Assembly (NCBI RefSeq): GCF_900099695.1
Contig: NZ_FNCY01000013.1
Location: forward strand, 1 to 64,000
Source: Propionivibrio dicarboxylicus
GTDB taxonomy: Bacteria > Pseudomonadota > Gammaproteobacteria > Burkholderiales > Rhodocyclaceae
Direction: 5' to 3'
DNA: 64,000 nucleotides
A program made the position numbers and the translations under genes. Numbering within the stretch: position 1 is the first letter of the stretch; each line of letters starts with the position of its first letter. Positions 1 through 64,000 of the stretch are shown in pieces. The notes under the pieces are model-generated. The model saw nothing but the letters and a program-made list of their open reading frames with translations. It searched no databases and had not been told where the DNA came from.

Positions 1-647
1 CCAACTTTGCCGGCATCGAGCAGGCCGGCAATCCCTGGGTCTATGTCCAGGCGGACGTCTCGACGCCGGCCGGTCGCGAGAAGATCGTCTCGACCGCGAT
101 GGCGCGTTTCGGGCGCATCGACGTGCTGGTCAACAACGCCGGCGTCGCCCCCAAGGTGCGCATGGACTTGCTCGAGACCAGCGAGGAAAGCCTCGACCGG
201 CTGCTCGACATCAACCTGAAGTCGACCTTCTTCCTCTCCCAATCGGTCGCCAGGATCATGGAAAGCGCCAAAGCGGAGGATCCGCAGCGGACGCCGAAGA
301 TCATCAATATCTCGTCGGTGTCGGCCTATACCTCCTCGACGATGCGGGGCGAATACTGCATCTCGAAGGCGGCGATCAGCATGGTGACGCTGCTCTTCGC
401 CGATCGCCTGGCGGCGGCCGGCATCAATGTCTATGAGATCCGGCCGGGCATCATCGCCACCGACATGACCTCGGTCGTCAAGGACAAGTATGACGCGATG
501 ATTGCCAACGGACTGACGCCGATCAAGCGCTGGGGGCAACCCGAGGATGTCGCCAAGGCCGTCTGGGCGGCCTGCTCCGGCCTGCTCGATTTTTGCACCG
601 GCGAAGTCATCAACGTCGATGGCGGATTCCACATCCGGAGGCTCTGA
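1..647 (+). CDS. SDR family NAD(P)-dependent oxidoreductase (5' end outside window)
   Basis: The reading frame is open from the window edge, so the N-terminal Gly-rich cofactor motif is missing. What remains shows the classical short-chain dehydrogenase core: NNAG, the catalytic Ser in the INISSVSAY stretch, the YCISK (YxxxK) active site, then the RPG loop and a terminal NVDGG as in FabG-like SDRs. It should catalyse a cytosolic NAD(P)-linked alcohol/ketone interconversion; the substrate cannot be read from sequence. It ends 4 bases before a flavoprotein gene, and that gene's GGAGG ribosome site lies inside the end of this frame, so the two are almost certainly cotranscribed and translationally linked. 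Confidence 0.9.
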   Translation, partial: NFAGIEQAGNPWVYVQADVSTPAGREKIVSTAMARFGRIDVLVNNAGVAPKVRMDLLETSEESLDRLLDINLKSTFFLSQSVARIMESAKAEDPQRTPKIINISSVSAYTSSTMRGEYCISKAAISMVTLLFADRLAAAGINVYEIRPGIIATDMTSVVKDKYDAMIANGLTPIKRWGQPEDVAKAVWAACSGLLDFCTGEVINVDGGFHIRRL

Positions 648-651
648 GATC

Positions 652-2733
652 ATGGCAAACCCGATTCCCCAGCACATCCTGGATGCGATGACCGACGTGC
701 ATCTGCCGCGCGAGGTCACGGCGCCAAAAATCGACGAGATTGTCGAATTCGACGGGCTCAGGATTCCGGTCTACCGTGCGCCGGCCGTCGTCCTGGGCAG
801 TGGCGCGGCCGGCTTGCGAGCCGCCGTCGAACTCAAGCGGCGCGGCGTCGACGTGATGATCGTCACACGCAAACTGTTCTGGGGAACCTCTGCCTTCTCC
901 GGCTCGGACAAGCAGACCTTGCATACCGCCTGCACCAAGCACCGCGGCGATGATTTCACCAAGATGGCCCAGGCGCTCGGCGGTGGCGGCGCGATGGATT
1001 CCGACGTCGCCTACGTCGAGGCGGTCGGCTCGATCGATGCCTTCTCGGGCCTGAAGTTTCTCGGTCTTCCTCTTCCCGAGGATGCCTATGGCGCGGTGCT
1101 GCGTTACCAGACCGATCATGACGAGTATGGCCGCGCGACCAGTTGCGGGCCGCGGACCTCGCGACTGATGGTCAAGGTATTGGCCGAAGAGGCCATTCGC
1201 CTTGGCATCCCTTTTCTCGACCATGCAACGGGCATGGCCCTGCTCAAGTCCGGCGAAGGCGATGAGGAAAAAGCGGCGGGACTGCTCCTGCATGTTCGCA
1301 CCAACCACGAAAATCCCTTTGGCTTATGCGCCGTCCTCAGCCCGAATGTCGTGCTCGCCAGCGGCGGACCGGGCGAACTCTACCGCGACAGCGTCTACCC
1401 GAAGAACTGCTTCGGCTCACTGGGGATGGCACTCGAAGCCGGCCTGGTGCTGACCAACCTGACCGAACACCAGTTTGGCATTGGCACGCGCCGCACCGAG
1501 TTCCCCTGGAACCTTTCCGGCACCTATGTGCAGGTGATGCCCTACGTCTACTCGACCGACGCGAACGGCAGCGAGTACAACTTCCTGGCCGACTATTACC
1601 GGACGACGCAGGAACTCGCCTCCAACGTCTTCCGCAAAGGCTATCAGTGGCCCTTCCATGCCTCGCGCACGCTGGATTTCGGATCGAGCCTCGTCGATCT
1701 GGCGATCTACCGGGAAACCCGCAAGGGCCGAACCGTCTGGCTGGACTTCAACCGGAATCCTCAGCCCGTTCCCGGCGACCTGCCCTTCGACCTGGCGCGC
1801 CTCGACCCGGACGTTCGCGCCTATCTGGAGAACAACCAGGCCTTGCAGTCGACGCCGATCGAGCGCTTGCGCTGCATGAACCCGTTGGCCATCGAACTCT
1901 ATCGCCAGTACCGAATGGAGCTTGAAAAGGCGCCGATTCCGTTCAACGTCAATCACCAGCACATGAACGGCGGCATCGAAGTCGATACGCACGCCCGCAG
2001 CAGCCTCGCCGGTTGTTACGCGGTGGGAGAGATTGCCGGCACGCACGGCGTCACCCGCCCCGGCGGCGCGGCGCTCAATGCCGGACAGGTCTTTGGCCGG
2101 CGTTGCGCGGCGCATATCGCCGAACGCCTGAAGCGCCACCCGGCACCCTCGGACAAGCTCGCGCGCTTTGCCGACACGGTCGCAAACGCGTTGACCTGGT
2201 TCCGCAAGAACCATACGGAGAATCAGCAGGGGCTTGCCCTGCCGGCACTTGCCAAGGAAATTCAGGATCGCATGAGCGACCATGCCGGCTACATATGCCA
2301 TGTCGACAGCGTCGGCGAAGCGCTCGAAGCCGCCCGCGATCTCAATCGCCGGATCGCAGAACAGGGCATCAAGGTCCCCGATTCCACGCATCTATATGAA
2401 GCCATCCTGCGCTCGCAGATCGCCTTGCTGTCGGAGGCGGTCCTGGCGGTGCTGGATTTCTACATCCGCGACGGTGGGGGAAGCCGCGGGGCGCGGATGC
2501 TATGCGATCCAGCCGGCGTTCCGGTACCGTCCTCCCGGCTCGGCGCGCTCGACGAATTCCGCATCCGCCCGGAAAACCCCGCGCATCGCGGCGAGAAGAT
2601 TCTGCTTCGCTACCGGCCGGGAACAGGCTTCGAGATCAGCAAACGCACGCTGCGCGGTCTTGAGGACACCGGCAAGATCTATTTCGAAAAGAACTGGGGC
2701 GCGTACCTGACCGGCACCATCTACCCGGAGTGA
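652..2733 (+). CDS. FAD-binding oxidoreductase, fumarate reductase/succinate dehydrogenase flavoprotein-like
   Basis: A 693-residue flavoprotein. The dinucleotide-binding GSGAAG is at residues 49-54, followed by a basic stretch typical of FAD-dependent SdhA/FrdA/L-aspartate oxidase relatives. Around residues 437-465 it has HMNGG, then YAVGEIAGTHG and GGAALNAG, matching the second half of the FAD domain in that superfamily. A longer open frame extends upstream, but the ATG at 652 has GGAGG at 637-641 and follows the SDR stop, so I chose it. No signal peptide or CxxCH heme motif is visible, so it is likely cytosolic. With the SDR it probably forms a two-step oxidation or reduction module of unknown substrate. 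Confidence 0.87.
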   Translation: MANPIPQHILDAMTDVHLPREVTAPKIDEIVEFDGLRIPVYRAPAVVLGSGAAGLRAAVELKRRGVDVMIVTRKLFWGTSAFSGSDKQTLHTACTKHRGDDFTKMAQALGGGGAMDSDVAYVEAVGSIDAFSGLKFLGLPLPEDAYGAVLRYQTDHDEYGRATSCGPRTSRLMVKVLAEEAIRLGIPFLDHATGMALLKSGEGDEEKAAGLLLHVRTNHENPFGLCAVLSPNVVLASGGPGELYRDSVYPKNCFGSLGMALEAGLVLTNLTEHQFGIGTRRTEFPWNLSGTYVQVMPYVYSTDANGSEYNFLADYYRTTQELASNVFRKGYQWPFHASRTLDFGSSLVDLAIYRETRKGRTVWLDFNRNPQPVPGDLPFDLARLDPDVRAYLENNQALQSTPIERLRCMNPLAIELYRQYRMELEKAPIPFNVNHQHMNGGIEVDTHARSSLAGCYAVGEIAGTHGVTRPGGAALNAGQVFGRRCAAHIAERLKRHPAPSDKLARFADTVANALTWFRKNHTENQQGLALPALAKEIQDRMSDHAGYICHVDSVGEALEAARDLNRRIAEQGIKVPDSTHLYEAILRSQIALLSEAVLAVLDFYIRDGGGSRGARMLCDPAGVPVPSSRLGALDEFRIRPENPAHRGEKILLRYRPGTGFEISKRTLRGLEDTGKIYFEKNWGAYLTGTIYPE

Positions 2734-2734
2734 A

Positions 2735-2878
2735 TTGATTCGCGAAGCGCTCAAGCCTGAGGCATCGATGCTCCAATCTCGGCAGTTGGCCGACGAACGG
2801 GTCTTGACCCTGCCTCAGGCGGCAGATCCAGTCAGCGATGTCCGGCGCCGCTACGATAACCTACGGACTGCCTTCTGA
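2735..2878 (+). pseudogene. Possible coding remnant between convergent genes
   Basis: After the flavoprotein stop, the bases up to 2876-2878 read as 47 sense codons from a TTG and end in ADPVSDVRRRYDNLRTAF before TGA. Nothing resembling a ribosome site precedes it. The composition is protein-like and vaguely recalls the tail of a transposase or regulator, but I cannot assign a family. It may be a truncated gene end. Confidence 0.25.
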
Positions 2879-2943
2879 ACGCGGTCTTGCAACCGCTCCA
2901 GCGCAAGGTGCAACGCAATCCAGCGGTTGATTGAGAACACACC

Positions 2944-5900
2944 CTAGAGATATTTCTTTATTTCAGCATCGTAGCGGGTGACATGGTCAACGATCCAGCC
3001 TCGTAGAATCTGCAGCAGTTCCGGGCTGCTTGGAAGCTTTCCACGCATCAGATTAAAGTGAAGACCGGCATAGTCTTCAAGAATCCTGCTGTGTTCGTCG
3101 ATATGCTTATGCAATACATTGGCAGGCATCGCGAGCGAATTCAGGAAGGATTCTTCATGCTTGAAGTGGGCTTTGAGTTGAGCGCCAAATTGCGTCAAAT
3201 AATCAAAGAATTGCACGCTGCCGATCTGGACATCGACCAAGGCTTCCAGTTGTTTGACAAGTTCGAAATGCTCGCCGTCTATCATCGCCATCCCGATCTT
3301 CGGTAGCGATTCATGCTCCGCGAATTTTTCATGGTGCTCCAGCCACCTCAGGACTTTTTCGAAAAGTACATCTGGTTTGAATGGTTTTGAGATGAAGTCA
3401 TTCATGCCTGCTTGAAAACAACGCGTCCTGGTTTCGGAAAACGCATTGGCGGTCATGGCGATGATCGGCATTCTGGAACCCACCATCCCTCGTATTGCCT
3501 TTGTCGCTTCAATCCCGTCCATCCGGGGCATCTGCATGTCCATCATGATCAATGCGTAGGCGTTTTCCTTGACCTTTGCAATCGCCTCGATGCCATCGCT
3601 GGCAGAGTGCGTGACCAACCCCGCCTCTTCCAGATAGATCCTGGCGATTTCCAGATTGGAGGGTTCATCGTCGACAAGCAGGACCACTTTGTCGTGATGA
3701 CGCAGCCGAATTAACTGCTCTGCTTCGGCTTCCGCCAATTTCGGCCGCATTTCCCTGCGGCGCTCTTTCTTCGGCAAGCGCACCGTCAGCCAGAAAACAC
3801 TCCCCGCCCCGAGTGTGCTCGAAACCCCGATTTCACCTCCCATCAGTTCGACGATTCGCCGGGAAATCGCCAAACCGAGCCCCGTTCCCCCATACTTGCG
3901 CGTCGTCGAATTGTCGGCCTGCTCGAAGGGCGCAAACAATCGACCAATCGCTTCTTGCGAGATGCCGATGCCAGTGTCTTCGACCTCGAAACGGACGATA
4001 ACCGAATCTCCATGATCCTCTTGTGCGCGAACGCGGAGAACAACCGAGCCACTGTCGGTAAACTTGATCGCGTTGCCAACGTAATTCAGCAGCGCTTGCT
4101 GCAATCGCAGTGGGTCACCGTACAACACACGCAAAGAGGGATCTTTGTAGATTTCCAACATCAATCCCTTTGACTGAACGCGCTCGAACACGATCGATTT
4201 GATATTGGCGAGCAGTTCGTCGATCTCAAAATGCACATACTCGAGAGCGACTTTGTCAGCCTCTATCTTCGACAGATCAAGAATGTCATTGATGAGTCCA
4301 AGCAGATGTTCGGCGGCAATATGTATTTTTCCGACGCGATCCGCCTGGACTGCGCTTAAATCGCCACGGCGAAGAATATGGGCCATCCCGATAATGGCGT
4401 TTAGCGGCGTCCGGATTTCATGGCTCATGGTCGCCAAAAAGGTGCTCTTGCTCTTGTTGGCTGCTTCGGCAACCCGCTTTGCCTCGGTAAGTTCGGCCGT
4501 ACGTGCTTCGACAAGTTGTTCCAGGTGGTGGCGATAGTGCTCCAACTCCTGTTGCGCCAACTTCCGCTCCGTGATGTCCTCGACCAGGGAAATGATGCCG
4601 AACGCCTGCCCAAGGTCGTTGCGCAACGGCGATGAGTACCATCTGCAATCGATGATCGAGCCATCTTTACGTACATTACGGATGCTGCTGCGATCGAAGG
4701 CCGCTCCGGCCAGAAGCGCTTGCATCTTACCCCGCATTGAATTGCATTCGTCATCTTTGACGATGAACGAATAGTGATGCCCCAAGGCTTCGTTCCTGGT
4801 GTAACCGAATATTCTTTCCGCGGCCGGATTCCATTGAGACACTTTGAAATCGCTGTCCCACTCGATGAACCCCAGCGGTGCTTGATCGAATTGAAGCGAC
4901 AATTTCTGGTGGGCCGCCAATAGTTCGGCCTCCTGGAGCTTGCTGGCAGTGATGTCCGCATTAATTCCGAGCACGCGGATCGGATTACCGTCTCGATCAC
5001 GAATAACCACGCCATTGGCCTTGATGTACCTCACCCCTGTCGTTGGATGAAGAATCCGGAACGATGTATCGAACTCACTTTCTCCCCGGAGGGCTGACTG
5101 ATATTCGGCGAGCGTCCGTGCCCTGTCTTCCGGATGAAGGCTCTCGGACCATATTTCAATCGTATTGTTTGCGCTACTTCTATCGACGCCATATAGCTCG
5201 TACATACGGTCGTCCCAGAGCATTCTGTTTTCCTGCAAACACAGATCCCATATGCCGAGCCGAGCCGCATCCGTCGCCATCAGCAGCCTTTGGGACAGGG
5301 TGGTCATTTTCTCCTTGGCCAGCACAATGTCTTTCGTCCGCGCATTGACTTGACGCCGGAGTAACACAACGAAACTCGCCAATAGCACAACGGCGCCGAA
5401 CGAAATCAACATCCAGGCGATAACACCTCTAGATAATCCGCGGTCCGCGCTCTCAAGCCACTTCTTCGACTTGATGTTCAGAACGGAGTCCTTGTCCGCC
5501 TTCATGCGCGCAATATGCTCATCAATTTTTGATATGAGCATTCCATTCTTATTTTTCTTGACCGCGTAAGTCAGCCGAACCGGAGAAAACAAAATCGGCG
5601 TTCTGATAACGGACTGACCTTCCAAGAAGCCGGTGTCCTGCTGGTTTCCCGCTGCGCCCGCGTCAACCTCCTTGTCACTGATCGCCTTGAACACTTCGTA
5701 GTAGTTGTTCTTGAATATCACCTGGGCGGATACCTGGAATTGCTCCAGCTGCGAAACAATTGCTTTCGCATATATATCGCCTTTGAGAACGGCAATTTTC
5801 TTGTTTGAAAGATCGGGGATGCTCTGAATGGAGCCGCCGGGACGTTGCCAGACTACCCCCCAATCCAGAATGACGAATTCTTCCGGGAAGTCATATGCTT

Positions 5901-6246
5901 TGGCTCTTTCAGCAGAGTATGCAACAGTCGTAACTAGATCGATCTCTCCATCAGCAAGGCGTTGCAGATTTTCGGCCCACGTTCCATAAACATACTCTAG
6001 CCCCCATCCCTCTTGCTCCGCGATGTAGTCGAGAACATCGACAAACAGGCCTTTGACTTTCCCATTTTCGGCAAAAACAAGCGGCTTCGTGTCATATACA
6101 CCGACGCGAACGATGTTTGTGGCTGCATATGACAATACAGCGTTAAACAGGAAGCACAAAACCAGAAGGGCATGCAGGAGATTTCCCCCAAGCACTCGGA
6201 CACGGATTGCTCGACACCGTTTCTCGACAAAATGCATCAGTCTCAT
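2944..6246 (-). CDS. Hybrid sensor histidine kinase: SBP_bac_3, two PAS, HisKA/HATPase, receiver, hemerythrin-like
   Basis: An 1100-residue membrane sensor. Order: signal/TM segment (about 21-42), periplasmic amino-acid-binding-like domain (45-270), TM helix (about 276-298), two PAS domains (320-445, 450-575), HisKA with phospho-acceptor His in SHEIRTPLNAI (about 607), HATPase with DTGIGIS and GTGLGLAIS, a receiver with phospho-Asp in MMDMQMPRMDG (about 902), and a C-terminal domain (about 985-1100). That last domain has the di-iron ligand pattern of bacteriohemerythrins: DGEH, HFKHEE, HKHIDEH and HVTRYD. The ATG at 6246 has GAGGGG 7 bases upstream, better than the ATG 25 codons earlier. No partner response regulator is adjacent. 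Di-iron binding and O2/NO sensing are inferences from ligand conservation. Confidence 0.93.
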   Translation of the reverse strand: MRLMHFVEKRCRAIRVRVLGGNLLHALLVLCFLFNAVLSYAATNIVRVGVYDTKPLVFAENGKVKGLFVDVLDYIAEQEGWGLEYVYGTWAENLQRLADGEIDLVTTVAYSAERAKAYDFPEEFVILDWGVVWQRPGGSIQSIPDLSNKKIAVLKGDIYAKAIVSQLEQFQVSAQVIFKNNYYEVFKAISDKEVDAGAAGNQQDTGFLEGQSVIRTPILFSPVRLTYAVKKNKNGMLISKIDEHIARMKADKDSVLNIKSKKWLESADRGLSRGVIAWMLISFGAVVLLASFVVLLRRQVNARTKDIVLAKEKMTTLSQRLLMATDAARLGIWDLCLQENRMLWDDRMYELYGVDRSSANNTIEIWSESLHPEDRARTLAEYQSALRGESEFDTSFRILHPTTGVRYIKANGVVIRDRDGNPIRVLGINADITASKLQEAELLAAHQKLSLQFDQAPLGFIEWDSDFKVSQWNPAAERIFGYTRNEALGHHYSFIVKDDECNSMRGKMQALLAGAAFDRSSIRNVRKDGSIIDCRWYSSPLRNDLGQAFGIISLVEDITERKLAQQELEHYRHHLEQLVEARTAELTEAKRVAEAANKSKSTFLATMSHEIRTPLNAIIGMAHILRRGDLSAVQADRVGKIHIAAEHLLGLINDILDLSKIEADKVALEYVHFEIDELLANIKSIVFERVQSKGLMLEIYKDPSLRVLYGDPLRLQQALLNYVGNAIKFTDSGSVVLRVRAQEDHGDSVIVRFEVEDTGIGISQEAIGRLFAPFEQADNSTTRKYGGTGLGLAISRRIVELMGGEIGVSSTLGAGSVFWLTVRLPKKERRREMRPKLAEAEAEQLIRLRHHDKVVLLVDDEPSNLEIARIYLEEAGLVTHSASDGIEAIAKVKENAYALIMMDMQMPRMDGIEATKAIRGMVGSRMPIIAMTANAFSETRTRCFQAGMNDFISKPFKPDVLFEKVLRWLEHHEKFAEHESLPKIGMAMIDGEHFELVKQLEALVDVQIGSVQFFDYLTQFGAQLKAHFKHEESFLNSLAMPANVLHKHIDEHSRILEDYAGLHFNLMRGKLPSSPELLQILRGWIVDHVTRYDAEIKKYL

Positions 6247-6651
6247 GCCACGGCCCCTCAAGATCAATTTGATCGAAACATTGCGACACGCACCCCAAAA
6301 AACGCAAAACCAGACGCACAAACGATTATTATTGTTCGTTTATTATATCAAAATGATCGAATATGATTGAGTAATGATTTCCCCGAAGGCTGCTTTGGCT
6401 GCTACTTGAATAGAGGCAATCGGAAGCTTGCTGACCGAGATGACCGGGGTATTGAACGACGACGATGTCCGACAAGCGTCGATCGGCCAGGGCCGGGCTC
6501 AAGTAAAAGGCAGGTTGAGCCTTATAGCGCCGGAAACCGCGCGACTAGCAGTCACGCAAGTCCGTCGAAACGCCGGCAGGTCATGGCATGTTTTCACTCA
6601 TCCGCCGCGAATGGCCGGCGAGGCGGTATGCCTGCGCTGCTCAAGCTCAAC
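6247..6651. other. Intergenic region, kinase promoter side
   Basis: About 400 bases between the divergently read kinase start and the end of the Lrp-like gene. The kinase-proximal 100 bases are AT-rich. On the minus strand there is a perfect TATAAT at 6342-6347, about 95 bases before the kinase ATG; no good -35 box is visible at 16-18 bases. The remainder (6370-6651) shows only weak open frames without ribosome sites, and I see no gene in it. Confidence 0.5.
6342..6347 (-). promoter_or_regulatory. -10 hexamer for the hybrid kinase gene
   Basis: Reads TATAAT on the minus strand in a locally AT-rich patch of an otherwise GC-rich window. The spacing to the kinase ATG at 6246 leaves an untranslated leader of roughly 90 bases. 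No convincing -35 hexamer accompanies it, so an activator may be needed, or this is chance. Confidence 0.4.
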
Positions 6652-7110
6652 TCACATGCAAAGCATCCGGTCCTGAAAGACCGTTTTCATGACCAGCGTG
6701 GAAATGAGGCGGCGGACGTTCGGCAGCGACGAGAGCTGGTCGTCGTAGAGTTTCTGGAACGCATTCAAATCGCTGGTCGTCACCTGCAGGAGATAGTCCG
6801 GCTCGCCGAAGAGTCGCTTCGCGTCGACGATTTGCGGGATATCGACGACGGCCCGCTCAAACGCCTCCACCGCCGTGCGGTCTCCCTCCCGCAAGGTCAC
6901 GAACACGATGGCCGAGAACTTCAGCCCGAGCGCGGCGGAATCCAGTTGCGCGCGATAGCCCTTGATCACCCCTTCCTGCTCGAGCGTCCGCACGCGGCGG
7001 TGGCACGGGGAAAGACTCAAGCCGACGCGATCGGCCAGTTCCGTAATAGAAAGTCGGCCATCTGCCTGTAGTTCGGCAAGAATTTTTCTGTCGATCTTGT
7101 CAATTTCCAA
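6652..7110 (-). CDS. Lrp/AsnC family transcriptional regulator
   Basis: A 152-residue protein of the usual Lrp/AsnC length. The N-terminal half is the AsnC-type helix-turn-helix (IDRKILAELQADGRLS, then LADRVGLSLSPCHRRV); the C-terminal half is the RAM/ligand-binding ferredoxin-like domain. The only start that keeps the family N-terminus is a TTG at 7110, preceded by GGAAG; an in-frame stop lies just upstream. Lrp members bind amino acids and act as octamers. It is divergent from the DUF2917 gene, so autoregulation or control of that gene is plausible. The target metabolite is unknown. Confidence 0.92.
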   Translation of the reverse strand: MEIDKIDRKILAELQADGRLSITELADRVGLSLSPCHRRVRTLEQEGVIKGYRAQLDSAALGLKFSAIVFVTLREGDRTAVEAFERAVVDIPQIVDAKRLFGEPDYLLQVTTSDLNAFQKLYDDQLSSLPNVRRLISTLVMKTVFQDRMLCM

Positions 7111-7198
7111 TTTTCTTCCAATTCATTGCAAAAATCAGGAAGGATTTGGAAGCACATTCTACAGCTAAAAGCCTATTCTTTTCACACGCTCGACACCT

Positions 7199-7232
7199 CG
7201 ATGTTTCCCGCTTTCCGGCACCCGGAACATCG
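7199..7232. promoter_or_regulatory. Inverted repeat between divergent lrp-like and DUF2917 genes
   Basis: CGATGTT at 7199-7205 is matched by AACATCG at 7226-7232, with extra partial pairing inward. It lies in the 176-base divergent gap. It could be an operator or a leader hairpin of the DUF2917 transcript. Confidence 0.3.
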
Positions 7233-7286
7233 ATGCGGCGGGCGAACGCGAGCGCCAGACAGACAGGATCATTCGGGGGAATCACC

Positions 7287-7526
7287 ATGAGCGAGAATGC
7301 ATTTTCCATCGACCGTCATCAGGCCGTTCTGCTGCCACCGCAACGCCCCTTGACCGTGATTTCCGGGGAAAGCCCGGTCTGGATCACCCAGGCAGGCGAT
7401 CCGCGTGATTACATCGTCAGACACGGCGAATCCGTCGCGTTTTCCGGCGCCGGGGTGCTGATTGCCCAGGCCCTGTCGCAAGACGCGGAATTCCTCGTCA
7501 GAACGCCAAACACGCCACTCAGCTAG
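7287..7526 (+). CDS. DUF2917 domain-containing protein
   Basis: A 79-residue cytosolic protein. The pattern VWITQAGDPRDYIVRHGE followed by a hydrophobic VLIAQAL matches the small DUF2917 family common in Betaproteobacteria, whose function is unknown; the fold is probably a small cupin-like beta barrel. The ATG at 7287 has GGGGGA 6 bases upstream and is preferred over an earlier in-frame start. It is divergent from the Lrp/AsnC gene. DUF2917 genes frequently sit beside transcription regulators, but no role is established. Confidence 0.8.
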   Translation: MSENAFSIDRHQAVLLPPQRPLTVISGESPVWITQAGDPRDYIVRHGESVAFSGAGVLIAQALSQDAEFLVRTPNTPLS

Positions 7527-7647
7527 ACGGATGCGCGCCGGGTGGGCATCCCCCGCCCGATGCCTTTGCGCCAATGCAAATGTATTGGCCCGCCGCACGA
7601 TTGCGGCATAAGACGCGACCGGCCGGCGGCCGGGAAAAACGGCGCGA

Positions 7648-8913
7648 CTAGCCGTAGCGCCGGGCGGCCTCGATCGCCAGTCCGGCGCCGATACTTCCGA
7701 ACAGATCGCCCTCGACCGGGCGCGCCTGCGGCAGCATGGCGGCGATGCGGCGACGCAGCTGCGGCACGCCGCTGGCGCCACCGGTGAAGAAGATCGTATC
7801 GATGCGTTCTGGCGCGACGCCGGCATCGCGCAGGAGTTCGGCGAGCTTCGCCTCGATCTTGCCGACCAATGCGCTCGTCGCCGCGTCGAATTCGTCGCGG
7901 CTCAGCTGCCGCTGCAGGCCGGCCTCGATGCGATCCAATACCAGCGTCGTATGCGGCTGATCCGACAGGGCGATCTTCGCCTGCTCGACCTCGTTGGCCA
8001 GCCAGTGGCCGGCGCGTTTCTCGATCAGCCCGAGCAGGCGCGCCGTCTTCTCCGGTTCCTGCGAATCAAGGGCAAAGCGCTTCTGTTCGCTCAGCACCCG
8101 GTAGGTGTAGGCGGCGTTGATGCTGTGCCAGGTGGCGAGGTCGTAATAGATGCGCGAAGGGATTTCGCGCTGGCTTTTCAGCAGACTGCGGAAACCGAAG
8201 AGCGGCATGACGCTGGCCAGGCTGAACAGGCGGTCGAAGTCGGTACCGCCGATATGCACGCCGCCGTTGGCGAGCAGATCCTCGCGACGATCCGGCCGCG
8301 CCGCGCGTTGCGGCGAGAGGCGGACAAGCGAGAAGTCCGAGGTACCGCCGCCGATATCGACGACGAGGACCAGTTCCTCGCGATCGATCTCCGTTTCGTA
8401 ATGGAAGGCTGCGGCAATCGGCTCGAACTGGAAACTCACCTCCTTGAAGCCGACGCTGCGCGCGATCTCGCCCAGCGTCGTTTCCGCCATCCGGTCGGCG
8501 ACCTGATCGTCATCGACGAAATACACCGGCCGTCCCAGCACCACGTGCTCGAAGCTGCGCCCGCCCTGTCGGTCGGCCCGCTGCTTGAGTTCGCCGATGA
8601 ACTGGCTGAGCAGGTCGCGAAACAACAAGGAGCGCCCGTGGACTTCGGTTCTGCCGTCGAGGAGACGACTACCGAGCAGGCTCTTCATCGAACGCATCAG
8701 GCGCCCGTCATAGCCCGACAGATACTCCTGCAGCGCGGCACGGCCAAAGTAGGTACGACCATCGTCGGCATTGAAGAACACCACCGAGGGCAGCGTCACC
8801 TTGCCCTCTTCCAGCGGCAGCAGGGTTTCCCGCCCCGGACGAACACAGCCGACGGTGGAATTGGAGGTACCGAAATCGAGGCCGCAGGCGCGGGCGGAAG
8901 AAACGTGAGGCAT
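7648..8913 (-). CDS. Hsp70-family ATPase, YegD-like
   Basis: A 421-residue actin-fold ATPase. Phosphate-1 motif LDFGTSNSTVG at residues 13-23, second phosphate motif VDIGGGTSDFS near 188, and the adenosine loop FFTGGASGVPQL near the end. It lacks the Hsp70 C-terminal substrate-binding and lid domains, matching the YegD subgroup of unknown client specificity. No DnaJ or GrpE gene is adjacent, and it appears monocistronic. Its start is the first ATG, just downstream of AT-rich DNA. Confidence 0.9.
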   Translation of the reverse strand: MPHVSSARACGLDFGTSNSTVGCVRPGRETLLPLEEGKVTLPSVVFFNADDGRTYFGRAALQEYLSGYDGRLMRSMKSLLGSRLLDGRTEVHGRSLLFRDLLSQFIGELKQRADRQGGRSFEHVVLGRPVYFVDDDQVADRMAETTLGEIARSVGFKEVSFQFEPIAAAFHYETEIDREELVLVVDIGGGTSDFSLVRLSPQRAARPDRREDLLANGGVHIGGTDFDRLFSLASVMPLFGFRSLLKSQREIPSRIYYDLATWHSINAAYTYRVLSEQKRFALDSQEPEKTARLLGLIEKRAGHWLANEVEQAKIALSDQPHTTLVLDRIEAGLQRQLSRDEFDAATSALVGKIEAKLAELLRDAGVAPERIDTIFFTGGASGVPQLRRRIAAMLPQARPVEGDLFGSIGAGLAIEAARRYG

Positions 8914-9058
8914 GAAAAAAGCGGGGCGATGTGCAGCGGGGCGGCGATGCTACGCGAGCCGGCGGCGCTTGTCCAGACCGCGCGTCATACAGCGGCCCGG
9001 CGGAACAACACGATCAAGCAACGACTGACACAGGTCGACGCTACCGGAGAGAGGCCCC

Positions 9059-9241
9059 ACCGCTTCCAGCGCCTTGGCGCAACTCGACGCGGCGATCCAC
9101 GACATCGCCCAGCACGTCGAGACCATCGCGCTGATGACCGACGAGAACACCACGGCATCGGACTCGAATTGTGCAACGGCACGCTTGCTCGATGAACTTT
9201 CCTCGACCCTCGAAGGATCAGTCAATCGCCATAAGACGGAA
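9059..9241 (+). pseudogene. Methyl-accepting chemotaxis protein C-terminal remnant
   Basis: The frame reads ALAQLDAAIHDIAQHVETIA, then MTDEN, then LLDELSSTLEGSVNRHK. This matches the conserved end of chemoreceptor signalling domains, where a heptad helix with IA..VE.IA.M.EEN precedes a linker ending in VxRF. An in-frame TGA lies about 30 bases upstream, and the receptor body (ligand domain, TM, HAMP, hairpin tip) is absent. I read it as a decayed 5'-truncated receptor gene, not a functional product. Confidence 0.6.
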
Positions 9242-9316
9242 GCATTGATCCGGGCGAAGCGGCGGAGCGATCGGCCGTTGCCGAGCCCCGCCCTGCCGCA
9301 TCGAGTTGCGTTTTTT

Positions 9317-9341
9317 AACGCGGAGTAGTATTGTCCGCGTT
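9317..9341 (+). promoter_or_regulatory. Operator dyad abutting the rrf2-family start codon
   Basis: AACGCGGA (9317-9324) and TCCGCGTT (9334-9341) form a perfect 8-base inverted repeat with a 9-base spacer, ending at the base before the ATG at 9342. A -10-like TATTGT (9329-9334) lies in it, 17 bases from TTGCGT (9306-9311). Rrf2 proteins typically bind dyads overlapping their own promoters, so autorepression is likely. There is no room for a ribosome site, so the transcript may be leaderless. Confidence 0.6.
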
Positions 9342-9881
9342 ATGGCACACATTACCAACAGCGTCGAATACGGCATTCACTGCCTGCTTTGGCTGGTCGA
9401 TCCCGCCAGCGGGCAGCCCAGCAGTCGTGATCTTGCGGAATTGCAGGGGATCTCGCCTTCATTCGTCGCCAAGATTTTTCCGAAGCTCGAGAAGGCCGGC
9501 ATCGTCCAGGCGGCAGAAGGCGTGCGCGGAGGATATCGGCTGGCCAGAGCGCCCGATGACATTACGGTACTCGACGTCGTCGATGCGATCGAAGGCTACA
9601 AACCGCTGTTCAACTGCCAGGAAATCCGCGACCGTTGCGCCGTGTTTGACGACGACGCACCCACCTGGGCAACCCAGGGCGTGTGCGAGATCCACGCGGC
9701 GATGCTGCGCGCGGAGAAGGCCATGCGCGACAGTCTCGCGCAGGAAACGCTGGCGAGCATCGCCGCCGTCGTTGAACGCAAGGCACCGAAGAGTTTCCCC
9801 GTCGAAGTTCGCGACTGGCTGAACGACAGAACACAAGGCCGCGCAGCGCGACGACCGGCCAAACCCTCCGGCGATCCATAG
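9342..9881 (+). CDS. Rrf2 family transcriptional regulator
   Basis: A 179-residue protein with the Rrf2 winged helix (GIHCLLWLV; LAELQGISPSFVAKIF; GIVQAAEGVRGGYRLAR) and the central cysteine segment NCQEIRDRC followed by GVCEIH, giving three cysteines as in iron-sulfur-sensing members such as NsrR and IscR. Cluster binding is inferred from those residues. The ATG at 9342 is chosen because the helix begins there; an earlier in-frame start would run through the operator. It stands alone, with a perfect dyad at its 5' end suggesting autoregulation. The inducing signal could be NO, redox state or iron-sulfur status. Confidence 0.9.
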   Translation: MAHITNSVEYGIHCLLWLVDPASGQPSSRDLAELQGISPSFVAKIFPKLEKAGIVQAAEGVRGGYRLARAPDDITVLDVVDAIEGYKPLFNCQEIRDRCAVFDDDAPTWATQGVCEIHAAMLRAEKAMRDSLAQETLASIAAVVERKAPKSFPVEVRDWLNDRTQGRAARRPAKPSGDP

Positions 9882-10011
9882 CCCCCCCCACGCTGTCGTC
9901 ATCCTTTCCAGCAGCACCACCTTAACGGCCCCCCCGCCGGGCACCGCGACGGGTGTCGCACATCCGTTTCGCGGGTGTCATTCCACTGCCCGGCCTACAT
10001 GGAGTCCACAC

Positions 10012-10779
10012 ATGATCGAGAAATCCGAAATCGAGAGCCCCTTCAAGAACAAACGCATCTTTCTCGCCGGCGCCTCCGGCGCAATCGGCCGGCAACTCGC
10101 GCCCCTGCTCGTTGCCGACGGATGGCAGGTGCTCGGTACGACACGATCGGCAGACAAGGTGCCGTTATTGCGGGCGATGGGCGTCGAAGCGGCGGTAGTC
10201 GATGTCTATGATGCCGCGGCCTTGTGCCGTGTCATGAGCGAATTCAAGCCGGAGATCGTCATCCATCAACTGACGGATCTTCCGCACGCACTGGAAGCGA
10301 GCCAGATGACAGCGGCGTTGGTCCGGAACGCCCGCCTGCGGGACGAAGGGACGCGCAACCTGGTCGAGGCGTCGGTGCTGGCCGGCGCCAAGCGTCTGAT
10401 CGCCCAGAGCATCTCCTTCATTTACGCGGACGGTCCTTTGCCGCACCGCGAGGAAGATCCCCTGCTGGCCGAAACGCACGCGGTCTATGGTGAAACCGTC
10501 CAGGGCGTCGCCAGTCTTGAGCGCCAGGTTCTCAACGCGTCGCTCGACGGGATCGTGCTCCGATACGGCCTGATCTATGGCCCCGGCACCGGCTTCGAGG
10601 CCCCCATCGCTCCCGGCTCGGTCCATGTCGGTGCGGCAGCGAAGGCCGCACACCTCGCGATCACCCGGGCAACGCCCGGGATCTACAACGTGGCCGAGGA
10701 CGATGGCAGCGTCGTGATCGGGAAAGCCACCGGCATCCTCGGCTGGGATGCAGGCTGGCGGCCGGATCGCCAAGCCTAA
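10012..10779 (+). CDS. NAD-dependent epimerase/dehydratase family protein
   Basis: A 255-residue extended-SDR-type protein. The Rossmann motif GASGAIG follows IFLA near residue 20. A YGETVQ segment occupies the place of the usual YxxxK, so the catalytic Lys is not evident, as in atypical NAD(P)H-binding members. It is shorter than full epimerases (about 310) because the C-terminal substrate domain is small. The ATG at 10012 follows a CACAC spacer with no clear ribosome site. It is flanked by regulators on both sides with no operon partner; substrate unknown. Confidence 0.8.
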   Translation: MIEKSEIESPFKNKRIFLAGASGAIGRQLAPLLVADGWQVLGTTRSADKVPLLRAMGVEAAVVDVYDAAALCRVMSEFKPEIVIHQLTDLPHALEASQMTAALVRNARLRDEGTRNLVEASVLAGAKRLIAQSISFIYADGPLPHREEDPLLAETHAVYGETVQGVASLERQVLNASLDGIVLRYGLIYGPGTGFEAPIAPGSVHVGAAAKAAHLAITRATPGIYNVAEDDGSVVIGKATGILGWDAGWRPDRQA

Positions 10780-10920
10780 GACAGCGGAATTAGCAGGGCA
10801 TCGGCCGGAGCGGTCTCTCCATCTCTCAACGGGACTTGACCGTTCCGGCGCAGCAAGCCGACCGGGAGCCGCGGAGACGTACCGGCGGATTTCCTTCGCT
10901 GTGTGCTGAAGCTGGTGACC

Positions 10921-11814
10921 TTACGCAGACTTCGAGCGATCGATGATGAAGTCACGGAAGCGCTTCACCGACGGCTCCAACTGATGGTCCTTCATCCACA
11001 AGAGATGGATGTCCCGGTGCATCGTTTCCCGTTCGTCTTCGTGGAAACGCAGCACCTTGAGTTTTCCGCCTTCGAATGTCGGCGATAGCGGCGTGATCGC
11101 GATACCGAGATTTGCGCGGACCAGCGCCGACATGCCGATGCATTCGGCCACTTCGCCGGCAATAATGGGCTTGGCACCGATTCTCTCGAAGCATTTGACG
11201 AGATGGTTGCGGATATCGCTCGTCTTGCTCAGGCTGATCAAGGGTTCGTTCCTGACGTCGGCCAGGCTGACGCAGTCGTTGTTCGCCAGACGATGGTTCT
11301 CCGGCACGACAACGAACAACTCCTGCTTGAAAACGGGAACGCCCTCGATGGTCTTGTCATCCGGGTTCGCGGACAAGAGCAAATCGACGCTTCCCGATTT
11401 GAGTTTTTCAATCAAGGTGTAGTGCAGCCCCTGAAAAAACTCGAACGTGATCTGGCTATTGCCCTGATCGGCATAAAACAATTCAAGCATTCTCGGCACG
11501 AAGTCGAAACTGATGCTGTAGATGTAGCCGAGATTCACTTTCCCCGTTGAGGCATCGAGCATTTCATACAGATGCGCCTTGGCTTCGTTCAGGGTTGAGA
11601 AAATCTGTTTCACGTAGGGGAGAAAACTCTCGCCGTACTTGGTCATCAAGGTGTGGTTACCCTTTCTTTCGAAGAACGGGACGCCCAATTCCTTTTCCAG
11701 CTCCGAAATGGCATAGCTGAGACTTGGCTGGGAAATGTAGAGCTGGTTTGCCGCCTTGGTGTAGTGCAGCACTTCCGCCATCACCAGGAAACACTTGAGT
11801 TGTTGCAGGGTCAT
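10921..11814 (-). CDS. LysR family transcriptional regulator
   Basis: A 297-residue LysR protein: N-terminal winged helix starting MTLQQLKCFLVMAEVLHYTK with the recognition segment QPSLSYAISELEKELG, then a two-lobed effector-binding domain. The start at 11814 has AGGAAAGGA upstream and aligns with the family N-terminus, so I reject a 48-codon upstream extension. The N-terminus resembles the CynR/CysL-like subgroup. Target unknown; the nearest divergent gene is another LysR nearly 600 bases away. Confidence 0.92.
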   Translation of the reverse strand: MTLQQLKCFLVMAEVLHYTKAANQLYISQPSLSYAISELEKELGVPFFERKGNHTLMTKYGESFLPYVKQIFSTLNEAKAHLYEMLDASTGKVNLGYIYSISFDFVPRMLELFYADQGNSQITFEFFQGLHYTLIEKLKSGSVDLLLSANPDDKTIEGVPVFKQELFVVVPENHRLANNDCVSLADVRNEPLISLSKTSDIRNHLVKCFERIGAKPIIAGEVAECIGMSALVRANLGIAITPLSPTFEGGKLKVLRFHEDERETMHRDIHLLWMKDHQLEPSVKRFRDFIIDRSKSA

Positions 11815-12048
11815 CGACGCATCCTTTCCTGATGACAATTTCAAGGAGGACAGGCATTTCCGGCGTTCGGGGTCGGGTTTCAACCCTGGCGGCGCGTCCA
11901 GTTCGCCTGCCCTGCCCGTCGCCCCGCCTGTCCACGCGCCCGCCGTCGCCACCGGCAACCGGCAACAACGGATGTGCCTGTCCCGATTGCGGCGGGAACA
12001 ATGGTGGCGAATTTAGGTGTTGAAAAAAATTCTGTCTATTGTATTGAC

Positions 12049-12065
12049 CGAATAGTGACTATTCG
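12049..12065. promoter_or_regulatory. Perfect 17-base palindrome, candidate operator
   Basis: CGAATAGT-G-ACTATTCG is a perfect inverted repeat around one central base in the AT-rich part of the divergent LysR gap. It overlaps the end of a -35-like TTGACC (12045-12050). Its right half recurs just before the second LysR gene, suggesting one protein binds both places. Confidence 0.5.
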
Positions 12066-12390
12066 TATGGAGAATTATGGAAAGACGATTGTCCTAGTTC
12101 AAGGGCAGGTCCCGGCACCGCGGCGACCGGCGTCGCTCCACCGGCACGGACAGCGTGCAGAAAAATGCCAGCCACGGAAATGAAACTCCGCAGGCTGGCG
12201 ATAACGCGTCGGCATTGCAGTCAAATGCCGGCACGGAGGTAAGCACGTGGCCCGGACGAACTCTCCTGCATGCTTGGTCCAGGCGCCATTACGCACCCGG
12301 CGCCATGCATGCGAAGTCATGCGCACAAGCCTTATGCATAATTTACCGATTGCAACAAATTCTGTACATGCAATACTTGCTATACAGACT

Positions 12391-12405
12391 ATTCGATTGA
12401 TGAAT
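12391..12405 (+). promoter_or_regulatory. LysR-type T-N11-A dyad at the lysR start
   Basis: ATTC-N7-GAAT at 12391-12405 fits the T-N11-A consensus of LysR operators and extends to TATTC/GAATA. It ends one base before the ATG at 12407. It leaves no ribosome site and suggests negative autoregulation by occlusion of translation or transcription start. Confidence 0.5.
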
Positions 12406-12406
12406 A

Positions 12407-13348
12407 ATGAAAAAACCTATTCGCTCATCGGAACTCCTGGATACCCAGTCAATCCAGCTATTCGAGTCGCTTTACGCGACCCGCAGCGTGACGCGGGCGG
12501 CGGAACGCCTGGGGATGGCCCAGCCAACCGTCAGCAATCAACTCAATCGATTACGGAGACATCTCAAGGATCCGCTATTCGTTCGAACGGCAACCGGAAT
12601 GGAGCCGACCCCCGCCGCGGATGAACTGATAAGAACCGCCCGCGAGGCGCTCGAATGTCTGAGGCATTTCTCGAATTGGGAACCGGCCTTCGATCCGAAC
12701 CGCGAACAACGTCATTTCCGCATCTGCATGAGCGATGCCAGCCACATCACCCTGTTGCCGCGGATACTGGCGCATGTCCGGGCCGTGGCGCCGAAGGTGC
12801 GGCTCGGAGTCGTCCGGATTGACTCGCAAACCCCACGTTTGCTGGAGTCCGGAGAAGCCGATATCGCGATCGGTCTCATTCCGGAATTGGGACAAGGCTA
12901 TTACCAGCAAAGCCTGTTCGAACAGGATTGGGTATGCCTCGCCAGTCGCGACCATCCGAGAATCAAGACCCGACTGACGATGAAAAGTTACTTGAGCGAA
13001 GCGCATGTCGGCATCGTTTCAGGAACGGGCTATCGCCTGCTCAACGCCGCCATCAGCCGCCTGCAAATCGACCGCGAGGTCGTTCTCGATCTGCCCGGAT
13101 TCCTCGGGCTTCCGGCGATCGTGTCGTCCACCGACCTGTTGGTGACCCTGCCACGGCATATCGGCGAAACGCTGGCCAATGCCAACGATCTCAAGGTCTT
13201 CGCCTGCCCGTTCCCGATCGAGAAGTTTACGGTCAAGCAGCATTGGCACGCCAGGTATCACCGCGATGCCGCCAATCGCTGGTTGCGCGGCATTTGCAGC
13301 GAACTCTTCCTGCGCAAAGCAGGCGAAGCGCCCGAGCGCCGGGCCTAG
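12407..13348 (+). CDS. LysR family transcriptional regulator, likely regulator of the downstream catabolic island
   Basis: A 313-residue LysR protein: FESLYATRSVTRAAERLG, then AQPTVSNQLNRLRRHL (recognition helix), and GMEPTPAADELI, the start of the effector domain. The N-terminus resembles the NodD/SyrM/PnbR-like subgroup by its LFVRTATGMEPTP segment. It lies immediately upstream of, and parallel to, the 13702-25671 catabolic genes. Three copies of a composite element with T-N11-A dyads occur before two of those transcription units, making this the best candidate for their regulator. That link is inference. Confidence 0.92.
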   Translation: MKKPIRSSELLDTQSIQLFESLYATRSVTRAAERLGMAQPTVSNQLNRLRRHLKDPLFVRTATGMEPTPAADELIRTAREALECLRHFSNWEPAFDPNREQRHFRICMSDASHITLLPRILAHVRAVAPKVRLGVVRIDSQTPRLLESGEADIAIGLIPELGQGYYQQSLFEQDWVCLASRDHPRIKTRLTMKSYLSEAHVGIVSGTGYRLLNAAISRLQIDREVVLDLPGFLGLPAIVSSTDLLVTLPRHIGETLANANDLKVFACPFPIEKFTVKQHWHARYHRDAANRWLRGICSELFLRKAGEAPERRA

Positions 13349-13435
13349 CGACGCCTGGCCACGCCGCCGCAATCACCGACAGAACGCCGGCGTGATGCGC
13401 TTTCAGGGCGTCATCGGCTGAGCCGGATGCGCGCC

Positions 13436-13476
13436 GATAGAGTCATTCGATGCGCCGATAGAAATCCGGTATTTCA
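13436..13476 (+). repeat. Composite operator-like element, copy 1
   Basis: 41 bases, 28 of which match the copy at 19429-19469 without gaps. Conserved parts: ATAGA near the left end, TC(T/G)AT in the middle, and GATAGAAA-N4-GTATTTCA at the right. It sits 155 bases upstream of copy 2 before the same gene, about 265 bases before the ATG. Confidence 0.5.
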
Positions 13477-13590
13477 CCTCTCAACGTGATTTGCATAGTC
13501 TGTCGTCGGGACACCGGCATTCATGCCACATGCAACTCGACGGCGCCCGTCACTCCATCTCAAGCCACGGAAATATAAGACAAAAATCGC

Positions 13591-13635
13591 CATAGACTGG
13601 CTCTATGAGCGCATAAAAATTGAGTATTTCATTTT
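13591..13635 (+). repeat. Composite operator-like element, copy 2
   Basis: 45 bases with 38 identities to the copy at 19429-19473. It contains ATAGA-N5-TCTAT, a 15-base dyad satisfying the LysR T-N11-A rule, followed by ATAAAAATTGAGTATTTCAT, a second AT-rich half. It ends 66 bases before the ATG of the racemase-like gene, the right zone for an activator site. Confidence 0.65.
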
Positions 13636-13701
13636 CCCGAAGCAAGTCTTTACTCTAAAAAAAAATCACATACCCGATGACGAGTAGAGCGGAGAAATTT
13701 G

Positions 13702-14379
13702 ATGAGATACGAGAAGCGCATCACTGTCCTGCAGACCAGCTTCGCCAAAAGAGAAGACACCATCGCTTACCTTGAGGAGCACTTGCCGGGAATCACGGTC
13801 GATTTCATTACCGACAGCTCCCTGCTGCCCGAGATCCGCAAGGCAGGAAAGCCGACGCAGCCGGTTATCCGGCGCATGACGCTGTACGCAATGGCCGCCG
13901 AGGCAATGGGCGCGGATTTGATCCTGAACTCCTGTTCGACCGTGGGCGAGGTCGCCGACATCTACGCGCAACTCGTCTCGGTACCGGTCGTCAAGATCGA
14001 CGACCCGATGGCCCGGGAGGCCGCAGCCCTGGGCGACAACATCGCGCTGATCGCAACCCTGCCGACGACGCTCGGTCCGAGCCGGCGTGCCATTCAGCGT
14101 TACGGCCAGGAGCAAGGGCGCGACATCAAATTCACCGAGTATCTCGACCAGCCGGCCTGGGAAGCATTGGCCGCAGGCGACAGCAAACGTCATAACGCCA
14201 TCCTGATCGAGAGCATCCGACGCCTGGACGCCGCCGGCTTCGACGCGATCGTCATGGCGCAGGTGAGCATGCGGGCGCTCCTGCCCGATCTCCGGGAGGT
14301 CAGGACCCCGGTGCTCTGCAGTTTCTACAGCGGACTGGATCGGGTGATCGACACCGTCAAGCAGATGTGCAAGGCGTAA
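13702..14379 (+). CDS. Aspartate/glutamate racemase superfamily protein
   Basis: A 225-residue member of the Asp/Glu/hydantoin racemase fold. The first catalytic Cys sits in NSCSTVGEV (near residue 75). At the position of the second catalytic Cys there is MAQVSM, with Ser, so a two-base racemase mechanism is doubtful and an isomerase, lyase or decarboxylase-type activity is possible. The ATG at 13702 has GGAG 7 bases upstream. It leads the catabolic operon, 56 bases before the transketolase subunit gene. Cytosolic; substrate unknown. Confidence 0.82.
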   Translation: MRYEKRITVLQTSFAKREDTIAYLEEHLPGITVDFITDSSLLPEIRKAGKPTQPVIRRMTLYAMAAEAMGADLILNSCSTVGEVADIYAQLVSVPVVKIDDPMAREAAALGDNIALIATLPTTLGPSRRAIQRYGQEQGRDIKFTEYLDQPAWEALAAGDSKRHNAILIESIRRLDAAGFDAIVMAQVSMRALLPDLREVRTPVLCSFYSGLDRVIDTVKQMCKA

Positions 14380-14435
14380 TCGTCCGGCGGATTCCATCCG
14401 GGCATTCCCCAAATTTCCGTGAAAAGAGAAGCAAG

Positions 14436-15272
14436 ATGGCCGATTTCGAAAAACTCGATGTACAAGAACTGAAGGACATGGCCCGCACCATCCGCCAGGA
14501 CATCGTCAAGATGGTCCATGCGGCCGGTTCCGGGCACCCCGGCGGAAGCCTGTCGGCAACCGACATCATGACCGCACTCTATTTCAACGTATTGAACCTC
14601 GATCCGCAGCAGCCGAAATGGAAAGGGCGTGACCGCTTCGTGCTGTCGAAAGGACATTGCTGTCCCGTCCTTTATTCGGTGCTGGCGCGGCGCGGCTTCA
14701 TCGATGTTTCCGATCTCACTACCTTGCGCAAGTACGGCAGCAAGCTGCAGGGCCATCCCGATATGCATAAGTGCCCGGGCGTCGAGATGAGCGCGGGATC
14801 CCTCGGCAATGGCATCGGCTGTGCCGTTGGCATGGCGATCGCGGCCAAGGTTCGCCAGGAAGATCACAAGGTCTTCGTCCTGCTCGGCGACGGGGAGTGC
14901 CAGGAAGGCTCGGTGTGGGAAGCGGCGATGTGCGGCGCGCACCATCAACTCGGCAATCTGATTGCCATCGTCGACGTCAATCGCCTGCAAATCCTCGACA
15001 CCACCGACAAGGTCATGAAGATCGATCCGCTAGCCGACAAATGGCGCTCGTTCGGCTGGAAGGTGCTGGAAATCGACGGCCACGACATGGCGCAGGTGCT
15101 CGACACCCTGAATTATGCGAAATCGATCGACGGACCGGTTGCCATTCTCGCCGCGACAGTCAAGGGCAAAGGCGTTTCGTTCATGGAAGACGTCATCAAA
15201 TGGCACGGCGCAGCGCCCAGTGAAAAAGAACTGGGACTGGCATTGAGTGAAATTGAAGGAGCGGCGAAATAA
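14436..15272 (+). CDS. Transketolase-like protein, N-terminal (ThDP pyrophosphate) subunit
   Basis: A 278-residue half-transketolase. It has AGSGHPGGSLSATDIM near residue 30 (the conserved transketolase His) and the ThDP motif GDGECQEG with the downstream N of DVNRLQ. Split transketolases act as alpha2beta2 with the C-terminal subunit and occur in dedicated sugar pathways, such as apulose-4-phosphate transketolase and sulfoglycolytic transketolase. The start at 14436 follows AGAGAAGCAAG. Its stop overlaps the next start (TAATG), indicating coupling. The donor and acceptor sugars are unknown. Confidence 0.92.
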   Translation: MADFEKLDVQELKDMARTIRQDIVKMVHAAGSGHPGGSLSATDIMTALYFNVLNLDPQQPKWKGRDRFVLSKGHCCPVLYSVLARRGFIDVSDLTTLRKYGSKLQGHPDMHKCPGVEMSAGSLGNGIGCAVGMAIAAKVRQEDHKVFVLLGDGECQEGSVWEAAMCGAHHQLGNLIAIVDVNRLQILDTTDKVMKIDPLADKWRSFGWKVLEIDGHDMAQVLDTLNYAKSIDGPVAILAATVKGKGVSFMEDVIKWHGAAPSEKELGLALSEIEGAAK

Positions 15273-16204
15273 TGGAAGCGACACGATTTGTATTTGGCAA
15301 GGAGATCCTCGAAATTGCCAAAACGCATGACGATTTCGTGGTTTGTAATGCCGACACGAAGGCCTGCGGCATCGAGGCGATGGGCGACCTCTTCCCGACG
15401 CGATCGTATTCGATCGGAATCGCCGAGCAGAACCTGATCAACGTCGCCGCGGGCTTGGCGGCTGAAGATTTCAAGGTATTCGCCTGTACTTTCGCCGTGT
15501 TTGTGACGATGCGCTGCTGCGAGCAGGTGCGCAATTTCATCTGCTATCCGCACCTGAATGTGACCGTCGTCGGTACGCACACCGGTCTGCAGGTCGGCGA
15601 AGACGGGGCGACCCATGCGGCGGTCGAGGATGTGGCGATCATGCGCGCCTTCCCCAACATGACGATCATCCAGCCGGCCGACGCTGTGGCGGCCAAGGCC
15701 ATCGCCCACGCCGCCCACCAGTTCCACGGGCCGCTCTATGTTCGTTTGCACCGCAATCCCTCGCCGCTCATCTACGACGAGTCCTATACGTTCGAGCTCG
15801 GAAAGGCGACACGGGTACTGAACTTCGGCGACGACGTCGCCCTGATCAGCTCCGGAATCATGCTGCAGAAAGCCCTCGACGCAGCCGGCGCCCTCAAGGA
15901 AAAAGGAATCAAGGCCCGTGTCATCGACATGAGCACGCTGAAGCCGCTCGACGAAGACGCGGTGCTCGAGGCGGCGCGAGCGACCAACGCAATCGTCACG
16001 ATCGAGGATCACTCGCTGATTGGCGGTCTCGGCTCGGCGGTGACCCAACTCCTCTCCGAGAAGCACCCCTGTCATGTGAAATGCATCGGCATTCCGGATG
16101 TATTCGGCGAATCGGGGCCGAGTGAGGTTTTGTACGCCAAGCACCGCATGGATGTCCCCAGCATCGTCGCCGCCGCCGAACAGGTGGTTGCGAAGAAGAG
16201 ATAG
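15272..16204 (+). CDS. Transketolase-like protein, C-terminal (pyrimidine-binding) subunit
   Basis: A 310-residue partner of the preceding gene, overlapping it by one base. It has the pyrimidine-domain hallmark IGIAEQNLINVAAGLA, whose Glu activates ThDP, the GTHTGLQVGEDGATH loop, and a C-terminal transketolase domain with IEDHSLIGGLGSAV. Length and order match split transketolase/1-deoxyxylulose synthase-like beta subunits. With the N-terminal subunit it should transfer a two-carbon ketol unit in the cytosol. Confidence 0.92.
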   Translation: MEATRFVFGKEILEIAKTHDDFVVCNADTKACGIEAMGDLFPTRSYSIGIAEQNLINVAAGLAAEDFKVFACTFAVFVTMRCCEQVRNFICYPHLNVTVVGTHTGLQVGEDGATHAAVEDVAIMRAFPNMTIIQPADAVAAKAIAHAAHQFHGPLYVRLHRNPSPLIYDESYTFELGKATRVLNFGDDVALISSGIMLQKALDAAGALKEKGIKARVIDMSTLKPLDEDAVLEAARATNAIVTIEDHSLIGGLGSAVTQLLSEKHPCHVKCIGIPDVFGESGPSEVLYAKHRMDVPSIVAAAEQVVAKKR

Positions 16205-16260
16205 GTCCGCATCAACACATTGAACGGCAGAAAATTTTTGCGCAATCAGGAGAAAATGCA

Positions 16261-18024
16261 ATGAAAAGGAATATGTCGGAACAGATCGTCAAATATCTTG
16301 AGGATCGTGGCATTGAATACATTTTTGGCATGTGCGGCCATACGAATATCGCGTTTCTCGCGGAATTGGCCAAGAGCGAAAAGATCAAGTTCGTCAACGT
16401 TCGTCACGAACAGATTGCTTCCCATGCTGCCGATGGCTATGCGCGGATAACGAAGAAGGCGTCGGTGGTCTTGAGCACGCTCGGCCCGGGCATCACCAAT
16501 AACGTGACCGGGGTCGCGACTGCGGCACTCGACTCGATTCCGATGGTCGTCATCGCCGGCGATGTCCAGTCCTACTATTTCGGCAAACATCCGCACCAGG
16601 AGGTCAACCTGCATGCGGACGGTGCGCAGAGCGAGATCTACCGGCCGTTCGTCAAGCGCGTGTGGCGCGTTGACCGCGCCGAACTGTTCCCGGAAATTCT
16701 CGAAAAGGCGTTCATCATGGCCGAATCGGGGCGGCCGGGCCCGGTCCTGATCGACGTGCCGATGGACATGTTCTCGGCGCATGTCGAGGAAGCCTTGTTC
16801 AATCGGGTGAAGTGCAATACCCGGAAACTCGAAAAGCCGTCGATCGACGAAGAATTGGCCGAGCGCGTCATTCGCGAGATCGCCGGCGCGAAAAATCCGG
16901 TGATCCACGTCGGCGGCGGCGTCAAAGGCGCGTGCGCGACCAAGGAGTTCGAGGAATTCGTCAAGCACATGGGCATCCCGGTCAGCTGCACGTTGATGGG
17001 CAAGGCCACATTGCCGGACACCAACCCGCTGATGTTGGGCATGACCGGCTTTTGGGGAACGAAGTTCATCAACGACAAATGTCGTGGCGCCGACTATATC
17101 CTCGCCATGGGGACGAGTTTCAAGGAGTGTGACTCCAGTTCCTGGTATCCCGATTTCACCTTTGCCGGCCCCCCGACCAAGCTGATCCATATCGACATCG
17201 ACCCGGCCGAAATCGGACGGAATTATCCGGTCGAAATCGGCGTCGTCGCCGACCTGAAAAACGCGCTGAAGGTGCTGAACAAGGTCGCCAAGCGCTTGTA
17301 TCCGACGCCGCGCAGGAATCCGGCAGTCGAGCAAGAGATCGCGCAGGCGAAGCAGGCATTCCGGGACGCCAACCGGGCGGTTGAGGAAAGCGCCCAGTTC
17401 CCGATGAGCCCGCAGCGCATCCTGGCCGATTTGCGCGCCGCCGCGCCCGCCGATGCGCTGATCGTGACCGACGTGGGCTGGAACAAGAACGGGATCGGCC
17501 AGCAGTTCTCGTTCTATACCGCCGACACCTTCATCACGCCGGGCGGCCTCGCGACGATGGGCTTCGGCGTGCCGGGCGCCATGGGCGTCAAGATCGGCGC
17601 GCCGGACAAGACCGTCATCGCCGTCGTCGGCGACGGCGGCTTCGGCCAGAATCCGGCGGTATTGGCCTCGATCGCCGCCGAGAACGTTCCGGTGGTCGTC
17701 GTCATCATGAACAACAACGCCTTCGGCACCATTGCCGGCCTCATCAAGGCGCACTACGACACGACCTTCGGAACGCTGTTCACCCGCAACGGCGAGGAAT
17801 ATGCCCCCGATTACGCCGGCATCGCACGCAACTACGGCATCGACGGCGTGAGCATCGAGCGCGCCGAAGACTTCAAGCCGGAACTGGAGAAGGCGATCAA
17901 GGCGAACAAACCGATCGTGCTCGACGTCCGGATGGTGAATATCCCGACGCCGACCGAGGGCCACTGGGACATTATGACGGTGTTCTCGCCCGGCAAGACG
18001 GTGCATCACGTCAGCACGCACTGA
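16261..18024 (+). CDS. Thiamine diphosphate-dependent enzyme, acetolactate synthase-like
   Basis: A 587-residue three-domain ThDP enzyme. The N-terminal PYR domain has the activating Glu in NVRHEQIASHAADGYAR (about residue 58); a central cofactor-like domain follows; the C-terminal PP domain has GDGGFGQNPAVL and the metal-ligand region MNNNAFG. The Glu argues against glyoxylate carboligase, which lacks it. The length fits acetolactate synthase, oxalyl-CoA decarboxylase or IolD-like hydrolases; there is no regulatory ALS small subunit nearby. AGGAG lies 8-9 bases before the ATG. Context suggests decarboxylation, carboligation or C-C cleavage of a sugar-derived 2-keto acid. Confidence 0.87.
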   Translation: MKRNMSEQIVKYLEDRGIEYIFGMCGHTNIAFLAELAKSEKIKFVNVRHEQIASHAADGYARITKKASVVLSTLGPGITNNVTGVATAALDSIPMVVIAGDVQSYYFGKHPHQEVNLHADGAQSEIYRPFVKRVWRVDRAELFPEILEKAFIMAESGRPGPVLIDVPMDMFSAHVEEALFNRVKCNTRKLEKPSIDEELAERVIREIAGAKNPVIHVGGGVKGACATKEFEEFVKHMGIPVSCTLMGKATLPDTNPLMLGMTGFWGTKFINDKCRGADYILAMGTSFKECDSSSWYPDFTFAGPPTKLIHIDIDPAEIGRNYPVEIGVVADLKNALKVLNKVAKRLYPTPRRNPAVEQEIAQAKQAFRDANRAVEESAQFPMSPQRILADLRAAAPADALIVTDVGWNKNGIGQQFSFYTADTFITPGGLATMGFGVPGAMGVKIGAPDKTVIAVVGDGGFGQNPAVLASIAAENVPVVVVIMNNNAFGTIAGLIKAHYDTTFGTLFTRNGEEYAPDYAGIARNYGIDGVSIERAEDFKPELEKAIKANKPIVLDVRMVNIPTPTEGHWDIMTVFSPGKTVHHVSTH

Positions 18025-18120
18025 AGTCACCCGGCGCCGTCCCGGAAAGTCCGGTAGTTCGGGCTTTCCGCGGACGCGCCTTTTCAGCAACAGAATCGAT
18101 CCATTGGACCGGAGAATGCC

Positions 18121-19143
18121 ATGCGAATGAATCGTCTGATTGATGGAGTACTCGCGCTTACGGCTTGCCTGGCGCTATCGGCGGCAGGCGGGGCTAGCGC
18201 CCAGGAAATCCAGGAGCGCACGATCAAGTTTGGTCACCTGAACAATACCGATCACCCGATCAGCATGGGGGTGCGGAAATTCGGCGAACTGATCGCGGCC
18301 AAGAGCGACGGAAAGCTCAAGCTGAAGGAATATCCAGCCTCGCAACTCGGCAGCGATATGCAGCAACAGGGCGCGCTGCGGGGCGGGACACAGGAAATGT
18401 CGGCACCGGCCTCGACTTCGCTGGCCGGCATCGTACGGGAATTCGGCCTGCTGGATTTTCCCTTCGCGGTCAGTAACAGCGCCCAGGCCGATGCTCTTCT
18501 CGACGGACCGCTGGGCAAGGCCCTGATGGCCAAGCTACCGGAGAAAGGCCTGGTTGCGCTGGGCTTCTGGGAACTCGGATTTCGCAATGTCACCAACAGC
18601 AAGCGCCCGATTGCAAAGGCCGATGACCTGGTCGGCCTCAAGCTTCGTGTCATCCCGAACGAGGTCTTCGTGCAGAGTTTCAAGGCCCTCGGCGTCAATC
18701 CCGTGCCGATGCCGATCTCCGAGGTGTACACGGCAATGGAGACGAAAGCCATCGACGGACATGAAAACCCATTTTCGGTCATCCATTCCAACAAGTTCTA
18801 CGAGGTCCAGAAATTCGTCAGTGCGACGAATCATGTCTATGGGGCCAATATTCTGCTCGTCAGCAAGAAGTTCTGGGACAAGCTTTCCTTGACCGAGCAG
18901 AAGATCCTGCAGGACTCGATGAAGGAAGCCATCGCCTACGAGCGGACCATGAGCCGTGCGACCGCGACGAAGTCGGTGGCCGAACTTCAGGCGGCCGGCA
19001 TGCAGTACAGCGAATTGCCGCCGGCGGAGCTGGCCAAGATGGCGGCAACGGTCAAGCCGGTCACCGACAAGTTCGCAGCGGACTATGACCCGGCAATCAT
19101 GAAGATCTATCGCGAAGAACTCGCCAAGGCGAGAAAACTCTAG
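18121..19143 (+). CDS. TRAP transporter substrate-binding protein (DctP family), copy 1
   Basis: A 340-residue periplasmic binding protein with a Sec signal peptide (about 1-27, ending ASA-QE). The DctP fold is shown by FGHLNNTDHP near the mature N-terminus, the hinge motif WELGFRN, the ligand-arginine segment GLKLRVIPNEV, then MPISEVYTAMETKAIDGHEN. The conserved Arg in LKLRVI binds the carboxylate of acidic ligands in this family. GGAG lies 6 bases before the ATG. The permease genes lie 2.3 kb downstream after two enzyme genes, and a second similar binding protein follows them. Confidence 0.93.
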   Translation: MRMNRLIDGVLALTACLALSAAGGASAQEIQERTIKFGHLNNTDHPISMGVRKFGELIAAKSDGKLKLKEYPASQLGSDMQQQGALRGGTQEMSAPASTSLAGIVREFGLLDFPFAVSNSAQADALLDGPLGKALMAKLPEKGLVALGFWELGFRNVTNSKRPIAKADDLVGLKLRVIPNEVFVQSFKALGVNPVPMPISEVYTAMETKAIDGHENPFSVIHSNKFYEVQKFVSATNHVYGANILLVSKKFWDKLSLTEQKILQDSMKEAIAYERTMSRATATKSVAELQAAGMQYSELPPAELAKMAATVKPVTDKFAADYDPAIMKIYREELAKARKL

Positions 19144-19166
19144 CGAGTTGCCCTGACGGGTACGAC

Positions 19167-19192
19167 GGGGATGCGGCCAAGACGGCATCCCC
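19167..19192 (+). terminator. Terminator-like hairpin after the first TRAP binding protein
   Basis: GGGGATGC (19167-19174) pairs perfectly with GCATCCCC (19185-19192) over a 10-base loop, 24 bases after the stop codon. The T-run is displaced: a C-rich tract then TTTT follows. It may terminate weakly or protect the mRNA 3' end. Confidence 0.5.
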
Positions 19193-19428
19193 GCAGCCCC
19201 CCTCCCTTTTCCGGAAAAAACACACTCAGTGCGGGCGACGAATTGCCGTTCCCGCCGGCGTCGCTCTGTCCGATAACACGACATTGGCATAGTGAAACAA
19301 CGGCTGCGTCAGCGCACGCGGTCGAGATCGCGACATCGATCGCTTTGCCCGACCGATGGCCGACGCCAGCAAGGCCTGTGATCGACTTAACCATTTGATT
19401 ACGCGTAGCAAATTTACCTATTGACCTT

Positions 19429-19473
19429 CATAGAATGCGTCTATAAGCGGATAGAAAATGAGTATTTCATTTT
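19429..19473 (+). repeat. Composite operator-like element, copy 3
   Basis: Aligns without gaps to 13591-13635 (38 of 45 identical) and to 13436-13476 (28 of 41). The right part forms AAATGA-GTATT-TCATTT, a perfect inverted repeat in this copy. It lies about 200 bases before the isomerase-like gene. Shared spacing across copies implies one regulator for both transcription units. Confidence 0.65.
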
Positions 19474-19669
19474 TATTTTTGGCTCTTCTAGTATCCCCTT
19501 ACACCACTTTCATGGGCCCGGTTCGACAGCAATCCGCAGTCCTCGCAGCGAAGTGCAATGCCATTGGCGAGTGTCATGAATCGCCCATCGGCGATGCAGC
19601 GGAATCGGCTCTCGAGGTCGCTCTTGTTTCGGCTGGCGCACCCCAACGATTTTTTCTCCAGGAGAAAAC

Positions 19670-20518
19670 ATGGCTTATCAATATTCGCTGGCGCATCTGA
19701 CGGCGCTGGGTTGTCCGCCGCCGGAGCTGGCCTATGTGGCCGCCCGTGCCGGCTACGACTTTTTCAGTCCCCGCCTCATTTACATGGGATTGCCGGGCGA
19801 ACCGAACTATGCGCTGGCCGACAACCCCGAGATGTTGCGCCAGACGAAGCGTGCGATGGCGTCGACCGGCATCCGGGTCCATGACATCGAACTGGCCCGC
19901 ATCTATGACGACATGCATCCGACGAAGTACCTGCCGGCCATGGAAGTCGCGGCCGAACTCGGTGCCAAGGCGGTGCTGTCGAGCGTGTGGACGACGAATC
20001 TCGATTACGCCACGGAGAAATTCGCAGAGGTCTGCGACCTGGCGAGGCCCTTCGGCTTTACGGTCGACCTGGAGTTCGTTCCGATCGCCGGCATCAACAA
20101 TCTCGCCGGCGCGGCCAAGATGCTGCGCGATGTGAATCGGTCGAATGCGGGATTGATGATCGACATGCACCACTTCCATCGCTCGCACGACAACCCGGAA
20201 GACCTCGATCGTCTGCCGCGCGAGTGGTTCCACTTCGCCCACCTGTGCGACGCCCAGGGAGAGATTCCCAGCGACCGCGACGAATTCATTCGCATCATGC
20301 GCGGCGAACGCCTCTATGTCGGCGAAGGCGGCATCGACATCGCGAATATTCTGAAGCGCATCCCGTCATCGATCATTTCCATCGAACTGCCGCACCTCGC
20401 CCGTGCCCAGGAATTCGGCTTTGCCGAACACGCATTCCGCTGTCTCGAGTCGGCGAAACACTATGTCAAGGAACATCTTCCCGAGTCGCTGCAACCCAAG
20501 TTGCATGGCGCGGCCTGA
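19670..20518 (+). CDS. Sugar phosphate isomerase/epimerase (xylose isomerase-like TIM barrel)
   Basis: A 282-residue AP_endonuc_2-type TIM barrel. Features include GLMIDMHHFHRS (metal-binding Asp/His on a barrel strand), the substrate-loop segment HFAHLCDAQGEIP, and ISIELPHL near the end, as in IolE/IolI and hydroxypyruvate isomerase relatives. AGGAG is 5 bases before the ATG. The next gene begins 12 bases after its stop. Likely cytosolic isomerase, epimerase or dehydratase on a sugar or cyclitol derivative. Confidence 0.88.
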   Translation: MAYQYSLAHLTALGCPPPELAYVAARAGYDFFSPRLIYMGLPGEPNYALADNPEMLRQTKRAMASTGIRVHDIELARIYDDMHPTKYLPAMEVAAELGAKAVLSSVWTTNLDYATEKFAEVCDLARPFGFTVDLEFVPIAGINNLAGAAKMLRDVNRSNAGLMIDMHHFHRSHDNPEDLDRLPREWFHFAHLCDAQGEIPSDRDEFIRIMRGERLYVGEGGIDIANILKRIPSSIISIELPHLARAQEFGFAEHAFRCLESAKHYVKEHLPESLQPKLHGAA

Positions 20519-20530
20519 GGAGAAAAACAG

Positions 20531-21367
20531 ATGCTAAGCGGAAAATCCACCCTGATTCCCCTTCTCGGCTACCCAACCTACGCGTTCAAGGCCCCGCTGG
20601 TTTACAACCCCTGGTTCGAGAAGCACAACATCGATGCCATGGTCATCCCGATGGGCGTCAAGGCCGAGGACTATACGACCACATTGCGGTCGGTATTCAA
20701 CATGAGCAATGTGCATGGTGCACTCATCACCATGCCGCACAAGGTCGCCACGGTCGGACTGGTCGACGAGGTCTCGATAACGGCGAAGATCGCCGGTTCC
20801 TGCAACGCCATCCTGAAGCGACCCGACGGATCGCTGCTCGGCGACATGTTCGACGGTTCCGGTTTCGTGCGCGGTATCCAGCGTAACGGCTTCAAATGCG
20901 AGGGCGCGACGGTGCTGCTGGTCGGTGCCGGCGGCGTCGGTTCGGCAATCGCCGCCTCGCTGGCCGCAGCGGGCGTGAGAGCGATCTCGGTCTACAAGAC
21001 GCGGAGCGATGCCGCCGTCAATCTGGTGGCACGCCTGAAGGAACACTATCCGCAGATCGATATCCAGTTGGTGTATTCCACCGACGTTTCCGGTTTCGAT
21101 CTCATCGTGAACGGCTCTCCGCTCGGCATGAAGGATGACGATCCGCTGCCGTTCGATCTCACGCATCTGTCGCCCGGGACCTTCGTCGGCGAAGTGGTGA
21201 CGAAGCAGGAAATCACGCCGCTGCTCGAAGTCGCCCGCGCCAAAGGCTGCCGTTACGTTCTCGGGACCGAGATGCTGTTCGAGATGATTCCCGCCTATCT
21301 CGAATTCTTCGGTTTTGGCACGGCGACCCCCGAAGAATTGAAGTCGGTGGCGCGTATTTCGTACTAG
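20531..21367 (+). CDS. Shikimate dehydrogenase-like NAD(P) oxidoreductase
   Basis: A 278-residue AroE-family protein. The N-terminal catalytic domain has ITMPHKVA with the catalytic Lys; the Rossmann domain has VGAGGVGSAIAASL; INGTPLGM is represented by VNGSPLGM. Its placement among sugar-catabolic and TRAP genes suggests a catabolic quinate- or shikimate-like, or related hydroxy-acid, dehydrogenase, not the housekeeping aroE. GAGGAG precedes the ATG. The binding residues for shikimate are not fully conserved by eye, so the substrate is uncertain. Confidence 0.85.
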   Translation: MLSGKSTLIPLLGYPTYAFKAPLVYNPWFEKHNIDAMVIPMGVKAEDYTTTLRSVFNMSNVHGALITMPHKVATVGLVDEVSITAKIAGSCNAILKRPDGSLLGDMFDGSGFVRGIQRNGFKCEGATVLLVGAGGVGSAIAASLAAAGVRAISVYKTRSDAAVNLVARLKEHYPQIDIQLVYSTDVSGFDLIVNGSPLGMKDDDPLPFDLTHLSPGTFVGEVVTKQEITPLLEVARAKGCRYVLGTEMLFEMIPAYLEFFGFGTATPEELKSVARISY

Positions 21368-21449
21368 CCGGTGCCGACGATGACGACGTGGTTCGCGATC
21401 GCGAATGACAAATAACGGCGCCGACAGGCTTTTTGCCGAAGGGAGCGGT

Positions 21450-22052
21450 ATGGCATATCTCATCGATTTGTACTTCAGGGGACTGAAGTTTCTGGTCGTT
21501 TTCTTCATCGGATCGATGGTCGTTCTGGTGCTGGGGAACGTGATCCTGCGCTACGGCTTCAACTCGGGCATTACCGTGTCCGAAGAGCTTGCGCGCTGGG
21601 GCTTCGTCTGGCTCACCTTCACCGGTGCGGTCATCGCCATGCGCGAACACTCGCACCTCGGCATGGATACGGTGGTTTCGCGCCTGCCGGTGGTCGGCAA
21701 GAAGATCTGCTTCGTGCTGAGCCATCTCATCATGATCTACTGCGTCTATCTCTTCGCCGACGGCAGCTGGAAACAGACCGTCATCAACCTTGGCGTCGAG
21801 GCGCCGGCCTCCGGGCTCTCCTCGGGCTTCTATTACGGCGTCGGCCTTTTCTTCAGCCTACCGGCGGCGCTGATCCTGATCCACGACCTGTACCTGATGC
21901 TGACCGGGCAACTGAAGGAAGACCAGCTTATCGGCGTCAAGGAATCCCAGGAAGACCTCGAAGAAGGCGAGCTGGAGGAATTGCAGCGCGAGATGGAGCG
22001 CGAAACGAAGGCGCTCGCAGCGCATCAACACCAGAAGCAGGGGACGCCATGA
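21450..22052 (+). CDS. TRAP transporter small permease (DctQ family)
   Basis: A 200-residue protein with four predicted TM helices and the DctQ signature (NVILRYGFNSGITVSEELAR, then W-FVWLTFTGAV and REHSHLG). An acidic cytosolic tail follows. I start at the ATG at 21450 with GGGAG just upstream, not at an ATG 45 bases earlier. The stop overlaps the large permease start by four bases (ATGA). It couples the binding proteins to DctM for Na+-driven uptake. Confidence 0.92.
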   Translation: MAYLIDLYFRGLKFLVVFFIGSMVVLVLGNVILRYGFNSGITVSEELARWGFVWLTFTGAVIAMREHSHLGMDTVVSRLPVVGKKICFVLSHLIMIYCVYLFADGSWKQTVINLGVEAPASGLSSGFYYGVGLFFSLPAALILIHDLYLMLTGQLKEDQLIGVKESQEDLEEGELEELQREMERETKALAAHQHQKQGTP

Positions 22053-23329
22053 CCATCGCCATCTTTACTTTCTCGTTGCTCGGCGCCATGGCCCTCGGCA
22101 TGCCCATCGCATTCGCCCTGATCGCCTGTGGCGTCGCCCTCATGGCGCACCTGAGCATGTTCGACACGCAGATCATTGCGCAGAACCTGATCAACGGGGC
22201 GGACAGTTTCCCCCTGATGGCGATTCCGTTCTTCATGCTCGCCGGCACGACGATGAATGCGGGCGGATTGTCGCGGCGAATCATTCATGTGGCGATGACG
22301 CTGGTCGGGCATATCCGGGGCGGTCTGGGCTATGTCGTCATCCTGGCGTCGTGCATCCTGGCGTCGCTGTCCGGCTCGGCGGCGGCCGATGCGGCGGCGA
22401 TGTCGGCGCTGCTCTTTCCGATGATGGTCAAGTCCGGCTACAACCCGGAAAAATCGGCCGGACTCATCGCCTCGGGCAGCATCATCGGACCGATGGTGCC
22501 ACCTTCTCCGAACCTGATCCTGTTCGGCGTGACCGGCGGCCTGTCGATTACCAAGTTGTTCATGGCGGCAATCGTCCCCGGATTGATGATCGCGATCGGG
22601 ATCACCATCGCCTGGTGGTGGATTGCGCGGAATGCCGATTTCGAAGTACCGCCGCGCGCGTCGGCCGCAGAAGTGGGCAAGGCGATCCGCGAAGGGCTTT
22701 GGGCCCTGGTGATGCCGGGCATTCTTGTCTTCGGCCTGAAATTCGGCATCTTCACCCCGACCGAAGCGGGGGTCGTGTGCTCCGCTTACGCGCTATTCGT
22801 GGCCATGTTCATCTACAAGGAACTGAAGTGGTCGCAACTGTACGGTGTGCTGGCGCAGGCCGGCCAGACGGCGGCGATCGTCATGTTCCTGGTGGCAGCC
22901 GCCCTGGTCTCCGCCTGGCTGATCGCCATCGCCGAAATTCCCCAGCAAGTCGTCGAAATCCTGCGTCCGTTCATGGGCAGCAAGATCCTGCTGATGGTTG
23001 CGGTCAACATCCTGGTCGTCATCATCGGCACCGCCCTGGATATGACGCCGACGATTCTGATCCTGACGCCGGTGCTGGTGCCGGTGATCGTCGCCGCCGG
23101 CATCGACCCGATCTATTTCGGCGTCGTCTTCATCATCAACAACGCGATCGGCCTGGTGACGCCGCCGGTCGGCACCACCCTCAACGTCGTCTGCGGCGTG
23201 ACCAAGGTGACGATGGACAACGTCATCGTCGGGGTGCTGCCGTTCATGGTCGCGCAACTGGTCGTGATGACATTGCTGATCTTGTTTCCGGAATTGGTCC
23301 TGGTGCCGATGCGAGTGCTGATGGGCTAA
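22049..23329 (+). CDS. TRAP transporter large permease (DctM family)
   Basis: A 426-residue membrane protein with about 12 TM segments. Hallmarks of DctM are GSAAADAAAMSALLFPMM early, GPMVPPSPNL in the middle and NNAIGLVTPPVGTTLNVVCG near the end. It forms the secondary transporter with the upstream small subunit, importing an organic acid or sugar acid using the Na+ gradient. Two DctP-type proteins in the same island could serve it. Confidence 0.94.
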   Translation: MTIAIFTFSLLGAMALGMPIAFALIACGVALMAHLSMFDTQIIAQNLINGADSFPLMAIPFFMLAGTTMNAGGLSRRIIHVAMTLVGHIRGGLGYVVILASCILASLSGSAAADAAAMSALLFPMMVKSGYNPEKSAGLIASGSIIGPMVPPSPNLILFGVTGGLSITKLFMAAIVPGLMIAIGITIAWWWIARNADFEVPPRASAAEVGKAIREGLWALVMPGILVFGLKFGIFTPTEAGVVCSAYALFVAMFIYKELKWSQLYGVLAQAGQTAAIVMFLVAAALVSAWLIAIAEIPQQVVEILRPFMGSKILLMVAVNILVVIIGTALDMTPTILILTPVLVPVIVAAGIDPIYFGVVFIINNAIGLVTPPVGTTLNVVCGVTKVTMDNVIVGVLPFMVAQLVVMTLLILFPELVLVPMRVLMG

Positions 23330-23426
23330 GGGAATACGAACACCGGCAATGACCGCTGAATAGCGCGGATGGTTCTGTACGGAAAGTCTCTCCGATTAGA
23401 GGCTAACTTGATTAGGAGGAAGTGAA

Positions 23427-24437
23427 ATGAGAATTGGCAATCTGCTTGGAAAGACGGCAATCGCTCTCTGTGCCCTTGGTCTCTTCTCGACCGTGCAGGC
23501 GCAGGTCAGCGAGCACACCTTCAGAATTTCGATTGCCGGCGCCCCGGGTCATCCCTCTGTCATGGGCGCGGAAAAGTGGGCCGAACTGGTGAAGCAAAAG
23601 AGCGGCGGCAAGATGACGATCAAGGTCTTTCCGAACGGCCTGCTCGGCGGCGACGTGCAGGTGCTGTCGGCGGTCCAGGGCGGAACGATCGATTTCACCT
23701 CGATGAATTCCGGCATCCTGCAATCGCAGGTGAAGGAATTCGCGATTTTCGACTTCCCGTTCATGTTCGAGAATGGCAAGGAAGCCGATCCGATTCTCGA
23801 CGGCGCCTTCGGCAAGAAACTGGCCGATCTGCTGCCGGCGAAAAATCTGGTTAACCTCGCCTATTGGGAACTTGGTTTCCGCAACCTGACCAACAGCAAG
23901 CGTCCGATCGCCAAGGCTGATGACATCGCCGGCCTCAAGATCCGCGTGATCCAGTCGCCGATCTACATCGAGACCTTCAATGCCCTGGGCGCCAATGCCA
24001 TCCCGATGCCGATCACCGAGGTGTACACGGCGATGGAGCAGAAGATCATCGACGGGCACGAGAATCCGTTCTCGGTGATCGAGACCAGCAAGTTCAACGA
24101 AGTGCAGAAATTCCTGACGGTCAGCAACCATATCTACAATCCGCAATCGGTCCTGGCCAGCAAGAAGAAATGGGACAGCCTGACCAAGGACGAGCAGGAC
24201 CTCCTGATGGGCGCCATGCAAGAGGCGACGAAGTGGCAGCGTGACAACGCCCGCGCGCTGTCCGACCAATCGCTGACCAACCTCAAGAAGAGCATGCAGG
24301 TCAGTGTCTTGCCGCCGGAAGAAACTGCCAAGATCCGCGCCAAGATCAAGCCGGTGATCGACAAGTTTGCCGCGAACGTCGGCGCGGATCTGGTCCAGCA
24401 GTTGCAGGGCGAGTTGGAAAAGGGCCGCAAGAAGTAG
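23427..24437 (+). CDS. TRAP transporter substrate-binding protein (DctP family), copy 2
   Basis: A 336-residue periplasmic protein with signal peptide about 1-25 (VQA-QV). The core shares YWELGFRN, TNSKRPIAKADD, GLKIRVI and VYTAME with copy 1, so the two are close paralogs, but the ligand-contact segment after the Arg differs (RVIQSPIYIETF against RVIPNEVFVQSF). AGGAGG lies 7 bases before the ATG. It follows the permease genes by about 100 bases and precedes a long perfect hairpin. Confidence 0.93.
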   Translation: MRIGNLLGKTAIALCALGLFSTVQAQVSEHTFRISIAGAPGHPSVMGAEKWAELVKQKSGGKMTIKVFPNGLLGGDVQVLSAVQGGTIDFTSMNSGILQSQVKEFAIFDFPFMFENGKEADPILDGAFGKKLADLLPAKNLVNLAYWELGFRNLTNSKRPIAKADDIAGLKIRVIQSPIYIETFNALGANAIPMPITEVYTAMEQKIIDGHENPFSVIETSKFNEVQKFLTVSNHIYNPQSVLASKKKWDSLTKDEQDLLMGAMQEATKWQRDNARALSDQSLTNLKKSMQVSVLPPEETAKIRAKIKPVIDKFAANVGADLVQQLQGELEKGRKK

Positions 24438-24468
24438 GCTTTGCACGCTTCAGGATGCCCTCCTGTTT

Positions 24469-24496
24469 GTCCATGGCATCGCCGGGTGCCATGGAC
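24469..24496 (+). terminator. Perfect 10-base-pair hairpin after the second TRAP binding protein
   Basis: GTCCATGGCA pairs exactly with TGCCATGGAC over an 8-base loop. No T-run follows, so a Rho-independent terminator is doubtful; mRNA stabilisation of the abundant binding-protein message, or a protein-binding dyad, is equally possible. The dehydrogenase gene starts 110 bases later. Confidence 0.5.
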
Positions 24497-24606
24497 CTCT
24501 CCTGACAGAGGGATGTCCAGGCAATCCACGTAAACCAGGCGGTCGATCGGTGCCGGCGCCGGCCAGGCAGGCCGGAGCACAGCGATACGATTGCGGAGAA
24601 AGGGCA

Positions 24607-25671
24607 GTGAGCAAAGTCAGAATTGCGGTTGCCGGCGCCGGCCTCATAGGTCATCGGCATATCGAGGAAATTCGAAAAAGCGAGGCCTGCGCGCTGGCGT
24701 CGATTGTCGATCCCTGCCCGCCGGCCAGGTTCGCCGAGGCCGCGCGCGGTGCCGGCGTGCGCATCTACGCGGCGCTCGAGGACATGCTGGCGTCCGACAA
24801 ACCCGATGGCGTCGTTCTCGCGACGCCAAACCAGATGCATGCCGATCAGGCGATGGTGTGCATCGGGGCGGGCATCCCGACCTTGGTCGAGAAGCCCCTT
24901 GCCCATACGCTGAGCGCCGGCATTCGGCTGTGCGAGGCCGCAGAAGCGGCGAAGGTCAAGATTCTGGTGGGGCACCACCGACTTCACAGCCCGATTCTGC
25001 ACCAGGCGACCAAGGTCATTGAGTCGGGTCTTCTCGGGCAAATTGTCGCCGTCATGGGCAGCGCGGTGTTTTACAAACCGGACAGCGAGGGCTATTACGA
25101 TGGCCCCAACGCCTGGCGCCGGGAACCGGGCGGGGGTCCGATCCTGCTCAATCTCATTCACGAGATCGGCAATTTGCGTGCCTTGGTCGGCGAGATCGTT
25201 GCCGTCCAGGCATTCAGTTCGAATGCGGCGCGGCGCTTCAACGTCGAAGACACCGCCGTGATCAACCTGAAATTCGACAATGGCGCATTGGGATCGTTTC
25301 TGCTTTCCGATACGGCGGCGTGCGCCAGGAGCTGGGAGCAAACCTCCCAGGAGAACAAGGACTATCCGAGCTACCCGGACGAAGACTGCTACACCGTCAT
25401 CGGCACCTTCGGTTCCTTGTCCATCCCGACGATGCGCCTCAAGTATTATTCGCGGGCGGATGATCGTTCCTGGTACAAACCCTTCAAGTGCGGCGCGCTT
25501 GAAGTCCAGCGGAAGGACCCGTTAGCGGAACAAATCGATCATTTTGCCGCCGTCATCCGGGGAGAATGCGAGCCTCTGGTCAGTGCGCGCGATGGCCTGC
25601 AGAATCTGCGTGTCGTCGATGCCGTTCTGGAAGCCGCCGCGAAAGGATGCACGATCGGTACGGCAACCTGA
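24607..25671 (+). CDS. Gfo/Idh/MocA family NAD(P)-dependent oxidoreductase
   Basis: A 354-residue cytosolic dehydrogenase. The N-terminal Rossmann motif is VAGAGLIGHRH; EKPLAHT carries the conserved catalytic-region Lys, and GHHRLHSP follows, as in myo-inositol 2-dehydrogenase relatives. The C-terminal alpha/beta domain includes GGGPILLNLIHEIGNLR with the active-site His. A GTG at 24607 with GGAG and AAGGG upstream is the best start; the frame stays open farther upstream but without a ribosome site. It ends the catabolic island and fits oxidation of a sugar, cyclitol or sugar acid. Confidence 0.9.
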   Translation: MSKVRIAVAGAGLIGHRHIEEIRKSEACALASIVDPCPPARFAEAARGAGVRIYAALEDMLASDKPDGVVLATPNQMHADQAMVCIGAGIPTLVEKPLAHTLSAGIRLCEAAEAAKVKILVGHHRLHSPILHQATKVIESGLLGQIVAVMGSAVFYKPDSEGYYDGPNAWRREPGGGPILLNLIHEIGNLRALVGEIVAVQAFSSNAARRFNVEDTAVINLKFDNGALGSFLLSDTAACARSWEQTSQENKDYPSYPDEDCYTVIGTFGSLSIPTMRLKYYSRADDRSWYKPFKCGALEVQRKDPLAEQIDHFAAVIRGECEPLVSARDGLQNLRVVDAVLEAAAKGCTIGTAT

Positions 25672-26154
25672 ACGCAAGTGCGGTTTACGACGATCCAGGA
25701 TTGATAGAGCGGCCCCGGATTGCAACAGAAGGCATTTCGACCGGCGTTGCAGCGCCGGCCTTGGACGCTGCCGCTCCGTGCTTGAAAGCGCCTGAGCCAA
25801 CAGGCTTACATAAGCAGAATTGCGCGAAAACCGCTCACGTTGGTCAAGATTGGTCCGGTAACGATCGAATTGCCGAGGCGCTTGAAGAAGGTATGCGCAT
25901 CATTGTTGTCAAGAAATTCGCTGGGACGCATTCCCGTTCTCCAAACCCGATTCAAGGACTCCGGGCTGATGTAGGCGCCAGCAAGTGCGTATACGCTCTT
26001 CTCCCCGCCCAAGGCAATACAAAGCGAAAGAAGGAATTCAACATTTGCGCCACGACATTGGCGGCGACTCGGCGACGGATTGCGCCGGCAAGGCCTGCCG
26101 CGTTTCCGACGGCTATACTTACTTAACATTACTGCCATTTCGACGCGACAAACC
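25672..26154. other. Intergenic region holding a glycerate kinase remnant
   Basis: 483 bases between the dehydrogenase and a GGDEF gene. On the minus strand 25806-25988 encodes the terminal part of an MOFRL-type kinase. The stretch 25990-26150 has open frames on both strands without ribosome sites or recognisable domains. Confidence 0.6.
25806..25988 (-). pseudogene. Glycerate 2-kinase (MOFRL family) C-terminal remnant
   Basis: The minus strand reads AGAYISPESL, then FLDNNDAHTFFKRLGNSIV, then TGPILTNVSGFRAILL before a stop. This matches the C-terminal end of GckA/TtuD-type glycerate kinases, where NDAYTFF, VTGPT-TNVNDFR are conserved. Upstream of this 60-residue block the frame reads into unrelated sequence with no kinase homology, so about 85% of the gene is gone. 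It implies the locus once handled glycerate or tartrate-derived compounds. Confidence 0.72.
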
Positions 26155-27792
26155 ATGCCTGTTCTGCTCGATACGCGAACCCTGTTGATGGTCATCACGA
26201 TTGTGCTGATCAGTCGGGCCGTTGTCCTGTTTCATGTGTGGCGAGTGTCCAGGCGGTATTCCCCGCTCACCATGTGGGCGGCGGGTTCGAGCCTCCTCGC
26301 TGTCGGCGTCCTTCTCATCGGTCTTCGCGGCATCGTCTCCGACATCATCTCGATCATATGCGCGCAGGCATTGGTCATCACCGGCTGGATGATTTACGTC
26401 GGCGGGATCGGCCTGGCTGCCGAGCAACAACCGCCATGGCGGGCAGGAAAAATTCTGACGCTGATTTCAGTCGCGGCAATTGCCTGGTACACCCTTGCCA
26501 CTCCGGATTTTCTCGCCAGAACCGTCGTAAACACCGTGGCATCGGTCACTTTCGAGCTGTACGCGGTACTAGCCTGCCTGAGATTTTCCGGGTCGAAGCG
26601 GAAAACCACCTTCCGAATCCTGGCGGCAGCGCTGATGATCGAGGCATGTTCGAACATCATCAAGCTCAGCTACATCCTCGACACTCGCACCGTCGATCTC
26701 TTTACCGGGGCATGGCAGATCGGTCAGTTCTTTATCGTTGCGCTGATCGTTACGGTAGTGAGTTCGATTCTCTTCGTCTTGCTGGCCGCGCAACGCTTGC
26801 AGGAAGACCTTGATGACGAGATGCGTTTGCGCCAGGAGGATCAACGCTTGCTTGCACGTTCGGAAGCCAAGTATCGACTCATCTACGAGGCGACTTCCGA
26901 CGCCGTGATGCTCCTCAGCCAGGAGCGGTTTTTCGCGTGCAATGCGTCGACGCTGCGCATGTTTGGATGTCAGACAGAAGAAGAATTCTGCACATATAAC
27001 CTGGTGGCATTATCGCCGCCGCGCCAGCCTTGCGGCAAGGAATCGTCGACACTCGTACAGCAGCATTTGGCACGCGTTTTCGAATGCGGCCACCATGACT
27101 TTGAATGGGTGAGCCGGCGCGTCGATAACGGCGAGCTCTTCACTGTCGAGATCCACCTGAACACCGTCACGATTGAAGGCGGGGCAACGCTCCAGGCCAC
27201 GGCGAGAGATATCACCGAGCGTAAGCGCATGGAAGAGAGCATTCGCCAGCTTGCCTTCATCGACACCCTGACGCAGTTACCCAACCGAAGACTCCTCGTC
27301 GATCGTCTTGCGATGGCCATGGAATCGAGCAAGCGCAAGAATGTCCATTGCTGCCTGCTGTTTATCGACCTGGATAATTTCAAGCCGCTCAACGACACGT
27401 ATGGCCATCCGGTCGGGGATCTCCTGTTGATCGAGGTGGCGAACCGTCTGCGCGGCGGTATACGCGCGATAGATACGGTAGCGAGATTCGGTGGCGATGA
27501 ATTTGTCGTGCTGATCAGCGAACTGTTTTCCAGCCGGGACGAGTCGCGTAATGCAGCCGGTACGGTCGCCCTGAAAATTCTTTCCCTGGTATCGCATCCC
27601 TACCTATTGCACGCAACAGACGGGGATGGTCGTGAGCAAATCATCGAATATCAATGCTCCGCCAGTATTGGTGGCACCCTATTCACTTCTCATGAATTCA
27701 GCCGGGAAGAACTTTTCCGACAGGCTGACGCGGCCATGTACGCAGCCAAGCGCGCGGGACGCCATACTGTGCTGTTTTTCTCCGACATCTGA
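26155..27792 (+). CDS. Membrane-bound PAS-GGDEF diguanylate cyclase
   Basis: A 545-residue protein: seven hydrophobic segments (about 5-210), a PAS domain (about 235-365) ending in DITERKRMEES, then a GGDEF domain (about 375-545). The active site is GGDEF (ARFGGDEFVVL), with Mg2+-region LTQLPNRRLL upstream, and RAID five residues before it is an intact inhibitory I-site. It should make c-di-GMP from GTP with feedback inhibition. I use the ATG at 26155 because the TM region begins there; an earlier ATG would add a basic stretch without support. Confidence 0.9.
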   Translation: MPVLLDTRTLLMVITIVLISRAVVLFHVWRVSRRYSPLTMWAAGSSLLAVGVLLIGLRGIVSDIISIICAQALVITGWMIYVGGIGLAAEQQPPWRAGKILTLISVAAIAWYTLATPDFLARTVVNTVASVTFELYAVLACLRFSGSKRKTTFRILAAALMIEACSNIIKLSYILDTRTVDLFTGAWQIGQFFIVALIVTVVSSILFVLLAAQRLQEDLDDEMRLRQEDQRLLARSEAKYRLIYEATSDAVMLLSQERFFACNASTLRMFGCQTEEEFCTYNLVALSPPRQPCGKESSTLVQQHLARVFECGHHDFEWVSRRVDNGELFTVEIHLNTVTIEGGATLQATARDITERKRMEESIRQLAFIDTLTQLPNRRLLVDRLAMAMESSKRKNVHCCLLFIDLDNFKPLNDTYGHPVGDLLLIEVANRLRGGIRAIDTVARFGGDEFVVLISELFSSRDESRNAAGTVALKILSLVSHPYLLHATDGDGREQIIEYQCSASIGGTLFTSHEFSREELFRQADAAMYAAKRAGRHTVLFFSDI

Positions 27793-27802
27793 CGCCGGGA
27801 AT

Positions 27803-28366
27803 TCATGACATGCGCCTCTCCGGCAAGTCTTGTGGGAGCGGGTCAGGCGCAGTCCAGAGGGACTGACCGGTGATTTCCATGTAGCTCAGACAGGTGCGCA
27901 GATCGAACTCGATCTGATGGTAGTCGGGCTCCATATGCCGGCAAAGTTGATAAAAGGCCTTGTCATGCGCCCGCTCCTTCATGTGCGCCAGCTCGTGCAC
28001 CGCGATCATGCGTAGAAATTCGATCGGCATATCCCTGAAGACCGACGCAATCCGGATTTCACGTTTTGCCTGCAGTTTGGAACCCTGCACCCGGGAAATG
28101 CTGGTGTGCGTTCCCAATGCCTGCCGGATCACCTGCAAGCGGCTATCGAACATCACCTTGCTCAGTTGCCCGACATTGCGCAGGTAGGTGTTCTTGATTT
28201 CCGAAACGTAGTCATACAGCGCCTTGTCGGTACGTACCCCGTGGGCGCTTGGATATTTCTGCAGCAGGATCTCCGCCAGCCGACCTTGCTCAATTAACTG
28301 ATGCACCTGCTTGACGAGCGCCGGCGGGTAAGCGGCGAGATACTTGGGCAGCGTTTTCGGGGACAT
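27803..28366 (-). CDS. YgjP-like (DUF45/M48-like) metallopeptidase domain protein
   Basis: A 187-residue cytosolic protein. VHELAHMKERAHDKAFYQL carries the HExxH zinc motif and the downstream His typical of the YgjP/WLM-like group; PDYHQIEFDLRTCL follows. Its start (28366) is the last ATG that keeps the whole domain; a longer frame upstream looks non-coding. It converges on the GGDEF gene with a 10-base gap. Peptidase activity is inferred from the motif; no substrate is known. Confidence 0.85.
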   Translation of the reverse strand: MSPKTLPKYLAAYPPALVKQVHQLIEQGRLAEILLQKYPSAHGVRTDKALYDYVSEIKNTYLRNVGQLSKVMFDSRLQVIRQALGTHTSISRVQGSKLQAKREIRIASVFRDMPIEFLRMIAVHELAHMKERAHDKAFYQLCRHMEPDYHQIEFDLRTCLSYMEITGQSLWTAPDPLPQDLPERRMS

Positions 28367-28400
28367 TGCATCGGTTTTGGGCAGCGAGGAAGGGTGAATC

Positions 28401-28541
28401 TTACCAGTCCTCCTGTCGGATCTGCCGTTTGCTGCCTCTCGTCGCCAAACGGCAGGCGAAAGACAGCGTGCCGCCCGCATCGGGGTCAGCGCAGAACGGC
28501 CACACAGGTCGAACGGCGCCGCCATTCGGGATGAGCGCCAT
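28401..28541 (-). CDS. Possible small protein (46 residues), unknown
   Basis: An open frame with strongly G/C-biased third codon positions, as in real genes of this genome. It begins MALIPNGGAVRPVWPFC and ends with a basic tail. GGAG is only 3 bases from the ATG, so initiation is uncertain; an in-frame TTG lies 45 bases earlier. It lies 35 bases before the YgjP-like gene on the same strand and might be its operon partner. Confidence 0.33.
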   Translation of the reverse strand: MALIPNGGAVRPVWPFCADPDAGGTLSFACRLATRGSKRQIRQEDW

Positions 28542-28635
28542 ATTCTCCAGCGCGCGGTCGGGAACATCCGGCACGCGCCCACGCAAGCATCACCTGCGCA
28601 TTCCCCCTGCCACACAGGGTCTTGCACGACCTGCT

Positions 28636-28650
28636 ATATTTTCATAATAT
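28636..28650 (+). promoter_or_regulatory. arsR operator overlapping the -10 region
   Basis: ATATT-N5-AATAT is a perfect dyad at 28636-28650. A promoter TTGCAC (28622-28627), 17 bases, TAATAT (28645-28650) overlaps it, and the likely arsR ATG is only 8 bases past the -10, so transcription should begin at or beside the start codon. ArsR binding here would block RNA polymerase until As(III) binds. Confidence 0.6.
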
Positions 28651-28657
28651 TGGAACT

Positions 28658-28978
28658 ATGGAAAACAAAACCGCTGTCACCGCCTTGTCCGCCCTCGCCC
28701 AGGAAAGCCGCCTGGCGGTCTTTCGCCTGCTCGTCCAGAACGGTCCGGACGGCCTGAATCCGGGGGTGATCGCCGAACACCTCGACATTCCGCTGCCGAC
28801 GCTGTCGTTTCATCTCAAGACGCTGGCGCAATCGGGCCTCGTCTCGACCGTCCAGGAAGGCCGCTTCATCCGTTACCGGGCCGACATGGCCGCCTTCAAC
28901 CGCCTCACCGATTTCCTCCTCGAAGACTGCTGCGGCGGAGAGCTTCAACGCTGCGCCACCCCCAACACCGACCAATGA
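28658..28978 (+). CDS. arsR: ArsR-type As(III)-responsive repressor
   Basis: A 106-residue SmtB/ArsR winged helix: LSALAQESRLAVFRLL, then GVIAEHLDIPLPTLSFHLK (recognition helix) and a beta wing. Inducer-binding cysteines are C-terminal, C91-C92 and C99 (DCCGGELQRC), as in the Acidithiobacillus/Corynebacterium-type sensors, not the CVC-type in helix 3. I start at the ATG at 28658; an upstream in-frame ATG lies in the promoter. The stop overlaps arsC by four bases. It should repress the whole ars run. Confidence 0.93.
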   Translation: MENKTAVTALSALAQESRLAVFRLLVQNGPDGLNPGVIAEHLDIPLPTLSFHLKTLAQSGLVSTVQEGRFIRYRADMAAFNRLTDFLLEDCCGGELQRCATPNTDQ

Positions 28979-29478
28979 ACCTGAAGCCGCCTTTCAACGC
29001 GCTGGTGCTGTGCACCGGCAATTCGGCCCGCTCGATCCTCGGCGAGTCGCTCTTCAACCACCTGGGCAAAGGCCGCATCCGCGCCTTTTCGGCCGGCAGC
29101 CGGCCTTCGGGCGCGGTCAACCCGGTGGCCATCGAAACGCTGGACAAACACGGCATCCCGCGCCCGGCCGACCTGCGCAGCAAGTCCTGGGACGAATTCG
29201 CCGGCGACGGCGCGCCACGGATCGATTTCATCTTCACCGTCTGCGCCAGCGCTGCCGGCGAAGCCTGCCCCGTCTGGCCGGGCCACCCGGTCACCGCGCA
29301 CTGGGGCATCGACGATCCGGCGCATGTCGAGCCGCTGGCGGCACGCCGCGTCGCCTTCGAAAACGCCTACCAGGCGCTGGAAAAGCGAATCGCCGCCTTC
29401 CTGGCCCTGGACCTTGAACACCTGCCGGCCGAAGCGATTGCGGCGGCCGCCCGATCGATCCATGAGGCCTGCCAATGA
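28975..29478 (+). CDS. arsC: Arsenate reductase, low-molecular-weight phosphatase type
   Basis: A 167-residue cytosolic reductase. The P-loop CTGNSARS (CX5R, residues 13-19) is the arsenate-binding site, and C90 and C98 (TVCASAAGEAC) are the likely resolving cysteines of the thioredoxin-coupled subtype. It reduces As(V) to As(III) for export by the next gene. It overlaps arsR and acr3 by 4 bases each, so translation is coupled. Confidence 0.93.
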   Translation: MNLKPPFNALVLCTGNSARSILGESLFNHLGKGRIRAFSAGSRPSGAVNPVAIETLDKHGIPRPADLRSKSWDEFAGDGAPRIDFIFTVCASAAGEACPVWPGHPVTAHWGIDDPAHVEPLAARRVAFENAYQALEKRIAAFLALDLEHLPAEAIAAAARSIHEACQ

Positions 29479-30548
29479 GCGTCCAGTGTGAAATCTCCGG
29501 CAAGAGCGCAACGCCGGCGCCGATGAGCGTCTTCGAGCGCTTCCTGACCGTCTGGGTCTTTCTCTGCATCATCGCCGGCGTCGTGCTCGGCCAGTGGTTC
29601 CCCACGCTGTTCCAGTCGATCGGCCGGCTGGAAGTCGCCCAGGTGAATCTGCCGGTCGGCATCCTGATCTGGGTCATGATCATCCCGATGCTGGTCAAGG
29701 TCGATTTCGGCGCCCTGCACGAAGTACGACAGCATGGACGCGGCATCGGCGTCACGCTCTTCATCAACTGGCTGGTGAAGCCCTTCTCGATGGCATTCCT
29801 CGGCTGGCTCTTCGTGCGCCAGATCTTCGCCCCCTACCTGCCGCAAGAACAGCTCGACAGCTACATCGCCGGCCTGATCCTGCTCGCCGCGGCGCCCTGC
29901 ACCGCCATGGTCTTCGTCTGGAGCCGCCTGTCCAACGGCGACCCGCTCTTCACGCTGTCGCAAGTCGCACTCAATGACACGATCATGGTCATCGCCTTTG
30001 CGCCGCTGGTCGCCTTCCTGCTCGGCATCTCGGCCATCACGGTGCCCTGGGACACGCTCTTCACCTCGGTCGTGCTCTACATCGTCATTCCGGTGATTCT
30101 CGCCCAGCTCTGGCGGAAGTCGCTGCTCCGGCACGGCCAGGCCGCTTTCGACGCGGCCATGGCGAAGATCGGACCGTGGTCGATCTCGGCGCTCCTGCTC
30201 ACCCTCGTGCTGCTCTTCGCCTTCCAGGGCAGGGCCATCATCGCCCAGCCGCTCGTCATTGCCCTGCTGGCGGTGCCGATCCTGATCCAGGTCTTTTTCA
30301 ACGCCAGCCTGGCGTATTGGCTCAACCGCGTCCTCGGCGAAAAGCATTCGGTGGCCTGCCCCTCGGCCCTGATCGGCGCCTCCAATTTCTTCGAACTGGC
30401 CGTCGCCGCCGCCATCAGCCTGTTCGGTTTCGAGTCGGGCGCGGCACTCGCCACCGTCGTCGGCGTGCTCATCGAAGTGCCGGTCATGCTGCTGGTGGTA
30501 AACGTGGTCAATCGCAGCCGCGCCTGGTACGAACGGCCGACGGCCTGA
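29475..30548 (+). CDS. acr3: Arsenite efflux transporter Acr3
   Basis: A 357-residue inner-membrane protein with about 10 TM helices. The ACR3 signatures are ILIWVMIIPMLVKVDF early, AAPCTAMVFVWSRLSNGDP (catalytic Cys in the broken helix), ALNDTIM, and NFFELAVAAAISLFG late. It exports arsenite using the proton gradient. Being of the BASS-like ACR3 family it is unrelated to ArsB. The gene is separated from arsM by 18 bases with AAGGAG. Confidence 0.95.
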   Translation: MSVQCEISGKSATPAPMSVFERFLTVWVFLCIIAGVVLGQWFPTLFQSIGRLEVAQVNLPVGILIWVMIIPMLVKVDFGALHEVRQHGRGIGVTLFINWLVKPFSMAFLGWLFVRQIFAPYLPQEQLDSYIAGLILLAAAPCTAMVFVWSRLSNGDPLFTLSQVALNDTIMVIAFAPLVAFLLGISAITVPWDTLFTSVVLYIVIPVILAQLWRKSLLRHGQAAFDAAMAKIGPWSISALLLTLVLLFAFQGRAIIAQPLVIALLAVPILIQVFFNASLAYWLNRVLGEKHSVACPSALIGASNFFELAVAAAISLFGFESGAALATVVGVLIEVPVMLLVVNVVNRSRAWYERPTA

Positions 30549-30566
30549 ACAGACAAGGAGAATGAA

Positions 30567-31844
30567 ATGAGTGCCGTCCAGCACGACGCGATTCGCCAGA
30601 CCGTGCGCCAACGCTACACGCATATCGCCGAAAACGAAGGCTGCGGCTGCGCGCCCTCCTGCTGCGGCTGCGCGCCCTCCTGCTGCGGCGGCCCGGACAA
30701 CGACTCGGCGGCGACGTCGCAGAGCGTCGGCTACGCGGCGGCCGACACCGCCGCTGTCCCCGACGGCGCCAACATGGGCCTCGGTTGCGGCACGCCGCTG
30801 GCGATCGCCGATCTCAAGCCCGGCGAGACCGTGCTCGACCTCGGCAGCGGCGGCGGTTTCGACTGCTTTCTCGCGGCACGGGAGGTCGGTGCAACGGGCC
30901 ACGTCATCGGCATCGACATGACGCCAGCAATGATCACCAAGGCGCGCGGGAACGCCGAGAAAGGCGGCTACGCAAACGTCGAATTCCGGCTTGGCGAAAT
31001 CGAACACCTGCCGGTCGCCGACGGGTGTGTCGATGTCATTATCTCCAACTGCGTCATCAACCTGTCGCCGCACAAGGCGCAGGTATTCGCCGATGCTTTC
31101 CGCGTCCTGAAACCGGGCGGCCGGCTGGCCGTCTCCGACGTCGTCGCCTTCGCCGACCTGCCCGATGACATCCGCAATGACCCGACCCTGCTGGCGGGCT
31201 GCATGGCCGGCGCGTCTTCGATTGCCGACATCGAGGCAATGCTCGGCGCAGGCGGTTTCGAGCAGATTCGCATCCGTCCGAAAGATGAAAGCAAGTCCTT
31301 CATTCGCGACTGGGCGCCGGACAAGCCCATCACCGATTACGTCGTTTCCGCCACGATCGAAGCAGTCAAACCCGGCGCGTGCACGTGCTGCTGCAGCGAC
31401 ACGGACACACCGACGCTGCGCCAGGCCTCTGCCGACGATCTGGAGGCGATCAGGTCGCTGCTGTCGCGTTGCCAGTTGCCCGGCGAGGATCTCACCGAAG
31501 CGAGCCTGCGCACCTTCAGGGTGCTCGTATCGGGCACGCGAATCGTCGGGGTCTGCGGCATCGAGATCTTCGGCAGCGACGGCCTGCTTCGCTCGCTGGC
31601 GGTCGATCCCGCGCTGCGTGGCCGGAGATTCGGCGAACAGCTGGTCACCGCGTGCGAATCGGCGGCCCAGAACATTGGCATCGAACGGCTGTACCTGCTG
31701 ACGACCACCGCCCGCGACTATTTGCTGCGCCTCGGTTATGCGGACATCGCCCGTGAATCGGCGCCGGAAGGCGTGCGCACCCACCCCCAGTTCCAGGGGC
31801 TGTGCCCCGCCAGCGCGCGCTGCCTGGCCAAGTGGCTCCAATGA
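30567..31844 (+). CDS. arsM: Arsenite methyltransferase ArsM fused to an ArsN2-like GNAT acetyltransferase
   Basis: A 425-residue two-domain protein. Residues about 1-270 are ArsM: SAM motif DLGSGGGFD (91-99) and the three As(III)-binding cysteines C74 (GLGCGTP), C162 (ISNCVINL) and C212 (LAGCMAG). Residues 26-42 contain a tandem duplicated CGCAPSC block. A cysteine-rich linker (ACTCCC, 271-276) leads to a GNAT domain (about 283-425) with SLAVDPALRGRRFGEQL, the acetyl-CoA loop, resembling ArsN2. The first domain should methylate As(III); the second may acetylate an arsenic-derived or other compound. The stop overlaps the following sigma gene (ATGA). Confidence 0.92.
   Translation: MSAVQHDAIRQTVRQRYTHIAENEGCGCAPSCCGCAPSCCGGPDNDSAATSQSVGYAAADTAAVPDGANMGLGCGTPLAIADLKPGETVLDLGSGGGFDCFLAAREVGATGHVIGIDMTPAMITKARGNAEKGGYANVEFRLGEIEHLPVADGCVDVIISNCVINLSPHKAQVFADAFRVLKPGGRLAVSDVVAFADLPDDIRNDPTLLAGCMAGASSIADIEAMLGAGGFEQIRIRPKDESKSFIRDWAPDKPITDYVVSATIEAVKPGACTCCCSDTDTPTLRQASADDLEAIRSLLSRCQLPGEDLTEASLRTFRVLVSGTRIVGVCGIEIFGSDGLLRSLAVDPALRGRRFGEQLVTACESAAQNIGIERLYLLTTTARDYLLRLGYADIARESAPEGVRTHPQFQGLCPASARCLAKWLQ
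30642..30683 (+). repeat. Exact 21-base tandem duplication inside arsM
   Basis: Two identical 21-base units (30642-30662 and 30663-30683), each encoding CGCAPSC, followed by CGG. Zero divergence at silent sites indicates recent slippage or duplication that doubled a cysteine motif near the ArsM N-terminus. Confidence 0.9.
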
Positions 31845-32395
31845 CTCCGGAAGCGCTGCTCCAGCATTACGGCCGCCATCGCGTGAAGCTGGTCGCAGTC
31901 CTGTCCCGCCTGGTGAGACGAGAGGAAGCCGAGGAACTGGCCGACGAGACTTTGACGAAGGCGCTGTCATCGGTCGCAAGCTTCCGGGAAGAAGCGGATG
32001 CCGGCACATGGCTGCACCGTATCGCCGTCAATCTCGCCTATGACTTGCTGCGCCGACAGATGCGTCATCCCGAGGTCTCGCTGGAAGACGGAATCGAGTC
32101 CCTGGAGCATGCCGCCGATGCGGGACAGGCGCCGCAGGAACAACGGGAGATGAGCCAATGCGTGCGGAATCTGCTGACAACGCTGCCGCCCGAGCAGCAC
32201 GAGGCGCTCGTCCATGCCGACATCCATGACCTGACGGCCGCCGAGATCGCGCGGAACACCGGTGTTTCCACGGGAAACGCCAAGATCCGGCTGCATCGTG
32301 CGCGTCGCGCCATGAAAACCCTCCTCGAAACCCACTGCGATCTCGCGGTTGAAGCCGATGGCGTTTGCCGCTGCACACCGAAGGCTGCCGAATGA
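31841..32395 (+). CDS. ECF-type RNA polymerase sigma factor, first copy, Cys-tailed
   Basis: A 184-residue sigma factor. Region 2: RREEAEELADETLTKALSS and TWLHRIAVNLAYDLLRR; region 4: LPPEQHEALVHADIHDLT, then AEIARNTGVSTGNAKIRLHR. After region 4 a tail reads HCDLAVEADGVCRC, ending in three cysteines. No anti-sigma factor is adjacent. It overlaps the arsM fusion by four bases, so it is translated with it. The tail resembles that of other ECF proteins with short C-terminal extensions and may bind thiophilic metalloids; that role is inference. Confidence 0.9.
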   Translation: MTPEALLQHYGRHRVKLVAVLSRLVRREEAEELADETLTKALSSVASFREEADAGTWLHRIAVNLAYDLLRRQMRHPEVSLEDGIESLEHAADAGQAPQEQREMSQCVRNLLTTLPPEQHEALVHADIHDLTAAEIARNTGVSTGNAKIRLHRARRAMKTLLETHCDLAVEADGVCRCTPKAAE

Positions 32396-32515
32396 GACGC
32401 GCGCTGTATCCTTTTGCGTGGCGATTTCGTCCAAGGGAAGTACCTCGCCGGTACAAGCACTGAGAAGCTGTTTGTTCTCGCTCCCCGAACGTGATTGACG
32501 AAAGGAATCACCACA

Positions 32516-32764
32516 ATGTTAGATGAAGCCACCAAAGAACTGATTGCGATTGGCGCATCGGTGACCGCCCATTGCCAGCCCTGCCTCGACTACCACGTTT
32601 CTGCCGCAAGACGGCTGGGTGTCAGGGAGGAAGACATCCGGATTGCCGTCGATGTCGGCAAGCAGGTCGGGCGCGGCGCCGCTTCCGCCATGGACAAGAA
32701 GGTCATCGAAACGCTGGGCAGACCAGCTGAGGCCTGTGCATCGGCGGGTTGCGGCTGTCATTAA
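32516..32764 (+). CDS. AhpD/carboxymuconolactone decarboxylase-like thiol protein
   Basis: An 82-residue all-helical AhpD-fold protein. HCQPCLDYH has the redox CxxC with the following His of alkylhydroperoxidase D-like proteins, and VGRGAASAMDK follows. The C-terminus is unusually Cys-rich (CASAGCGCH). I use the ATG at 32516; an upstream in-frame TTG would place the AAAGGA ribosome site inside the gene. It lies between two sigma genes. A thiol reductase or As(III)-buffering role is plausible; arsenic islands often carry CMD-domain proteins. Confidence 0.82.
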   Translation: MLDEATKELIAIGASVTAHCQPCLDYHVSAARRLGVREEDIRIAVDVGKQVGRGAASAMDKKVIETLGRPAEACASAGCGCH

Positions 32765-32795
32765 CCGGACGCCGGGCCTTGTGACAGAATGGGAT

Positions 32796-33365
32796 ATGGA
32801 CGCAACTTCCGCCTTTACCTGCCTTAATCGGGCCTGGCACACCCACAGGACCGAGATCAGGAGTTTTCTGAGTCGTCGCATTGCCGACAAGGCAGAGACC
32901 GATGATCTCCTGCAGGATGTCTTCCTGAAAGCCCTGCTGCTGGGTCGGTCGTTTTGCACGATCGACAATCCGCGTGCATGGCTGTTTCAAGTGGCCCGCA
33001 ACATGCTGATCGACCGGCTCCGACTCACGCGCGAGCAGGTACCCTTGCCCGACGACCTGCTCGCCGCCACCGAGTCTTCGATGGACACCGTGGATGCGCT
33101 GACCCAGTGCTTGCCGAGAGTCCTGTCGGAATTGACTGCCGAGGATCGCGAAGCCATCGTCCTATGCGACCTCTCTGGCGTCACCCAGCAGGAATTCGCC
33201 GACCGTGCCGGAATCTCCCTGCCGGCGGCGAAATCGAGGGTGCAACGCGCACGGCGTCGCTTGCAGTCACGCATGGTCGATGCCTGCCAGGTCAAATTCG
33301 ACGAACACGGAAAAATCTGCTGCTTCGTTCCGCGACCGCCGCTGGGCGAAACGCCGAAGGTCTGA
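32796..33365 (+). CDS. ECF-type RNA polymerase sigma factor, second copy, Cys-tailed
   Basis: A 189-residue ECF sigma factor: DDLLQDVFLKALL and NPRAWLFQVARNMLIDRLR in region 2, then LTAEDREAIVLCDLSGVTQQEFADRAGISL in pieces through region 4 with AAKSRVQRARRRL as the recognition helix. The tail ACQVKFDEHGKICC resembles the SigZ-type C-terminus and parallels the tail of the upstream sigma factor. Start: ATG at 32796, with a GTG at 32781 as an alternative. No anti-sigma gene is seen on either side. Confidence 0.9.
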   Translation: MDATSAFTCLNRAWHTHRTEIRSFLSRRIADKAETDDLLQDVFLKALLLGRSFCTIDNPRAWLFQVARNMLIDRLRLTREQVPLPDDLLAATESSMDTVDALTQCLPRVLSELTAEDREAIVLCDLSGVTQQEFADRAGISLPAAKSRVQRARRRLQSRMVDACQVKFDEHGKICCFVPRPPLGETPKV

Positions 33366-33469
33366 ACCCCAGCCCCGGCCTGAACGGAGCACTCAATCCG
33401 TTCAGGCTGCATCCTTTTTCCACCTGATTCGTCTACCTCTGCAAACCGACACACTATCCGGAGACTGAA

Positions 33470-34528
33470 ATGCTCACAGATTCGATGACGAATGCCCACA
33501 AGGCGAAGCCCGGCCTCAATGGCTGGCTGGCGATGATTGCCATCGCCACCGGCGCCTGGTTCGCCATCTACAGCCACCTGACCGACTTCGCCGATGCGCT
33601 GATCGGCATGCTGGGACTCAGTCGCGAGACGCGACTCGGCGAGGCGATCCACTTCTTCAGCTATGACACGCCCAAGGTACTGATGCTGCTGGTCGGCGTC
33701 GTCTTCGTCATGGGCATCGTCCAGACCTTCTTTGTCCCGGAGCGCACCCGTGCGCTGCTCTCGGGCAAGCGACTCGGCCTTGGCAACGTGCTGGCGGCGA
33801 CGCTCGGCATCGTCACGCCGTTCTGCTCCTGCTCGGCCGTGCCGCTATTCATCGGCTTCCTGTCGGCCGGCGTCCCGCTCGGCGTGACCTTCTCGTTCCT
33901 GATCTCGGCGCCGATGGTGAACGAAGTCGCGCTGGTGCTGCTGTTCGGGATGTTCGGCTGGAAAGTCGCCGGCCTGTATCTCGGCCTGGGGCTGCTGGTC
34001 GCCATCGTTTCCGGCCTGGTCATCGGCGCGCTCAAGATGGAAAAGCACCTCGAAGACTGGGTGCAGAAGCTACAGTCGGGGGCCGACCTGCCCGCCAGCA
34101 CCTTCTCGATGAGCTGGGTCGAACGCTTCGAAGCCGGTTGGGCGCACGTCAAACAAATCGTCGGCAAGGTCTGGCCCTACATCCTGCTCGGCATCGGACT
34201 CGGCGCGGCCATTCACGGCTATGTCCCCGAAGACCTGATGGCCAGCTTCATGGGACGCGATGTCTGGTGGGCCGTCCCCGCCGCCGTCGTGCTCGGCGTG
34301 CCGATGTACTCCAATGCCGCAGGCATCATTCCCGTAGTCGAGGCGCTGATCGGCAAGGGCGCCGCGCTCGGCACGGTGCTGGCCTTCATGATGGCGGTGA
34401 TCGCGCTCTCGGCGCCCGAGATGATCATCCTGCGCAAGGTCTTGAAGCCGCGCCTGATCGCCGTCTTCGCCGGCGTCGTGGCCACCGGCATCCTGATGGT
34501 GGGTTATGTGTTCAACGCAATTTTCTGA
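33470..34528 (+). CDS. Permease, ArsP/PF03773-type
   Basis: A 352-residue inner-membrane protein with about 8-9 TM helices. TPFCSCSAVPLFIGF contains the cysteine pair typical of the PF03773 permease family, and GVPMYSNAAGIIPV is the mirrored second motif. ArsP members export trivalent organoarsenicals such as methylarsenite and roxarsone. Here it lies downstream of arsM, which makes such products, supporting that role. GGAG is 6 bases before the ATG. Other PF03773 proteins have unknown substrates, so the substrate is inference. Confidence 0.88.
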   Translation: MLTDSMTNAHKAKPGLNGWLAMIAIATGAWFAIYSHLTDFADALIGMLGLSRETRLGEAIHFFSYDTPKVLMLLVGVVFVMGIVQTFFVPERTRALLSGKRLGLGNVLAATLGIVTPFCSCSAVPLFIGFLSAGVPLGVTFSFLISAPMVNEVALVLLFGMFGWKVAGLYLGLGLLVAIVSGLVIGALKMEKHLEDWVQKLQSGADLPASTFSMSWVERFEAGWAHVKQIVGKVWPYILLGIGLGAAIHGYVPEDLMASFMGRDVWWAVPAAVVLGVPMYSNAAGIIPVVEALIGKGAALGTVLAFMMAVIALSAPEMIILRKVLKPRLIAVFAGVVATGILMVGYVFNAIF

Positions 34529-34547
34529 CCTATAACAAGGAGCTCAA

Positions 34548-35318
34548 ATGTTCAATTCAGTGAGTTTCATCGGTGCCGGGCGAATCGCCCGCATCATGCT
34601 CGGCGGCTGGCAACGTGCCGACGCGCTGCCGTCAAGGATTCTTGTCGTCGACGCCAATCCGGACGCCGTCGCCGCACTGCAGGCGGACTATGCAGAGGTC
34701 ATCGCGGCGACGCTGGACGAGGCCGCTCAGGCCGATCTCGTTTTCGGCGCCTTGCATCCGCCGGCGCTGAACGAGGTGCTTCCGCTGATCGCCGGTGCGC
34801 TCAAGCCGACGGCCGTCTTCTGTTCGCTGGCGCCGAAGATCAAACTGGCGGCCTTGCAGGAGAAGCTTGCCGGTTTCAAGCGCCTGGCGCGAATGAACCC
34901 GAATGCGCCGAGCATTATTGGCGAAGGCTATAACCCGGTTTCCTTCGCACCGGAATTGCCGGGTCCCGCACGCGACGATCTGCTGGCCTTGTTGAAGCCG
35001 CTCGGACAAAGTCCGGAAGTCGATGAGCGGCTGCTCGAAACGTATGCCGTCATCAGCGCCATGGGGCCGACCTATTTCGGCTTCCAGTTTGCCGAAGTCG
35101 AACGGCAGGCGAAGAGCTTCGGCCTGGACGCATCGGCAGCACGCGCGGCCATGCACGCCATGCTGATCGGTACCGTGGACACGCTGTTCGCGAGCGACGT
35201 GCCGAGAGACAAGGCGCTCGACCTGGTTCCGGTCAGGCCGATGGCGGAATATGAACCCGACATCGTCGGCATGCTGCAACGCCAGATCGGCGGAATCCAC
35301 GCCAAACTGAGCAGTTAG
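34548..35318 (+). CDS. Pyrroline-5-carboxylate reductase-like NAD(P)-binding protein
   Basis: A 256-residue ProC-family protein: N-terminal Rossmann FIGAGRIARIMLGGW, then FCSLAPKI, RMNPNAPSIIGEG (normally RxMPNTP) and a helical dimerisation domain with SAMGPTYFGF. It is the right length but several ProC substrate residues differ (NPNAP for MPNTP), so housekeeping proline synthesis is doubtful. It is 19 bases after the permease gene with AAGGAG and 29 bases before the redox protein, so it belongs to the island. Function in arsenic metabolism is unknown. Confidence 0.75.
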   Translation: MFNSVSFIGAGRIARIMLGGWQRADALPSRILVVDANPDAVAALQADYAEVIAATLDEAAQADLVFGALHPPALNEVLPLIAGALKPTAVFCSLAPKIKLAALQEKLAGFKRLARMNPNAPSIIGEGYNPVSFAPELPGPARDDLLALLKPLGQSPEVDERLLETYAVISAMGPTYFGFQFAEVERQAKSFGLDASAARAAMHAMLIGTVDTLFASDVPRDKALDLVPVRPMAEYEPDIVGMLQRQIGGIHAKLSS

Positions 35319-35347
35319 AATTTCAATTTATTGAGGAGATTTTCAGG

Positions 35348-35578
35348 ATGAAAGACGTCAAGATTCTCGGCACCGGCTGTGCCAACTGTCGTAACACTTA
35401 CGCCCTCGTCGAGGCCGTCGCCAAGGAGAAAGGCGTTGCCGTCACCCTGGGCAAGGTCGAGGACTTCCCGTCGATCGCCGCTTACGGCGTCATGTCGACG
35501 CCGGGCGTCGTCATCGACGGCGTCGTCGTTCATGCCGGCGGCGTACCGAGCCGGGAAAAAGTGGAGGGCTGGTTCTAG
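35348..35578 (+). CDS. Thioredoxin-like small redox-active disulfide protein
   Basis: A 76-residue thioredoxin-fold protein with active site TGCANCRN (CxxC) near residue 11 and the cis-Pro strand MSTPGVVIDG. It matches the small redox-active disulfide protein family found beside PF03773 permeases. GAGGAG is 10 bases before the ATG. Its last four bases overlap the end of the convergent torD-like gene. It likely donates electrons within the arsenic island. Confidence 0.88.
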   Translation: MKDVKILGTGCANCRNTYALVEAVAKEKGVAVTLGKVEDFPSIAAYGVMSTPGVVIDGVVVHAGGVPSREKVEGWF

Positions 35579-36231
35579 GGCAATACGACGGACGACTGGC
35601 GCGCACGCAGGTCTTCGCCGGCCTTTCGCATGAACGCGGCGGTCATCGCCGCGAGATCGCGATAGAAGCTGCATTGGGCGTTTTGCCGTAACGCGTCGAC
35701 GAAGGCGCCGAGCCAGGCATCGGTATGCCGCGTCTGAAGCGACCATTGCAGCGCCTGCGCGTGCGCTTGCATTTTCGCGTCGCCGTTTTGCCGTGCCGCC
35801 GCTTCCTGGAAGAACAGCGTATAGAGGAACTCCAGCTCGACCGCGAGGTGGTCGGGCAAGTCACGGAAGTCCGGATCGACGACGAAACCGCCATCGTCAT
35901 ACAGTTCGATCAGCGCCTGGACCGAATCCATGGGATCGTCGCTGTTCTTGTCGCGCCAGGCCGATTCATAGGGCGGCGCGAGCGTGTGTCCCGGCCCCAG
36001 AAACAATTTCGCGTAGTCGACGAGCAGGCTGTCGATGCGCTCGCTCTCGAACGACCGCTTGAGCTGCATCGCCTGCGCCGCCAGGGCCGGATCGAGCGAC
36101 TCGGCGGCCATCCGCAAGGCATCGAAAAGCCTTTCCTCAACGAACTCAGGGCCAGGCTCGTAGTAACAGGCCGAGAGAAGACGGCACAGGTCTGCTTTCG
36201 CAACCACGGACTGGAAATCGCTATCTGACAT
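35575..36231 (-). CDS. TorD/DmsD-family molybdoenzyme maturation chaperone
   Basis: A 218-residue all-helical cytosolic chaperone. The N-terminus LCRLLSACYYEPGP and the LAPPYESAW, DLPDHLAVELEFLYTLF segments match the TorD family signature. Such proteins guard the Tat signal and help insert the bis-MGD cofactor of a partner; here that is ArrA, encoded upstream. A strong terminator lies between arrB and this gene, so expression may depend on read-through or a separate promoter. It is commonly called arrD in arr operons. Confidence 0.88.
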   Translation of the reverse strand: MSDSDFQSVVAKADLCRLLSACYYEPGPEFVEERLFDALRMAAESLDPALAAQAMQLKRSFESERIDSLLVDYAKLFLGPGHTLAPPYESAWRDKNSDDPMDSVQALIELYDDGGFVVDPDFRDLPDHLAVELEFLYTLFFQEAAARQNGDAKMQAHAQALQWSLQTRHTDAWLGAFVDALRQNAQCSFYRDLAAMTAAFMRKAGEDLRARQSSVVLP

Positions 36232-36241
36232 TCAGGCCCCC

Positions 36242-36267
36242 AAAAAAAGGGCGAGGAACCCTCGCCC
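36242..36267 (-). terminator. Rho-independent terminator between arrB and the torD-like gene
   Basis: On the minus strand an 8-base-pair stem (GGGCGAGG/CCTCGCCC) with a 3-base loop is followed by seven T residues. It lies 19 bases after the arrB stop and 11 bases before the torD-like start, an ideal intrinsic terminator in the middle of the operon. Confidence 0.85.
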
Positions 36268-36285
36268 AATGATGCATCGCCTGAC

Positions 36286-37062
36286 TTACAGGCGCGGACT
36301 GTACTTCCCGACATAATAGACGCTCGGCCTCGTTCCGGCCTCGGGCTTCAGGACAAAACTCTTCGTCGCCGACAAGCGCTTCGAGACGTTTGAATTGGGA
36401 TCGTCGAGATCACCGAAGATTCTCGCCTCCGCCGGACACGCCTCCACACAGGCCGGCTGCAGCCCGTTCAGGGTACGGTGGGCACAGAAGGTGCATTTTT
36501 CGACGATACGCTGCTTGCGCAGCGGCCCGACGTCTTTCGATTCGAACGCATTCATCGACGGCACCGGCACCCCGGCCTTCTGCGCCGTTTCGACGCCGGA
36601 AGCCGTCACACCGGCCAGCATGGGTGTCGCGTCCTCCCACTTCGGCTGCGTCTTGCCATACCGGTTGTTGTAGCTGATGACGCTATACGCCTCGCCGTTG
36701 AAGCTGGCCGCGCCCAATTCCTCGACACTGTAGGGACAGGCTTCCTGGCATTCCCGGCAGCCGATGCACAGGGACGGATCGTGCATCGTGATGCCTTCGG
36801 GCGTCTTGTACATGGCCTTATTGGGCTTGACCGGACACGCCTCGACGCAGGCCGCATCGGCGCAGTGATTGCACAGGACCGGCATCACCCAATGCGTCGT
36901 GTTCGGGAATTTTCCTTCCGTCCGCATGATGAAATCAGCCCAGTTGAAGCTCTGGCCGTTCTCCTCGTCACGATCCCGCGTATTGTTTTCCGCCTTGCAC
37001 GCCAGGGCGCAGGCACTGCAACCCACGCAACGCTGCAGGTCGATAACCATTCCGAATTTCAT
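36286..37062 (-). CDS. arrB: Arsenate respiratory reductase iron-sulfur subunit
   Basis: A 258-residue ferredoxin-like subunit with four cluster motifs: CVGCSACALAC, CNHCADAACVEAC, CIGCRECQEAC, and CTFC...CVEAC. The start MKFGMVIDLQRC is typical of ArrB/PsrB-type electron-transfer subunits. No signal peptide is present, so it should be carried through Tat with ArrA. It lies 23 bases after arrA. No membrane anchor (arrC) gene is present, so electrons probably come from a c-type quinol dehydrogenase encoded elsewhere. Confidence 0.9.
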   Translation of the reverse strand: MKFGMVIDLQRCVGCSACALACKAENNTRDRDEENGQSFNWADFIMRTEGKFPNTTHWVMPVLCNHCADAACVEACPVKPNKAMYKTPEGITMHDPSLCIGCRECQEACPYSVEELGAASFNGEAYSVISYNNRYGKTQPKWEDATPMLAGVTASGVETAQKAGVPVPSMNAFESKDVGPLRKQRIVEKCTFCAHRTLNGLQPACVEACPAEARIFGDLDDPNSNVSKRLSATKSFVLKPEAGTRPSVYYVGKYSPRL

Positions 37063-37085
37063 ATCGTTCTCCTTCAGCGCGCCGC

Positions 37086-39644
37086 TCAGGCAGCGACTTT
37101 TTCGACACGGACGCCGGTGAATCCGCCGTTGCGCGCGGTAGCGCCGCTCAGCCGGTCGTAGTCATCCACCAGGATTTCGTTGTTGTTTCCGCCGCGAGGC
37201 GCCTTGCCGTAGTCCTTGGCGGCGACGCGACCATACGCCCAGTGCCCCTGTCCATAACACTTGGTGACGGTGCCCGGACGCACGCCCTCCCAGAGCTTGA
37301 GCCGGGTGACGATGCTGCCCGCCGGCGACGTGATCTTGACCCTGTCGCCCGACTTGAGCCCCAGTTTCGCGCCATCCGACGGATGCATCTTCAGCACGTC
37401 GTCCCACGACACATCGCCCGGATCGACCTTCTTGAATTCCTGATACCAGGCAGTGTTGGCCGAGCGCCCCTCGCGGTTGAGCCGCGACTTGTAGTCGATG
37501 AAGTCGAACGGATACTCCGACACGCTGCCATTGCGCTTCGGCGGTTCGTAGTGCGGCACGAAAGCGAGATCGCCGCGCGCCACATAGCCCGAGACGGTGA
37601 GAATGTCATCGACCGTCGTTTCATATTTCTTGGCATGCGCAAGCAAACCCTTCTTGGCCGTCTCGCTGTAGAACTCGAATTTCTTCGTGGCCGTGGCGAA
37701 CTTGCCGCCCCAGCCTTTTTTCAGGCTGTACTTCGGTCCGCTGAACATGCCCTTGGCACGGAAATCATCCCAGCTCTTGATCGGGGCATCGCCCTTCAAC
37801 GGCTCTTTTGGCTTCCAGATTGCCGAACTGCTGATCTTCGTCGTGATGATCGCGAACTCCAGCGCGCTGGTCGCCGTCTTCCCGGTTTCGGGATCCTTGA
37901 ACTCTTTCGAGTAGTAGTCGAAGAGATTCGAAAAGCCCTTCTGCTTGAGCTTCTCGGCGAGCAGCCACATGACTTCGGATTCTTCCTGCTTGACGTCCCA
38001 CAGCCGCTTCACCGCGCCTTGCTGGATCGAGACATAGCCATGGCCATTGCCCATATTGGAGACCACCGACCATCCTTCGGCGGCGTTGAAGGTCGCCGGC
38101 AACACGATATCGGCGAACTGCGTCATTTCCGAGGCATTGGTGACCATGTGGACGAAGAACGGCACCTTGGCCATCACGGCATCCCAGCGCAATGCGCCGG
38201 TCGCCGAGAAATTGAAGTTCGACCACGACGACAGGAAGACCTTGACCGCGCCGGGATCTTTCAAGAGGCCGTTGGCGACATTGTTGGTCACCACGCCGCT
38301 GCCCGGTTGCGCATTCATCATCGCCGGCATGTCTTTGGCGCCCCGGCCGTCGAGTTTCTTGCCCTTGCTGGCGGTTTTCGCCAGATCATCGACGTAGGCG
38401 TCGGCCTTGGGGAAAGCGGTGACCGGCGCACTGCTCGACTGCCAGACGCCGCCTTCGACATCGATCGACCCGAGAATGCCGTTGAGCGCATGAACGGCCA
38501 TTGCCGAATAGGTTCCGCGCGGCGTCATGGCGGCGCCCGGCCCCATCCAGACGGCCGTTTTCGGCGCGGCCTTGCCCATCATTTTCGCCACGCGAACGAT
38601 TTGTTCGGCGGGAATCAACGTTTCCTTTTCCGCCCAGGCCGGCGTGCGATCCTTGAGTTCCAGGTTCCACCACTTGATCAGGCCGAAGGTCTCCTTTTCC
38701 ACGAACTCGTCTTCGCCGACCGTCTGCCCGGCCTTGAAACCGCCCCAGAAGCTCTTGAAGTCGCCGACGAATTCCTTGTTCCACAGTCCCTCGGTCAGCA
38801 GGACGTGGGCGATGGCGCAGGCCAGCGCGCCGTCCGCCCCGGGCTTGATCGGCAACCATTCGTGCGCCTTCGCCGCGACGTTGGACAGGCGCGGATCGAC
38901 CGCAATGACGCTGCCGCGCGCCAGAATCTCATGGAAGTAGTGGATGGTGTTCGGCACCATCCGGTTGGAGGCCAGCGGATCGGTCCCCCAGAGCACCAGG
39001 CACTGGGTCTTCGGCAGATCGTAATCGCGATAGCCGAAGAACCCCTGGGTCAGCCCCGGCCCCATCTTTTCGGCCTCGGCGCACAGCGCGCTGTGCGAGA
39101 AATAGTTGCCCGTGCCGAACACCTTGGGCAGCGTGCCGTAGAGCAATTCCGTGGACGTCGACGAATAGCGGCCGCGCATGTACAGGAGCTTGTGCGTTTC
39201 GTTGGCCCGCCGCAATTCCATCATCTTCTCGGCAACGGTGTCGAGCGCTTCGTCCCAGCTGATCGGAACGAACTTGGGATCGACGCCGCGCCCCTTCTGC
39301 GGATTGGTCCGCTTCATCGGCACCTTGATGCGGTCGGGATCGTAAACCTGCTGGGTGATCAGGTGGCCGCGCGGACAGCAGTACCCGTGATTGGTCTTGG
39401 AAAGCGGATTGCCGCGAACGCGCACGCCGCGACCGTCCTGCACGTAAATCTGGATGGCGCACCACTGCGTACAGCCCTGGCAGGTGCTGGCGATCCACTC
39501 GCCTTTGGCCGGGCTGCCGCCGTTCGACTTGCGCGGGATCAAAGCGGCTGAAGCCGGCTTGACCGGCCCGGTGGAGCATCCGGCGGCCAGCAGCCAGGTC
39601 GTCGCCGCCGAAAGCTGTATGAATGAACGTCGCGTGAGTTTCAT
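37086..39644 (-). CDS. arrA: Arsenate respiratory reductase molybdopterin subunit
   Basis: An 852-residue periplasmic DMSO-reductase-family protein. A Tat signal TRRSFIQLSA begins at residue 4; the 4Fe-4S ligands are C55, C58, C62 and C89/C90; RGRY is at 157-160; SHSALCAEAEK places H184, S185, the Mo-ligand Cys C188 and K193. As I recall from ArrA structural work, RGRY and the H-S-x2-C-x4-K pattern mark arsenate reductases, whereas ArxA has a GRGWG-type motif. The start at 39644 has GGGGAG upstream. The context (ars genes, As-type two-component system) supports arsenate respiration. A related oxyanion reductase cannot be excluded. Confidence 0.88.
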   Translation of the reverse strand: MKLTRRSFIQLSAATTWLLAAGCSTGPVKPASAALIPRKSNGGSPAKGEWIASTCQGCTQWCAIQIYVQDGRGVRVRGNPLSKTNHGYCCPRGHLITQQVYDPDRIKVPMKRTNPQKGRGVDPKFVPISWDEALDTVAEKMMELRRANETHKLLYMRGRYSSTSTELLYGTLPKVFGTGNYFSHSALCAEAEKMGPGLTQGFFGYRDYDLPKTQCLVLWGTDPLASNRMVPNTIHYFHEILARGSVIAVDPRLSNVAAKAHEWLPIKPGADGALACAIAHVLLTEGLWNKEFVGDFKSFWGGFKAGQTVGEDEFVEKETFGLIKWWNLELKDRTPAWAEKETLIPAEQIVRVAKMMGKAAPKTAVWMGPGAAMTPRGTYSAMAVHALNGILGSIDVEGGVWQSSSAPVTAFPKADAYVDDLAKTASKGKKLDGRGAKDMPAMMNAQPGSGVVTNNVANGLLKDPGAVKVFLSSWSNFNFSATGALRWDAVMAKVPFFVHMVTNASEMTQFADIVLPATFNAAEGWSVVSNMGNGHGYVSIQQGAVKRLWDVKQEESEVMWLLAEKLKQKGFSNLFDYYSKEFKDPETGKTATSALEFAIITTKISSSAIWKPKEPLKGDAPIKSWDDFRAKGMFSGPKYSLKKGWGGKFATATKKFEFYSETAKKGLLAHAKKYETTVDDILTVSGYVARGDLAFVPHYEPPKRNGSVSEYPFDFIDYKSRLNREGRSANTAWYQEFKKVDPGDVSWDDVLKMHPSDGAKLGLKSGDRVKITSPAGSIVTRLKLWEGVRPGTVTKCYGQGHWAYGRVAAKDYGKAPRGGNNNEILVDDYDRLSGATARNGGFTGVRVEKVAA

Positions 39645-39688
39645 CTGATCGCTCCCCTTGCTATACATGGTCTTGATGACAAACTCCC

Positions 39689-39704
39689 TGCAAGGAACGG
39701 ACCA
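39689..39704 (-). promoter_or_regulatory. Sigma-54 (-24/-12) promoter of arrA
   Basis: On the minus strand TGGTCCG-TTCC-TTGCA has GG and GC separated by exactly 10 bases, as RpoN requires, and matches the strongest conserved bases (TGG, TTGCA). It lies 45 bases before the arrA ATG. The divergent operon encodes a GAFTGA-type activator and two dyads lie about 165-215 bases upstream, completing a bacterial enhancer arrangement. Confidence 0.75.
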
Positions 39705-39854
39705 CCGACACCGGCGCAACACTCACCCAGCGAAAGAGCCCACCCGGGTTTCCCTAAGCACCTGTTTTTGCGCGATGAATAATTTTTCGCCAAGAATCGC
39801 CACGGCGATCATCACAAAGATCACCCGCTGATCTTCTGTTCGTCGCCGATATTG

Positions 39855-39870
39855 GTTACTATTTGGTAAC
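39855..39870. promoter_or_regulatory. Enhancer dyad 1 of the arr promoter
   Basis: GTTAC-TATTTG-GTAAC, a perfect 5-base inverted repeat with 6-base spacer. Its centre is 34 bases from that of dyad 2, about three helical turns, as expected for cooperative binding of a dimeric NtrC-type activator. Dyads with a 6-base spacer are, as I recall, also described for AioR. Confidence 0.72.
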
Positions 39871-39888
39871 AACAAAACCCTGCATGCC

Positions 39889-39904
39889 GTTACGATCCGG
39901 TAAC
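39889..39904. promoter_or_regulatory. Enhancer dyad 2 of the arr promoter
   Basis: GTTAC-GATCCG-GTAAC, same half-sites and spacing as dyad 1. It lies 32 bases before the start of the binding-protein gene, so binding may also repress or autoregulate that operon. Confidence 0.72.
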
Positions 39905-39936
39905 AGCGCCACAATAAAATTGCCAAGGAGGTCTGA

Positions 39937-40794
39937 ATGGGGCTTGAGCGTTTGTTGCGATTGTGCCTCGCCGTCTGGGTGCTGACGGCCTCGACCATTG
40001 GCATGGGCGCTGAATGGACGCGCCCCATTCGCGTTGGAATGACACCGGCATTCCTGCACGACCAGCACGCGATGCTCGCCGAATGGAAACTCTACCTGCA
40101 GAACGAACTCAAGCGCCCTGTCGTCTTCGTCCAGCGCGACAGCTATCAGGAAACCATGGACCTGATCCACAAGGGGAAACTCGATTTCGCCTGGCTCTGC
40201 GACTACCCCTACATCGCCCTGGGCCGACTGGTGAAGATCCTCGCGGTCGCATCCTACCGGCAACAGCCGATCTATCACTCCTACCTGATCGTTCCGAGTT
40301 CAGATACCCACACCCGTTCGATCCTCGACCTGAAAGGCAAGGTCTTTGCCTACGCCGCCCCCCAGTCGAACACCGGCTATGTCGTCCCGCGCTACCAGTT
40401 GAGAAAGGCCGGCGTCGATGCGAACACATTTTTCCGGAAGACTTTTTTCACCTGGTCGCACAGCAAGGCGATCCGGGCGGTGGCGAGCGGTCTGGCACAG
40501 GGCGCCGCCATCGACAGCTACGTCTGGGACAGCCTGCAGAAAGTCGATCCCAAGCTGGTGGCCAAGACCAGGATCGTCTGGACATCCGAGCCCTTCGGTT
40601 TCCCGCCGATCGTGGCTGACCACGCCGTTTCCAAGGCGGATTTCCAGGCATTTCAAAACGCGCTGTTCCGCATGAAGGACGATCCCGCCGGCCGCGCCCT
40701 GCTTGACAAACTCAACCTCGACGGTTTCGTCGAGGGCACGCCCAGCCTCTACAAAGGGGTGACCGACATGATGCGCGAACTCGGCGATCTCTGA
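39937..40794 (+). CDS. PhnD-like periplasmic oxyanion-binding protein of the arr signalling operon
   Basis: A 285-residue protein with an N-terminal signal peptide (about 1-25) and the phosphate/phosphonate-binding fold: FAWLCDYPYIAL has a single mature cysteine (C88) and later YVWDSL and EPFGFPPIVADHA. It is the start of a three-gene operon with a sensor kinase and a sigma-54 regulator, the same order as aioX-aioS-aioR or arxX-S-R. AioX senses As(III) through a cysteine; here C88 is the candidate, but C88 lies in a motif common to the whole family, so direct As sensing is inference. AAGGAGG precedes the ATG. Confidence 0.85.
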   Translation: MGLERLLRLCLAVWVLTASTIGMGAEWTRPIRVGMTPAFLHDQHAMLAEWKLYLQNELKRPVVFVQRDSYQETMDLIHKGKLDFAWLCDYPYIALGRLVKILAVASYRQQPIYHSYLIVPSSDTHTRSILDLKGKVFAYAAPQSNTGYVVPRYQLRKAGVDANTFFRKTFFTWSHSKAIRAVASGLAQGAAIDSYVWDSLQKVDPKLVAKTRIVWTSEPFGFPPIVADHAVSKADFQAFQNALFRMKDDPAGRALLDKLNLDGFVEGTPSLYKGVTDMMRELGDL

Positions 40795-42216
40795 TGCTGT
40801 TCAACCTCAGCCTGCGCATCAAGCTGCCGCTACTCGGCGCTGCCCTGATCCTGGTCACGGCGCTGGCGCTGTCGACTTCGTTTCTCTATCAAACCTGGGA
40901 GGCGGTGCGCCGCGACACCTTCAAGAACCTCAACGACCTCGGCCAGACAATGTCGAGGGCATTATTCCCGGCCTTGCTGCACGACGATATCTGGCGGGCC
41001 TACGAGACGGTGTCGCTGCCCTTCAAGGACAGCGAATCGGCGCAGGCGGAAAGCCTCATCGTGCTCGATGCGAAGCGGCGGGTCTTTGCCTCCTCGCACC
41101 CGGAAAAGCATCCCGTACTCAGCGAACTCGCCTCGCTCGGCGCCGATTTCGCGACGCTCGACCGCGACATCGCCGCCCATCCCGAGGACCAGATATTGAC
41201 GGTGGAGCGGGACAGCGCGACGCATCTCTTCATTGTCATACCGATCGAGAGCGATACCATCCGGCTCGGCTCGCTGATCGTCTCCTACGACAACGCCTGG
41301 ATCCGGCAGCGCTTCATCGAGTTCATCGAACGCGCCGCCTGGATCACGCTGCTGATCCTCGCCGTGCTGCTGCCGATCAACTGGTATTGGGGCCGGCGCA
41401 TGGTCGCCCCGCTGCAGGAAGTCACCGACCGGCTCAGCCAGATCAGCGGCGGCGAGCCGCCGCCGCTCGATCCCAAGCTCTACCCGTACAACGACGAGGT
41501 CGGTGCGCTCTACCTGGCCTACGGGCAACTCGTCGAAGAGATGAAGGAAAAAATCGTGCTGAAGCGTGAAGTCGTCAAGCACGAGCGCATGGCCGCGGTC
41601 GGCCGGCTGACGGCCAGCATCGCCCACGAGATCAACAACCCGCTCGGCGGCCTGCTCAACGCGGTAAGCACGCTGAAACGCTATGGCTCGGCCGATCCGC
41701 TCAACCAGAAAACGATCAGCCTGCTCGAACGCGGCCTCACGCAGATCAAGGAGACCGTCGCCGCCCTGCTCGTCGAAGCCAAGATCACCAGCCGGCAACT
41801 GACGCCGCACGACCTCGAAGACGTCCGCGTTCTCGTCTCTCCCGGCGCGCATGCGCAAAACACCCGACTGCTCTGGAAAACGGCGCTCTCGGCGGCAGTG
41901 CCGCTGCCCTCGACGCCGATCCGCCAGTTGCTCATCAATCTGACGCTCAACGCCATCCAGGCGGCCGGCAACGACGGCCAGGTCGAGGTCAACCTCCATG
42001 CCGGCGAAACCGAATTGCAGATCGTCGTCGAAAACGATGGCGAGGGCCTCTCGCCGGCAGTGCGCGAGCGGCTGTTCGAGCCTTTCGCCCAGGTCTCCGA
42101 ACATGGCAACGGCCTCGGCCTGTGGGTCTGTTACCAAATCGTAACGCAGCTCGACGGCAGCATCCGGGCCGAATCGGCAGGTCCGCTCACCCGATTCGTC
42201 GTCACCCTACCGCTAA

Positions 42217-42236
<20 letters not shown>
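40794..42236 (+). CDS. Membrane sensor histidine kinase, AioS/NtrB-like
   Basis: A 480-residue kinase with TM helices at about 10-32 and 180-200 enclosing a periplasmic sensor region, a HAMP-like linker, the phospho-acceptor His in SIAHEINNPLGG (near 279), and an ATPase domain with NLTLNAIQAAG and GNGLGLWVC. Its start overlaps the previous stop by one base, and its end overlaps the response regulator by 20 bases. It presumably reads the periplasmic binding protein and phosphorylates the regulator. A GTTAC-N6-GTAAC dyad lies within its 3' end. Confidence 0.92.
42130..42145. promoter_or_regulatory. Third GTTAC-N6-GTAAC dyad, inside the kinase gene
   Basis: GTTAC-CAAATC-GTAAC lies about 85 bases upstream of the response regulator start. 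Ten fixed bases are expected by chance about 0.06 times in a window of this size, so a third copy in the same operon suggests autoregulation of the regulator gene or a remote enhancer. Confidence 0.5.
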
Positions 42237-43569
<1,333 letters not shown>

Positions 43570-43618
43570 GGATCAACGCGGCGCCCTTTCGGATGCCGCG
43601 GTTACAATGCCAAAAGCA

Positions 43619-43807
43619 TCAGCGTCCCGGTTCGATCGGGACGCCCGCCTCGCAGGGCTCGCGGTAGCGGCAGCGGGCACATTGACCGGTGCAGCCGGTC
43701 CATTCATCCGATGCCGGCGCGGACGCCGGCGTCTCGCGCTCGATGGCGCCAGGCAGCGACTCAGCGACACCGCCGCTCATGCGTTCATCATCCGATGCGG
43801 GCATCAT
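43619..43807 (-). CDS. Small cysteine-rich protein downstream of the MOT1-like gene
   Basis: A 62-residue protein starting MMPASDDERM, with a Ser/Ala-rich spacer and a terminal cysteine cluster C-x3-C-x2-C-x5-C (GCTGQCARCRYREPC). GAGG lies 8 bases before the ATG and overlaps the transporter's stop, 10 bases upstream, indicating translational coupling. Third codon positions are G/C-rich. The cluster could bind zinc, iron-sulfur or a metal oxyanion. I know no family for it. Confidence 0.5.
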   Translation of the reverse strand: MMPASDDERMSGGVAESLPGAIERETPASAPASDEWTGCTGQCARCRYREPCEAGVPIEPGR

Positions 43808-43817
43808 CGCCACGACC

Positions 43818-44972
43818 TCAGGCCCGGATCCAGCCGCGTCGGGCTGCCCACACGAACAGGCAGCCGTAGAGCGCGGCGATGCCGACATGCCAGGTCGCCA
43901 ATGCTGCCGTCGTCAGCACGACGAAGCGGCCGCCGCGTTCGGCGTCCTGCGTGCGTCCGCTGATCGCCAGTTCGGCGCCGGCGAGGAAGAGCACGACGCC
44001 GAGCACCGGCGCCGGAAAGAGTTGCAGGATCAGCAGCAGCGAGTCGCCGAAGCAAAGCGCCAGCACCACCAGCAGCCCGCCGAGCAGGATCGAGGCGCCG
44101 CCGGTGCGGGCGCCGAAACGGACATGCCCGGCCATGCCGCCGGCACCATGACACATCGGTATGCCGCCGATCGCACTCGCCCAGACATTCATCAGCCCGG
44201 TCGTCAGCGCGACGCGGCGCACCTCGATCGGCCGGTCGGCGAATTCCCGGTTGTTCTCATCGACGAGCGCGACGAGGCCGTTGCCGAAGGTCAGCGGCAG
44301 TTGCGGCAGCGCCAGGAGCAGCGCGCCCTGCCAGAGATCGTTCGCCGCGAGCGATGGCCAGGCGAAGGACGGCAGGCGGAAGTCGGGACGGATCAGCGCC
44401 AGCCGGTCGGCCAGCGTCGGCTGCGCGCACAGCGCCACGGCAACGCCGATGAGCAGCAGCACCAGCATCGCCGGCAGGCGCGAGCGCGCCAGCAGTACCA
44501 GCGCGACAACAAGGACCGCCGCCGCCAGCCAGGCGTTCTGCCCCATCATCCCGATGCCCTCGCGCATGAAGCTCAAACCGAGTCCCATGACGATGCCGAT
44601 CAGCACCTGCGCCGGCACGAGGCGCGCGAGCTTCGTCGCCAGCCCGGAAACGGCAAGCAGCAACCAGAAGACACCGGTGACAAGGCCGGCACCGACGACC
44701 GTCGCCGGCGTCAGCACGGCGCTGCCAGCGGTCTGCGCGATGGCGATGGCGCCGATCGCCTTCATCGGCTGCACCGGCACCGGCGTGCGATAGACAAGAC
44801 CGGCGGCGATCAGCGCACCACCGACGCCGAGCAGCAGCCCGGTCGGATCGACCTTGAGGATCGAGACATAGGCGACGACAAACGGAATCAGCGTGCCCAG
44901 GTCGCCGAAGGCACCGGCGAGTTCGGCCAGGTCGAAGCGGTTGCGCCCGCCGGCCGGGATCGCGTCAGCCAT
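43818..44972 (-). CDS. Putative sulfate/molybdate transporter, MOT1-like
   Basis: A 384-residue membrane protein with about 11 TM helices. The start region FDLAELAGAFGDLGTLIPFV and the repeat PVPVQPMKAIGA are the signature of the MOT1 family within the SulP superfamily. It lacks a STAS domain, as MOT1 proteins do. Start at 44972 has GGAG 8 bases upstream. Divergent from a small membrane protein; the surrounding moeA and tup genes support a molybdate or tungstate substrate. Confidence 0.88.
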   Translation of the reverse strand: MADAIPAGGRNRFDLAELAGAFGDLGTLIPFVVAYVSILKVDPTGLLLGVGGALIAAGLVYRTPVPVQPMKAIGAIAIAQTAGSAVLTPATVVGAGLVTGVFWLLLAVSGLATKLARLVPAQVLIGIVMGLGLSFMREGIGMMGQNAWLAAAVLVVALVLLARSRLPAMLVLLLIGVAVALCAQPTLADRLALIRPDFRLPSFAWPSLAANDLWQGALLLALPQLPLTFGNGLVALVDENNREFADRPIEVRRVALTTGLMNVWASAIGGIPMCHGAGGMAGHVRFGARTGGASILLGGLLVVLALCFGDSLLLILQLFPAPVLGVVLFLAGAELAISGRTQDAERGGRFVVLTTAALATWHVGIAALYGCLFVWAARRGWIRA

Positions 44973-45145
44973 CGCAGGACTCCGGCGCGCCTGCCGCCAC
45001 GCTTTTCTCCACACTCAGCCGCCGCTGTCCCTCGAGGTCGATTTCTGGCAGCATGATGTGCCGGCTGTCGCGCATCAAGCGTTTGTCATCCATGCCTCCG
45101 CTCCCTTCATCTTGTTTTTAGTTCTCTTGTGCTTCGCGTCCCGCC

Positions 45146-45541
45146 ATGTCTTCCGCCAAACCGCCCGCCCCGCCGAACGAGAAACCCGAGCGCCGCGACC
45201 CGCCGCTGCGCCGCTGGCTCAACGTCGCCTGCCGCAGCCTCCATGTCGTCGGCATCATCCTGCTCGGTGCCGCGCTGCTGGCCGGCACCTCGACAAGGTC
45301 CGGCGCGCTGCTGACGGCGGCTTCCGGCCTCGGCATGCTGGCCCTCGACACCTGGCGCAAGCCGGCGCATTTGCTCGAAGTCTCCGGTCTCGGCGTCCTC
45401 GCCAAGCTGCCCTTCGTCGCGCTGGCGGCCCTCATCCCGTCGGCATCGCTCGGACTGTTCTGGTCGATTGTCGTCGTTTCCATGGTGCTCTCGCACGCGC
45501 CGGCGGCCTTCCGGCATCGGCGACTCTTCATGCGCCACTGA
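45146..45541 (+). CDS. Small membrane protein, unknown
   Basis: A 131-residue protein with a Pro-rich hydrophilic N-terminus and about four hydrophobic stretches (around 32-50, 55-65, 80-95, 98-115), ending SHAPAAFRHRRLFMRH. I do not recognise a named family, though such proteins occur near molybdenum genes. It converges on moeA. No ribosome site better than GTCTTCC is visible, so the start is uncertain. Confidence 0.6.
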   Translation: MSSAKPPAPPNEKPERRDPPLRRWLNVACRSLHVVGIILLGAALLAGTSTRSGALLTAASGLGMLALDTWRKPAHLLEVSGLGVLAKLPFVALAALIPSASLGLFWSIVVVSMVLSHAPAAFRHRRLFMRH

Positions 45542-45651
45542 CGCCCGGCGTGTGCCGGCCCGCGCGCCGCGACCGGATCGTCTTCCGCCGCCGCGCCCGC
45601 TGCCGGATTTCTTTTTTCTTCCTGTCGTTCTCCCCGTATTCGCCGCGCCGC

Positions 45652-46926
45652 TCAGCAGCCCGGCGACAAGCCCTCGAAGGGCTGCACGCTGACGATGTCG
45701 CCGGGCGACACCGAGGCGCAGTCCTCGGGCAAGACGATGAAGCAGTTGGCCTCGGTCATCGAGCGCAAGACGCCCGAGCCCTGATTGTCGGTGGTGCGCA
45801 CTTCCCACTGGCCATCGACGGCGCAGAGCACGCCGCGCTGGTACTCGCGCCGGCCGTGCGGCTTGCGGATCGAACAGGCGGCACGCACCTTCACTTCGAG
45901 CGGCAGCGGCGAGACGTCGCCGCCGGCGAGCTTGAGCAGCGCCGGCCGCGCGAACTGGCTGAAACTGACCATCACCGACACCGGGTTGCCCGGCAGGCCA
46001 AACAGCCAGGCCTTGCCGACGCGGCCAAAGGCCATCGGCCGCCCCGGCTTGACGTTGACCTTCCAGAACTTGACCTCGCCCGACTTGGCCAGGATCTCCT
46101 TGACGAAATCGGCCTCGCCGACCGACACGCCGCCACTGGTGATGATCGCATCGGCTTGCGTGGCCGCTTCGTTGAGCGTCTGTTCGAGTTGTTCCGGCTG
46201 GTCGGGCACGACGCCCTTGTCGATGATGTCGGCACCGAGCCGGCTGAGCAGGCCGAACAAGGTGTAGCGGTTGCTGTCGTAGATCTGGCCCGGCGCCAGC
46301 ATCTGGCCGATCGAGGCCAGTTCGTCGCCGGTCGAGAAATAGGCGACGCGCAGGCGACGCTTGACCTCGACTTCGGCAACGCCGAGCGAGGCGATGACGC
46401 CGAGTTCGGCCGCGCCGATGCGCTTGCCGGCATGCAAGGCAACGACGCCGCGGGCGAGATCCTCGCCGGCATAGCGGATGTTCTTGCCGCGCGCCTGCCC
46501 CGGCGGAATGACGACGAGATCGCCGCCCTCTCCGACTTCCAGACGCGTGAGTTCCTGCTCGACGACGAGGTCGGCGCCGGCCGGCAGCACGGCGCCGGTC
46601 ATGATGCGTACCGCCTGGCCCTTGCCAACGAGGCCCGAGAACGGCCGGCCGGCGAAGGCGGTGCCGACCACGGCCAGCGAGGTCTCGGCGTCCGCGGCCA
46701 GGCTGTCGGCGCGGAGCGCGTAGCCGTCCATCGCCGAATTGTCGTGCGCCGGCACGTCATAGGGCGAGGTCACGTCGGCGGCGAGGATGCGCCCGAGCGC
46801 GGCGCGCAAGGGAACGCATTCGCTGCCGCTGATCGGCGTCACCGCCGAGAGCATGTAGTCGAGGGCCTGGGAAACGCTGAGCGCGGCGTTTTCGCCGTCG
46901 CCGGAAGATTTCGGTGTCATTGCCAT
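45652..46926 (-). CDS. moeA: Molybdopterin molybdenumtransferase MoeA
   Basis: A 424-residue MoeA. The motif DNSAMDGYAL, TGAVLPAGADLVV, SGGVSVGEADFVK and FGLPGNPVSVMV occur in family order. It ligates molybdate to adenylylated molybdopterin, the last common step of cofactor assembly. Beside tungstate import and AOR genes it could serve as a tungsten-specific paralog, which is common in tungsten-enzyme loci; a second moeA elsewhere would support that. Start at 46926 lies 16 bases after tupA. Confidence 0.94.
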   Translation of the reverse strand: MAMTPKSSGDGENAALSVSQALDYMLSAVTPISGSECVPLRAALGRILAADVTSPYDVPAHDNSAMDGYALRADSLAADAETSLAVVGTAFAGRPFSGLVGKGQAVRIMTGAVLPAGADLVVEQELTRLEVGEGGDLVVIPPGQARGKNIRYAGEDLARGVVALHAGKRIGAAELGVIASLGVAEVEVKRRLRVAYFSTGDELASIGQMLAPGQIYDSNRYTLFGLLSRLGADIIDKGVVPDQPEQLEQTLNEAATQADAIITSGGVSVGEADFVKEILAKSGEVKFWKVNVKPGRPMAFGRVGKAWLFGLPGNPVSVMVSFSQFARPALLKLAGGDVSPLPLEVKVRAACSIRKPHGRREYQRGVLCAVDGQWEVRTTDNQGSGVLRSMTEANCFIVLPEDCASVSPGDIVSVQPFEGLSPGC

Positions 46927-46942
46927 GAAGGAGTCTCTGTAA

Positions 46943-47770
46943 TCACTTTTTCGAGTTCGGGAAGAAGACCTGCTGCCCGTCGGCGCGGAAGCTCGCGATC
47001 GCCTCGCGTCCGGTGTCGGACGTCAGCCAGTCGCTGAACTGCTGCGCCGCGCGCGCCTTGACGTGCGGATGCCGCGCGGGATTGACCGGAATGACGCTGT
47101 AAGGATTGAACAAGGCCGGATCGCCGTCAAGCACCATGACGAGTTCGCGACGGTTCTTGAAAGCGCCCCAGGTGGCGCGGTCGGCCAGCGTATACGCGTT
47201 GATCGCCGCCGCCATGTTCAGCGTCGGCCCCATGCCGCTGCCGGTTTCCTTGTAGCCCGGCAAGGCCTTGGGATCGATGCCGGCAGCCTTCCACAGGCGC
47301 AACTCGGCCGCGTGCGTGCCGCTCTTGTCGCCGCGCGAGATGAAGCCCTGGCCGCTGGCCGCGATCGCCTTGAACGCACCCTGGGCGCCGCCCGCCGCAG
47401 CGAGCCTGGCCGGGTCGTCCTTGGGACCGACAAAAATGAAGTCGTTGTACATCACATCCTTACGTTGCGTGCCAAAGCCCTCGGCGACGAATTTCTCCTC
47501 CGCCTCGCGGTCATGAACGAGCAGGACGTCGGCATCGCCCCGGCGACCGATGTCGATCGCCTGGCCGGTACCGACGGCAACGATTCTGACCTTGATTCCG
47601 CTCGCTTGTTCAAAACGCGGGATGATCCACGAAAACAGGCCGGATTGTTCGGTCGAGGTGGTCGAGGCGACCACCAGGGTTTCTTCTGCCGCCAGCGGCA
47701 GCGATGCCGCCAGGGTAAGTCCGAGTCCGAGGCCGACACCGGCCATCAGCGATCGAATGCGATTCGCCAT
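46943..47770 (-). CDS. tupA: Tungstate ABC transporter, periplasmic binding protein
   Basis: A 275-residue binding protein with signal peptide about 1-28. The TTSTEQSGLF motif after VVAS marks the TupA oxyanion site (TTTS in others); FISRGDKSGTHAAE and DRATWGAF are further family motifs. It binds tungstate with higher affinity than molybdate in known cases, feeding the AOR enzyme encoded nearby. It overlaps the ATPase gene by 25 bases. Confidence 0.93.
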   Translation of the reverse strand: MANRIRSLMAGVGLGLGLTLAASLPLAAEETLVVASTTSTEQSGLFSWIIPRFEQASGIKVRIVAVGTGQAIDIGRRGDADVLLVHDREAEEKFVAEGFGTQRKDVMYNDFIFVGPKDDPARLAAAGGAQGAFKAIAASGQGFISRGDKSGTHAAELRLWKAAGIDPKALPGYKETGSGMGPTLNMAAAINAYTLADRATWGAFKNRRELVMVLDGDPALFNPYSVIPVNPARHPHVKARAAQQFSDWLTSDTGREAIASFRADGQQVFFPNSKK

Positions 47771-48465
47771 GGAAGTTCTCCTTGCAAAAAGGCCCGCGCC
47801 GCGGGCGACTGAGGTTGGGAAAAGAAGCGCCGCACCGGCACGTGTTCCTGCACACAGCCGTCGGCGAGAAAGACGATGTCATCGGCGAGGCGCTGCGCCT
47901 GGCCGAGGTTGTGGGTGGTCATCAGGATCTTGGCGCCGTCGGTGCGGATCTCGCGGATGATGCGCTCGACCGCCTCGGTGGCGCTCGGGTCGAGGCTCGC
48001 GGTCGGTTCGTCGAGCAGCAGCATGCGCGGACGCAGCGCCCAGGCGCGGGCCAACGCGAGCCGCTGACGCTCGCCGCCCGAGAGCAGGCGCGCGCTTTCG
48101 TCGAGGCGATGGGCCAGTCCGACGCGTTCGAGCACCTCGCGCGTACGGGCGTGCCGCGCGGCACGTTCGCCGCCCTGCGCGGCGAGGGCAAATTCGACGT
48201 TACGAAAAACCGACAGGCGCAAGAGCGCCGGATGCTGGAAGACCATGGCCAGGCGGCCGTTCGGCTGGTCGCGCCCGTTCCAGTCGATGCGGCCGGCGCT
48301 CGGCGCGAGCAGGCCGGAGAGCAGCCGCAGCAAGACGGTCTTGCCGCTGCCGTTAGGACCGAGGATGACACTGATGCCGTCGCCCGAGAGATCGAGGTCG
48401 AGGTCCTGCAACACCGTCTGCCGCTCCGGACGAAACGCCAGCCCCTGCACCCTGAGCGGAAACAT
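47746..48465 (-). CDS. tupC: Tungstate ABC transporter, ATP-binding protein
   Basis: A 239-residue ABC ATPase: Walker A GPNGSGKT, Q-loop VFQHPALL, signature LLSGGERQR, Walker B MLLLDEPTAS, and H-loop TTHNLGQA. Its ATG touches the permease stop (TGATG), so the tup genes are coupled. It also overlaps tupA by 25 bases. The start MFPLRVQGLAF fits the family N-terminus. Confidence 0.93.
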   Translation of the reverse strand: MFPLRVQGLAFRPERQTVLQDLDLDLSGDGISVILGPNGSGKTVLLRLLSGLLAPSAGRIDWNGRDQPNGRLAMVFQHPALLRLSVFRNVEFALAAQGGERAARHARTREVLERVGLAHRLDESARLLSGGERQRLALARAWALRPRMLLLDEPTASLDPSATEAVERIIREIRTDGAKILMTTHNLGQAQRLADDIVFLADGCVQEHVPVRRFFSQPQSPAARAFLQGELPWRIAFDR

Positions 48466-49160
48466 CAGCCGACCCTTCGCAGCGCCCAGCAGCGCAGACC
48501 GTACGCCAGGGCATTGAGCATCAGGATCAGGCAGATCAGCACCATGCCGAGCGCGATCGACAGCGCCAGATTGCCCTTGCTGGTTTCCAGCGCGATCGCC
48601 GTCGTCATGACGCGCGTGAATCCGTCGATATTGCCGCCGACGATCATCACCGCGCCGACTTCCGACATCGCCCGCCCCAGCCCGGCCAGCGCCGCCAGCG
48701 ACAGGGAAAAACGGCAATCGGCGATGAGCAGGACGACGGCATCCCAGCGACGCACGCCGATGAGCGTGAGTTCGGGGGCATAGTCGTTCCAGGCATCCTC
48801 GACGATCTGGCGGCTCACCGCCGCGATCAGCGGCACCACCAGCAGCGTCTGGGCGAAGATCATCGCCGCCGGCGAGAAGAGCAGTCCGAACTCGCCGAAG
48901 GGGCCGCTGCGCGACAGCAGCAGATAGACGATGACGCCGACGACGACCGAGGGCAGCCCCATCATCGCATTCAACACGACGATCAGCGCCCCGCGGCCGG
49001 GAAAGCGCTGCACCGCGATCGCCGCCCCGACCGGCACGCCGATCAGCACGCCGATCGCCAGCGCGCTCAGGCTGACGCGCAGCGAGAGCGCGACAATGGC
49101 CAGCAGCTGGTAGTCGACAACGACCACCAGCCGCAAGGCTTCGAACAATGTCTCCGTCAT
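48465..49160 (-). CDS. tupB: Tungstate ABC transporter, permease
   Basis: A 231-residue inner-membrane protein with five to six TM helices and the EAA loop EDAWNDYAPELTLIG, then GRAMSEVGAVMIVGGNI. Start at 49160 is the second ATG (MTETLFEAL). It lies 55 bases downstream of the AOR catalytic gene on the same strand, so the tup-moeA genes probably belong to the AOR operon. Confidence 0.93.
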   Translation of the reverse strand: MTETLFEALRLVVVVDYQLLAIVALSLRVSLSALAIGVLIGVPVGAAIAVQRFPGRGALIVVLNAMMGLPSVVVGVIVYLLLSRSGPFGEFGLLFSPAAMIFAQTLLVVPLIAAVSRQIVEDAWNDYAPELTLIGVRRWDAVVLLIADCRFSLSLAALAGLGRAMSEVGAVMIVGGNIDGFTRVMTTAIALETSKGNLALSIALGMVLICLILMLNALAYGLRCWALRRVG

Positions 49161-49214
49161 CGACGACGGCCGGCGTGGCCGGCACACGCGGTGCCGGCCA
49201 CGCCCTGCGGATCG

Positions 49215-51092
49215 TCAGAAATCGTCAATCGCGAACTCCAATCCCAACTCCTTGAGCTTGGCGGGCGTCGGGTTACCTGTTTTCTTGTCCCAACCGCGAT
49301 ACTCGTAGTAATCGTCCTTCAGGCGTTCGAGCGTCTCGCGACTGATGACACTGCCCTTCATCGGCCCCTCGGGGATCGGTTCTTCCATGAAGCGGATCGG
49401 CAACTGGTCGTAGTCGCGCGTGAAGCCTTCGCGCGCCGACAGGCAGCGTATCATGTTCCACTGGCGCTCGGCGATTTTCCGCGCTTCGTCATATGACAGG
49501 TTCCAGTCGGTGATGGCGTTGAGCGCCTCGATCTGGTTCTGGCTGATCTTGAGCGGTCCCCAGATCGGCTCGCCGAGATGGCACAGGCCCATCGAGTCGG
49601 CGAAGATCAGCCAGTGGTTGACCTCGACCGCCAGCGCGCCCTTGCCTTCGAGTACCTTGCGGTCGACGAGACCGCTCTTCTCGGCGGTCGGCCGGATGTC
49701 GTGGTGGCTGCCGCCGCGCGGCCCGGTGGCATAGCCGACGGCGCAGGCAGGGAAGGGACGGCAGGTATGCCCGGCCCATTCGATACCCTTGTTCTGCATG
49801 GCGAAACGTTCGGTTCCCTTGCCGACGATGCGAGCCGCTTCGCGCGTGCCCTTGGCCAGCAGCGCGCCGATGCCCGGCTCGTTGCGACCGATCTTCTCGA
49901 GCACCTCGATCATCGCGTCGGCATTGCCGAAGCGCAGGTCGATGCCATCGGTATCGTCCCTGGTCAGCATGCCCTTTTCATAGGCTTCCATGGCCCAGGA
50001 AATGCACACCGACGCCGAGATCAGGTCGATGCCGTATTCGTCGCAGAGTTCGTCGGCCTTGCACAAGGCTTCCATGTTATCGACGGCGCAGCAGCTGCCG
50101 AAGCCATAGATCGTCTCGTAGTCGGCGCCGTTGATGATCGACTTGTAGGGGCCGTCGGGGACGACGCTGTACTTGGTGCAGTTGATCGAGCAGGCCATGC
50201 AGGCGCGGTTGCCCTTGACGATCTTCTCCTTCATCGCCTCGCCGGTGATGTTCTGCATGCCTTCGAACACCTCGGTCTGCCAGTTGCGCGTCGGCAGGAT
50301 GCCGGCGTCGTTCATCGAGGCGACGTTGCGCGGCGTGCCGTAGCTCGACAGCCCCTGGATCGCCGGCGTCGTGGCAACGAGATCGTTGAGCCGCTGCGCC
50401 TTGTTATAAACGCCGAACATATTGGGCACGCTGACGCCGCCGGTGCCGCGCACCGCCATCGCCTTGAGGTTCTTCGAGCCCATCACCGCGCCGACGCCGC
50501 CGCGACCGGCGGCACGCATGTCGAGCAGGACCATGGCATAGGCGAGGCCGGCCTCGCCGGCAACGCCGATCGACGCGACGTGGATTTCGTCGTCGCCGAT
50601 TTCCTTGCGGATCGCCGCCTGCGCGTGGAAGGTACTCTGGCCCCAGAGATGCCGCGCGTCGCGGATCTCGACCGTGCCGTCGTCGATCCACAGATAGACG
50701 GGATGCTCGGCCTTGCCCTCGATGATCATGCCGTCATAGCCGGCGGCCTTGAGCTCGGGCGCGAAGAAACCGCCGAAGCTGCTGTGGAAGAACGAACCGG
50801 TCGTCGGCGACTTGGCGCACAAGACGGCGCGCGAGGCGGTCGGCACCATCGTGCCATTGACCGGTCCGGTCATCATGATCAGCTTGTTTTCCGGCGCGAA
50901 CGCATCGATCTTCGCCGGCACTTCGTCGTAGAAGATGCGGGCGGCGAGGCCGGCACCGCCGACGAAATCGCGGACCAGATCCTCGTACAGCGGTTCCTTG
51001 CCGATCGTGCCGCTGTCGAGATTGACCCGCAGAATCCAGCCGACATAACCCTGCCCCTGTATCTGCTTGCGCGTGCCGTTTTTCGTTTGCAT
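49215..51092 (-). CDS. aorB: Aldehyde:ferredoxin oxidoreductase, tungsten catalytic subunit
   Basis: A 625-residue AOR-family enzyme. The N-terminal domain begins GYVGWILRVNLDSG and binds the bis-tungstopterin with GRGGVGAVMGSKNLKA; the 4Fe-4S ligands are in CMACSINC and a later cysteine. It oxidises aldehydes to acids or reduces acids in the cytosol. AGGGGA is 7 bases before the ATG at 51092; an ATG at 51113 with a GGGGG upstream is an alternative. It follows MoaD-like and ferredoxin genes, as in Aromatoleum-type aor loci (A, D, B), but no flavoprotein aorC gene is present. Confidence 0.92.
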   Translation of the reverse strand: MQTKNGTRKQIQGQGYVGWILRVNLDSGTIGKEPLYEDLVRDFVGGAGLAARIFYDEVPAKIDAFAPENKLIMMTGPVNGTMVPTASRAVLCAKSPTTGSFFHSSFGGFFAPELKAAGYDGMIIEGKAEHPVYLWIDDGTVEIRDARHLWGQSTFHAQAAIRKEIGDDEIHVASIGVAGEAGLAYAMVLLDMRAAGRGGVGAVMGSKNLKAMAVRGTGGVSVPNMFGVYNKAQRLNDLVATTPAIQGLSSYGTPRNVASMNDAGILPTRNWQTEVFEGMQNITGEAMKEKIVKGNRACMACSINCTKYSVVPDGPYKSIINGADYETIYGFGSCCAVDNMEALCKADELCDEYGIDLISASVCISWAMEAYEKGMLTRDDTDGIDLRFGNADAMIEVLEKIGRNEPGIGALLAKGTREAARIVGKGTERFAMQNKGIEWAGHTCRPFPACAVGYATGPRGGSHHDIRPTAEKSGLVDRKVLEGKGALAVEVNHWLIFADSMGLCHLGEPIWGPLKISQNQIEALNAITDWNLSYDEARKIAERQWNMIRCLSAREGFTRDYDQLPIRFMEEPIPEGPMKGSVISRETLERLKDDYYEYRGWDKKTGNPTPAKLKELGLEFAIDDF

Positions 51093-51115
51093 CGTTTTAT
51101 CCCCTGAACTCATGC

Positions 51116-51463
51116 TCAACCCCCGCCAATCGGGAAAATGAAGGCCACTTCACCGCCGTCCTCGATCGACCGGCCCATGTCGAAACGCGACCGGATGATT
51201 TCGTCATTGAGACGGATGAGGAAAGGCGTCATCGCGTTTTCCTCGCGATCCCAGAGCTTTTCCCTGAGATCCTCGCCGAAGCGCGCCAGCAGCGCGTCCA
51301 TGACATCCTGCACGGTGCCGGGTTGGTCGACCTCGACATCGACATACTCGGCGCCCATGACGTCGCGGATCACCGAGAACGCCTTGAAGCGCACATGCGC
51401 CTTCGCGGCCATGCCGCTCAATCCTCCGCCGGGCGAAGCCCCGGCCTGCGTTTGCAATTGCAT
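51116..51463 (-). CDS. aorD: MoaD/ThiS-family protein of the AOR operon
   Basis: A 115-residue ubiquitin-fold protein ending in PIGGG, the diglycine that is adenylylated or thiocarboxylated for pterin sulfuration. An N-terminal extension of 17 residues precedes the fold. GGAGG lies 6-7 bases before the ATG at 51463; a later ATG at 51412 is possible. In tungsten-AOR operons such a MoaD-like protein is dedicated to cofactor synthesis. Confidence 0.87.
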   Translation of the reverse strand: MQLQTQAGASPGGGLSGMAAKAHVRFKAFSVIRDVMGAEYVDVEVDQPGTVQDVMDALLARFGEDLREKLWDREENAMTPFLIRLNDEIIRSRFDMGRSIEDGGEVAFIFPIGGG

Positions 51464-51502
51464 GAAATCCTCCGCAAGAGTGCTGTTGAATTCCTGACCG
51501 GC

Positions 51503-51820
51503 CTACTTGGCGCAGGTCCGCGCGAACCAGTCGCGCGCGATCGCCTTGGCCTGCGACACCGGCGGCCGCTCGGGCTTGGCCTCCATCTCCTTCCACTCGA
51601 GCGCCTTGGGCAGGCAGAAGCGGACGCAGACCGGGTTGTCGAAACAGTAGTCGCAGTTGTCGAGCAGCAAGGGCACCGGGATCTCCGGAATGTCGACGAG
51701 CGTCACCTTGATGCGCGACATGCGCGTATTGAAATTGCCGCCCTTGACGGCCGAGCAGGCCAGTTCGCACAGGCGGCAGCCCGTACACAGCGCCATATTC
51801 ACTTCGATGTGTTTTGCCAC
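51503..51820 (-). CDS. aorA: AOR-associated polyferredoxin-like electron-transfer subunit
   Basis: A 105-residue protein with two 4Fe-4S cysteine motifs: CTGCRLCELAC near residue 12 and CDYCFDNPVCVRFC near 56. It resembles the small AorA subunit that filaments with AorB in Aromatoleum. No NADH-oxidising AorC is encoded here. It is the promoter-proximal gene of the AOR operon, starting 104 bases from the MITE-like element. Confidence 0.87.
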   Translation of the reverse strand: MAKHIEVNMALCTGCRLCELACSAVKGGNFNTRMSRIKVTLVDIPEIPVPLLLDNCDYCFDNPVCVRFCLPKALEWKEMEAKPERPPVSQAKAIARDWFARTCAK

Positions 51821-51887
51821 GGCATTTCTCCCTCTCCCGATTCAAGACATGATCTTTTCCGCCGTGCCGGCCGGTGCGGACGTCGGC

Positions 51888-51903
51888 GCTGCAAAACTGC
51901 AAC
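51888..51903. promoter_or_regulatory. TTGCA-type dyad near the AOR operon
   Basis: GCTGCAAAACTGCAAC, two TGCAA repeats, related to the two sites before the PrpR-like regulator. On the minus strand TTGGCGGAGCGTTGCA resembles a -24/-12 promoter but GG and GC are 9 bases apart, one short of the RpoN requirement. Confidence 0.35.
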
Positions 51904-51923
51904 GCTCCGCCAAATTGAACTTA

Positions 51924-52190
51924 GAGCCTATTTCGGTAGGGCTCGCGGACCGCGTTGTCGATAGGGGCGGATGGATGCAAGGCGCGAGGCGCAGCGCATG
52001 GTTGTTCCATGCACAAGCGGAGCAACGCCGCAGACACCGCCCCTATCGGCAACCCGAAGGGCCGCTTCGTTGCGGGCGCATCGCTGCGTTGCGGTCGATT
52101 CGTGGAGAACAACTCCACTTCATCGCCCACGCCTTGCGCTGCCTCCCGCAGCGAAGCGGCGCGGCCCACGATCCCTACCGAAACAGGCTC
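51924..52190. mobile_element. MITE-like element with 18-base terminal inverted repeats
   Basis: 267 bases bounded by GAGCCTATTTCGGTAGGG and the inverse CCCTACCGAAACAGGCTC (17 of 18 match) with TTA on both flanks, a possible 3-base target duplication. Inside, CGATAGGGGCGG (51959-51970) and CCGCCCCTATCG (52037-52048) are a perfect 12-base inverted repeat, and GCATGG/CCATGC make a nested hairpin. No transposase is encoded, so it would need help in trans. Confidence 0.7.
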
Positions 52191-52286
52191 TTATCGCAAG
52201 GAGCATGCCAATCGCAAGAAATCGACATAGGTCATTGACATCAAAGGAAAAAAGTCACAACCAGCATCAACAGCGCAAAAAATGCC

Positions 52287-52321
52287 GTTGCAATTTGCAG
52301 AAGCGCGTTGCAAACTGCAAC
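52287..52321 (+). promoter_or_regulatory. Tandem TTGCAA-type dyads before the PrpR-like gene
   Basis: GTTGCAATTTGCAG (52287-52300) and GTTGCA-AAC-TGCAAC (52307-52321, a perfect dyad) start 20 bases apart, about two helical turns. They lie 56 bases before the regulator's start. They fit cooperative enhancer sites for this activator or an autoregulatory operator. Confidence 0.55.
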
Positions 52322-52376
52322 AAAAAAACTGCAGTCATTCCTTCGGCATGGGATAAAAACAAGACGGAGAGACGGA

Positions 52377-54281
52377 GTGAAAGAAATCGTCGTGGTTGCA
52401 CCGATCCGGTCGCTCGCCGACCTTGCCGGCGAGATCGTCGCCGACGCGCCCTTCGACAACGTCGACATCGTGCCCGGCACGCTCGCCGACGGCGTCGCCG
52501 CCGCCCGCGCGGCCATCGAGCAAGGCGCCCGCATCATCGTCTCGCGCGGCGGCACCTACGACCAGATCAAGGCCGAGGTGGCGATCCCGGTCGTCGAGAT
52601 CAAGGTGTCCGCCTTCGATCTCATCGAGAGCCTCAAGAAAGTCCGGCAACACGGCCGCGACGAGCTCATCGGCATCGTCGGCCATCGCAACGTCATCAGC
52701 GGCGCCGACATCGTCGCCGACGCCATGGGCCTGCGCTCGGTCTCGGTCGAGGTCGACAGCCGCAGCGACGTCGCCGTCGAGGTCGACCAGCTCATCCGCC
52801 TCGGCGTCGGCACCTTCGTCGGCAACAGCAAGGTCGAGGCCGAGGCCCGGCGGCGCGGCTGCAGCGCCGTCTGGGTCCAGTCGGGGCGCCGGGCAATCCG
52901 CGAGGCCATCGACGAAGCCCAGCAGATCCTGCGCGCCGCCTGGCAGCAAAAGGAACGGGCGCAGCAATTCGCGACGATCATCGATTTCGTCCATGACGGC
53001 ATCGTCGCCATCAACCGCGCCGGCGCCGTCACCGTCTTCAACAGCGCGTCCGAGAAAATCACCGGCGTCGGCCGGCTGTCGGCGCTCGGCCGCAACATCG
53101 CCGACGTCATTGCCAACACGCGCCTCACCACCGTCATGGAAAGCGGCCACCCCGAAATCGGCGACATCCAGCATATCGGCAACGACGTCGTCGTCGCCAC
53201 CAACCGGGTGCCGGTCATCGTCGATGGCAAGGTCATAGGGGCGGTGGCGACTTACCAGGACGTCACCGAGGTCCAGCGTGTGGAGCAGAAGATCCGCACC
53301 CGCCTGCTCGAAAAGGGCTTCGTCGCCAAATACACATTCGATGACATCGTCCATCGCAGCGCGGCGATGGCCGAATGCATCCGCACCGCCCGCAAGTTCT
53401 CGGCCTACGAGGCCTCGGTGCTGATCTCCGGCCCGTCCGGCGTCGGCAAGGAACTGTTCGCGCAGAGCATGCACAACGCCAGTCCGCGCCGCAACATGCC
53501 CTTCGTCGCCATCAACTGCGCCGCCCTGCCCGAAACGCTGATCGAGAGCGAGCTGTTCGGCTATGTCGAGGGTTCCTTCACCGGCGCAGCGCGCAAGGGC
53601 AAGGCCGGCCTCTTCGAGATGGCGCACGGTGGCACCATCTTCCTCGACGAGATCAGCGAACTGCCTTATGCGCTGCAGGGCCGGCTATTGCGGGTGTTGC
53701 AGGAAAAGCAGGTGATGCGCCTCGGCGACAACAAGCTCATCCCGATCGATGTTCGCGTCATTTGCGCGAGCAACCGCGACCTGCGCGACCTGCTGCGCCA
53801 GAACCTGTTCCGCACCGATCTCTATTTCCGCATCGCCTTCCTCAACCTCTTCCTGCCGCCGCTCAACGACCGCATCGAGGACCTCGAACCGCTCTGCGCG
53901 CATTTCGTCGACGTGCTCTCGCGGCAATACCGCAAGGGCGCGGTCCGGCTCGGCGCCGAAGCGCTCGCCTTCCTGCAACGGCACAACTTCCAGGGTAACG
54001 TGCGCGAATTGCACGGCATGCTCGAACGCGCAATGGTCGTCTGCGACGGCGGCACGATCGGCATCGCCGACCTGACGGCGGTCCCCGCCGAGAATGCGCC
54101 GTACTGCAGCATCGACCGCCTGTCCTTCCCGGTCTCGGGACATACGCTGCGCGACGTCGAGCAAAGCTACATCCGCCACGTCTACCAGACCACCAACGGA
54201 TCGATCAAGGATTGCAGCACGATCCTCGGCATCGACCGCACAACGCTATGGCGCCACCTGCGCAAGCAGTCGATGGCTTAG
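52377..54281 (+). CDS. PrpR-like sigma-54-dependent transcriptional activator
   Basis: A 634-residue regulator: PrpR_N-type effector domain (about 1-175), PAS (195-300), AAA+ domain (325-550) with GPSGVGKE, sigma-54 loop GSFTGA and Walker B IFLDEISEL, and a Fis-type helix-turn-helix (ILGIDRTTLWRHL). GTG at 52377 with GGAG just upstream is preferred because the domain begins there. PrpR_N domains bind small organic acids or CoA-derived ligands in related proteins. Divergent from the AOR operon, so it likely controls it. No receiver domain: direct ligand sensing. Confidence 0.9.
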   Translation: MKEIVVVAPIRSLADLAGEIVADAPFDNVDIVPGTLADGVAAARAAIEQGARIIVSRGGTYDQIKAEVAIPVVEIKVSAFDLIESLKKVRQHGRDELIGIVGHRNVISGADIVADAMGLRSVSVEVDSRSDVAVEVDQLIRLGVGTFVGNSKVEAEARRRGCSAVWVQSGRRAIREAIDEAQQILRAAWQQKERAQQFATIIDFVHDGIVAINRAGAVTVFNSASEKITGVGRLSALGRNIADVIANTRLTTVMESGHPEIGDIQHIGNDVVVATNRVPVIVDGKVIGAVATYQDVTEVQRVEQKIRTRLLEKGFVAKYTFDDIVHRSAAMAECIRTARKFSAYEASVLISGPSGVGKELFAQSMHNASPRRNMPFVAINCAALPETLIESELFGYVEGSFTGAARKGKAGLFEMAHGGTIFLDEISELPYALQGRLLRVLQEKQVMRLGDNKLIPIDVRVICASNRDLRDLLRQNLFRTDLYFRIAFLNLFLPPLNDRIEDLEPLCAHFVDVLSRQYRKGAVRLGAEALAFLQRHNFQGNVRELHGMLERAMVVCDGGTIGIADLTAVPAENAPYCSIDRLSFPVSGHTLRDVEQSYIRHVYQTTNGSIKDCSTILGIDRTTLWRHLRKQSMA

Positions 54282-54338
54282 GAAAAGAAATGACGGGTGA
54301 AATGAATGGCGATGCCCGCGAACGCCGCGCCAGGCCGA

Positions 54339-54545
54339 CTAGGCCATGCTCGACAGCGCCTGCGCCAGCGCATTGCCGCCGCTATCCGGCAAGGTGCCGG
54401 ACATGCTCTCGATGCGAACCACATAGCCGCGCTCGCGCAGCTGCGACTGCCAGTAGTCGGCTTCTTCCCGGCTCTTCAACCACGGCCCGCGCTCCTGCTG
54501 CCGCCGCCCGGAATAGTCATTGACGAATGTCACCAAACGATACAT
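54339..54545 (-). CDS. Conserved small protein, unknown
   Basis: A 68-residue soluble protein beginning MYRLVTFVNDYSGRRQQERG and containing EADYWQSQLRERGYVVRIES, which looks like a compact alpha/beta fold. No ribosome site is obvious (a T-rich stretch precedes the ATG). Convergent with the regulator and divergent from the membrane protein. Protein-like composition and an intact frame suggest a real gene, but I recognise no family. Confidence 0.6.
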   Translation of the reverse strand: MYRLVTFVNDYSGRRQQERGPWLKSREEADYWQSQLRERGYVVRIESMSGTLPDSGGNALAQALSSMA

Positions 54546-54627
54546 CGAATACCTTTGCCACGATCACAACAGCCGGCGATTGTAGCGCCTCGTCGCCGCA
54601 AAAACTACATTTGGATACGCTGAACGC

Positions 54628-55980
54628 ATGAACACCGACGCTCCCGCCAATCCGCCCCGCCCCGGTCAACCGCAGCGCCCGCCGACACAACGCCGCGCCG
54701 CGACGCTGCTGCTGACCGCCATGACCCTGCTGGCCGCCGTCTCCGGCATCGGCGTCGGCCTGCCGGTGTGGTGGGCCGGCATCGCCGCCTGGCTCGCCGC
54801 CGCGGTGCTCTGGCCGCAGCTCCCGAGCGCCCAGAAGCGGCAGGCGCTGCTGCTCGCCGGCGTCGGCGCGGCCGCCTTCGGCCTGACCCTGATGCGCGGC
54901 GGCAAACCGGTCTGGATCGGCCTGCTGACCCAGAACACAGCGCTGCTCGGCATGCTCGCCGCCGTCAGTTTCCTGCAGATGCTCGGCGCCTCCGACGATG
55001 CGCGCGAGGAACTGCCGACCGGACGCGGCGCGCTCTGGCGTTCGGCTGTCGGCGTACACCTGCTCGGCGCCGTCATCAACCTGTCGGCGCTCTTCATCAT
55101 GGCCGACCGCGTCGGCCGCGGCGGCCATCCCAGCCAGCAGCAGGTGGCGCTGCTCTCGCGCGCCTACCTCGCAGCGGCCTTGTGGTCGCCCTTCTTCGCC
55201 GCCACCGCCGTGGCGCTCACCTACGCGCCCGGCGCCAGCCCCCTCGGCCTGATGCTCGCCGGCGCGACGCTGGCCGTCGTCCTCGTCTGGCTGGCCGGGC
55301 GCGACATCATCCGCGCCAGCGACGACCGCGCCGACAGCTTCGTCGGCTACCCGATGCACCCGCGTGCGCTGGCCTTGCCCGGCATCCTGGCAGCGGCCGT
55401 CTGGTGCGGGCACCTGGCGTTTCCCGGCTGGTCGATGCTGTCGGTGATCAGCCTCGCCTCGCTGCTGATGGTGTCGGCGACCCTGCTGCAACGACTCGGA
55501 CCGGCACCGGCCGTCCGCGCCATCGCCACCCACGCCGGCCAGCGCCTGCCGGCCATGTCCGGCGAACTCGTGCTCTTTCTCGCCGCCGGCTGCTTCGCCA
55601 GCGGACTCGGTGCGCTGATCGACACCGGCGGCATCTGGATGCCCTTCTCCCGCTTCGGCGCCTTCGAAGCCGCCCTGGTACTGGCGGCGATGATCCTGCT
55701 CGCCGCGCTCGGCATCCACGCCGTCATCTCGATCACCATGGCCTCGACCTGGCTGGCGCCGCTGCATCCGGCGCCGACGCTGCTGGCGCTGCTCTTCGTG
55801 CAATCCTGGGCGATCGGCCTGGCTGCCGGCCCGACCTCGGGCACCAACCTGACGATCCAGGGCCGCTACGCCATCCCGTCGGTGACGATGGCACGCGGCA
55901 ACCTGCGCTATTGTCTGCAGGCCTATGCCGCCGCCGTGCTGTGGCTGGTGATCCTGGCCAATTGGCCGATCGGCGCGTAG
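54628..55980 (+). CDS. Polytopic membrane protein, transporter-like, unknown substrate
   Basis: A 450-residue protein with about 10-12 hydrophobic segments after a Pro-rich hydrophilic N-terminus. TGRGALWRSAVGVHLLGAVINL and AGPTSGTNLTIQGRY are distinctive; the latter resembles re-entrant loops of ion transporters of the IT superfamily. I cannot name the family with confidence. The start is the first ATG, with GCTGAACGC upstream and no clear ribosome site. Confidence 0.6.
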   Translation: MNTDAPANPPRPGQPQRPPTQRRAATLLLTAMTLLAAVSGIGVGLPVWWAGIAAWLAAAVLWPQLPSAQKRQALLLAGVGAAAFGLTLMRGGKPVWIGLLTQNTALLGMLAAVSFLQMLGASDDAREELPTGRGALWRSAVGVHLLGAVINLSALFIMADRVGRGGHPSQQQVALLSRAYLAAALWSPFFAATAVALTYAPGASPLGLMLAGATLAVVLVWLAGRDIIRASDDRADSFVGYPMHPRALALPGILAAAVWCGHLAFPGWSMLSVISLASLLMVSATLLQRLGPAPAVRAIATHAGQRLPAMSGELVLFLAAGCFASGLGALIDTGGIWMPFSRFGAFEAALVLAAMILLAALGIHAVISITMASTWLAPLHPAPTLLALLFVQSWAIGLAAGPTSGTNLTIQGRYAIPSVTMARGNLRYCLQAYAAAVLWLVILANWPIGA

Positions 55981-55993
55981 CCGACACACCCCC

Positions 55994-57370
55994 TCAGGGC
56001 GCCTGTTTCCGGGCCCGCTTGTCCTCGTACATGCGGGCATCCGCCACCCGGAGGATCGCGTCGAGATCCTCGCCGGCCGCCGGATACCAGGCCAGACCGA
56101 TCGAGACGCCGACGCCGATTTCGCGGTGCTTGTGCTGGATCGGCTTTTCGATCGCGCTGCGCAGCCGCGCCTTGAGCGCCTCGACGCCTTCCGGCGTACT
56201 GTCCTCGAGCAGGACGATGAATTCATCGCCGCCCCAGCGGGCGATCACATCGGTGGCGCGCAACACCGACTTCGCCCGCGCCGCGGTCACCCGCAGGGCG
56301 GTGTCGCCGGCATCGTGGCCATAGGTATCGTTGAGCGACTTGAATCCGTCGAGATCGAAGAACAGGATCGCGCAGCCCAACTCGCCACGCCGCTCGCAGC
56401 GCGAGAAAGCGAGCTTGGCGTAGTTCTGCAGCAAGTTCCGGTTGGCAAGACCGGTGAGCCGGTCATACAGCGCGAGTTCGGACAGCCGGATACGATTCAG
56501 CATGTTCGAATAAATCGCCCAGGCAACCAGGCAACTGACCAGAAAGATCGTCAGCCGCGCCAAGCGGGCGAAACGCTCGAGACGACCGTCCTGCCGGCTG
56601 ATCACGCCCACCGTCCATCGGCCGCCGGGAATCAGGATGCTCTGCGTCACGACACCCGGATCGTCGAAGACGGCCATGTCGCCATACACGGCAATCCGCG
56701 CCGCAGTCGGCGTCTCGTCGCGTTTCAGCGCAAAATCGATCTGGCTGTTATCCATCCCCTCGAAGGCGGCGGCAAACAGCGATTCGGCGTTGATAACCGT
56801 CGACAACAGCCCCCAGTAATGGCCTTCGATGAAGATCGGCGAACGAAAGACGAGACCGCGCCCGCCCTGCACGAGATCCAGCGGACCGTCGAGAACCGGC
56901 TTGCCCTCGCGAATGGTCCGTTCGATCACCGGCCACTGGCTTTTCTGGTCCGGGTAATACAGGCCGACGGCCGACTCGTTCCCTTCCAGCGGATAGATGT
57001 AATGCAGGCGATAGCCGACGGCGATGCCGAAGTTGCGGATTTTCGGATTGCTGCCGTGCAGCGCCTTGAGGATGTCGTGAATCTCGGCCTGGCGCAGGTT
57101 CTGGTTGCGCACGACGAGATAACTGCTCAGGCCGCTGCTCAGGAACAGCAGCGAATTGAGCTGGCTCTCCAGCCTTGAGCGGATATTCGAGGCTTGCGCG
57201 ATCGCCGTGAATTTCTGCGAGGCCTGGGCCTCATGCACATGGTTCTGGATGAAGCGCTCGCCCACCCAGGCGCAGATGGCGAAGACGAACAGCGCGAAGA
57301 GCAGCGCCCGCCGGCGCCCCTGGTCGGGCCCCGACCACAGGGAGCGATACGCCTCAAACCAGTTCTTCAT
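55994..57370 (-). CDS. CHASE-GGDEF membrane diguanylate cyclase
   Basis: A 458-residue protein: TM helix (about 22-42), a CHASE periplasmic sensor domain (about 70-270) with RNFGIAVGYRLHYIYPLEGN, a second TM helix (about 275-295), and a GGDEF domain. The active site is GGDEF (ARWGGDEFIVL), and RATD five residues upstream is an intact I-site. It should synthesise c-di-GMP in response to a periplasmic ligand. The stop is 13 bases from the convergent membrane protein gene. Confidence 0.92.
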   Translation of the reverse strand: MKNWFEAYRSLWSGPDQGRRRALLFALFVFAICAWVGERFIQNHVHEAQASQKFTAIAQASNIRSRLESQLNSLLFLSSGLSSYLVVRNQNLRQAEIHDILKALHGSNPKIRNFGIAVGYRLHYIYPLEGNESAVGLYYPDQKSQWPVIERTIREGKPVLDGPLDLVQGGRGLVFRSPIFIEGHYWGLLSTVINAESLFAAAFEGMDNSQIDFALKRDETPTAARIAVYGDMAVFDDPGVVTQSILIPGGRWTVGVISRQDGRLERFARLARLTIFLVSCLVAWAIYSNMLNRIRLSELALYDRLTGLANRNLLQNYAKLAFSRCERRGELGCAILFFDLDGFKSLNDTYGHDAGDTALRVTAARAKSVLRATDVIARWGGDEFIVLLEDSTPEGVEALKARLRSAIEKPIQHKHREIGVGVSIGLAWYPAAGEDLDAILRVADARMYEDKRARKQAP

Positions 57371-57776
57371 GTCACGCGCCCGTTGTCCTCAAGATGCCCT
57401 TCGTTCCTGCCATCCTCCGCGCCACCTGACGACGATGACGAAACCCGGCGGATACGCCCGTGCCGGCGGCAAAGCGCAAACGACTGCCGACAGGCATGAT
57501 TATCCCCCCAAGTCGACTGCGGAACAGCCTCTTCGTGCGAAACATGAATCCCGCCGACGACACTGCCCGATCGGCGCCCCACCCTGTTGCACCCTCTCTC
57601 TGGAGCCGCCAACACAAATAGCATAAGCGGAGGAAAGACCACACTGCGCAAAAGGCCATCGCCACAGGCACCTGGCCATCCCGTCACCATTCCTGCGCCG
57701 CTCTGCTATTCTCAATCTATGAAACAAGCATCACGAGTGCTTGTGGCGGAGTACCTTCCACGATCGTTTCGCGCCA
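57371..57776. other. Intergenic region before the FliA-type sigma gene
   Basis: 406 bases between divergent genes. Near the sigma gene ACAAGCA (57724-57730) and TGCTTGT (57738-57744) form a perfect 7-base hairpin. Elsewhere I saw no promoter with good spacing, riboswitch motif or gene; open frames lack ribosome sites. Confidence 0.45.
57724..57744 (+). promoter_or_regulatory. Inverted repeat upstream of the FliA-type sigma gene
   Basis: ACAAGCA-N7-TGCTTGT, 33 bases before the ATG. It could be an operator or leader hairpin that influences translation of the sigma factor, which lacks a clear ribosome site. Confidence 0.35.
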
Positions 57777-58592
57777 ATGAAAGCCAAGCCCCCTCGCCCA
57801 CCCGCGGACGATTTCGCCAACGGTACGCCCCGCGAATTATTCGAGGCGCATTCGCCGCTCGTCCGCAGGATTGCCAACAGCATGGCGAGGAACTTCCCGG
57901 ACAACGTCGCGCTTGACGATCTGGTTCAAGATGGCGCGCTCGGTTTGCTCGACGCCATCGTGCGGCACAGCAAACAGGTGAATTCCCGGCAATTCCAGGC
58001 GCTCGCGGCGAAACGCATCCGTGGCGCCATTCTCGACGGATTGCGCGCCCTCGACCCGGCCCCGCCGCGGATCCGGCGGGTGATGCGCGAGGCCGCCCGG
58101 GCGACGCACCAACTCCAGCAAGAACTCGGTCGCGATCCGGACGAAGGCGAAGTCGCCCTCGCCATCGGACTGCCGCTCGCCCGCTATCAGCGCTGCCTGC
58201 AACTGGCCGACGGCTATACGCTGTTATCCCTCGAAGATTTCGAGGGCGAAACCGAGAACGGCAGCTACCTCGAATTCTGCGCCGACAACGGCAGCGACCC
58301 CTTCGTCGTGCTGGAACGAAAGATGTTCAAGCGCACGCTCTCCGACGCACTCGAACGCCTGCCGGCAAGCGAGAAAACGGTCGTCTCGGCCTATTACGAA
58401 GAGCAGCGCACGATGCGCGAGATCGGCGCAACGCTCGGCCTCAGCGAAGGGCGCATCAGCCAGATCCACACTCAGGCGATCGTGCGTCTGCGCGCCGCCA
58501 TTCTCGCCGGCCGCAGCACCCCGGCATCGCTGACGCCGCGCCGCCGCCCACGCGGACCGGACGCCCAGGACGCCCGCATGCCAGCCGGCTGA
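57777..58592 (+). CDS. RNA polymerase sigma factor, FliA/WhiG type
   Basis: A 271-residue sigma-70-family protein: LVRRIANSMARNFPDNVALD (region 2.1-2.2), AAKRIRGAILDGLRALDPAP (the FliA-type 2.4 to 3.0 segment RIRGAxLDxLR), and region 4 LSEGRISQIHTQAIVRLRA. No flagellar or anti-sigma (flgM) gene is nearby, so target promoters are unknown. Start: ATG at 57777; a TTG start 12 codons earlier is possible. It may be a second, orphan sigma-28-like factor if the genome has a flagellar fliA elsewhere. Confidence 0.85.
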   Translation: MKAKPPRPPADDFANGTPRELFEAHSPLVRRIANSMARNFPDNVALDDLVQDGALGLLDAIVRHSKQVNSRQFQALAAKRIRGAILDGLRALDPAPPRIRRVMREAARATHQLQQELGRDPDEGEVALAIGLPLARYQRCLQLADGYTLLSLEDFEGETENGSYLEFCADNGSDPFVVLERKMFKRTLSDALERLPASEKTVVSAYYEEQRTMREIGATLGLSEGRISQIHTQAIVRLRAAILAGRSTPASLTPRRRPRGPDAQDARMPAG

Positions 58593-58620
58593 ACCATCGT
58601 CATCGCCACGACACGCCGTC

Positions 58621-59859
58621 TCAGCGCCGCGCCGCGACACCTCTCCCGGAAACGGGGGGCGGCGGCAGCTTCGCCGAATAGACGGCAGCAACCAGCGTCA
58701 GCATCGACGACAGCAAGTAGGTCGAACTGAAGGAACCGCGACTCCCGGCAATGACGCCGGCAATGGCCGGGCCGAGCGTCTGCCCCGCCCCGTAGAACAG
58801 GCTGATCAGCGAGAACGCCCGGGCGGCGCCGACCACTCCGAAATAGTCGCCGATGGCGGCGGCCATGACGGCGGGCACCGCAAACATCGAGATGCCAAAC
58901 AACACGATCGAACCGATCAGCGCCACCGATCCGGCCTCGATGCCTGCCAGAAAATAGGCCAGGGAATGCACAACAAATATGACGGCCAAGCCGTATCGGC
59001 GTCCGATGACATCCGACAGCGCACCGAAACCGATGCCGGAAACCAGACTGAGTATGCCGACCGACGACCAGTAGAACCCCGCCGTCTGAACGCTCAGCCC
59101 ATGATCGCTGACCATGGAACTGACGATGAAGGTTCCGTAAATCATGTGGGTGGCGCCGAAGATCAGGTACACCGCACCGAAACGCAGCAGCAAGTCTTTG
59201 TCGAACCCCTGGACCTGAGCCGCCAACGGCGCGCCGTCCCCGGCCTTGCCGATCGGTTCGAGCCCGACATCGGCCGGAGAACTTCGCAAGAAAGCAGCGG
59301 CGAGCAGCATCACCGCCAGCGCGACCAGCCCGAATACCAGCCAGGCGTGACGCCATCCATCGCTGCCATTGACCTGGTTGAACCAGGGAATGACGGCCCC
59401 GACGAAAACGATGCCCAGGCCGTTGCCGCAGGTGACCAAGCCGGACGCCTTGCCGCGCTGCTCGCTGCGATACCAGCGCTGGATCACCGTCATCATTCCG
59501 ATTTGGCCGAAGGCGGTGCCCATGCCGGCCGGCACATAAACGACCACCGCACTCGGGAAACCGCCGCAAAAGCTCATCCCGACCAGACTCCCGCCGACCA
59601 GCAGCAATCCGAGGGCGATCGTGCACCGCGCTTCAAGTCGATGGATGACCGATGGAAACGCCCACACCGCGATCAGGTATCCGACAAAATTGGCGGTCCC
59701 GATCAGGCCCATCTGGTCGTACCCCAGCGCAAGACCGGCTTTCATTCCGGGCAGGATCGCCGTATAGGAGAAGCGTCCGAGCGCGATCGTCGCAAAAAGC
59801 ACGAACACGCCCGTGGCTACGATCACCCAGCTGTAATGCAGACCGCGTTTAGATGACAT
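58621..59859 (-). CDS. MFS transporter, YbfB/YjiJ-like
   Basis: A 412-residue membrane protein with 12 predicted TM helices beginning HYSWVIVATGVFVLFATIAL. LGRFSYTAILPGMKAGLALG and RWYRSEQRGKASGL (the cytosolic loop after TM 4-5) are typical of the YbfB/YjiJ branch of MFS transporters, substrate unknown. Start at 59859 has GGAGCAGGA upstream. It converges with the sigma factor gene with a 28-base gap. Confidence 0.85.
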   Translation of the reverse strand: MSSKRGLHYSWVIVATGVFVLFATIALGRFSYTAILPGMKAGLALGYDQMGLIGTANFVGYLIAVWAFPSVIHRLEARCTIALGLLLVGGSLVGMSFCGGFPSAVVVYVPAGMGTAFGQIGMMTVIQRWYRSEQRGKASGLVTCGNGLGIVFVGAVIPWFNQVNGSDGWRHAWLVFGLVALAVMLLAAAFLRSSPADVGLEPIGKAGDGAPLAAQVQGFDKDLLLRFGAVYLIFGATHMIYGTFIVSSMVSDHGLSVQTAGFYWSSVGILSLVSGIGFGALSDVIGRRYGLAVIFVVHSLAYFLAGIEAGSVALIGSIVLFGISMFAVPAVMAAAIGDYFGVVGAARAFSLISLFYGAGQTLGPAIAGVIAGSRGSFSSTYLLSSMLTLVAAVYSAKLPPPPVSGRGVAARR

Positions 59860-60116
59860 CGGTCCTGCTCCGGCAAGTCGGCCGGGGCCTTGTTCCGCCG
59901 GGCGTGACACAGGTTGATGCGAGACTCCGGCTCATGGTCCTTGAAAGCGATTTGTCATTGGCAACCCGAGATTGTAGCAGCGCCGATCCGCTTGCCCTTT
60001 TTGAAAAAATCAAAACATCGGGACGCGCCAGCGCTTGACTTGCGCCGTGAATTCCTGTCGCGCTCTGCCGCAAGCTGCTGCCGTCGGGCGACTTGCCGGT
60101 GACAGGCACGCGCCCC

Positions 60117-61178
60117 TCAGAACAGTTCGACCGCCGGTCGAGCCGGATGGGCGACGACGTACTGGCCGCTGGCCACCAGATCCTCGTAGCATTCGACGCG
60201 ATTGCGGCCGTTGCGCTTGGCGAAGTAAAGCGCCTGGTCGGCGCGGCCGACGAGTTCGGTCGGCGTGTCGAGCTCATCGACCCGGGTGAAGCCGATGCTG
60301 ATCGTGACCCGGCCGACGATCGGAAACACCGACGCCTCGATATGCTTGCGAAAACGTTCCAGCACATGCCGCGCATCGTCGCGATCGGTCAGCTGCAGCA
60401 CGCTGACGAATTCCTCGCCGCCAAACCGGAACAACTGGTCGTTGAAACGGAAGGCGCGGCGCATCGCCTGCGCGATCAGCAGCAGCACCTCGTCGCCGAT
60501 GATGTGGCCGTGCTCGTCGTTGATGCGTTTGAAGTGGTCGATGTCGACCATCGCCAGCCAATTGGACACGTCGCCAGGTTTGAGGTGGCGCCGATCCTGC
60601 GACGCCTCGCCGACGGCATCGTTGCCGGCATGCGCCAGCATCCGCGACAGGTTCTCGTCGAAGGTCTTGCGATTGAGCAGTCCGGTCAGGGTATCGCTTT
60701 CGGCATAATCGATCAGCGCGAGATGATCGAGAAAGAGGCCGAGCAAATCCTCCATGAGGTGCATCTCGTTCGCATCGAGCGGCCGGTCGCGCTGCAGTTC
60801 GAGCAGGGCATGGACCTCGTCGCGATGCTCGAGCGGAAAAAGATGGATGCCAATTTCATCGCGCTCGATCGACATCGGCGCACCGGCGCGACAACAGGTG
60901 GCGTAGTCCTCCCGGCTGTCGAGCGGATAGCCGTCCTGCGGCGCGGCGAGATAGACATCCCTGAAGGTTTCGGCATCCGCGCTGCGGACGACGCAGGGGA
61001 TCGCGTAATTCGTGCCGCAATGGTGAACGATGCGCAACAGCGTCGTCTGCGCCGCGCCGAAAATACTCCCCACCGTCAGCACCAGCGCCTGGTTCAGACT
61101 GTTGCGATCACGCCGCCCGACGATACTGCGCAGATGCTCGATCAGGTCGTGGTAGAGCGCTATCTTGCTGGCATGCAT
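60117..61178 (-). CDS. Soluble GGDEF diguanylate cyclase with N-terminal sensor
   Basis: A 353-residue cytosolic protein with no TM segments. The N-terminal 180 residues look GAF-like; the GGDEF domain (190-353) has GGEEF in LFRFGGEEFVSV and RFND five residues before it, an intact I-site. It should make c-di-GMP with product inhibition. Its start overlaps the end of the IclR gene by 19 bases, so they are transcribed together. Confidence 0.9.
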   Translation of the reverse strand: MHASKIALYHDLIEHLRSIVGRRDRNSLNQALVLTVGSIFGAAQTTLLRIVHHCGTNYAIPCVVRSADAETFRDVYLAAPQDGYPLDSREDYATCCRAGAPMSIERDEIGIHLFPLEHRDEVHALLELQRDRPLDANEMHLMEDLLGLFLDHLALIDYAESDTLTGLLNRKTFDENLSRMLAHAGNDAVGEASQDRRHLKPGDVSNWLAMVDIDHFKRINDEHGHIIGDEVLLLIAQAMRRAFRFNDQLFRFGGEEFVSVLQLTDRDDARHVLERFRKHIEASVFPIVGRVTISIGFTRVDELDTPTELVGRADQALYFAKRNGRNRVECYEDLVASGQYVVAHPARPAVELF

Positions 61179-62071
61179 TCGATGGCACTGTCATTGGAAG
61201 TTGGCAACACGCCGCGATTATTCCCGTCAAATCGCGCGCCGTCCACTCCGGGATCGCCGGCGCGCGCTGCCGGGGCGCCGACCAGCGGCCGGATCGCGGC
61301 GAGCGTCGCCTTCAACTGCCTGAGATACTCGGCGCGCCGGGCCTGCATGCGCGCGCTCGGGGCGACCACGGTCAGCGCGTACGGCCCGCGGTAGGTCTGC
61401 ACGGTCGCGGCAATGGCGCTGATCCCCTCGGTGCATCGCCCATCGTCGACGGCAAACCCCGCCTGGCGAACCTGCGCAAGCTCCGCGAGCAGCGACGGCA
61501 GCAACGTCCTGTCCGGCAACACCGCATCGGCATGGAATTCGAGCCATGTCCGCGCCCCCGCTTCGCCCATCGCCGCCAGGAGCGCCTTGCCCTCGGCGCC
61601 GAGATGGATCGGCACATTCATCCCCAGCTTCGGGACGATGCGCAGCGACTGCTCGCCGACGACGAAATCGATGATACAGGCGTCATGGGCCCGGAGTTGC
61701 GACAGACAGACGGTTTCGTCGAGCGCGCGCGCCAGGCGTTCGAGATACGGACGCACCGTGGAAACGATATCGGCCTGCGACTGATAGGCCAGCTGCCCGA
61801 GCGCCGGGCCAAGCCGGACGCCGCCGCCGGCTCCCGCCGATTCGAGGATATTCTCGGCCGTCAGCGAGTTCACGATGCGCTGCACCGTCGACCTCGGCAA
61901 CTCGACGCGCTGGGCGATCTCGCCAAGGCTCAGCCCGTCGGGATGAACGCCCAGCACGCGCAGGATGCGGCTGGCGCGAACGAGCACCTGAATCCCGCCC
62001 TCGCGCTTGCCACGTGCTCCTGCCTGCTCGCTCTCCGTCACACCGTCATCCGTCATCGCCACCATTCCCAT
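61160..62071 (-). CDS. IclR family transcriptional regulator
   Basis: A 303-residue IclR regulator: N-terminal winged helix (VLVRASRILRVLGV; LSLGEIAQRVELPRSTVQRI) and a C-terminal effector domain with HLGAEGKALLA and the conserved effector-region cysteine in VDDGRCTEGISAIA. ATG at 62071 or the internal ATG at 62056 is the start; neither ribosome site is strong. It overlaps the GGDEF gene downstream and diverges from a TRAP binding protein gene, its likely target. Confidence 0.93.
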   Translation of the reverse strand: MGMVAMTDDGVTESEQAGARGKREGGIQVLVRASRILRVLGVHPDGLSLGEIAQRVELPRSTVQRIVNSLTAENILESAGAGGGVRLGPALGQLAYQSQADIVSTVRPYLERLARALDETVCLSQLRAHDACIIDFVVGEQSLRIVPKLGMNVPIHLGAEGKALLAAMGEAGARTWLEFHADAVLPDRTLLPSLLAELAQVRQAGFAVDDGRCTEGISAIAATVQTYRGPYALTVVAPSARMQARRAEYLRQLKATLAAIRPLVGAPAARAGDPGVDGARFDGNNRGVLPTSNDSAIECMPAR

Positions 62072-62394
62072 GTCAAAGGAAGCGCTTCATCACTCGCCGC
62101 GCCGTCCCGGCGTCTTTGCGCGTCAAGGCGAGACCGCCCCGGCACCAGCCCAACCGGCCTCACGGCATTCCCGGCCGGAATATCGCCATAACCATAAATC
62201 AATACCGCCCCTCATGCCAATGCAGTAAGTTGCTTGCAATGCAGCCAAACGATACGATGTACCGCATTACGATACACTAAAATGACGTCATTCCAGCGCC
62301 GATCGCGGCACGACGCGCCGCTCTGCCCCAGCGCTGCACTTCCATCCCGCAAACCGCTTGTATTCAATCGCAATAAGGACAGAGGAGGCGTTAC
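62072..62394. other. Divergent control region of IclR and TRAP binding protein
   Basis: 323 bases. From 62190 it is AT-rich and contains repeats of ACGATAC (62248-62254 and 62268-62274), TGTA-N11-TACA (62257-62275) and a perfect 12-base palindrome AATGACGTCATT (62281-62292). These are plausible IclR sites. No gene is seen. Confidence 0.5.
62281..62292. promoter_or_regulatory. Perfect palindrome in the IclR/TRAP divergent region
   Basis: AATGACGTCATT reads the same on both strands. It lies 103 bases before the TRAP binding protein ATG and 210 bases before the IclR start. It may be the operator for IclR or an activator; not an established IclR consensus. Confidence 0.45.
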
Positions 62395-63432
62395 ATGAAA
62401 TTTGCAATGAAGGCTCTGCTGGCATCGCTGATGGCATCGGTCGCGCTGGCGTCGTTCGGCGCCGAACCCGAGAAAAAAACGTTCCGGCTCAAGTTCGCCC
62501 ACCACAACCCGCCGACCTCCTTTCTCGCCGCCAACGGTTTCGCGCCCTGGGTGAAGGCCATCGAGACGAGAACCGGCGGACAGGTGAAGATCGACGTCTA
62601 TCCCTCCTCGATGCTCGGCAAGGCGCCCGACGCCTACGACAACACGATCAAGGGGGTCACCGACATCGCCTGGAGCTATGTCGCTTTCTTCCCCGGCCGC
62701 TTTCCGCTGACCGAAGTCATCAACCTGCCGATGCTGGGTATCGACAAGGCGACGCTCGGCAGCAAGGTGATCTGGGACCTCTACCAGAACTCTCCGTACA
62801 TCAGGAAGGAATTCGCCGACGTGAAGGTGCTGACCCTGCACTGTCATGACGGCGCGCCGATCGTCTCGAAGAAGCCGATCGTCGGCATGGCCGACATGCA
62901 GGGCAAGAAGATCCGCACCGGCGGCGGCCCCTTGATTCCGCTGCTGCAATCGCTCGGATCGAGCCCGATGGCGATGCCTTCGCCCGACACCTACCAGGCG
63001 GCCGAAAAGGGCGTCATCGATGGCGCCGTGCTGGCCTGGGAAGCGGTCGAGATGATGAACCTGCAAGAAATCCTGAAGAGCGGGCTCGATGCCAACGTCA
63101 ATGCCGGCGTCTTCTTCCTGGTCATGAACAAGAAGACCTGGGACGCCTTGCCGCCGGAAGTGCAGAAGGTCTTCGACGAGGAAAGCGGCGAGAAGGCCAG
63201 CCAACTCTTCGCGCGCGCCTTCGACGAGACCAAGAAAATGTCGACGGCGAAGTTCGTCAAGGCCGGCGGCAAGATCGCCACGCTTGATGCCGGCGAAACG
63301 GCCAAGTGGCGCGACAAGGGCAAACTCGTGTGGGACAAGTGGGCGAGCGACCTCGAAGCCAAGGGCCAGCCCGGCAAGGCCGTGCTCGACCTGACCGTGC
63401 GCAAGGTCGACGAATACGCCAAGCAGATGTAA
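62395..63432 (+). CDS. TRAP transporter substrate-binding protein (DctP family), copy 3
   Basis: A 345-residue periplasmic binding protein with signal peptide about 1-23. FAHHNPPTSFLAANGFAPW and KKIRTGGGPLIPLL differ from copies 1 and 2: the usual LRV ligand segment reads GKKIRTGG, and the protein falls in the TRAP branch that binds aromatic or carboxylate ligands. GAGGAGG is 6 bases before the ATG. The next gene is not a TRAP permease, so its membrane partners must be elsewhere, or lie beyond the window. Confidence 0.92.
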   Translation: MKFAMKALLASLMASVALASFGAEPEKKTFRLKFAHHNPPTSFLAANGFAPWVKAIETRTGGQVKIDVYPSSMLGKAPDAYDNTIKGVTDIAWSYVAFFPGRFPLTEVINLPMLGIDKATLGSKVIWDLYQNSPYIRKEFADVKVLTLHCHDGAPIVSKKPIVGMADMQGKKIRTGGGPLIPLLQSLGSSPMAMPSPDTYQAAEKGVIDGAVLAWEAVEMMNLQEILKSGLDANVNAGVFFLVMNKKTWDALPPEVQKVFDEESGEKASQLFARAFDETKKMSTAKFVKAGGKIATLDAGETAKWRDKGKLVWDKWASDLEAKGQPGKAVLDLTVRKVDEYAKQM

Positions 63433-63445
63433 GCCCTCGCCCTGA

Positions 63446-63474
63446 CGCGGCCACCGGCCTCAGCCCGGCGGCCG
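63446..63474 (+). terminator. GC-rich hairpin after the TRAP binding protein
   Basis: GCGGCC-A-CCGG and CCGG-C-GGCCGC pair with one internal mismatch over a short loop, 14 bases after the stop. No T-run follows, so it is a weak terminator at best. Confidence 0.35.
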
Positions 63475-63550
63475 CCTCGGACACCGCGGGCGCGCCCCGC
63501 GCGCCGTTCTCCCGAACGCCGGCACCGTCGGACACGTTCCCCCAACACGC

Positions 63551-64000
63551 ATGCACAAACCTCTGCGCCGCGCGGAAATCACCCTCCTCCTCGTCGCCAT
63601 CGTCTGGGGGGTCAATCATCCCGTTGTCAAGTACGCGCTGCAGCATCTGCCGCCGCAAGCCTTCAATGTGGCGCGCCTCGCCGCTGCCAGCGTGCTCGCC
63701 CTCTTCGCCCTCTGGCTCTCGCGCAGCCACCGCCCGATCGCACGCGGCGACCGCGGACGCTTCTTCCGCGTCAGCGCGCTCGGCTTCTTTGTCTTCCAGT
63801 TCTTCTTTACCGAAGGCATCCAGCGCACCACGGCGGGCAATGCCTCCTTCATGCTCTGCCTGATGCCGGTCAGCGTGCTGCTCCTGAACAAGCTTTTCGG
63901 CTTCGAACCCTTGCGCCGTGCCGTCGTCCTCGGCGTCGCCCTGTCGGTCGCCGGCGTCCTCCTGATCGTGATCGGCGCCGGACGCGAAATCAGCCTGATC
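63551..64000 (+). CDS. EamA/DMT family transporter (3' end outside window)
   Basis: The frame is open to the window edge, giving the first 150 residues. It has five hydrophobic segments; EITLLLVAIVWGVNHPVVKY is the DMT motif of TM1, followed by FNVARLAAASVLAL, TTAGNASFMLCLMPV and AGVLLIVIGAG. It belongs to the drug/metabolite transporter superfamily, substrate unknown. It follows the TRAP binding protein by 118 bases. Confidence 0.85.
   Translation, partial: MHKPLRRAEITLLLVAIVWGVNHPVVKYALQHLPPQAFNVARLAAASVLALFALWLSRSHRPIARGDRGRFFRVSALGFFVFQFFFTEGIQRTTAGNASFMLCLMPVSVLLLNKLFGFEPLRRAVVLGVALSVAGVLLIVIGAGREISLI

Follow-up and report, generated by a model that had tools for sequence, protein, structure and literature searches.

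We describe, in an ars island of Propionivibrio dicarboxylicus, two ECF sigma factors that may act as a two-step cascade behind ArsR, as dedicated ars regulators, with cysteine tails that probably sense trivalent arsenicals; judging from sequence comparisons, we give this reading a probability of about 0.6. The window, i.e. the whole stretch of 64,000 nucleotides that was analysed (contig NZ_FNCY01000013.1), carries the genes in the order arsR-arsC-acr3-arsM/N2...arsP, enclosing sigma-1, a small AhpD-like gene and sigma-2 (Table 1). An earlier note on this DNA had claimed two complete ECF sigma genes flanking the AhpD-like gene, and open reading frames and HMM searches bear this out, with Sigma70_r2 and r4_2 domains in each sigma. 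It had also placed them directly 3' of arsM in an overlapping operon, and the sigma-1 ATG indeed overlaps the arsM-arsN2 stop by 4 nt. As it had stated too, no anti-sigma factor was found among the HMM-scanned neighbours at this locus.

Table 1. Features of the ars island and their positions in the window
Feature	Positions	Strand	Basis or remark
arsR, ArsR/SmtB-family repressor, first operon gene	28622..28978	+	NCBIfam NF033788 above cut-off; TTG-started ORF, true start unsure
arsC-like, low-molecular-weight phosphatase type	28975..29478	+	PF01451 above cut-off
acr3 arsenite efflux transporter	29475..30548	+	TIGR00832 above cut-off
arsM-arsN2 fusion, arsenite methyltransferase and ArsN2 acetyltransferase	30567..31844	+	NF008823, NF040501 above cut-offs
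sigma-1, ECF sigma factor of a separate lineage, 184 aa	31841..32395	+	PF04542, PF08281; clade 100/98
sigma-1 C-terminal Cys tail, residues 166-178, C-x9-C-x-C	32336..32374	+	sequence and conservation
P1, ECF-type promoter motif TGTATCC-n16-CGTC, between sigma-1 and ahpD	32405..32431	+	putative sigma-1 target
Palindrome GTACC-n5-GGTAC, 8 nt 3' of P1 CGTC	32440..32454	+	possible operator or 5' UTR hairpin
AhpD/CMD-family small protein, CxxC-x3-H, GCGC end, 82 aa	32516..32764	+	TIGR00778, PF02627 above cut-off
sigma-2, ECF sigma factor SigZ (ars-type), 189 aa	32796..33365	+	TIGR02959 182.8 bits, cut-off 168.65
SigZ C-terminal Cys tail, residues 164-176, C-x10-CC	33285..33323	+	sequence and conservation
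P2, ECF-type promoter motif TGCATCCTTTT-n11-CGTC, between sigZ and arsP	33408..33433	+	putative SigZ target
arsP-type permease	33470..34528	+	PF03773 246.9 bits, cut-off 32.3
proC-like pyrroline-5-carboxylate reductase homologue	34548..35318	+	TIGR00112 94.2 bits, below cut-off
arsE-type thioredoxin-like protein	35348..35578	+	TIGR00412 MTH895/ArsE above cut-off

The NCBIfam models closest to the arsC-like gene are arsenate reductases, with scores below their cut-offs, and those closest to the permease are SaoE and SO_0444, both below cut-off. By analogy with ArsP of Campylobacter jejuni, for which the available text of PMC6205960 reports export of trivalent organoarsenicals, the permease is a putative exporter of such compounds. 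The proC-like gene, also present 3' of arsP in G005, G012, G017 and G027, is probably part of the P2 operon, as is probably the arsE-type gene.

Sigma-2 is SigZ, a member of an already named family. It matches TIGR02959 above the curated cut-off over model positions 1-168 of 170, tail included, and in the tree, built without eleven Stenotrophomonas near-copies and without rows outside 135-215 aa, 41 SigZ rows group at 100/100, with an ars-type subclade of 27 rows (100/99) and 14 canonical rows; L194, with a canonical tail, groups with the latter. Sigma-1 is a separate, rare ECF lineage: it reaches 84.4 bits against TIGR02959, under the 168.65 cut-off, finds, in the list of its 25 best NCBIfam models, no equivalog whose cut-off it passes, and falls outside the SigZ clade, a placement biased by the choice of the comparison ECFs as sigma-1 matches. 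Ars-type SigZ shares C105 and C164 with canonical SigZ (14/14), but its second predicted strand carries CC, in place of the later Cys pair of canonical proteins (11/14), and it has three further conserved cysteines (C9, C54, C124). The control set lists SigZ in B. subtilis and Bacteroides ihuae. Selenocysteine in SigZ, considered because of in-frame stops, was discarded, the stops of G026 and G046 falling at the tail end; the apparently broken SigZ of L200 and L202 are not included in the Cys count.

The C-terminal tails read HCDLAVEADGVCRCTPK in sigma-1 and ACQVKFDEHGKICCFVPR in SigZ. Lack of conservation of their cysteines had been named as a ground for refutation, but they are kept in both groups: C107, C166 and C178 are each Cys in 7/7 sigma-1 proteins, and among 38 distinct ars-type SigZ, C164 is found in all, C175 in 37 and C176 in 34, being substituted in the other four. 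At the sigma-1 positions C107, C166 and C178, 71 other ECFs (all rows of 135-215 aa, near-copies included) have Cys in 0, 2 and 0 rows, and the C178 column is a gap in 45 of the 71, i.e. a tail of this kind is absent. The conservation of Cys in the tails is more than chance. Moreover, the two groups, apart in the tree, have aligned Cys positions in common, with a single Cys where region 4 begins (sigma-1 C107, SigZ C105) and three in a C-terminal hairpin (C166/C176/C178 and C164/C175/C176, respectively), the hairpins being low-confidence predictions from structure models of moderate (73.9) and low (58.5) confidence. Two separate groups with matching cysteines are left unexplained if ArsR is the sole arsenic sensor and the sigmas are constitutively active amplifiers, their amount set by ArsR-controlled transcription and their cysteines structural (e.g. 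a zinc site), and the 71 other ECFs are mostly without these residues. We consider this alternative rather unlikely, although ArsR alone could be enough for the arsenic response: sigma-1 sits within the arsR operon, an ArsR-like gene lies directly 5' of sigZ in five f54 loci (L185, L188-L191; L185 HMM-checked), and SigZ of G046 is without C175 and C176, two of its three tail cysteines, yet P2 still precedes arsP there, which counts against the sensing tails that we favour.

P1 and P2, which the earlier note did not mention, are newly recognised here. From comparison among genomes we infer that they are promoters, with sigma-1 acting at P1 and SigZ at P2, and the arsP-type permease of the window would then be SigZ-dependent. 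The window contains two strict matches to the motif vs 0.0 per dinucleotide shuffle (400 shuffles). A loose form has 20 matches in the whole genome and 11 for its reversed control, with TTTT only in P1 and P2. Among 99 relatives, the motif is present in 18/20 SigZ genomes vs 5/79 others (Fisher p 2.3e-13; 8.7e-13 without the window's genome), and the reversed pattern in 4/20 vs 10/79 (p 0.47). Since the motif was derived from stretches near sigZ, a fair test has to use the sites found elsewhere, 13 of the 30. Eight of these 13 lie directly before arsP or arsE (G013, G015, G017, G021, G027, G028 and, twice, G046); three of the eight are not on the contig that carries sigZ (G013, G021, G027) and two are more than 1 Mb from it (G046). 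Of the remaining five, one is ~1.2 kb from arsP (G091), and four are near no ars gene, all in genomes without SigZ (G030, G070, G080, G087). The motif was not found in G009 and G038, both with SigZ, nor was P2 between arsR and the permease in three vibrio-like loci (L189-L191); G044 has a site between arsP and arsE, and one site of G056 lies 3' of sigZ ahead of a different gene. P1 precedes ahpD in seven genomes, each with the identical palindrome 8 nt further, and is without the T-run in L104 and L105; in the two stretches of G005 that were read, none was seen, with sigma-1 and ahpD present. Propionivibrio soli, a named relative, likewise encodes sigma-1 and SigZ and has P2 ahead of arsP, with no P1 seen. 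In two genomes that encode sigma-1 but not SigZ, P1 is present and strict P2 absent, a double dissociation, and TGTATCCTTT-type sites occur in 4 of the 99 genomes, every one with sigma-1.

In a sample of 398 Pseudomonadota, not independent of the 99 relatives (at least G000 and G046 are common), 9/16 P2-type sites precede arsP (six, counting that of the window), arsM (two) or arsI (one), and no ars gene was found at 6/16. Since the products of arsP, arsM and arsI handle organic arsenicals, As(III) and methylarsenite are equally likely as the signal. A widened pattern, set after some sites of this sample had been seen, is present in 10/39 SigZ genomes vs 5/359 others (p 5.5e-8), in 4/28 vs 5/359 without the previously seen genomes (p 0.002) and, unwidened, in 5/39 vs 4/359 (p 0.0007); SigZ was scored on at most eight candidates per genome, so some may be missed. 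An exact motif match is absent in 29/39 SigZ genomes. Around SigZ, ars genes were found within the stretch examined in 19/20 SigZ-bearing genomes of the 99 relatives, and none within 1.5 kb at 6/15 ars-type SigZ of the 398 sample (L195, L199, L203, L204, L205, L209). A different thiophilic metal (Cu, Zn, Sb) as ligand, with the PF03773 permease as its exporter, seems very improbable, as P2 precedes arsM and arsI-like genes elsewhere and the loci of relatives are ars islands; on its side are the permeases of the window and L189, which score against SO_0444 Cu/Zn efflux, below cut-off, and the Cu, Cd and Zn responses of CorE and CorE2 (PMC8999054).

SigZ matches occur in 1356 of 72,556 plasmid records, 1049 of these being from Klebsiella and 1138 predicted conjugative. 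Sigma-1 gave no match at E 1e-15 in the same 72,556 records, and AhpD one record at E 1e-6. By near-match search, the K. pneumoniae sigZ DNA (L051) is present in 1/5426 E. coli genomes; in viral contigs, 83 stretches matched a SigZ pattern, none being a relative.

Recurrence of the arrangement in other genomes had also been proposed as a check, and the order sigma-1, ahpD, sigZ was found in 5/6 sigma-1 genomes (99 searched). In four of those five arsD-arsA separates ahpD from sigZ (ArsD and ArsA of L033 were confirmed by HMM), so the bare sigma-AhpD-sigma form is found only in the window; in G005 sigma-1 lies ~4 kb before ahpD-sigZ. The AhpD-like protein scores 49.8 bits with PF02627 (cut-off 23) and 48.1 bits with TIGR00778 (cut-off 27.8), ends in CASAGCGCH, has C20 and C23 invariant in six rows, and co-occurs (E 1e-15) with sigma-1 (E 1e-40) in the same 6/99 genomes. 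Its domain resembles that of ArsM-AhpD fusion selenoproteins (NF041537) and of the GSU3128 family (E 6e-11 and 4e-7), but it is free-standing and far below the cut-offs of both; the resemblance is another arsenic link for the AhpD-type domain. An AhpD with CxxC found only alongside sigma-1 in 99 genomes, and ArsE in the presumed SigZ operon, would also suit tails that are redox switches forming disulfides, reset by these two proteins, with arsenic acting via oxidative stress. This we hold to be quite improbable, since 14/20 SigZ genomes, without sigma-1, have no AhpD at E 1e-15, with tail cysteines mostly kept, and the identified target genes are arsenic genes.

The earlier note's proposal, that the cysteines might bind As(III) and control sigma activity directly, is supported in part, by the ars setting, the lack of a detected anti-sigma gene, the kept cysteines and the recurring gene order. 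Its author knew of no described arsenic-responsive sigma factors of this kind, and none was found in our searches of the open-licence literature. It needs correcting in that sigma-2 belongs to the named SigZ family and that Cys-tailed metal-sensing ECFs are known (CorE, CorE2, OrbS). The ars gene list in the available text on a plasmid transcriptome (PMC6286996) has no sigma gene beside it. According to the available portions of PMC8999054, PMC3107203 and PMC9023288, CorE and CorE2 of Myxococcus xanthus, formerly ECF44 and now placed with ECF238, are activated in a metal-dependent manner and control metal-resistance genes; like the present pair, they are ECFs without a linked anti-sigma, with a Cys-rich C terminus and linker cysteines. 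However, their patterns as given in the part of PMC9023288 available (CorE C-x4-C-x2-C-x-C; CorE2 CC-x3-C-x2-C-x-C; a CXC linker) differ from the tails described here and from the single conserved Cys near region 4 (C107 or C105), and their ligands are metals whereas ours would be an arsenical. The same text describes OrbS of Burkholderia cenocepacia, with a C-terminal Cys metal sensor gating core polymerase binding, which resembles our tails as an on-board sensor; Fe(II) inhibits OrbS, whose pattern is C-x2-C-x3-C-x5-C, whereas the pair described here has another pattern and activation is expected. ArsR/SmtB proteins, one of them encoded at the locus, likewise control ars operons in response to arsenic, but as repressors that release DNA, while sigma-1 and SigZ are polymerase subunits.

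In the cascade that we favour, ArsR-derepressed transcription would yield sigma-1 through the overlap with the arsM-arsN2 end; its holoenzyme would initiate at P1, from which AhpD would be made and read-through would supply SigZ (as well as ArsD and ArsA in four relatives). The SigZ holoenzyme would initiate at P2, from which the permease ArsP and the thioredoxin ArsE would be expressed. The Cys constellation on each sigma would stand in for an anti-sigma factor, with the sigma becoming active once its thiol site has bound As(III) or methylarsenite as the trivalent arsenical. The order of the cascade, the ligand and the direction of the switch are those that we infer. More tentatively, and at something short of even odds, SigZ may sense trivalent (methyl)arsenicals as a one-component system and turn on the organoarsenical defence genes arsP, arsM and arsI, with sigma-1 having converged on the same four-thiol site and been set ahead of it to give an arsenic-dosed cascade behind ArsR, and with the SigZ-permease-thioredoxin module carried on enterobacterial plasmids, mostly predicted conjugative.

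Bacterial arsenic control is usually portrayed as repression by ArsR. The sigma pair and its motifs suggest that in some bacteria ArsR is joined by a second tier of control, which may itself sense arsenic. P1 and P2 make the earlier idea of sigma sensors directly testable and, being short, could be used in arsenic biosensors. If true, an arsenical-sensing sigma would extend to a metalloid the direct sensing by sigma factors that has been reported for a few metals, in the available text of PMC9023288 Cu, Cd/Zn and Fe. A dedicated sigma layer would account for the staging of efflux, methylation and organoarsenical export, and would define both a signal and a regulon for SigZ.

The positions given earlier for the two sigma genes and the ahpD-like gene between them are correct, as is the reading of three Cys endings (sigma-1, AhpD-like, sigma-2). 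By the curated cut-off sigma-2 is SigZ (182.8 vs 168.65 bits), and sigma-1 stays below every equivalog cut-off in the list of its 25 best families. In this 4.5-Mb genome the ars operon runs arsR, arsC-like, acr3, arsM-arsN2 fusion, sigma-1, ahpD-like, sigma-2, arsP, proC-like, arsE. We found no description of an arsenic-responsive sigma factor of this kind, or of a link between SigZ and arsenic, in the open-licence papers searched; one may exist elsewhere. In the parts available, the ECF reviews PMC8999054 and PMC8103513 and the papers on OrbS and CorE do not mention arsenic, the arsenic resistance gene review PMC6205960 does not mention sigma factors, and PMC7019866 names no arsenic-linked sigma factor. 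An available part of PMC3022917 reports early down-regulation of sigma-E in Herminiimonas arsenicoxydans under arsenite.

Features of the ars region and its surroundings in the window
Feature	Positions	Sequence	Context
ArsM N-terminus	30567-30760	CGCAPSC CGCAPSC	duplicated Cys-rich stretch; arsM gene fused to arsN2
sigma-1	31841-32395		ECF sigma gene
P1	32405-32431	TGTATCCTTTTGCGTGGCGATTTCGTC	between sigma-1 and ahpD
Palindrome	32440-32454	GTACC-n5-GGTAC	8 nt after P1
ahpD-like	32516-32764		between the sigma genes
sigma-2 (sigZ)	32796-33365		ECF sigma gene
P2	33408-33433	TGCATCCTTTTTCCACCTGATTCGTC	between sigZ and arsP
proC-like	34548-35318		after arsP
Oxidoreductase region	35578-43566		minus-strand molybdopterin oxidoreductase, FeS subunit, TorD-like chaperone; then PhnD-like binding protein, histidine kinase, NtrC-type regulator

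The proC-like gene also follows arsP in relatives G005, G012, G017 and G027, all with sigma-1; its product would be a proline-type reductase in the presumed SigZ operon. The oxidoreductase region is an arsenic respiration or oxidation island; its catalytic subunit is nearest to ArrA (1022.6 bits, under the cut-off of 1600), and we take it to be possibly ArxA.

The sigma-AhpD-sigma arrangement recurs beyond the window. Of the 99 relatives, 20 have SigZ (E 1e-20 or better), among them the window's genome; when 8 to 19 kb around SigZ were taken for the other 19, ars genes lay within the stretch in 19 of the 20 (exception, G091). Six of the 99 carry sigma-1 (E 1e-40), every one a SigZ genome, and the ahpD-like gene (E 1e-15) was found in the identical six (chance of the same six, 9e-10), so that among these genomes AhpD occurs only with sigma-1. 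The order sigma-1, ahpD, [arsD, arsA], sigZ is kept in 5 of the 6; arsD-arsA is absent from the window and HMM-confirmed for locus L033. The same-genus relative G005 has sigma-1 some 4 kb upstream of ahpD-sigZ. Genome G026, whose SigZ is closest to the window's (76%), has sigZ directly after arsM-arsN2, and sigma-1 and ahpD were not found there (E 1e-40; E 1e-15). Searching 84,980 species genomes yielded at least 80 loci. Among the matches listed, six share 48-55% identity, all in ars operons and all with a three-Cys tail; four of them are contigs of G005, G012, G027 and G056, which the count of relatives above includes. The remaining 74 listed, at 41% identity or less, had no match to arsM, arsN2, acr3, arsC, arsP, arsD, ahpD or arsE (E 1e-8) in the stretch, and none had two or more Cys among the last 30 residues.

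The earlier note had proposed that the tail cysteines bind As(III), and their conservation is borne out: they are kept in 34-38 of 38 distinct ars-type SigZ, the group of the window's sigma-2, and C166 and C178 in 7/7 sigma-1. In full, with two broken genes (L200, L202) dropped, the ars-type SigZ counts are C9 36, C54 37, C105 38, C124 38, C164 38, C175 37 and C176 34. Canonical SigZ proteins have C105 and C164 in 14/14, with a second Cys beside C164 in 14/14 and two more near the end in 11/14; C9, C54, C124, C175 and C176 are found in 0/14. Sigma-1 also keeps C107 in 7/7, and its third tail Cys is at 176 (two proteins) or 177 (five). In one alignment, C107, C166 and C178 of sigma-1 fall on C105, C164 and C176 of SigZ. 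This shared site looks convergent because sigma-1 (7 rows, 100/98) and SigZ (41 rows, 100/100) form separate groups in the tree. In 71 other ECFs Cys occupies the three columns in 0, 2 and 0 rows, the C178 column being a gap in 45/71; the argument is weakened by the choice of these rows, which were picked as sigma-1 matches and include near-copies. AlphaFold models of both sigmas place the tail Cys on a predicted C-terminal beta-hairpin of low local confidence (E164-168/E174-179, mean pLDDT 73.9; E166-170/E176-180, mean pLDDT 58.5).

Two putative ECF-type promoter motifs, P1 and P2, accompany these genes; ECF promoters usually have CGTC as their -10 element. The strict motif occurs twice in the window vs 0.0 per shuffle (400 shuffles), and the loose motif gave 20 matches in the whole genome vs 11 for the reversed control, with the T-run in P1 and P2 only. 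Among the 99 relatives, TGYATCCTTT-n10-15-CGTC, a motif first noticed in sigZ flanks of the window and relatives, was present in 23: 18/20 with SigZ vs 5/79 without (Fisher p 2.3e-13). The reversed pattern gave 4/20 vs 10/79 (p 0.47). The 30 sites comprise 4 P1-type (TGTATCC), one each in G000 (the window's genome), G012, G017 and G027 and all between sigma-1 and ahpD, and 26 P2-type, 19 of them directly before arsP or arsE. P2-type sites in G030, G070, G080 and G087 are chance-like, in genomes without SigZ; one in G058 has no query gene near, one in G056 is just after sigZ, and one in G091 is about 1.2 kb from arsP. Outside every motif-discovery stretch lie 13 of the 30 sites, of which 8 immediately precede arsP or arsE. 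Among these eight, the sites of G013, G021 and G027 are on a different contig from sigZ, two in G046 are over 1 Mb from sigZ, and one is in G015, a genome 70% complete in which SigZ was not found.

In a sample of 398 Pseudomonadota, TIGR02959 (E 1e-25) was found in 39, with 25 above the cut-off. TGCATCYTTTT-n10-12-CGTCT occurred in 15 genomes, 10/39 with SigZ vs 5/359 without (p 5.5e-8), in a sample that includes the window's genome and G046 and with a pattern widened after some of its sites had been seen. Without genomes seen earlier the counts are 4/28 vs 5/359 (p 0.002), and with the unwidened pattern 5/39 vs 4/359 (p 0.0007); the reversed pattern was in two genomes, both without SigZ. Of the 16 sites, six precede arsP, two arsM and one a broken arsI-like gene; one more is immediately downstream of sigZ, ahead of another gene, and six have no query-set gene nearby. 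The arsI-like gene after P2 in L201 (about 834-1350) is in two frames and looks broken in assembly. By eye, near-P2 motifs lie between sigZ and arsP in L197, L198, L202, L207 and L208, and before arsI-sigZ in L181 and L182, whose ArsI proteins both pass NF041414. Other surroundings of sigZ were also seen. In family f54 (L185, L188-L191), canonical sigZ is immediately preceded by an ArsR-like gene. Inspection by eye puts a GST-like gene downstream of sigZ in L185 and L188, and L189-L191 carry an ArsP-like permease in divergent orientation and lack P2; this would be another control scheme. In family f72 (L203, L209), ars-type sigZ has a Crp-like regulator as its neighbour (by eye), and the nearest 1.5 kb showed no ars gene; in the respective genomes, G361 and G260, P2 does precede arsP at another place, which in G361 is on the contig that carries this sigZ. 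In L034 (4384-5436), sigZ is accompanied by a second ArsP-like permease, which is more distant in sequence and has no P2; SaoE and SO_0444, the NCBIfam models that this permease matches best, both score below cut-off.

Plasmids carry SigZ matches as well: 1356 of 72,556 records had one, and 1049 of these 1356 are Klebsiella. Six plasmid regions were read, against an incomplete gene table; in all six a gene named permease is no more than 6 kb away, and ars genes are annotated in 5/6. The SigZ tail is kept in 5/5 translated plasmid proteins (L047-L051), and P2 after sigZ is exact in L047, L051 and L052 and altered, by eye, in L048, L049 and L050. On Sulfuricella plasmid pSCD (L047, 6019-12149), sigZ and the exact P2 precede a TolC/RND efflux operon, not the permease, and this operon is a possible further SigZ target.

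P1 was found before ahpD in seven genomes (the window, L033, L102-L106), without the T-run in L104 and L105 and with one change in the first element in L106; none was seen in the stretches read of G005. In all seven the palindrome follows 8 nt on, and its only change, GTGCC in L102, would preserve an RNA pair; it may be an operator or a 5' UTR hairpin. The genomes of L104 and L105 (completeness not stated) each carry P1, lack a strict P2, and have sigma-1 itself as their only SigZ match. In the 14 relatives with SigZ and without sigma-1, no TGTATCCTTT-type site was found, and P2 is present in 12 of the 14. Computation establishes how each motif tracks with its sigma factor, as it does the genes, the conserved thiols and the motifs themselves, and because these genomes split the motifs accordingly we infer that sigma-1 pairs with P1 and SigZ with P2.

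Taken with gene order, this pairing implies a putative sigma cascade behind the ArsR operon, in which that operon would provide sigma-1, sigma-1 would act at P1 on ahpD-(arsDA)-sigZ, and SigZ at P2 on arsP-arsE. By analogy with CorE and OrbS, sigma-1 and SigZ may each be gated by their tail thiols. A serious alternative is that arsenic is sensed by ArsR only; a point against sensing by the tail is that only one of the three tail Cys is left in the SigZ of G046, and yet P2 is kept before arsP. If the tails do gate the sigma factors, the presumed target genes (arsP, arsM and arsI) point to a trivalent arsenical as the ligand, which may be methylarsenite produced by ArsM; ArsP exports trivalent organoarsenicals, not arsenite (PMC6205960, in the part available). 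AhpD, the first presumed target of sigma-1, may reset or supply the sigma-1 thiols.
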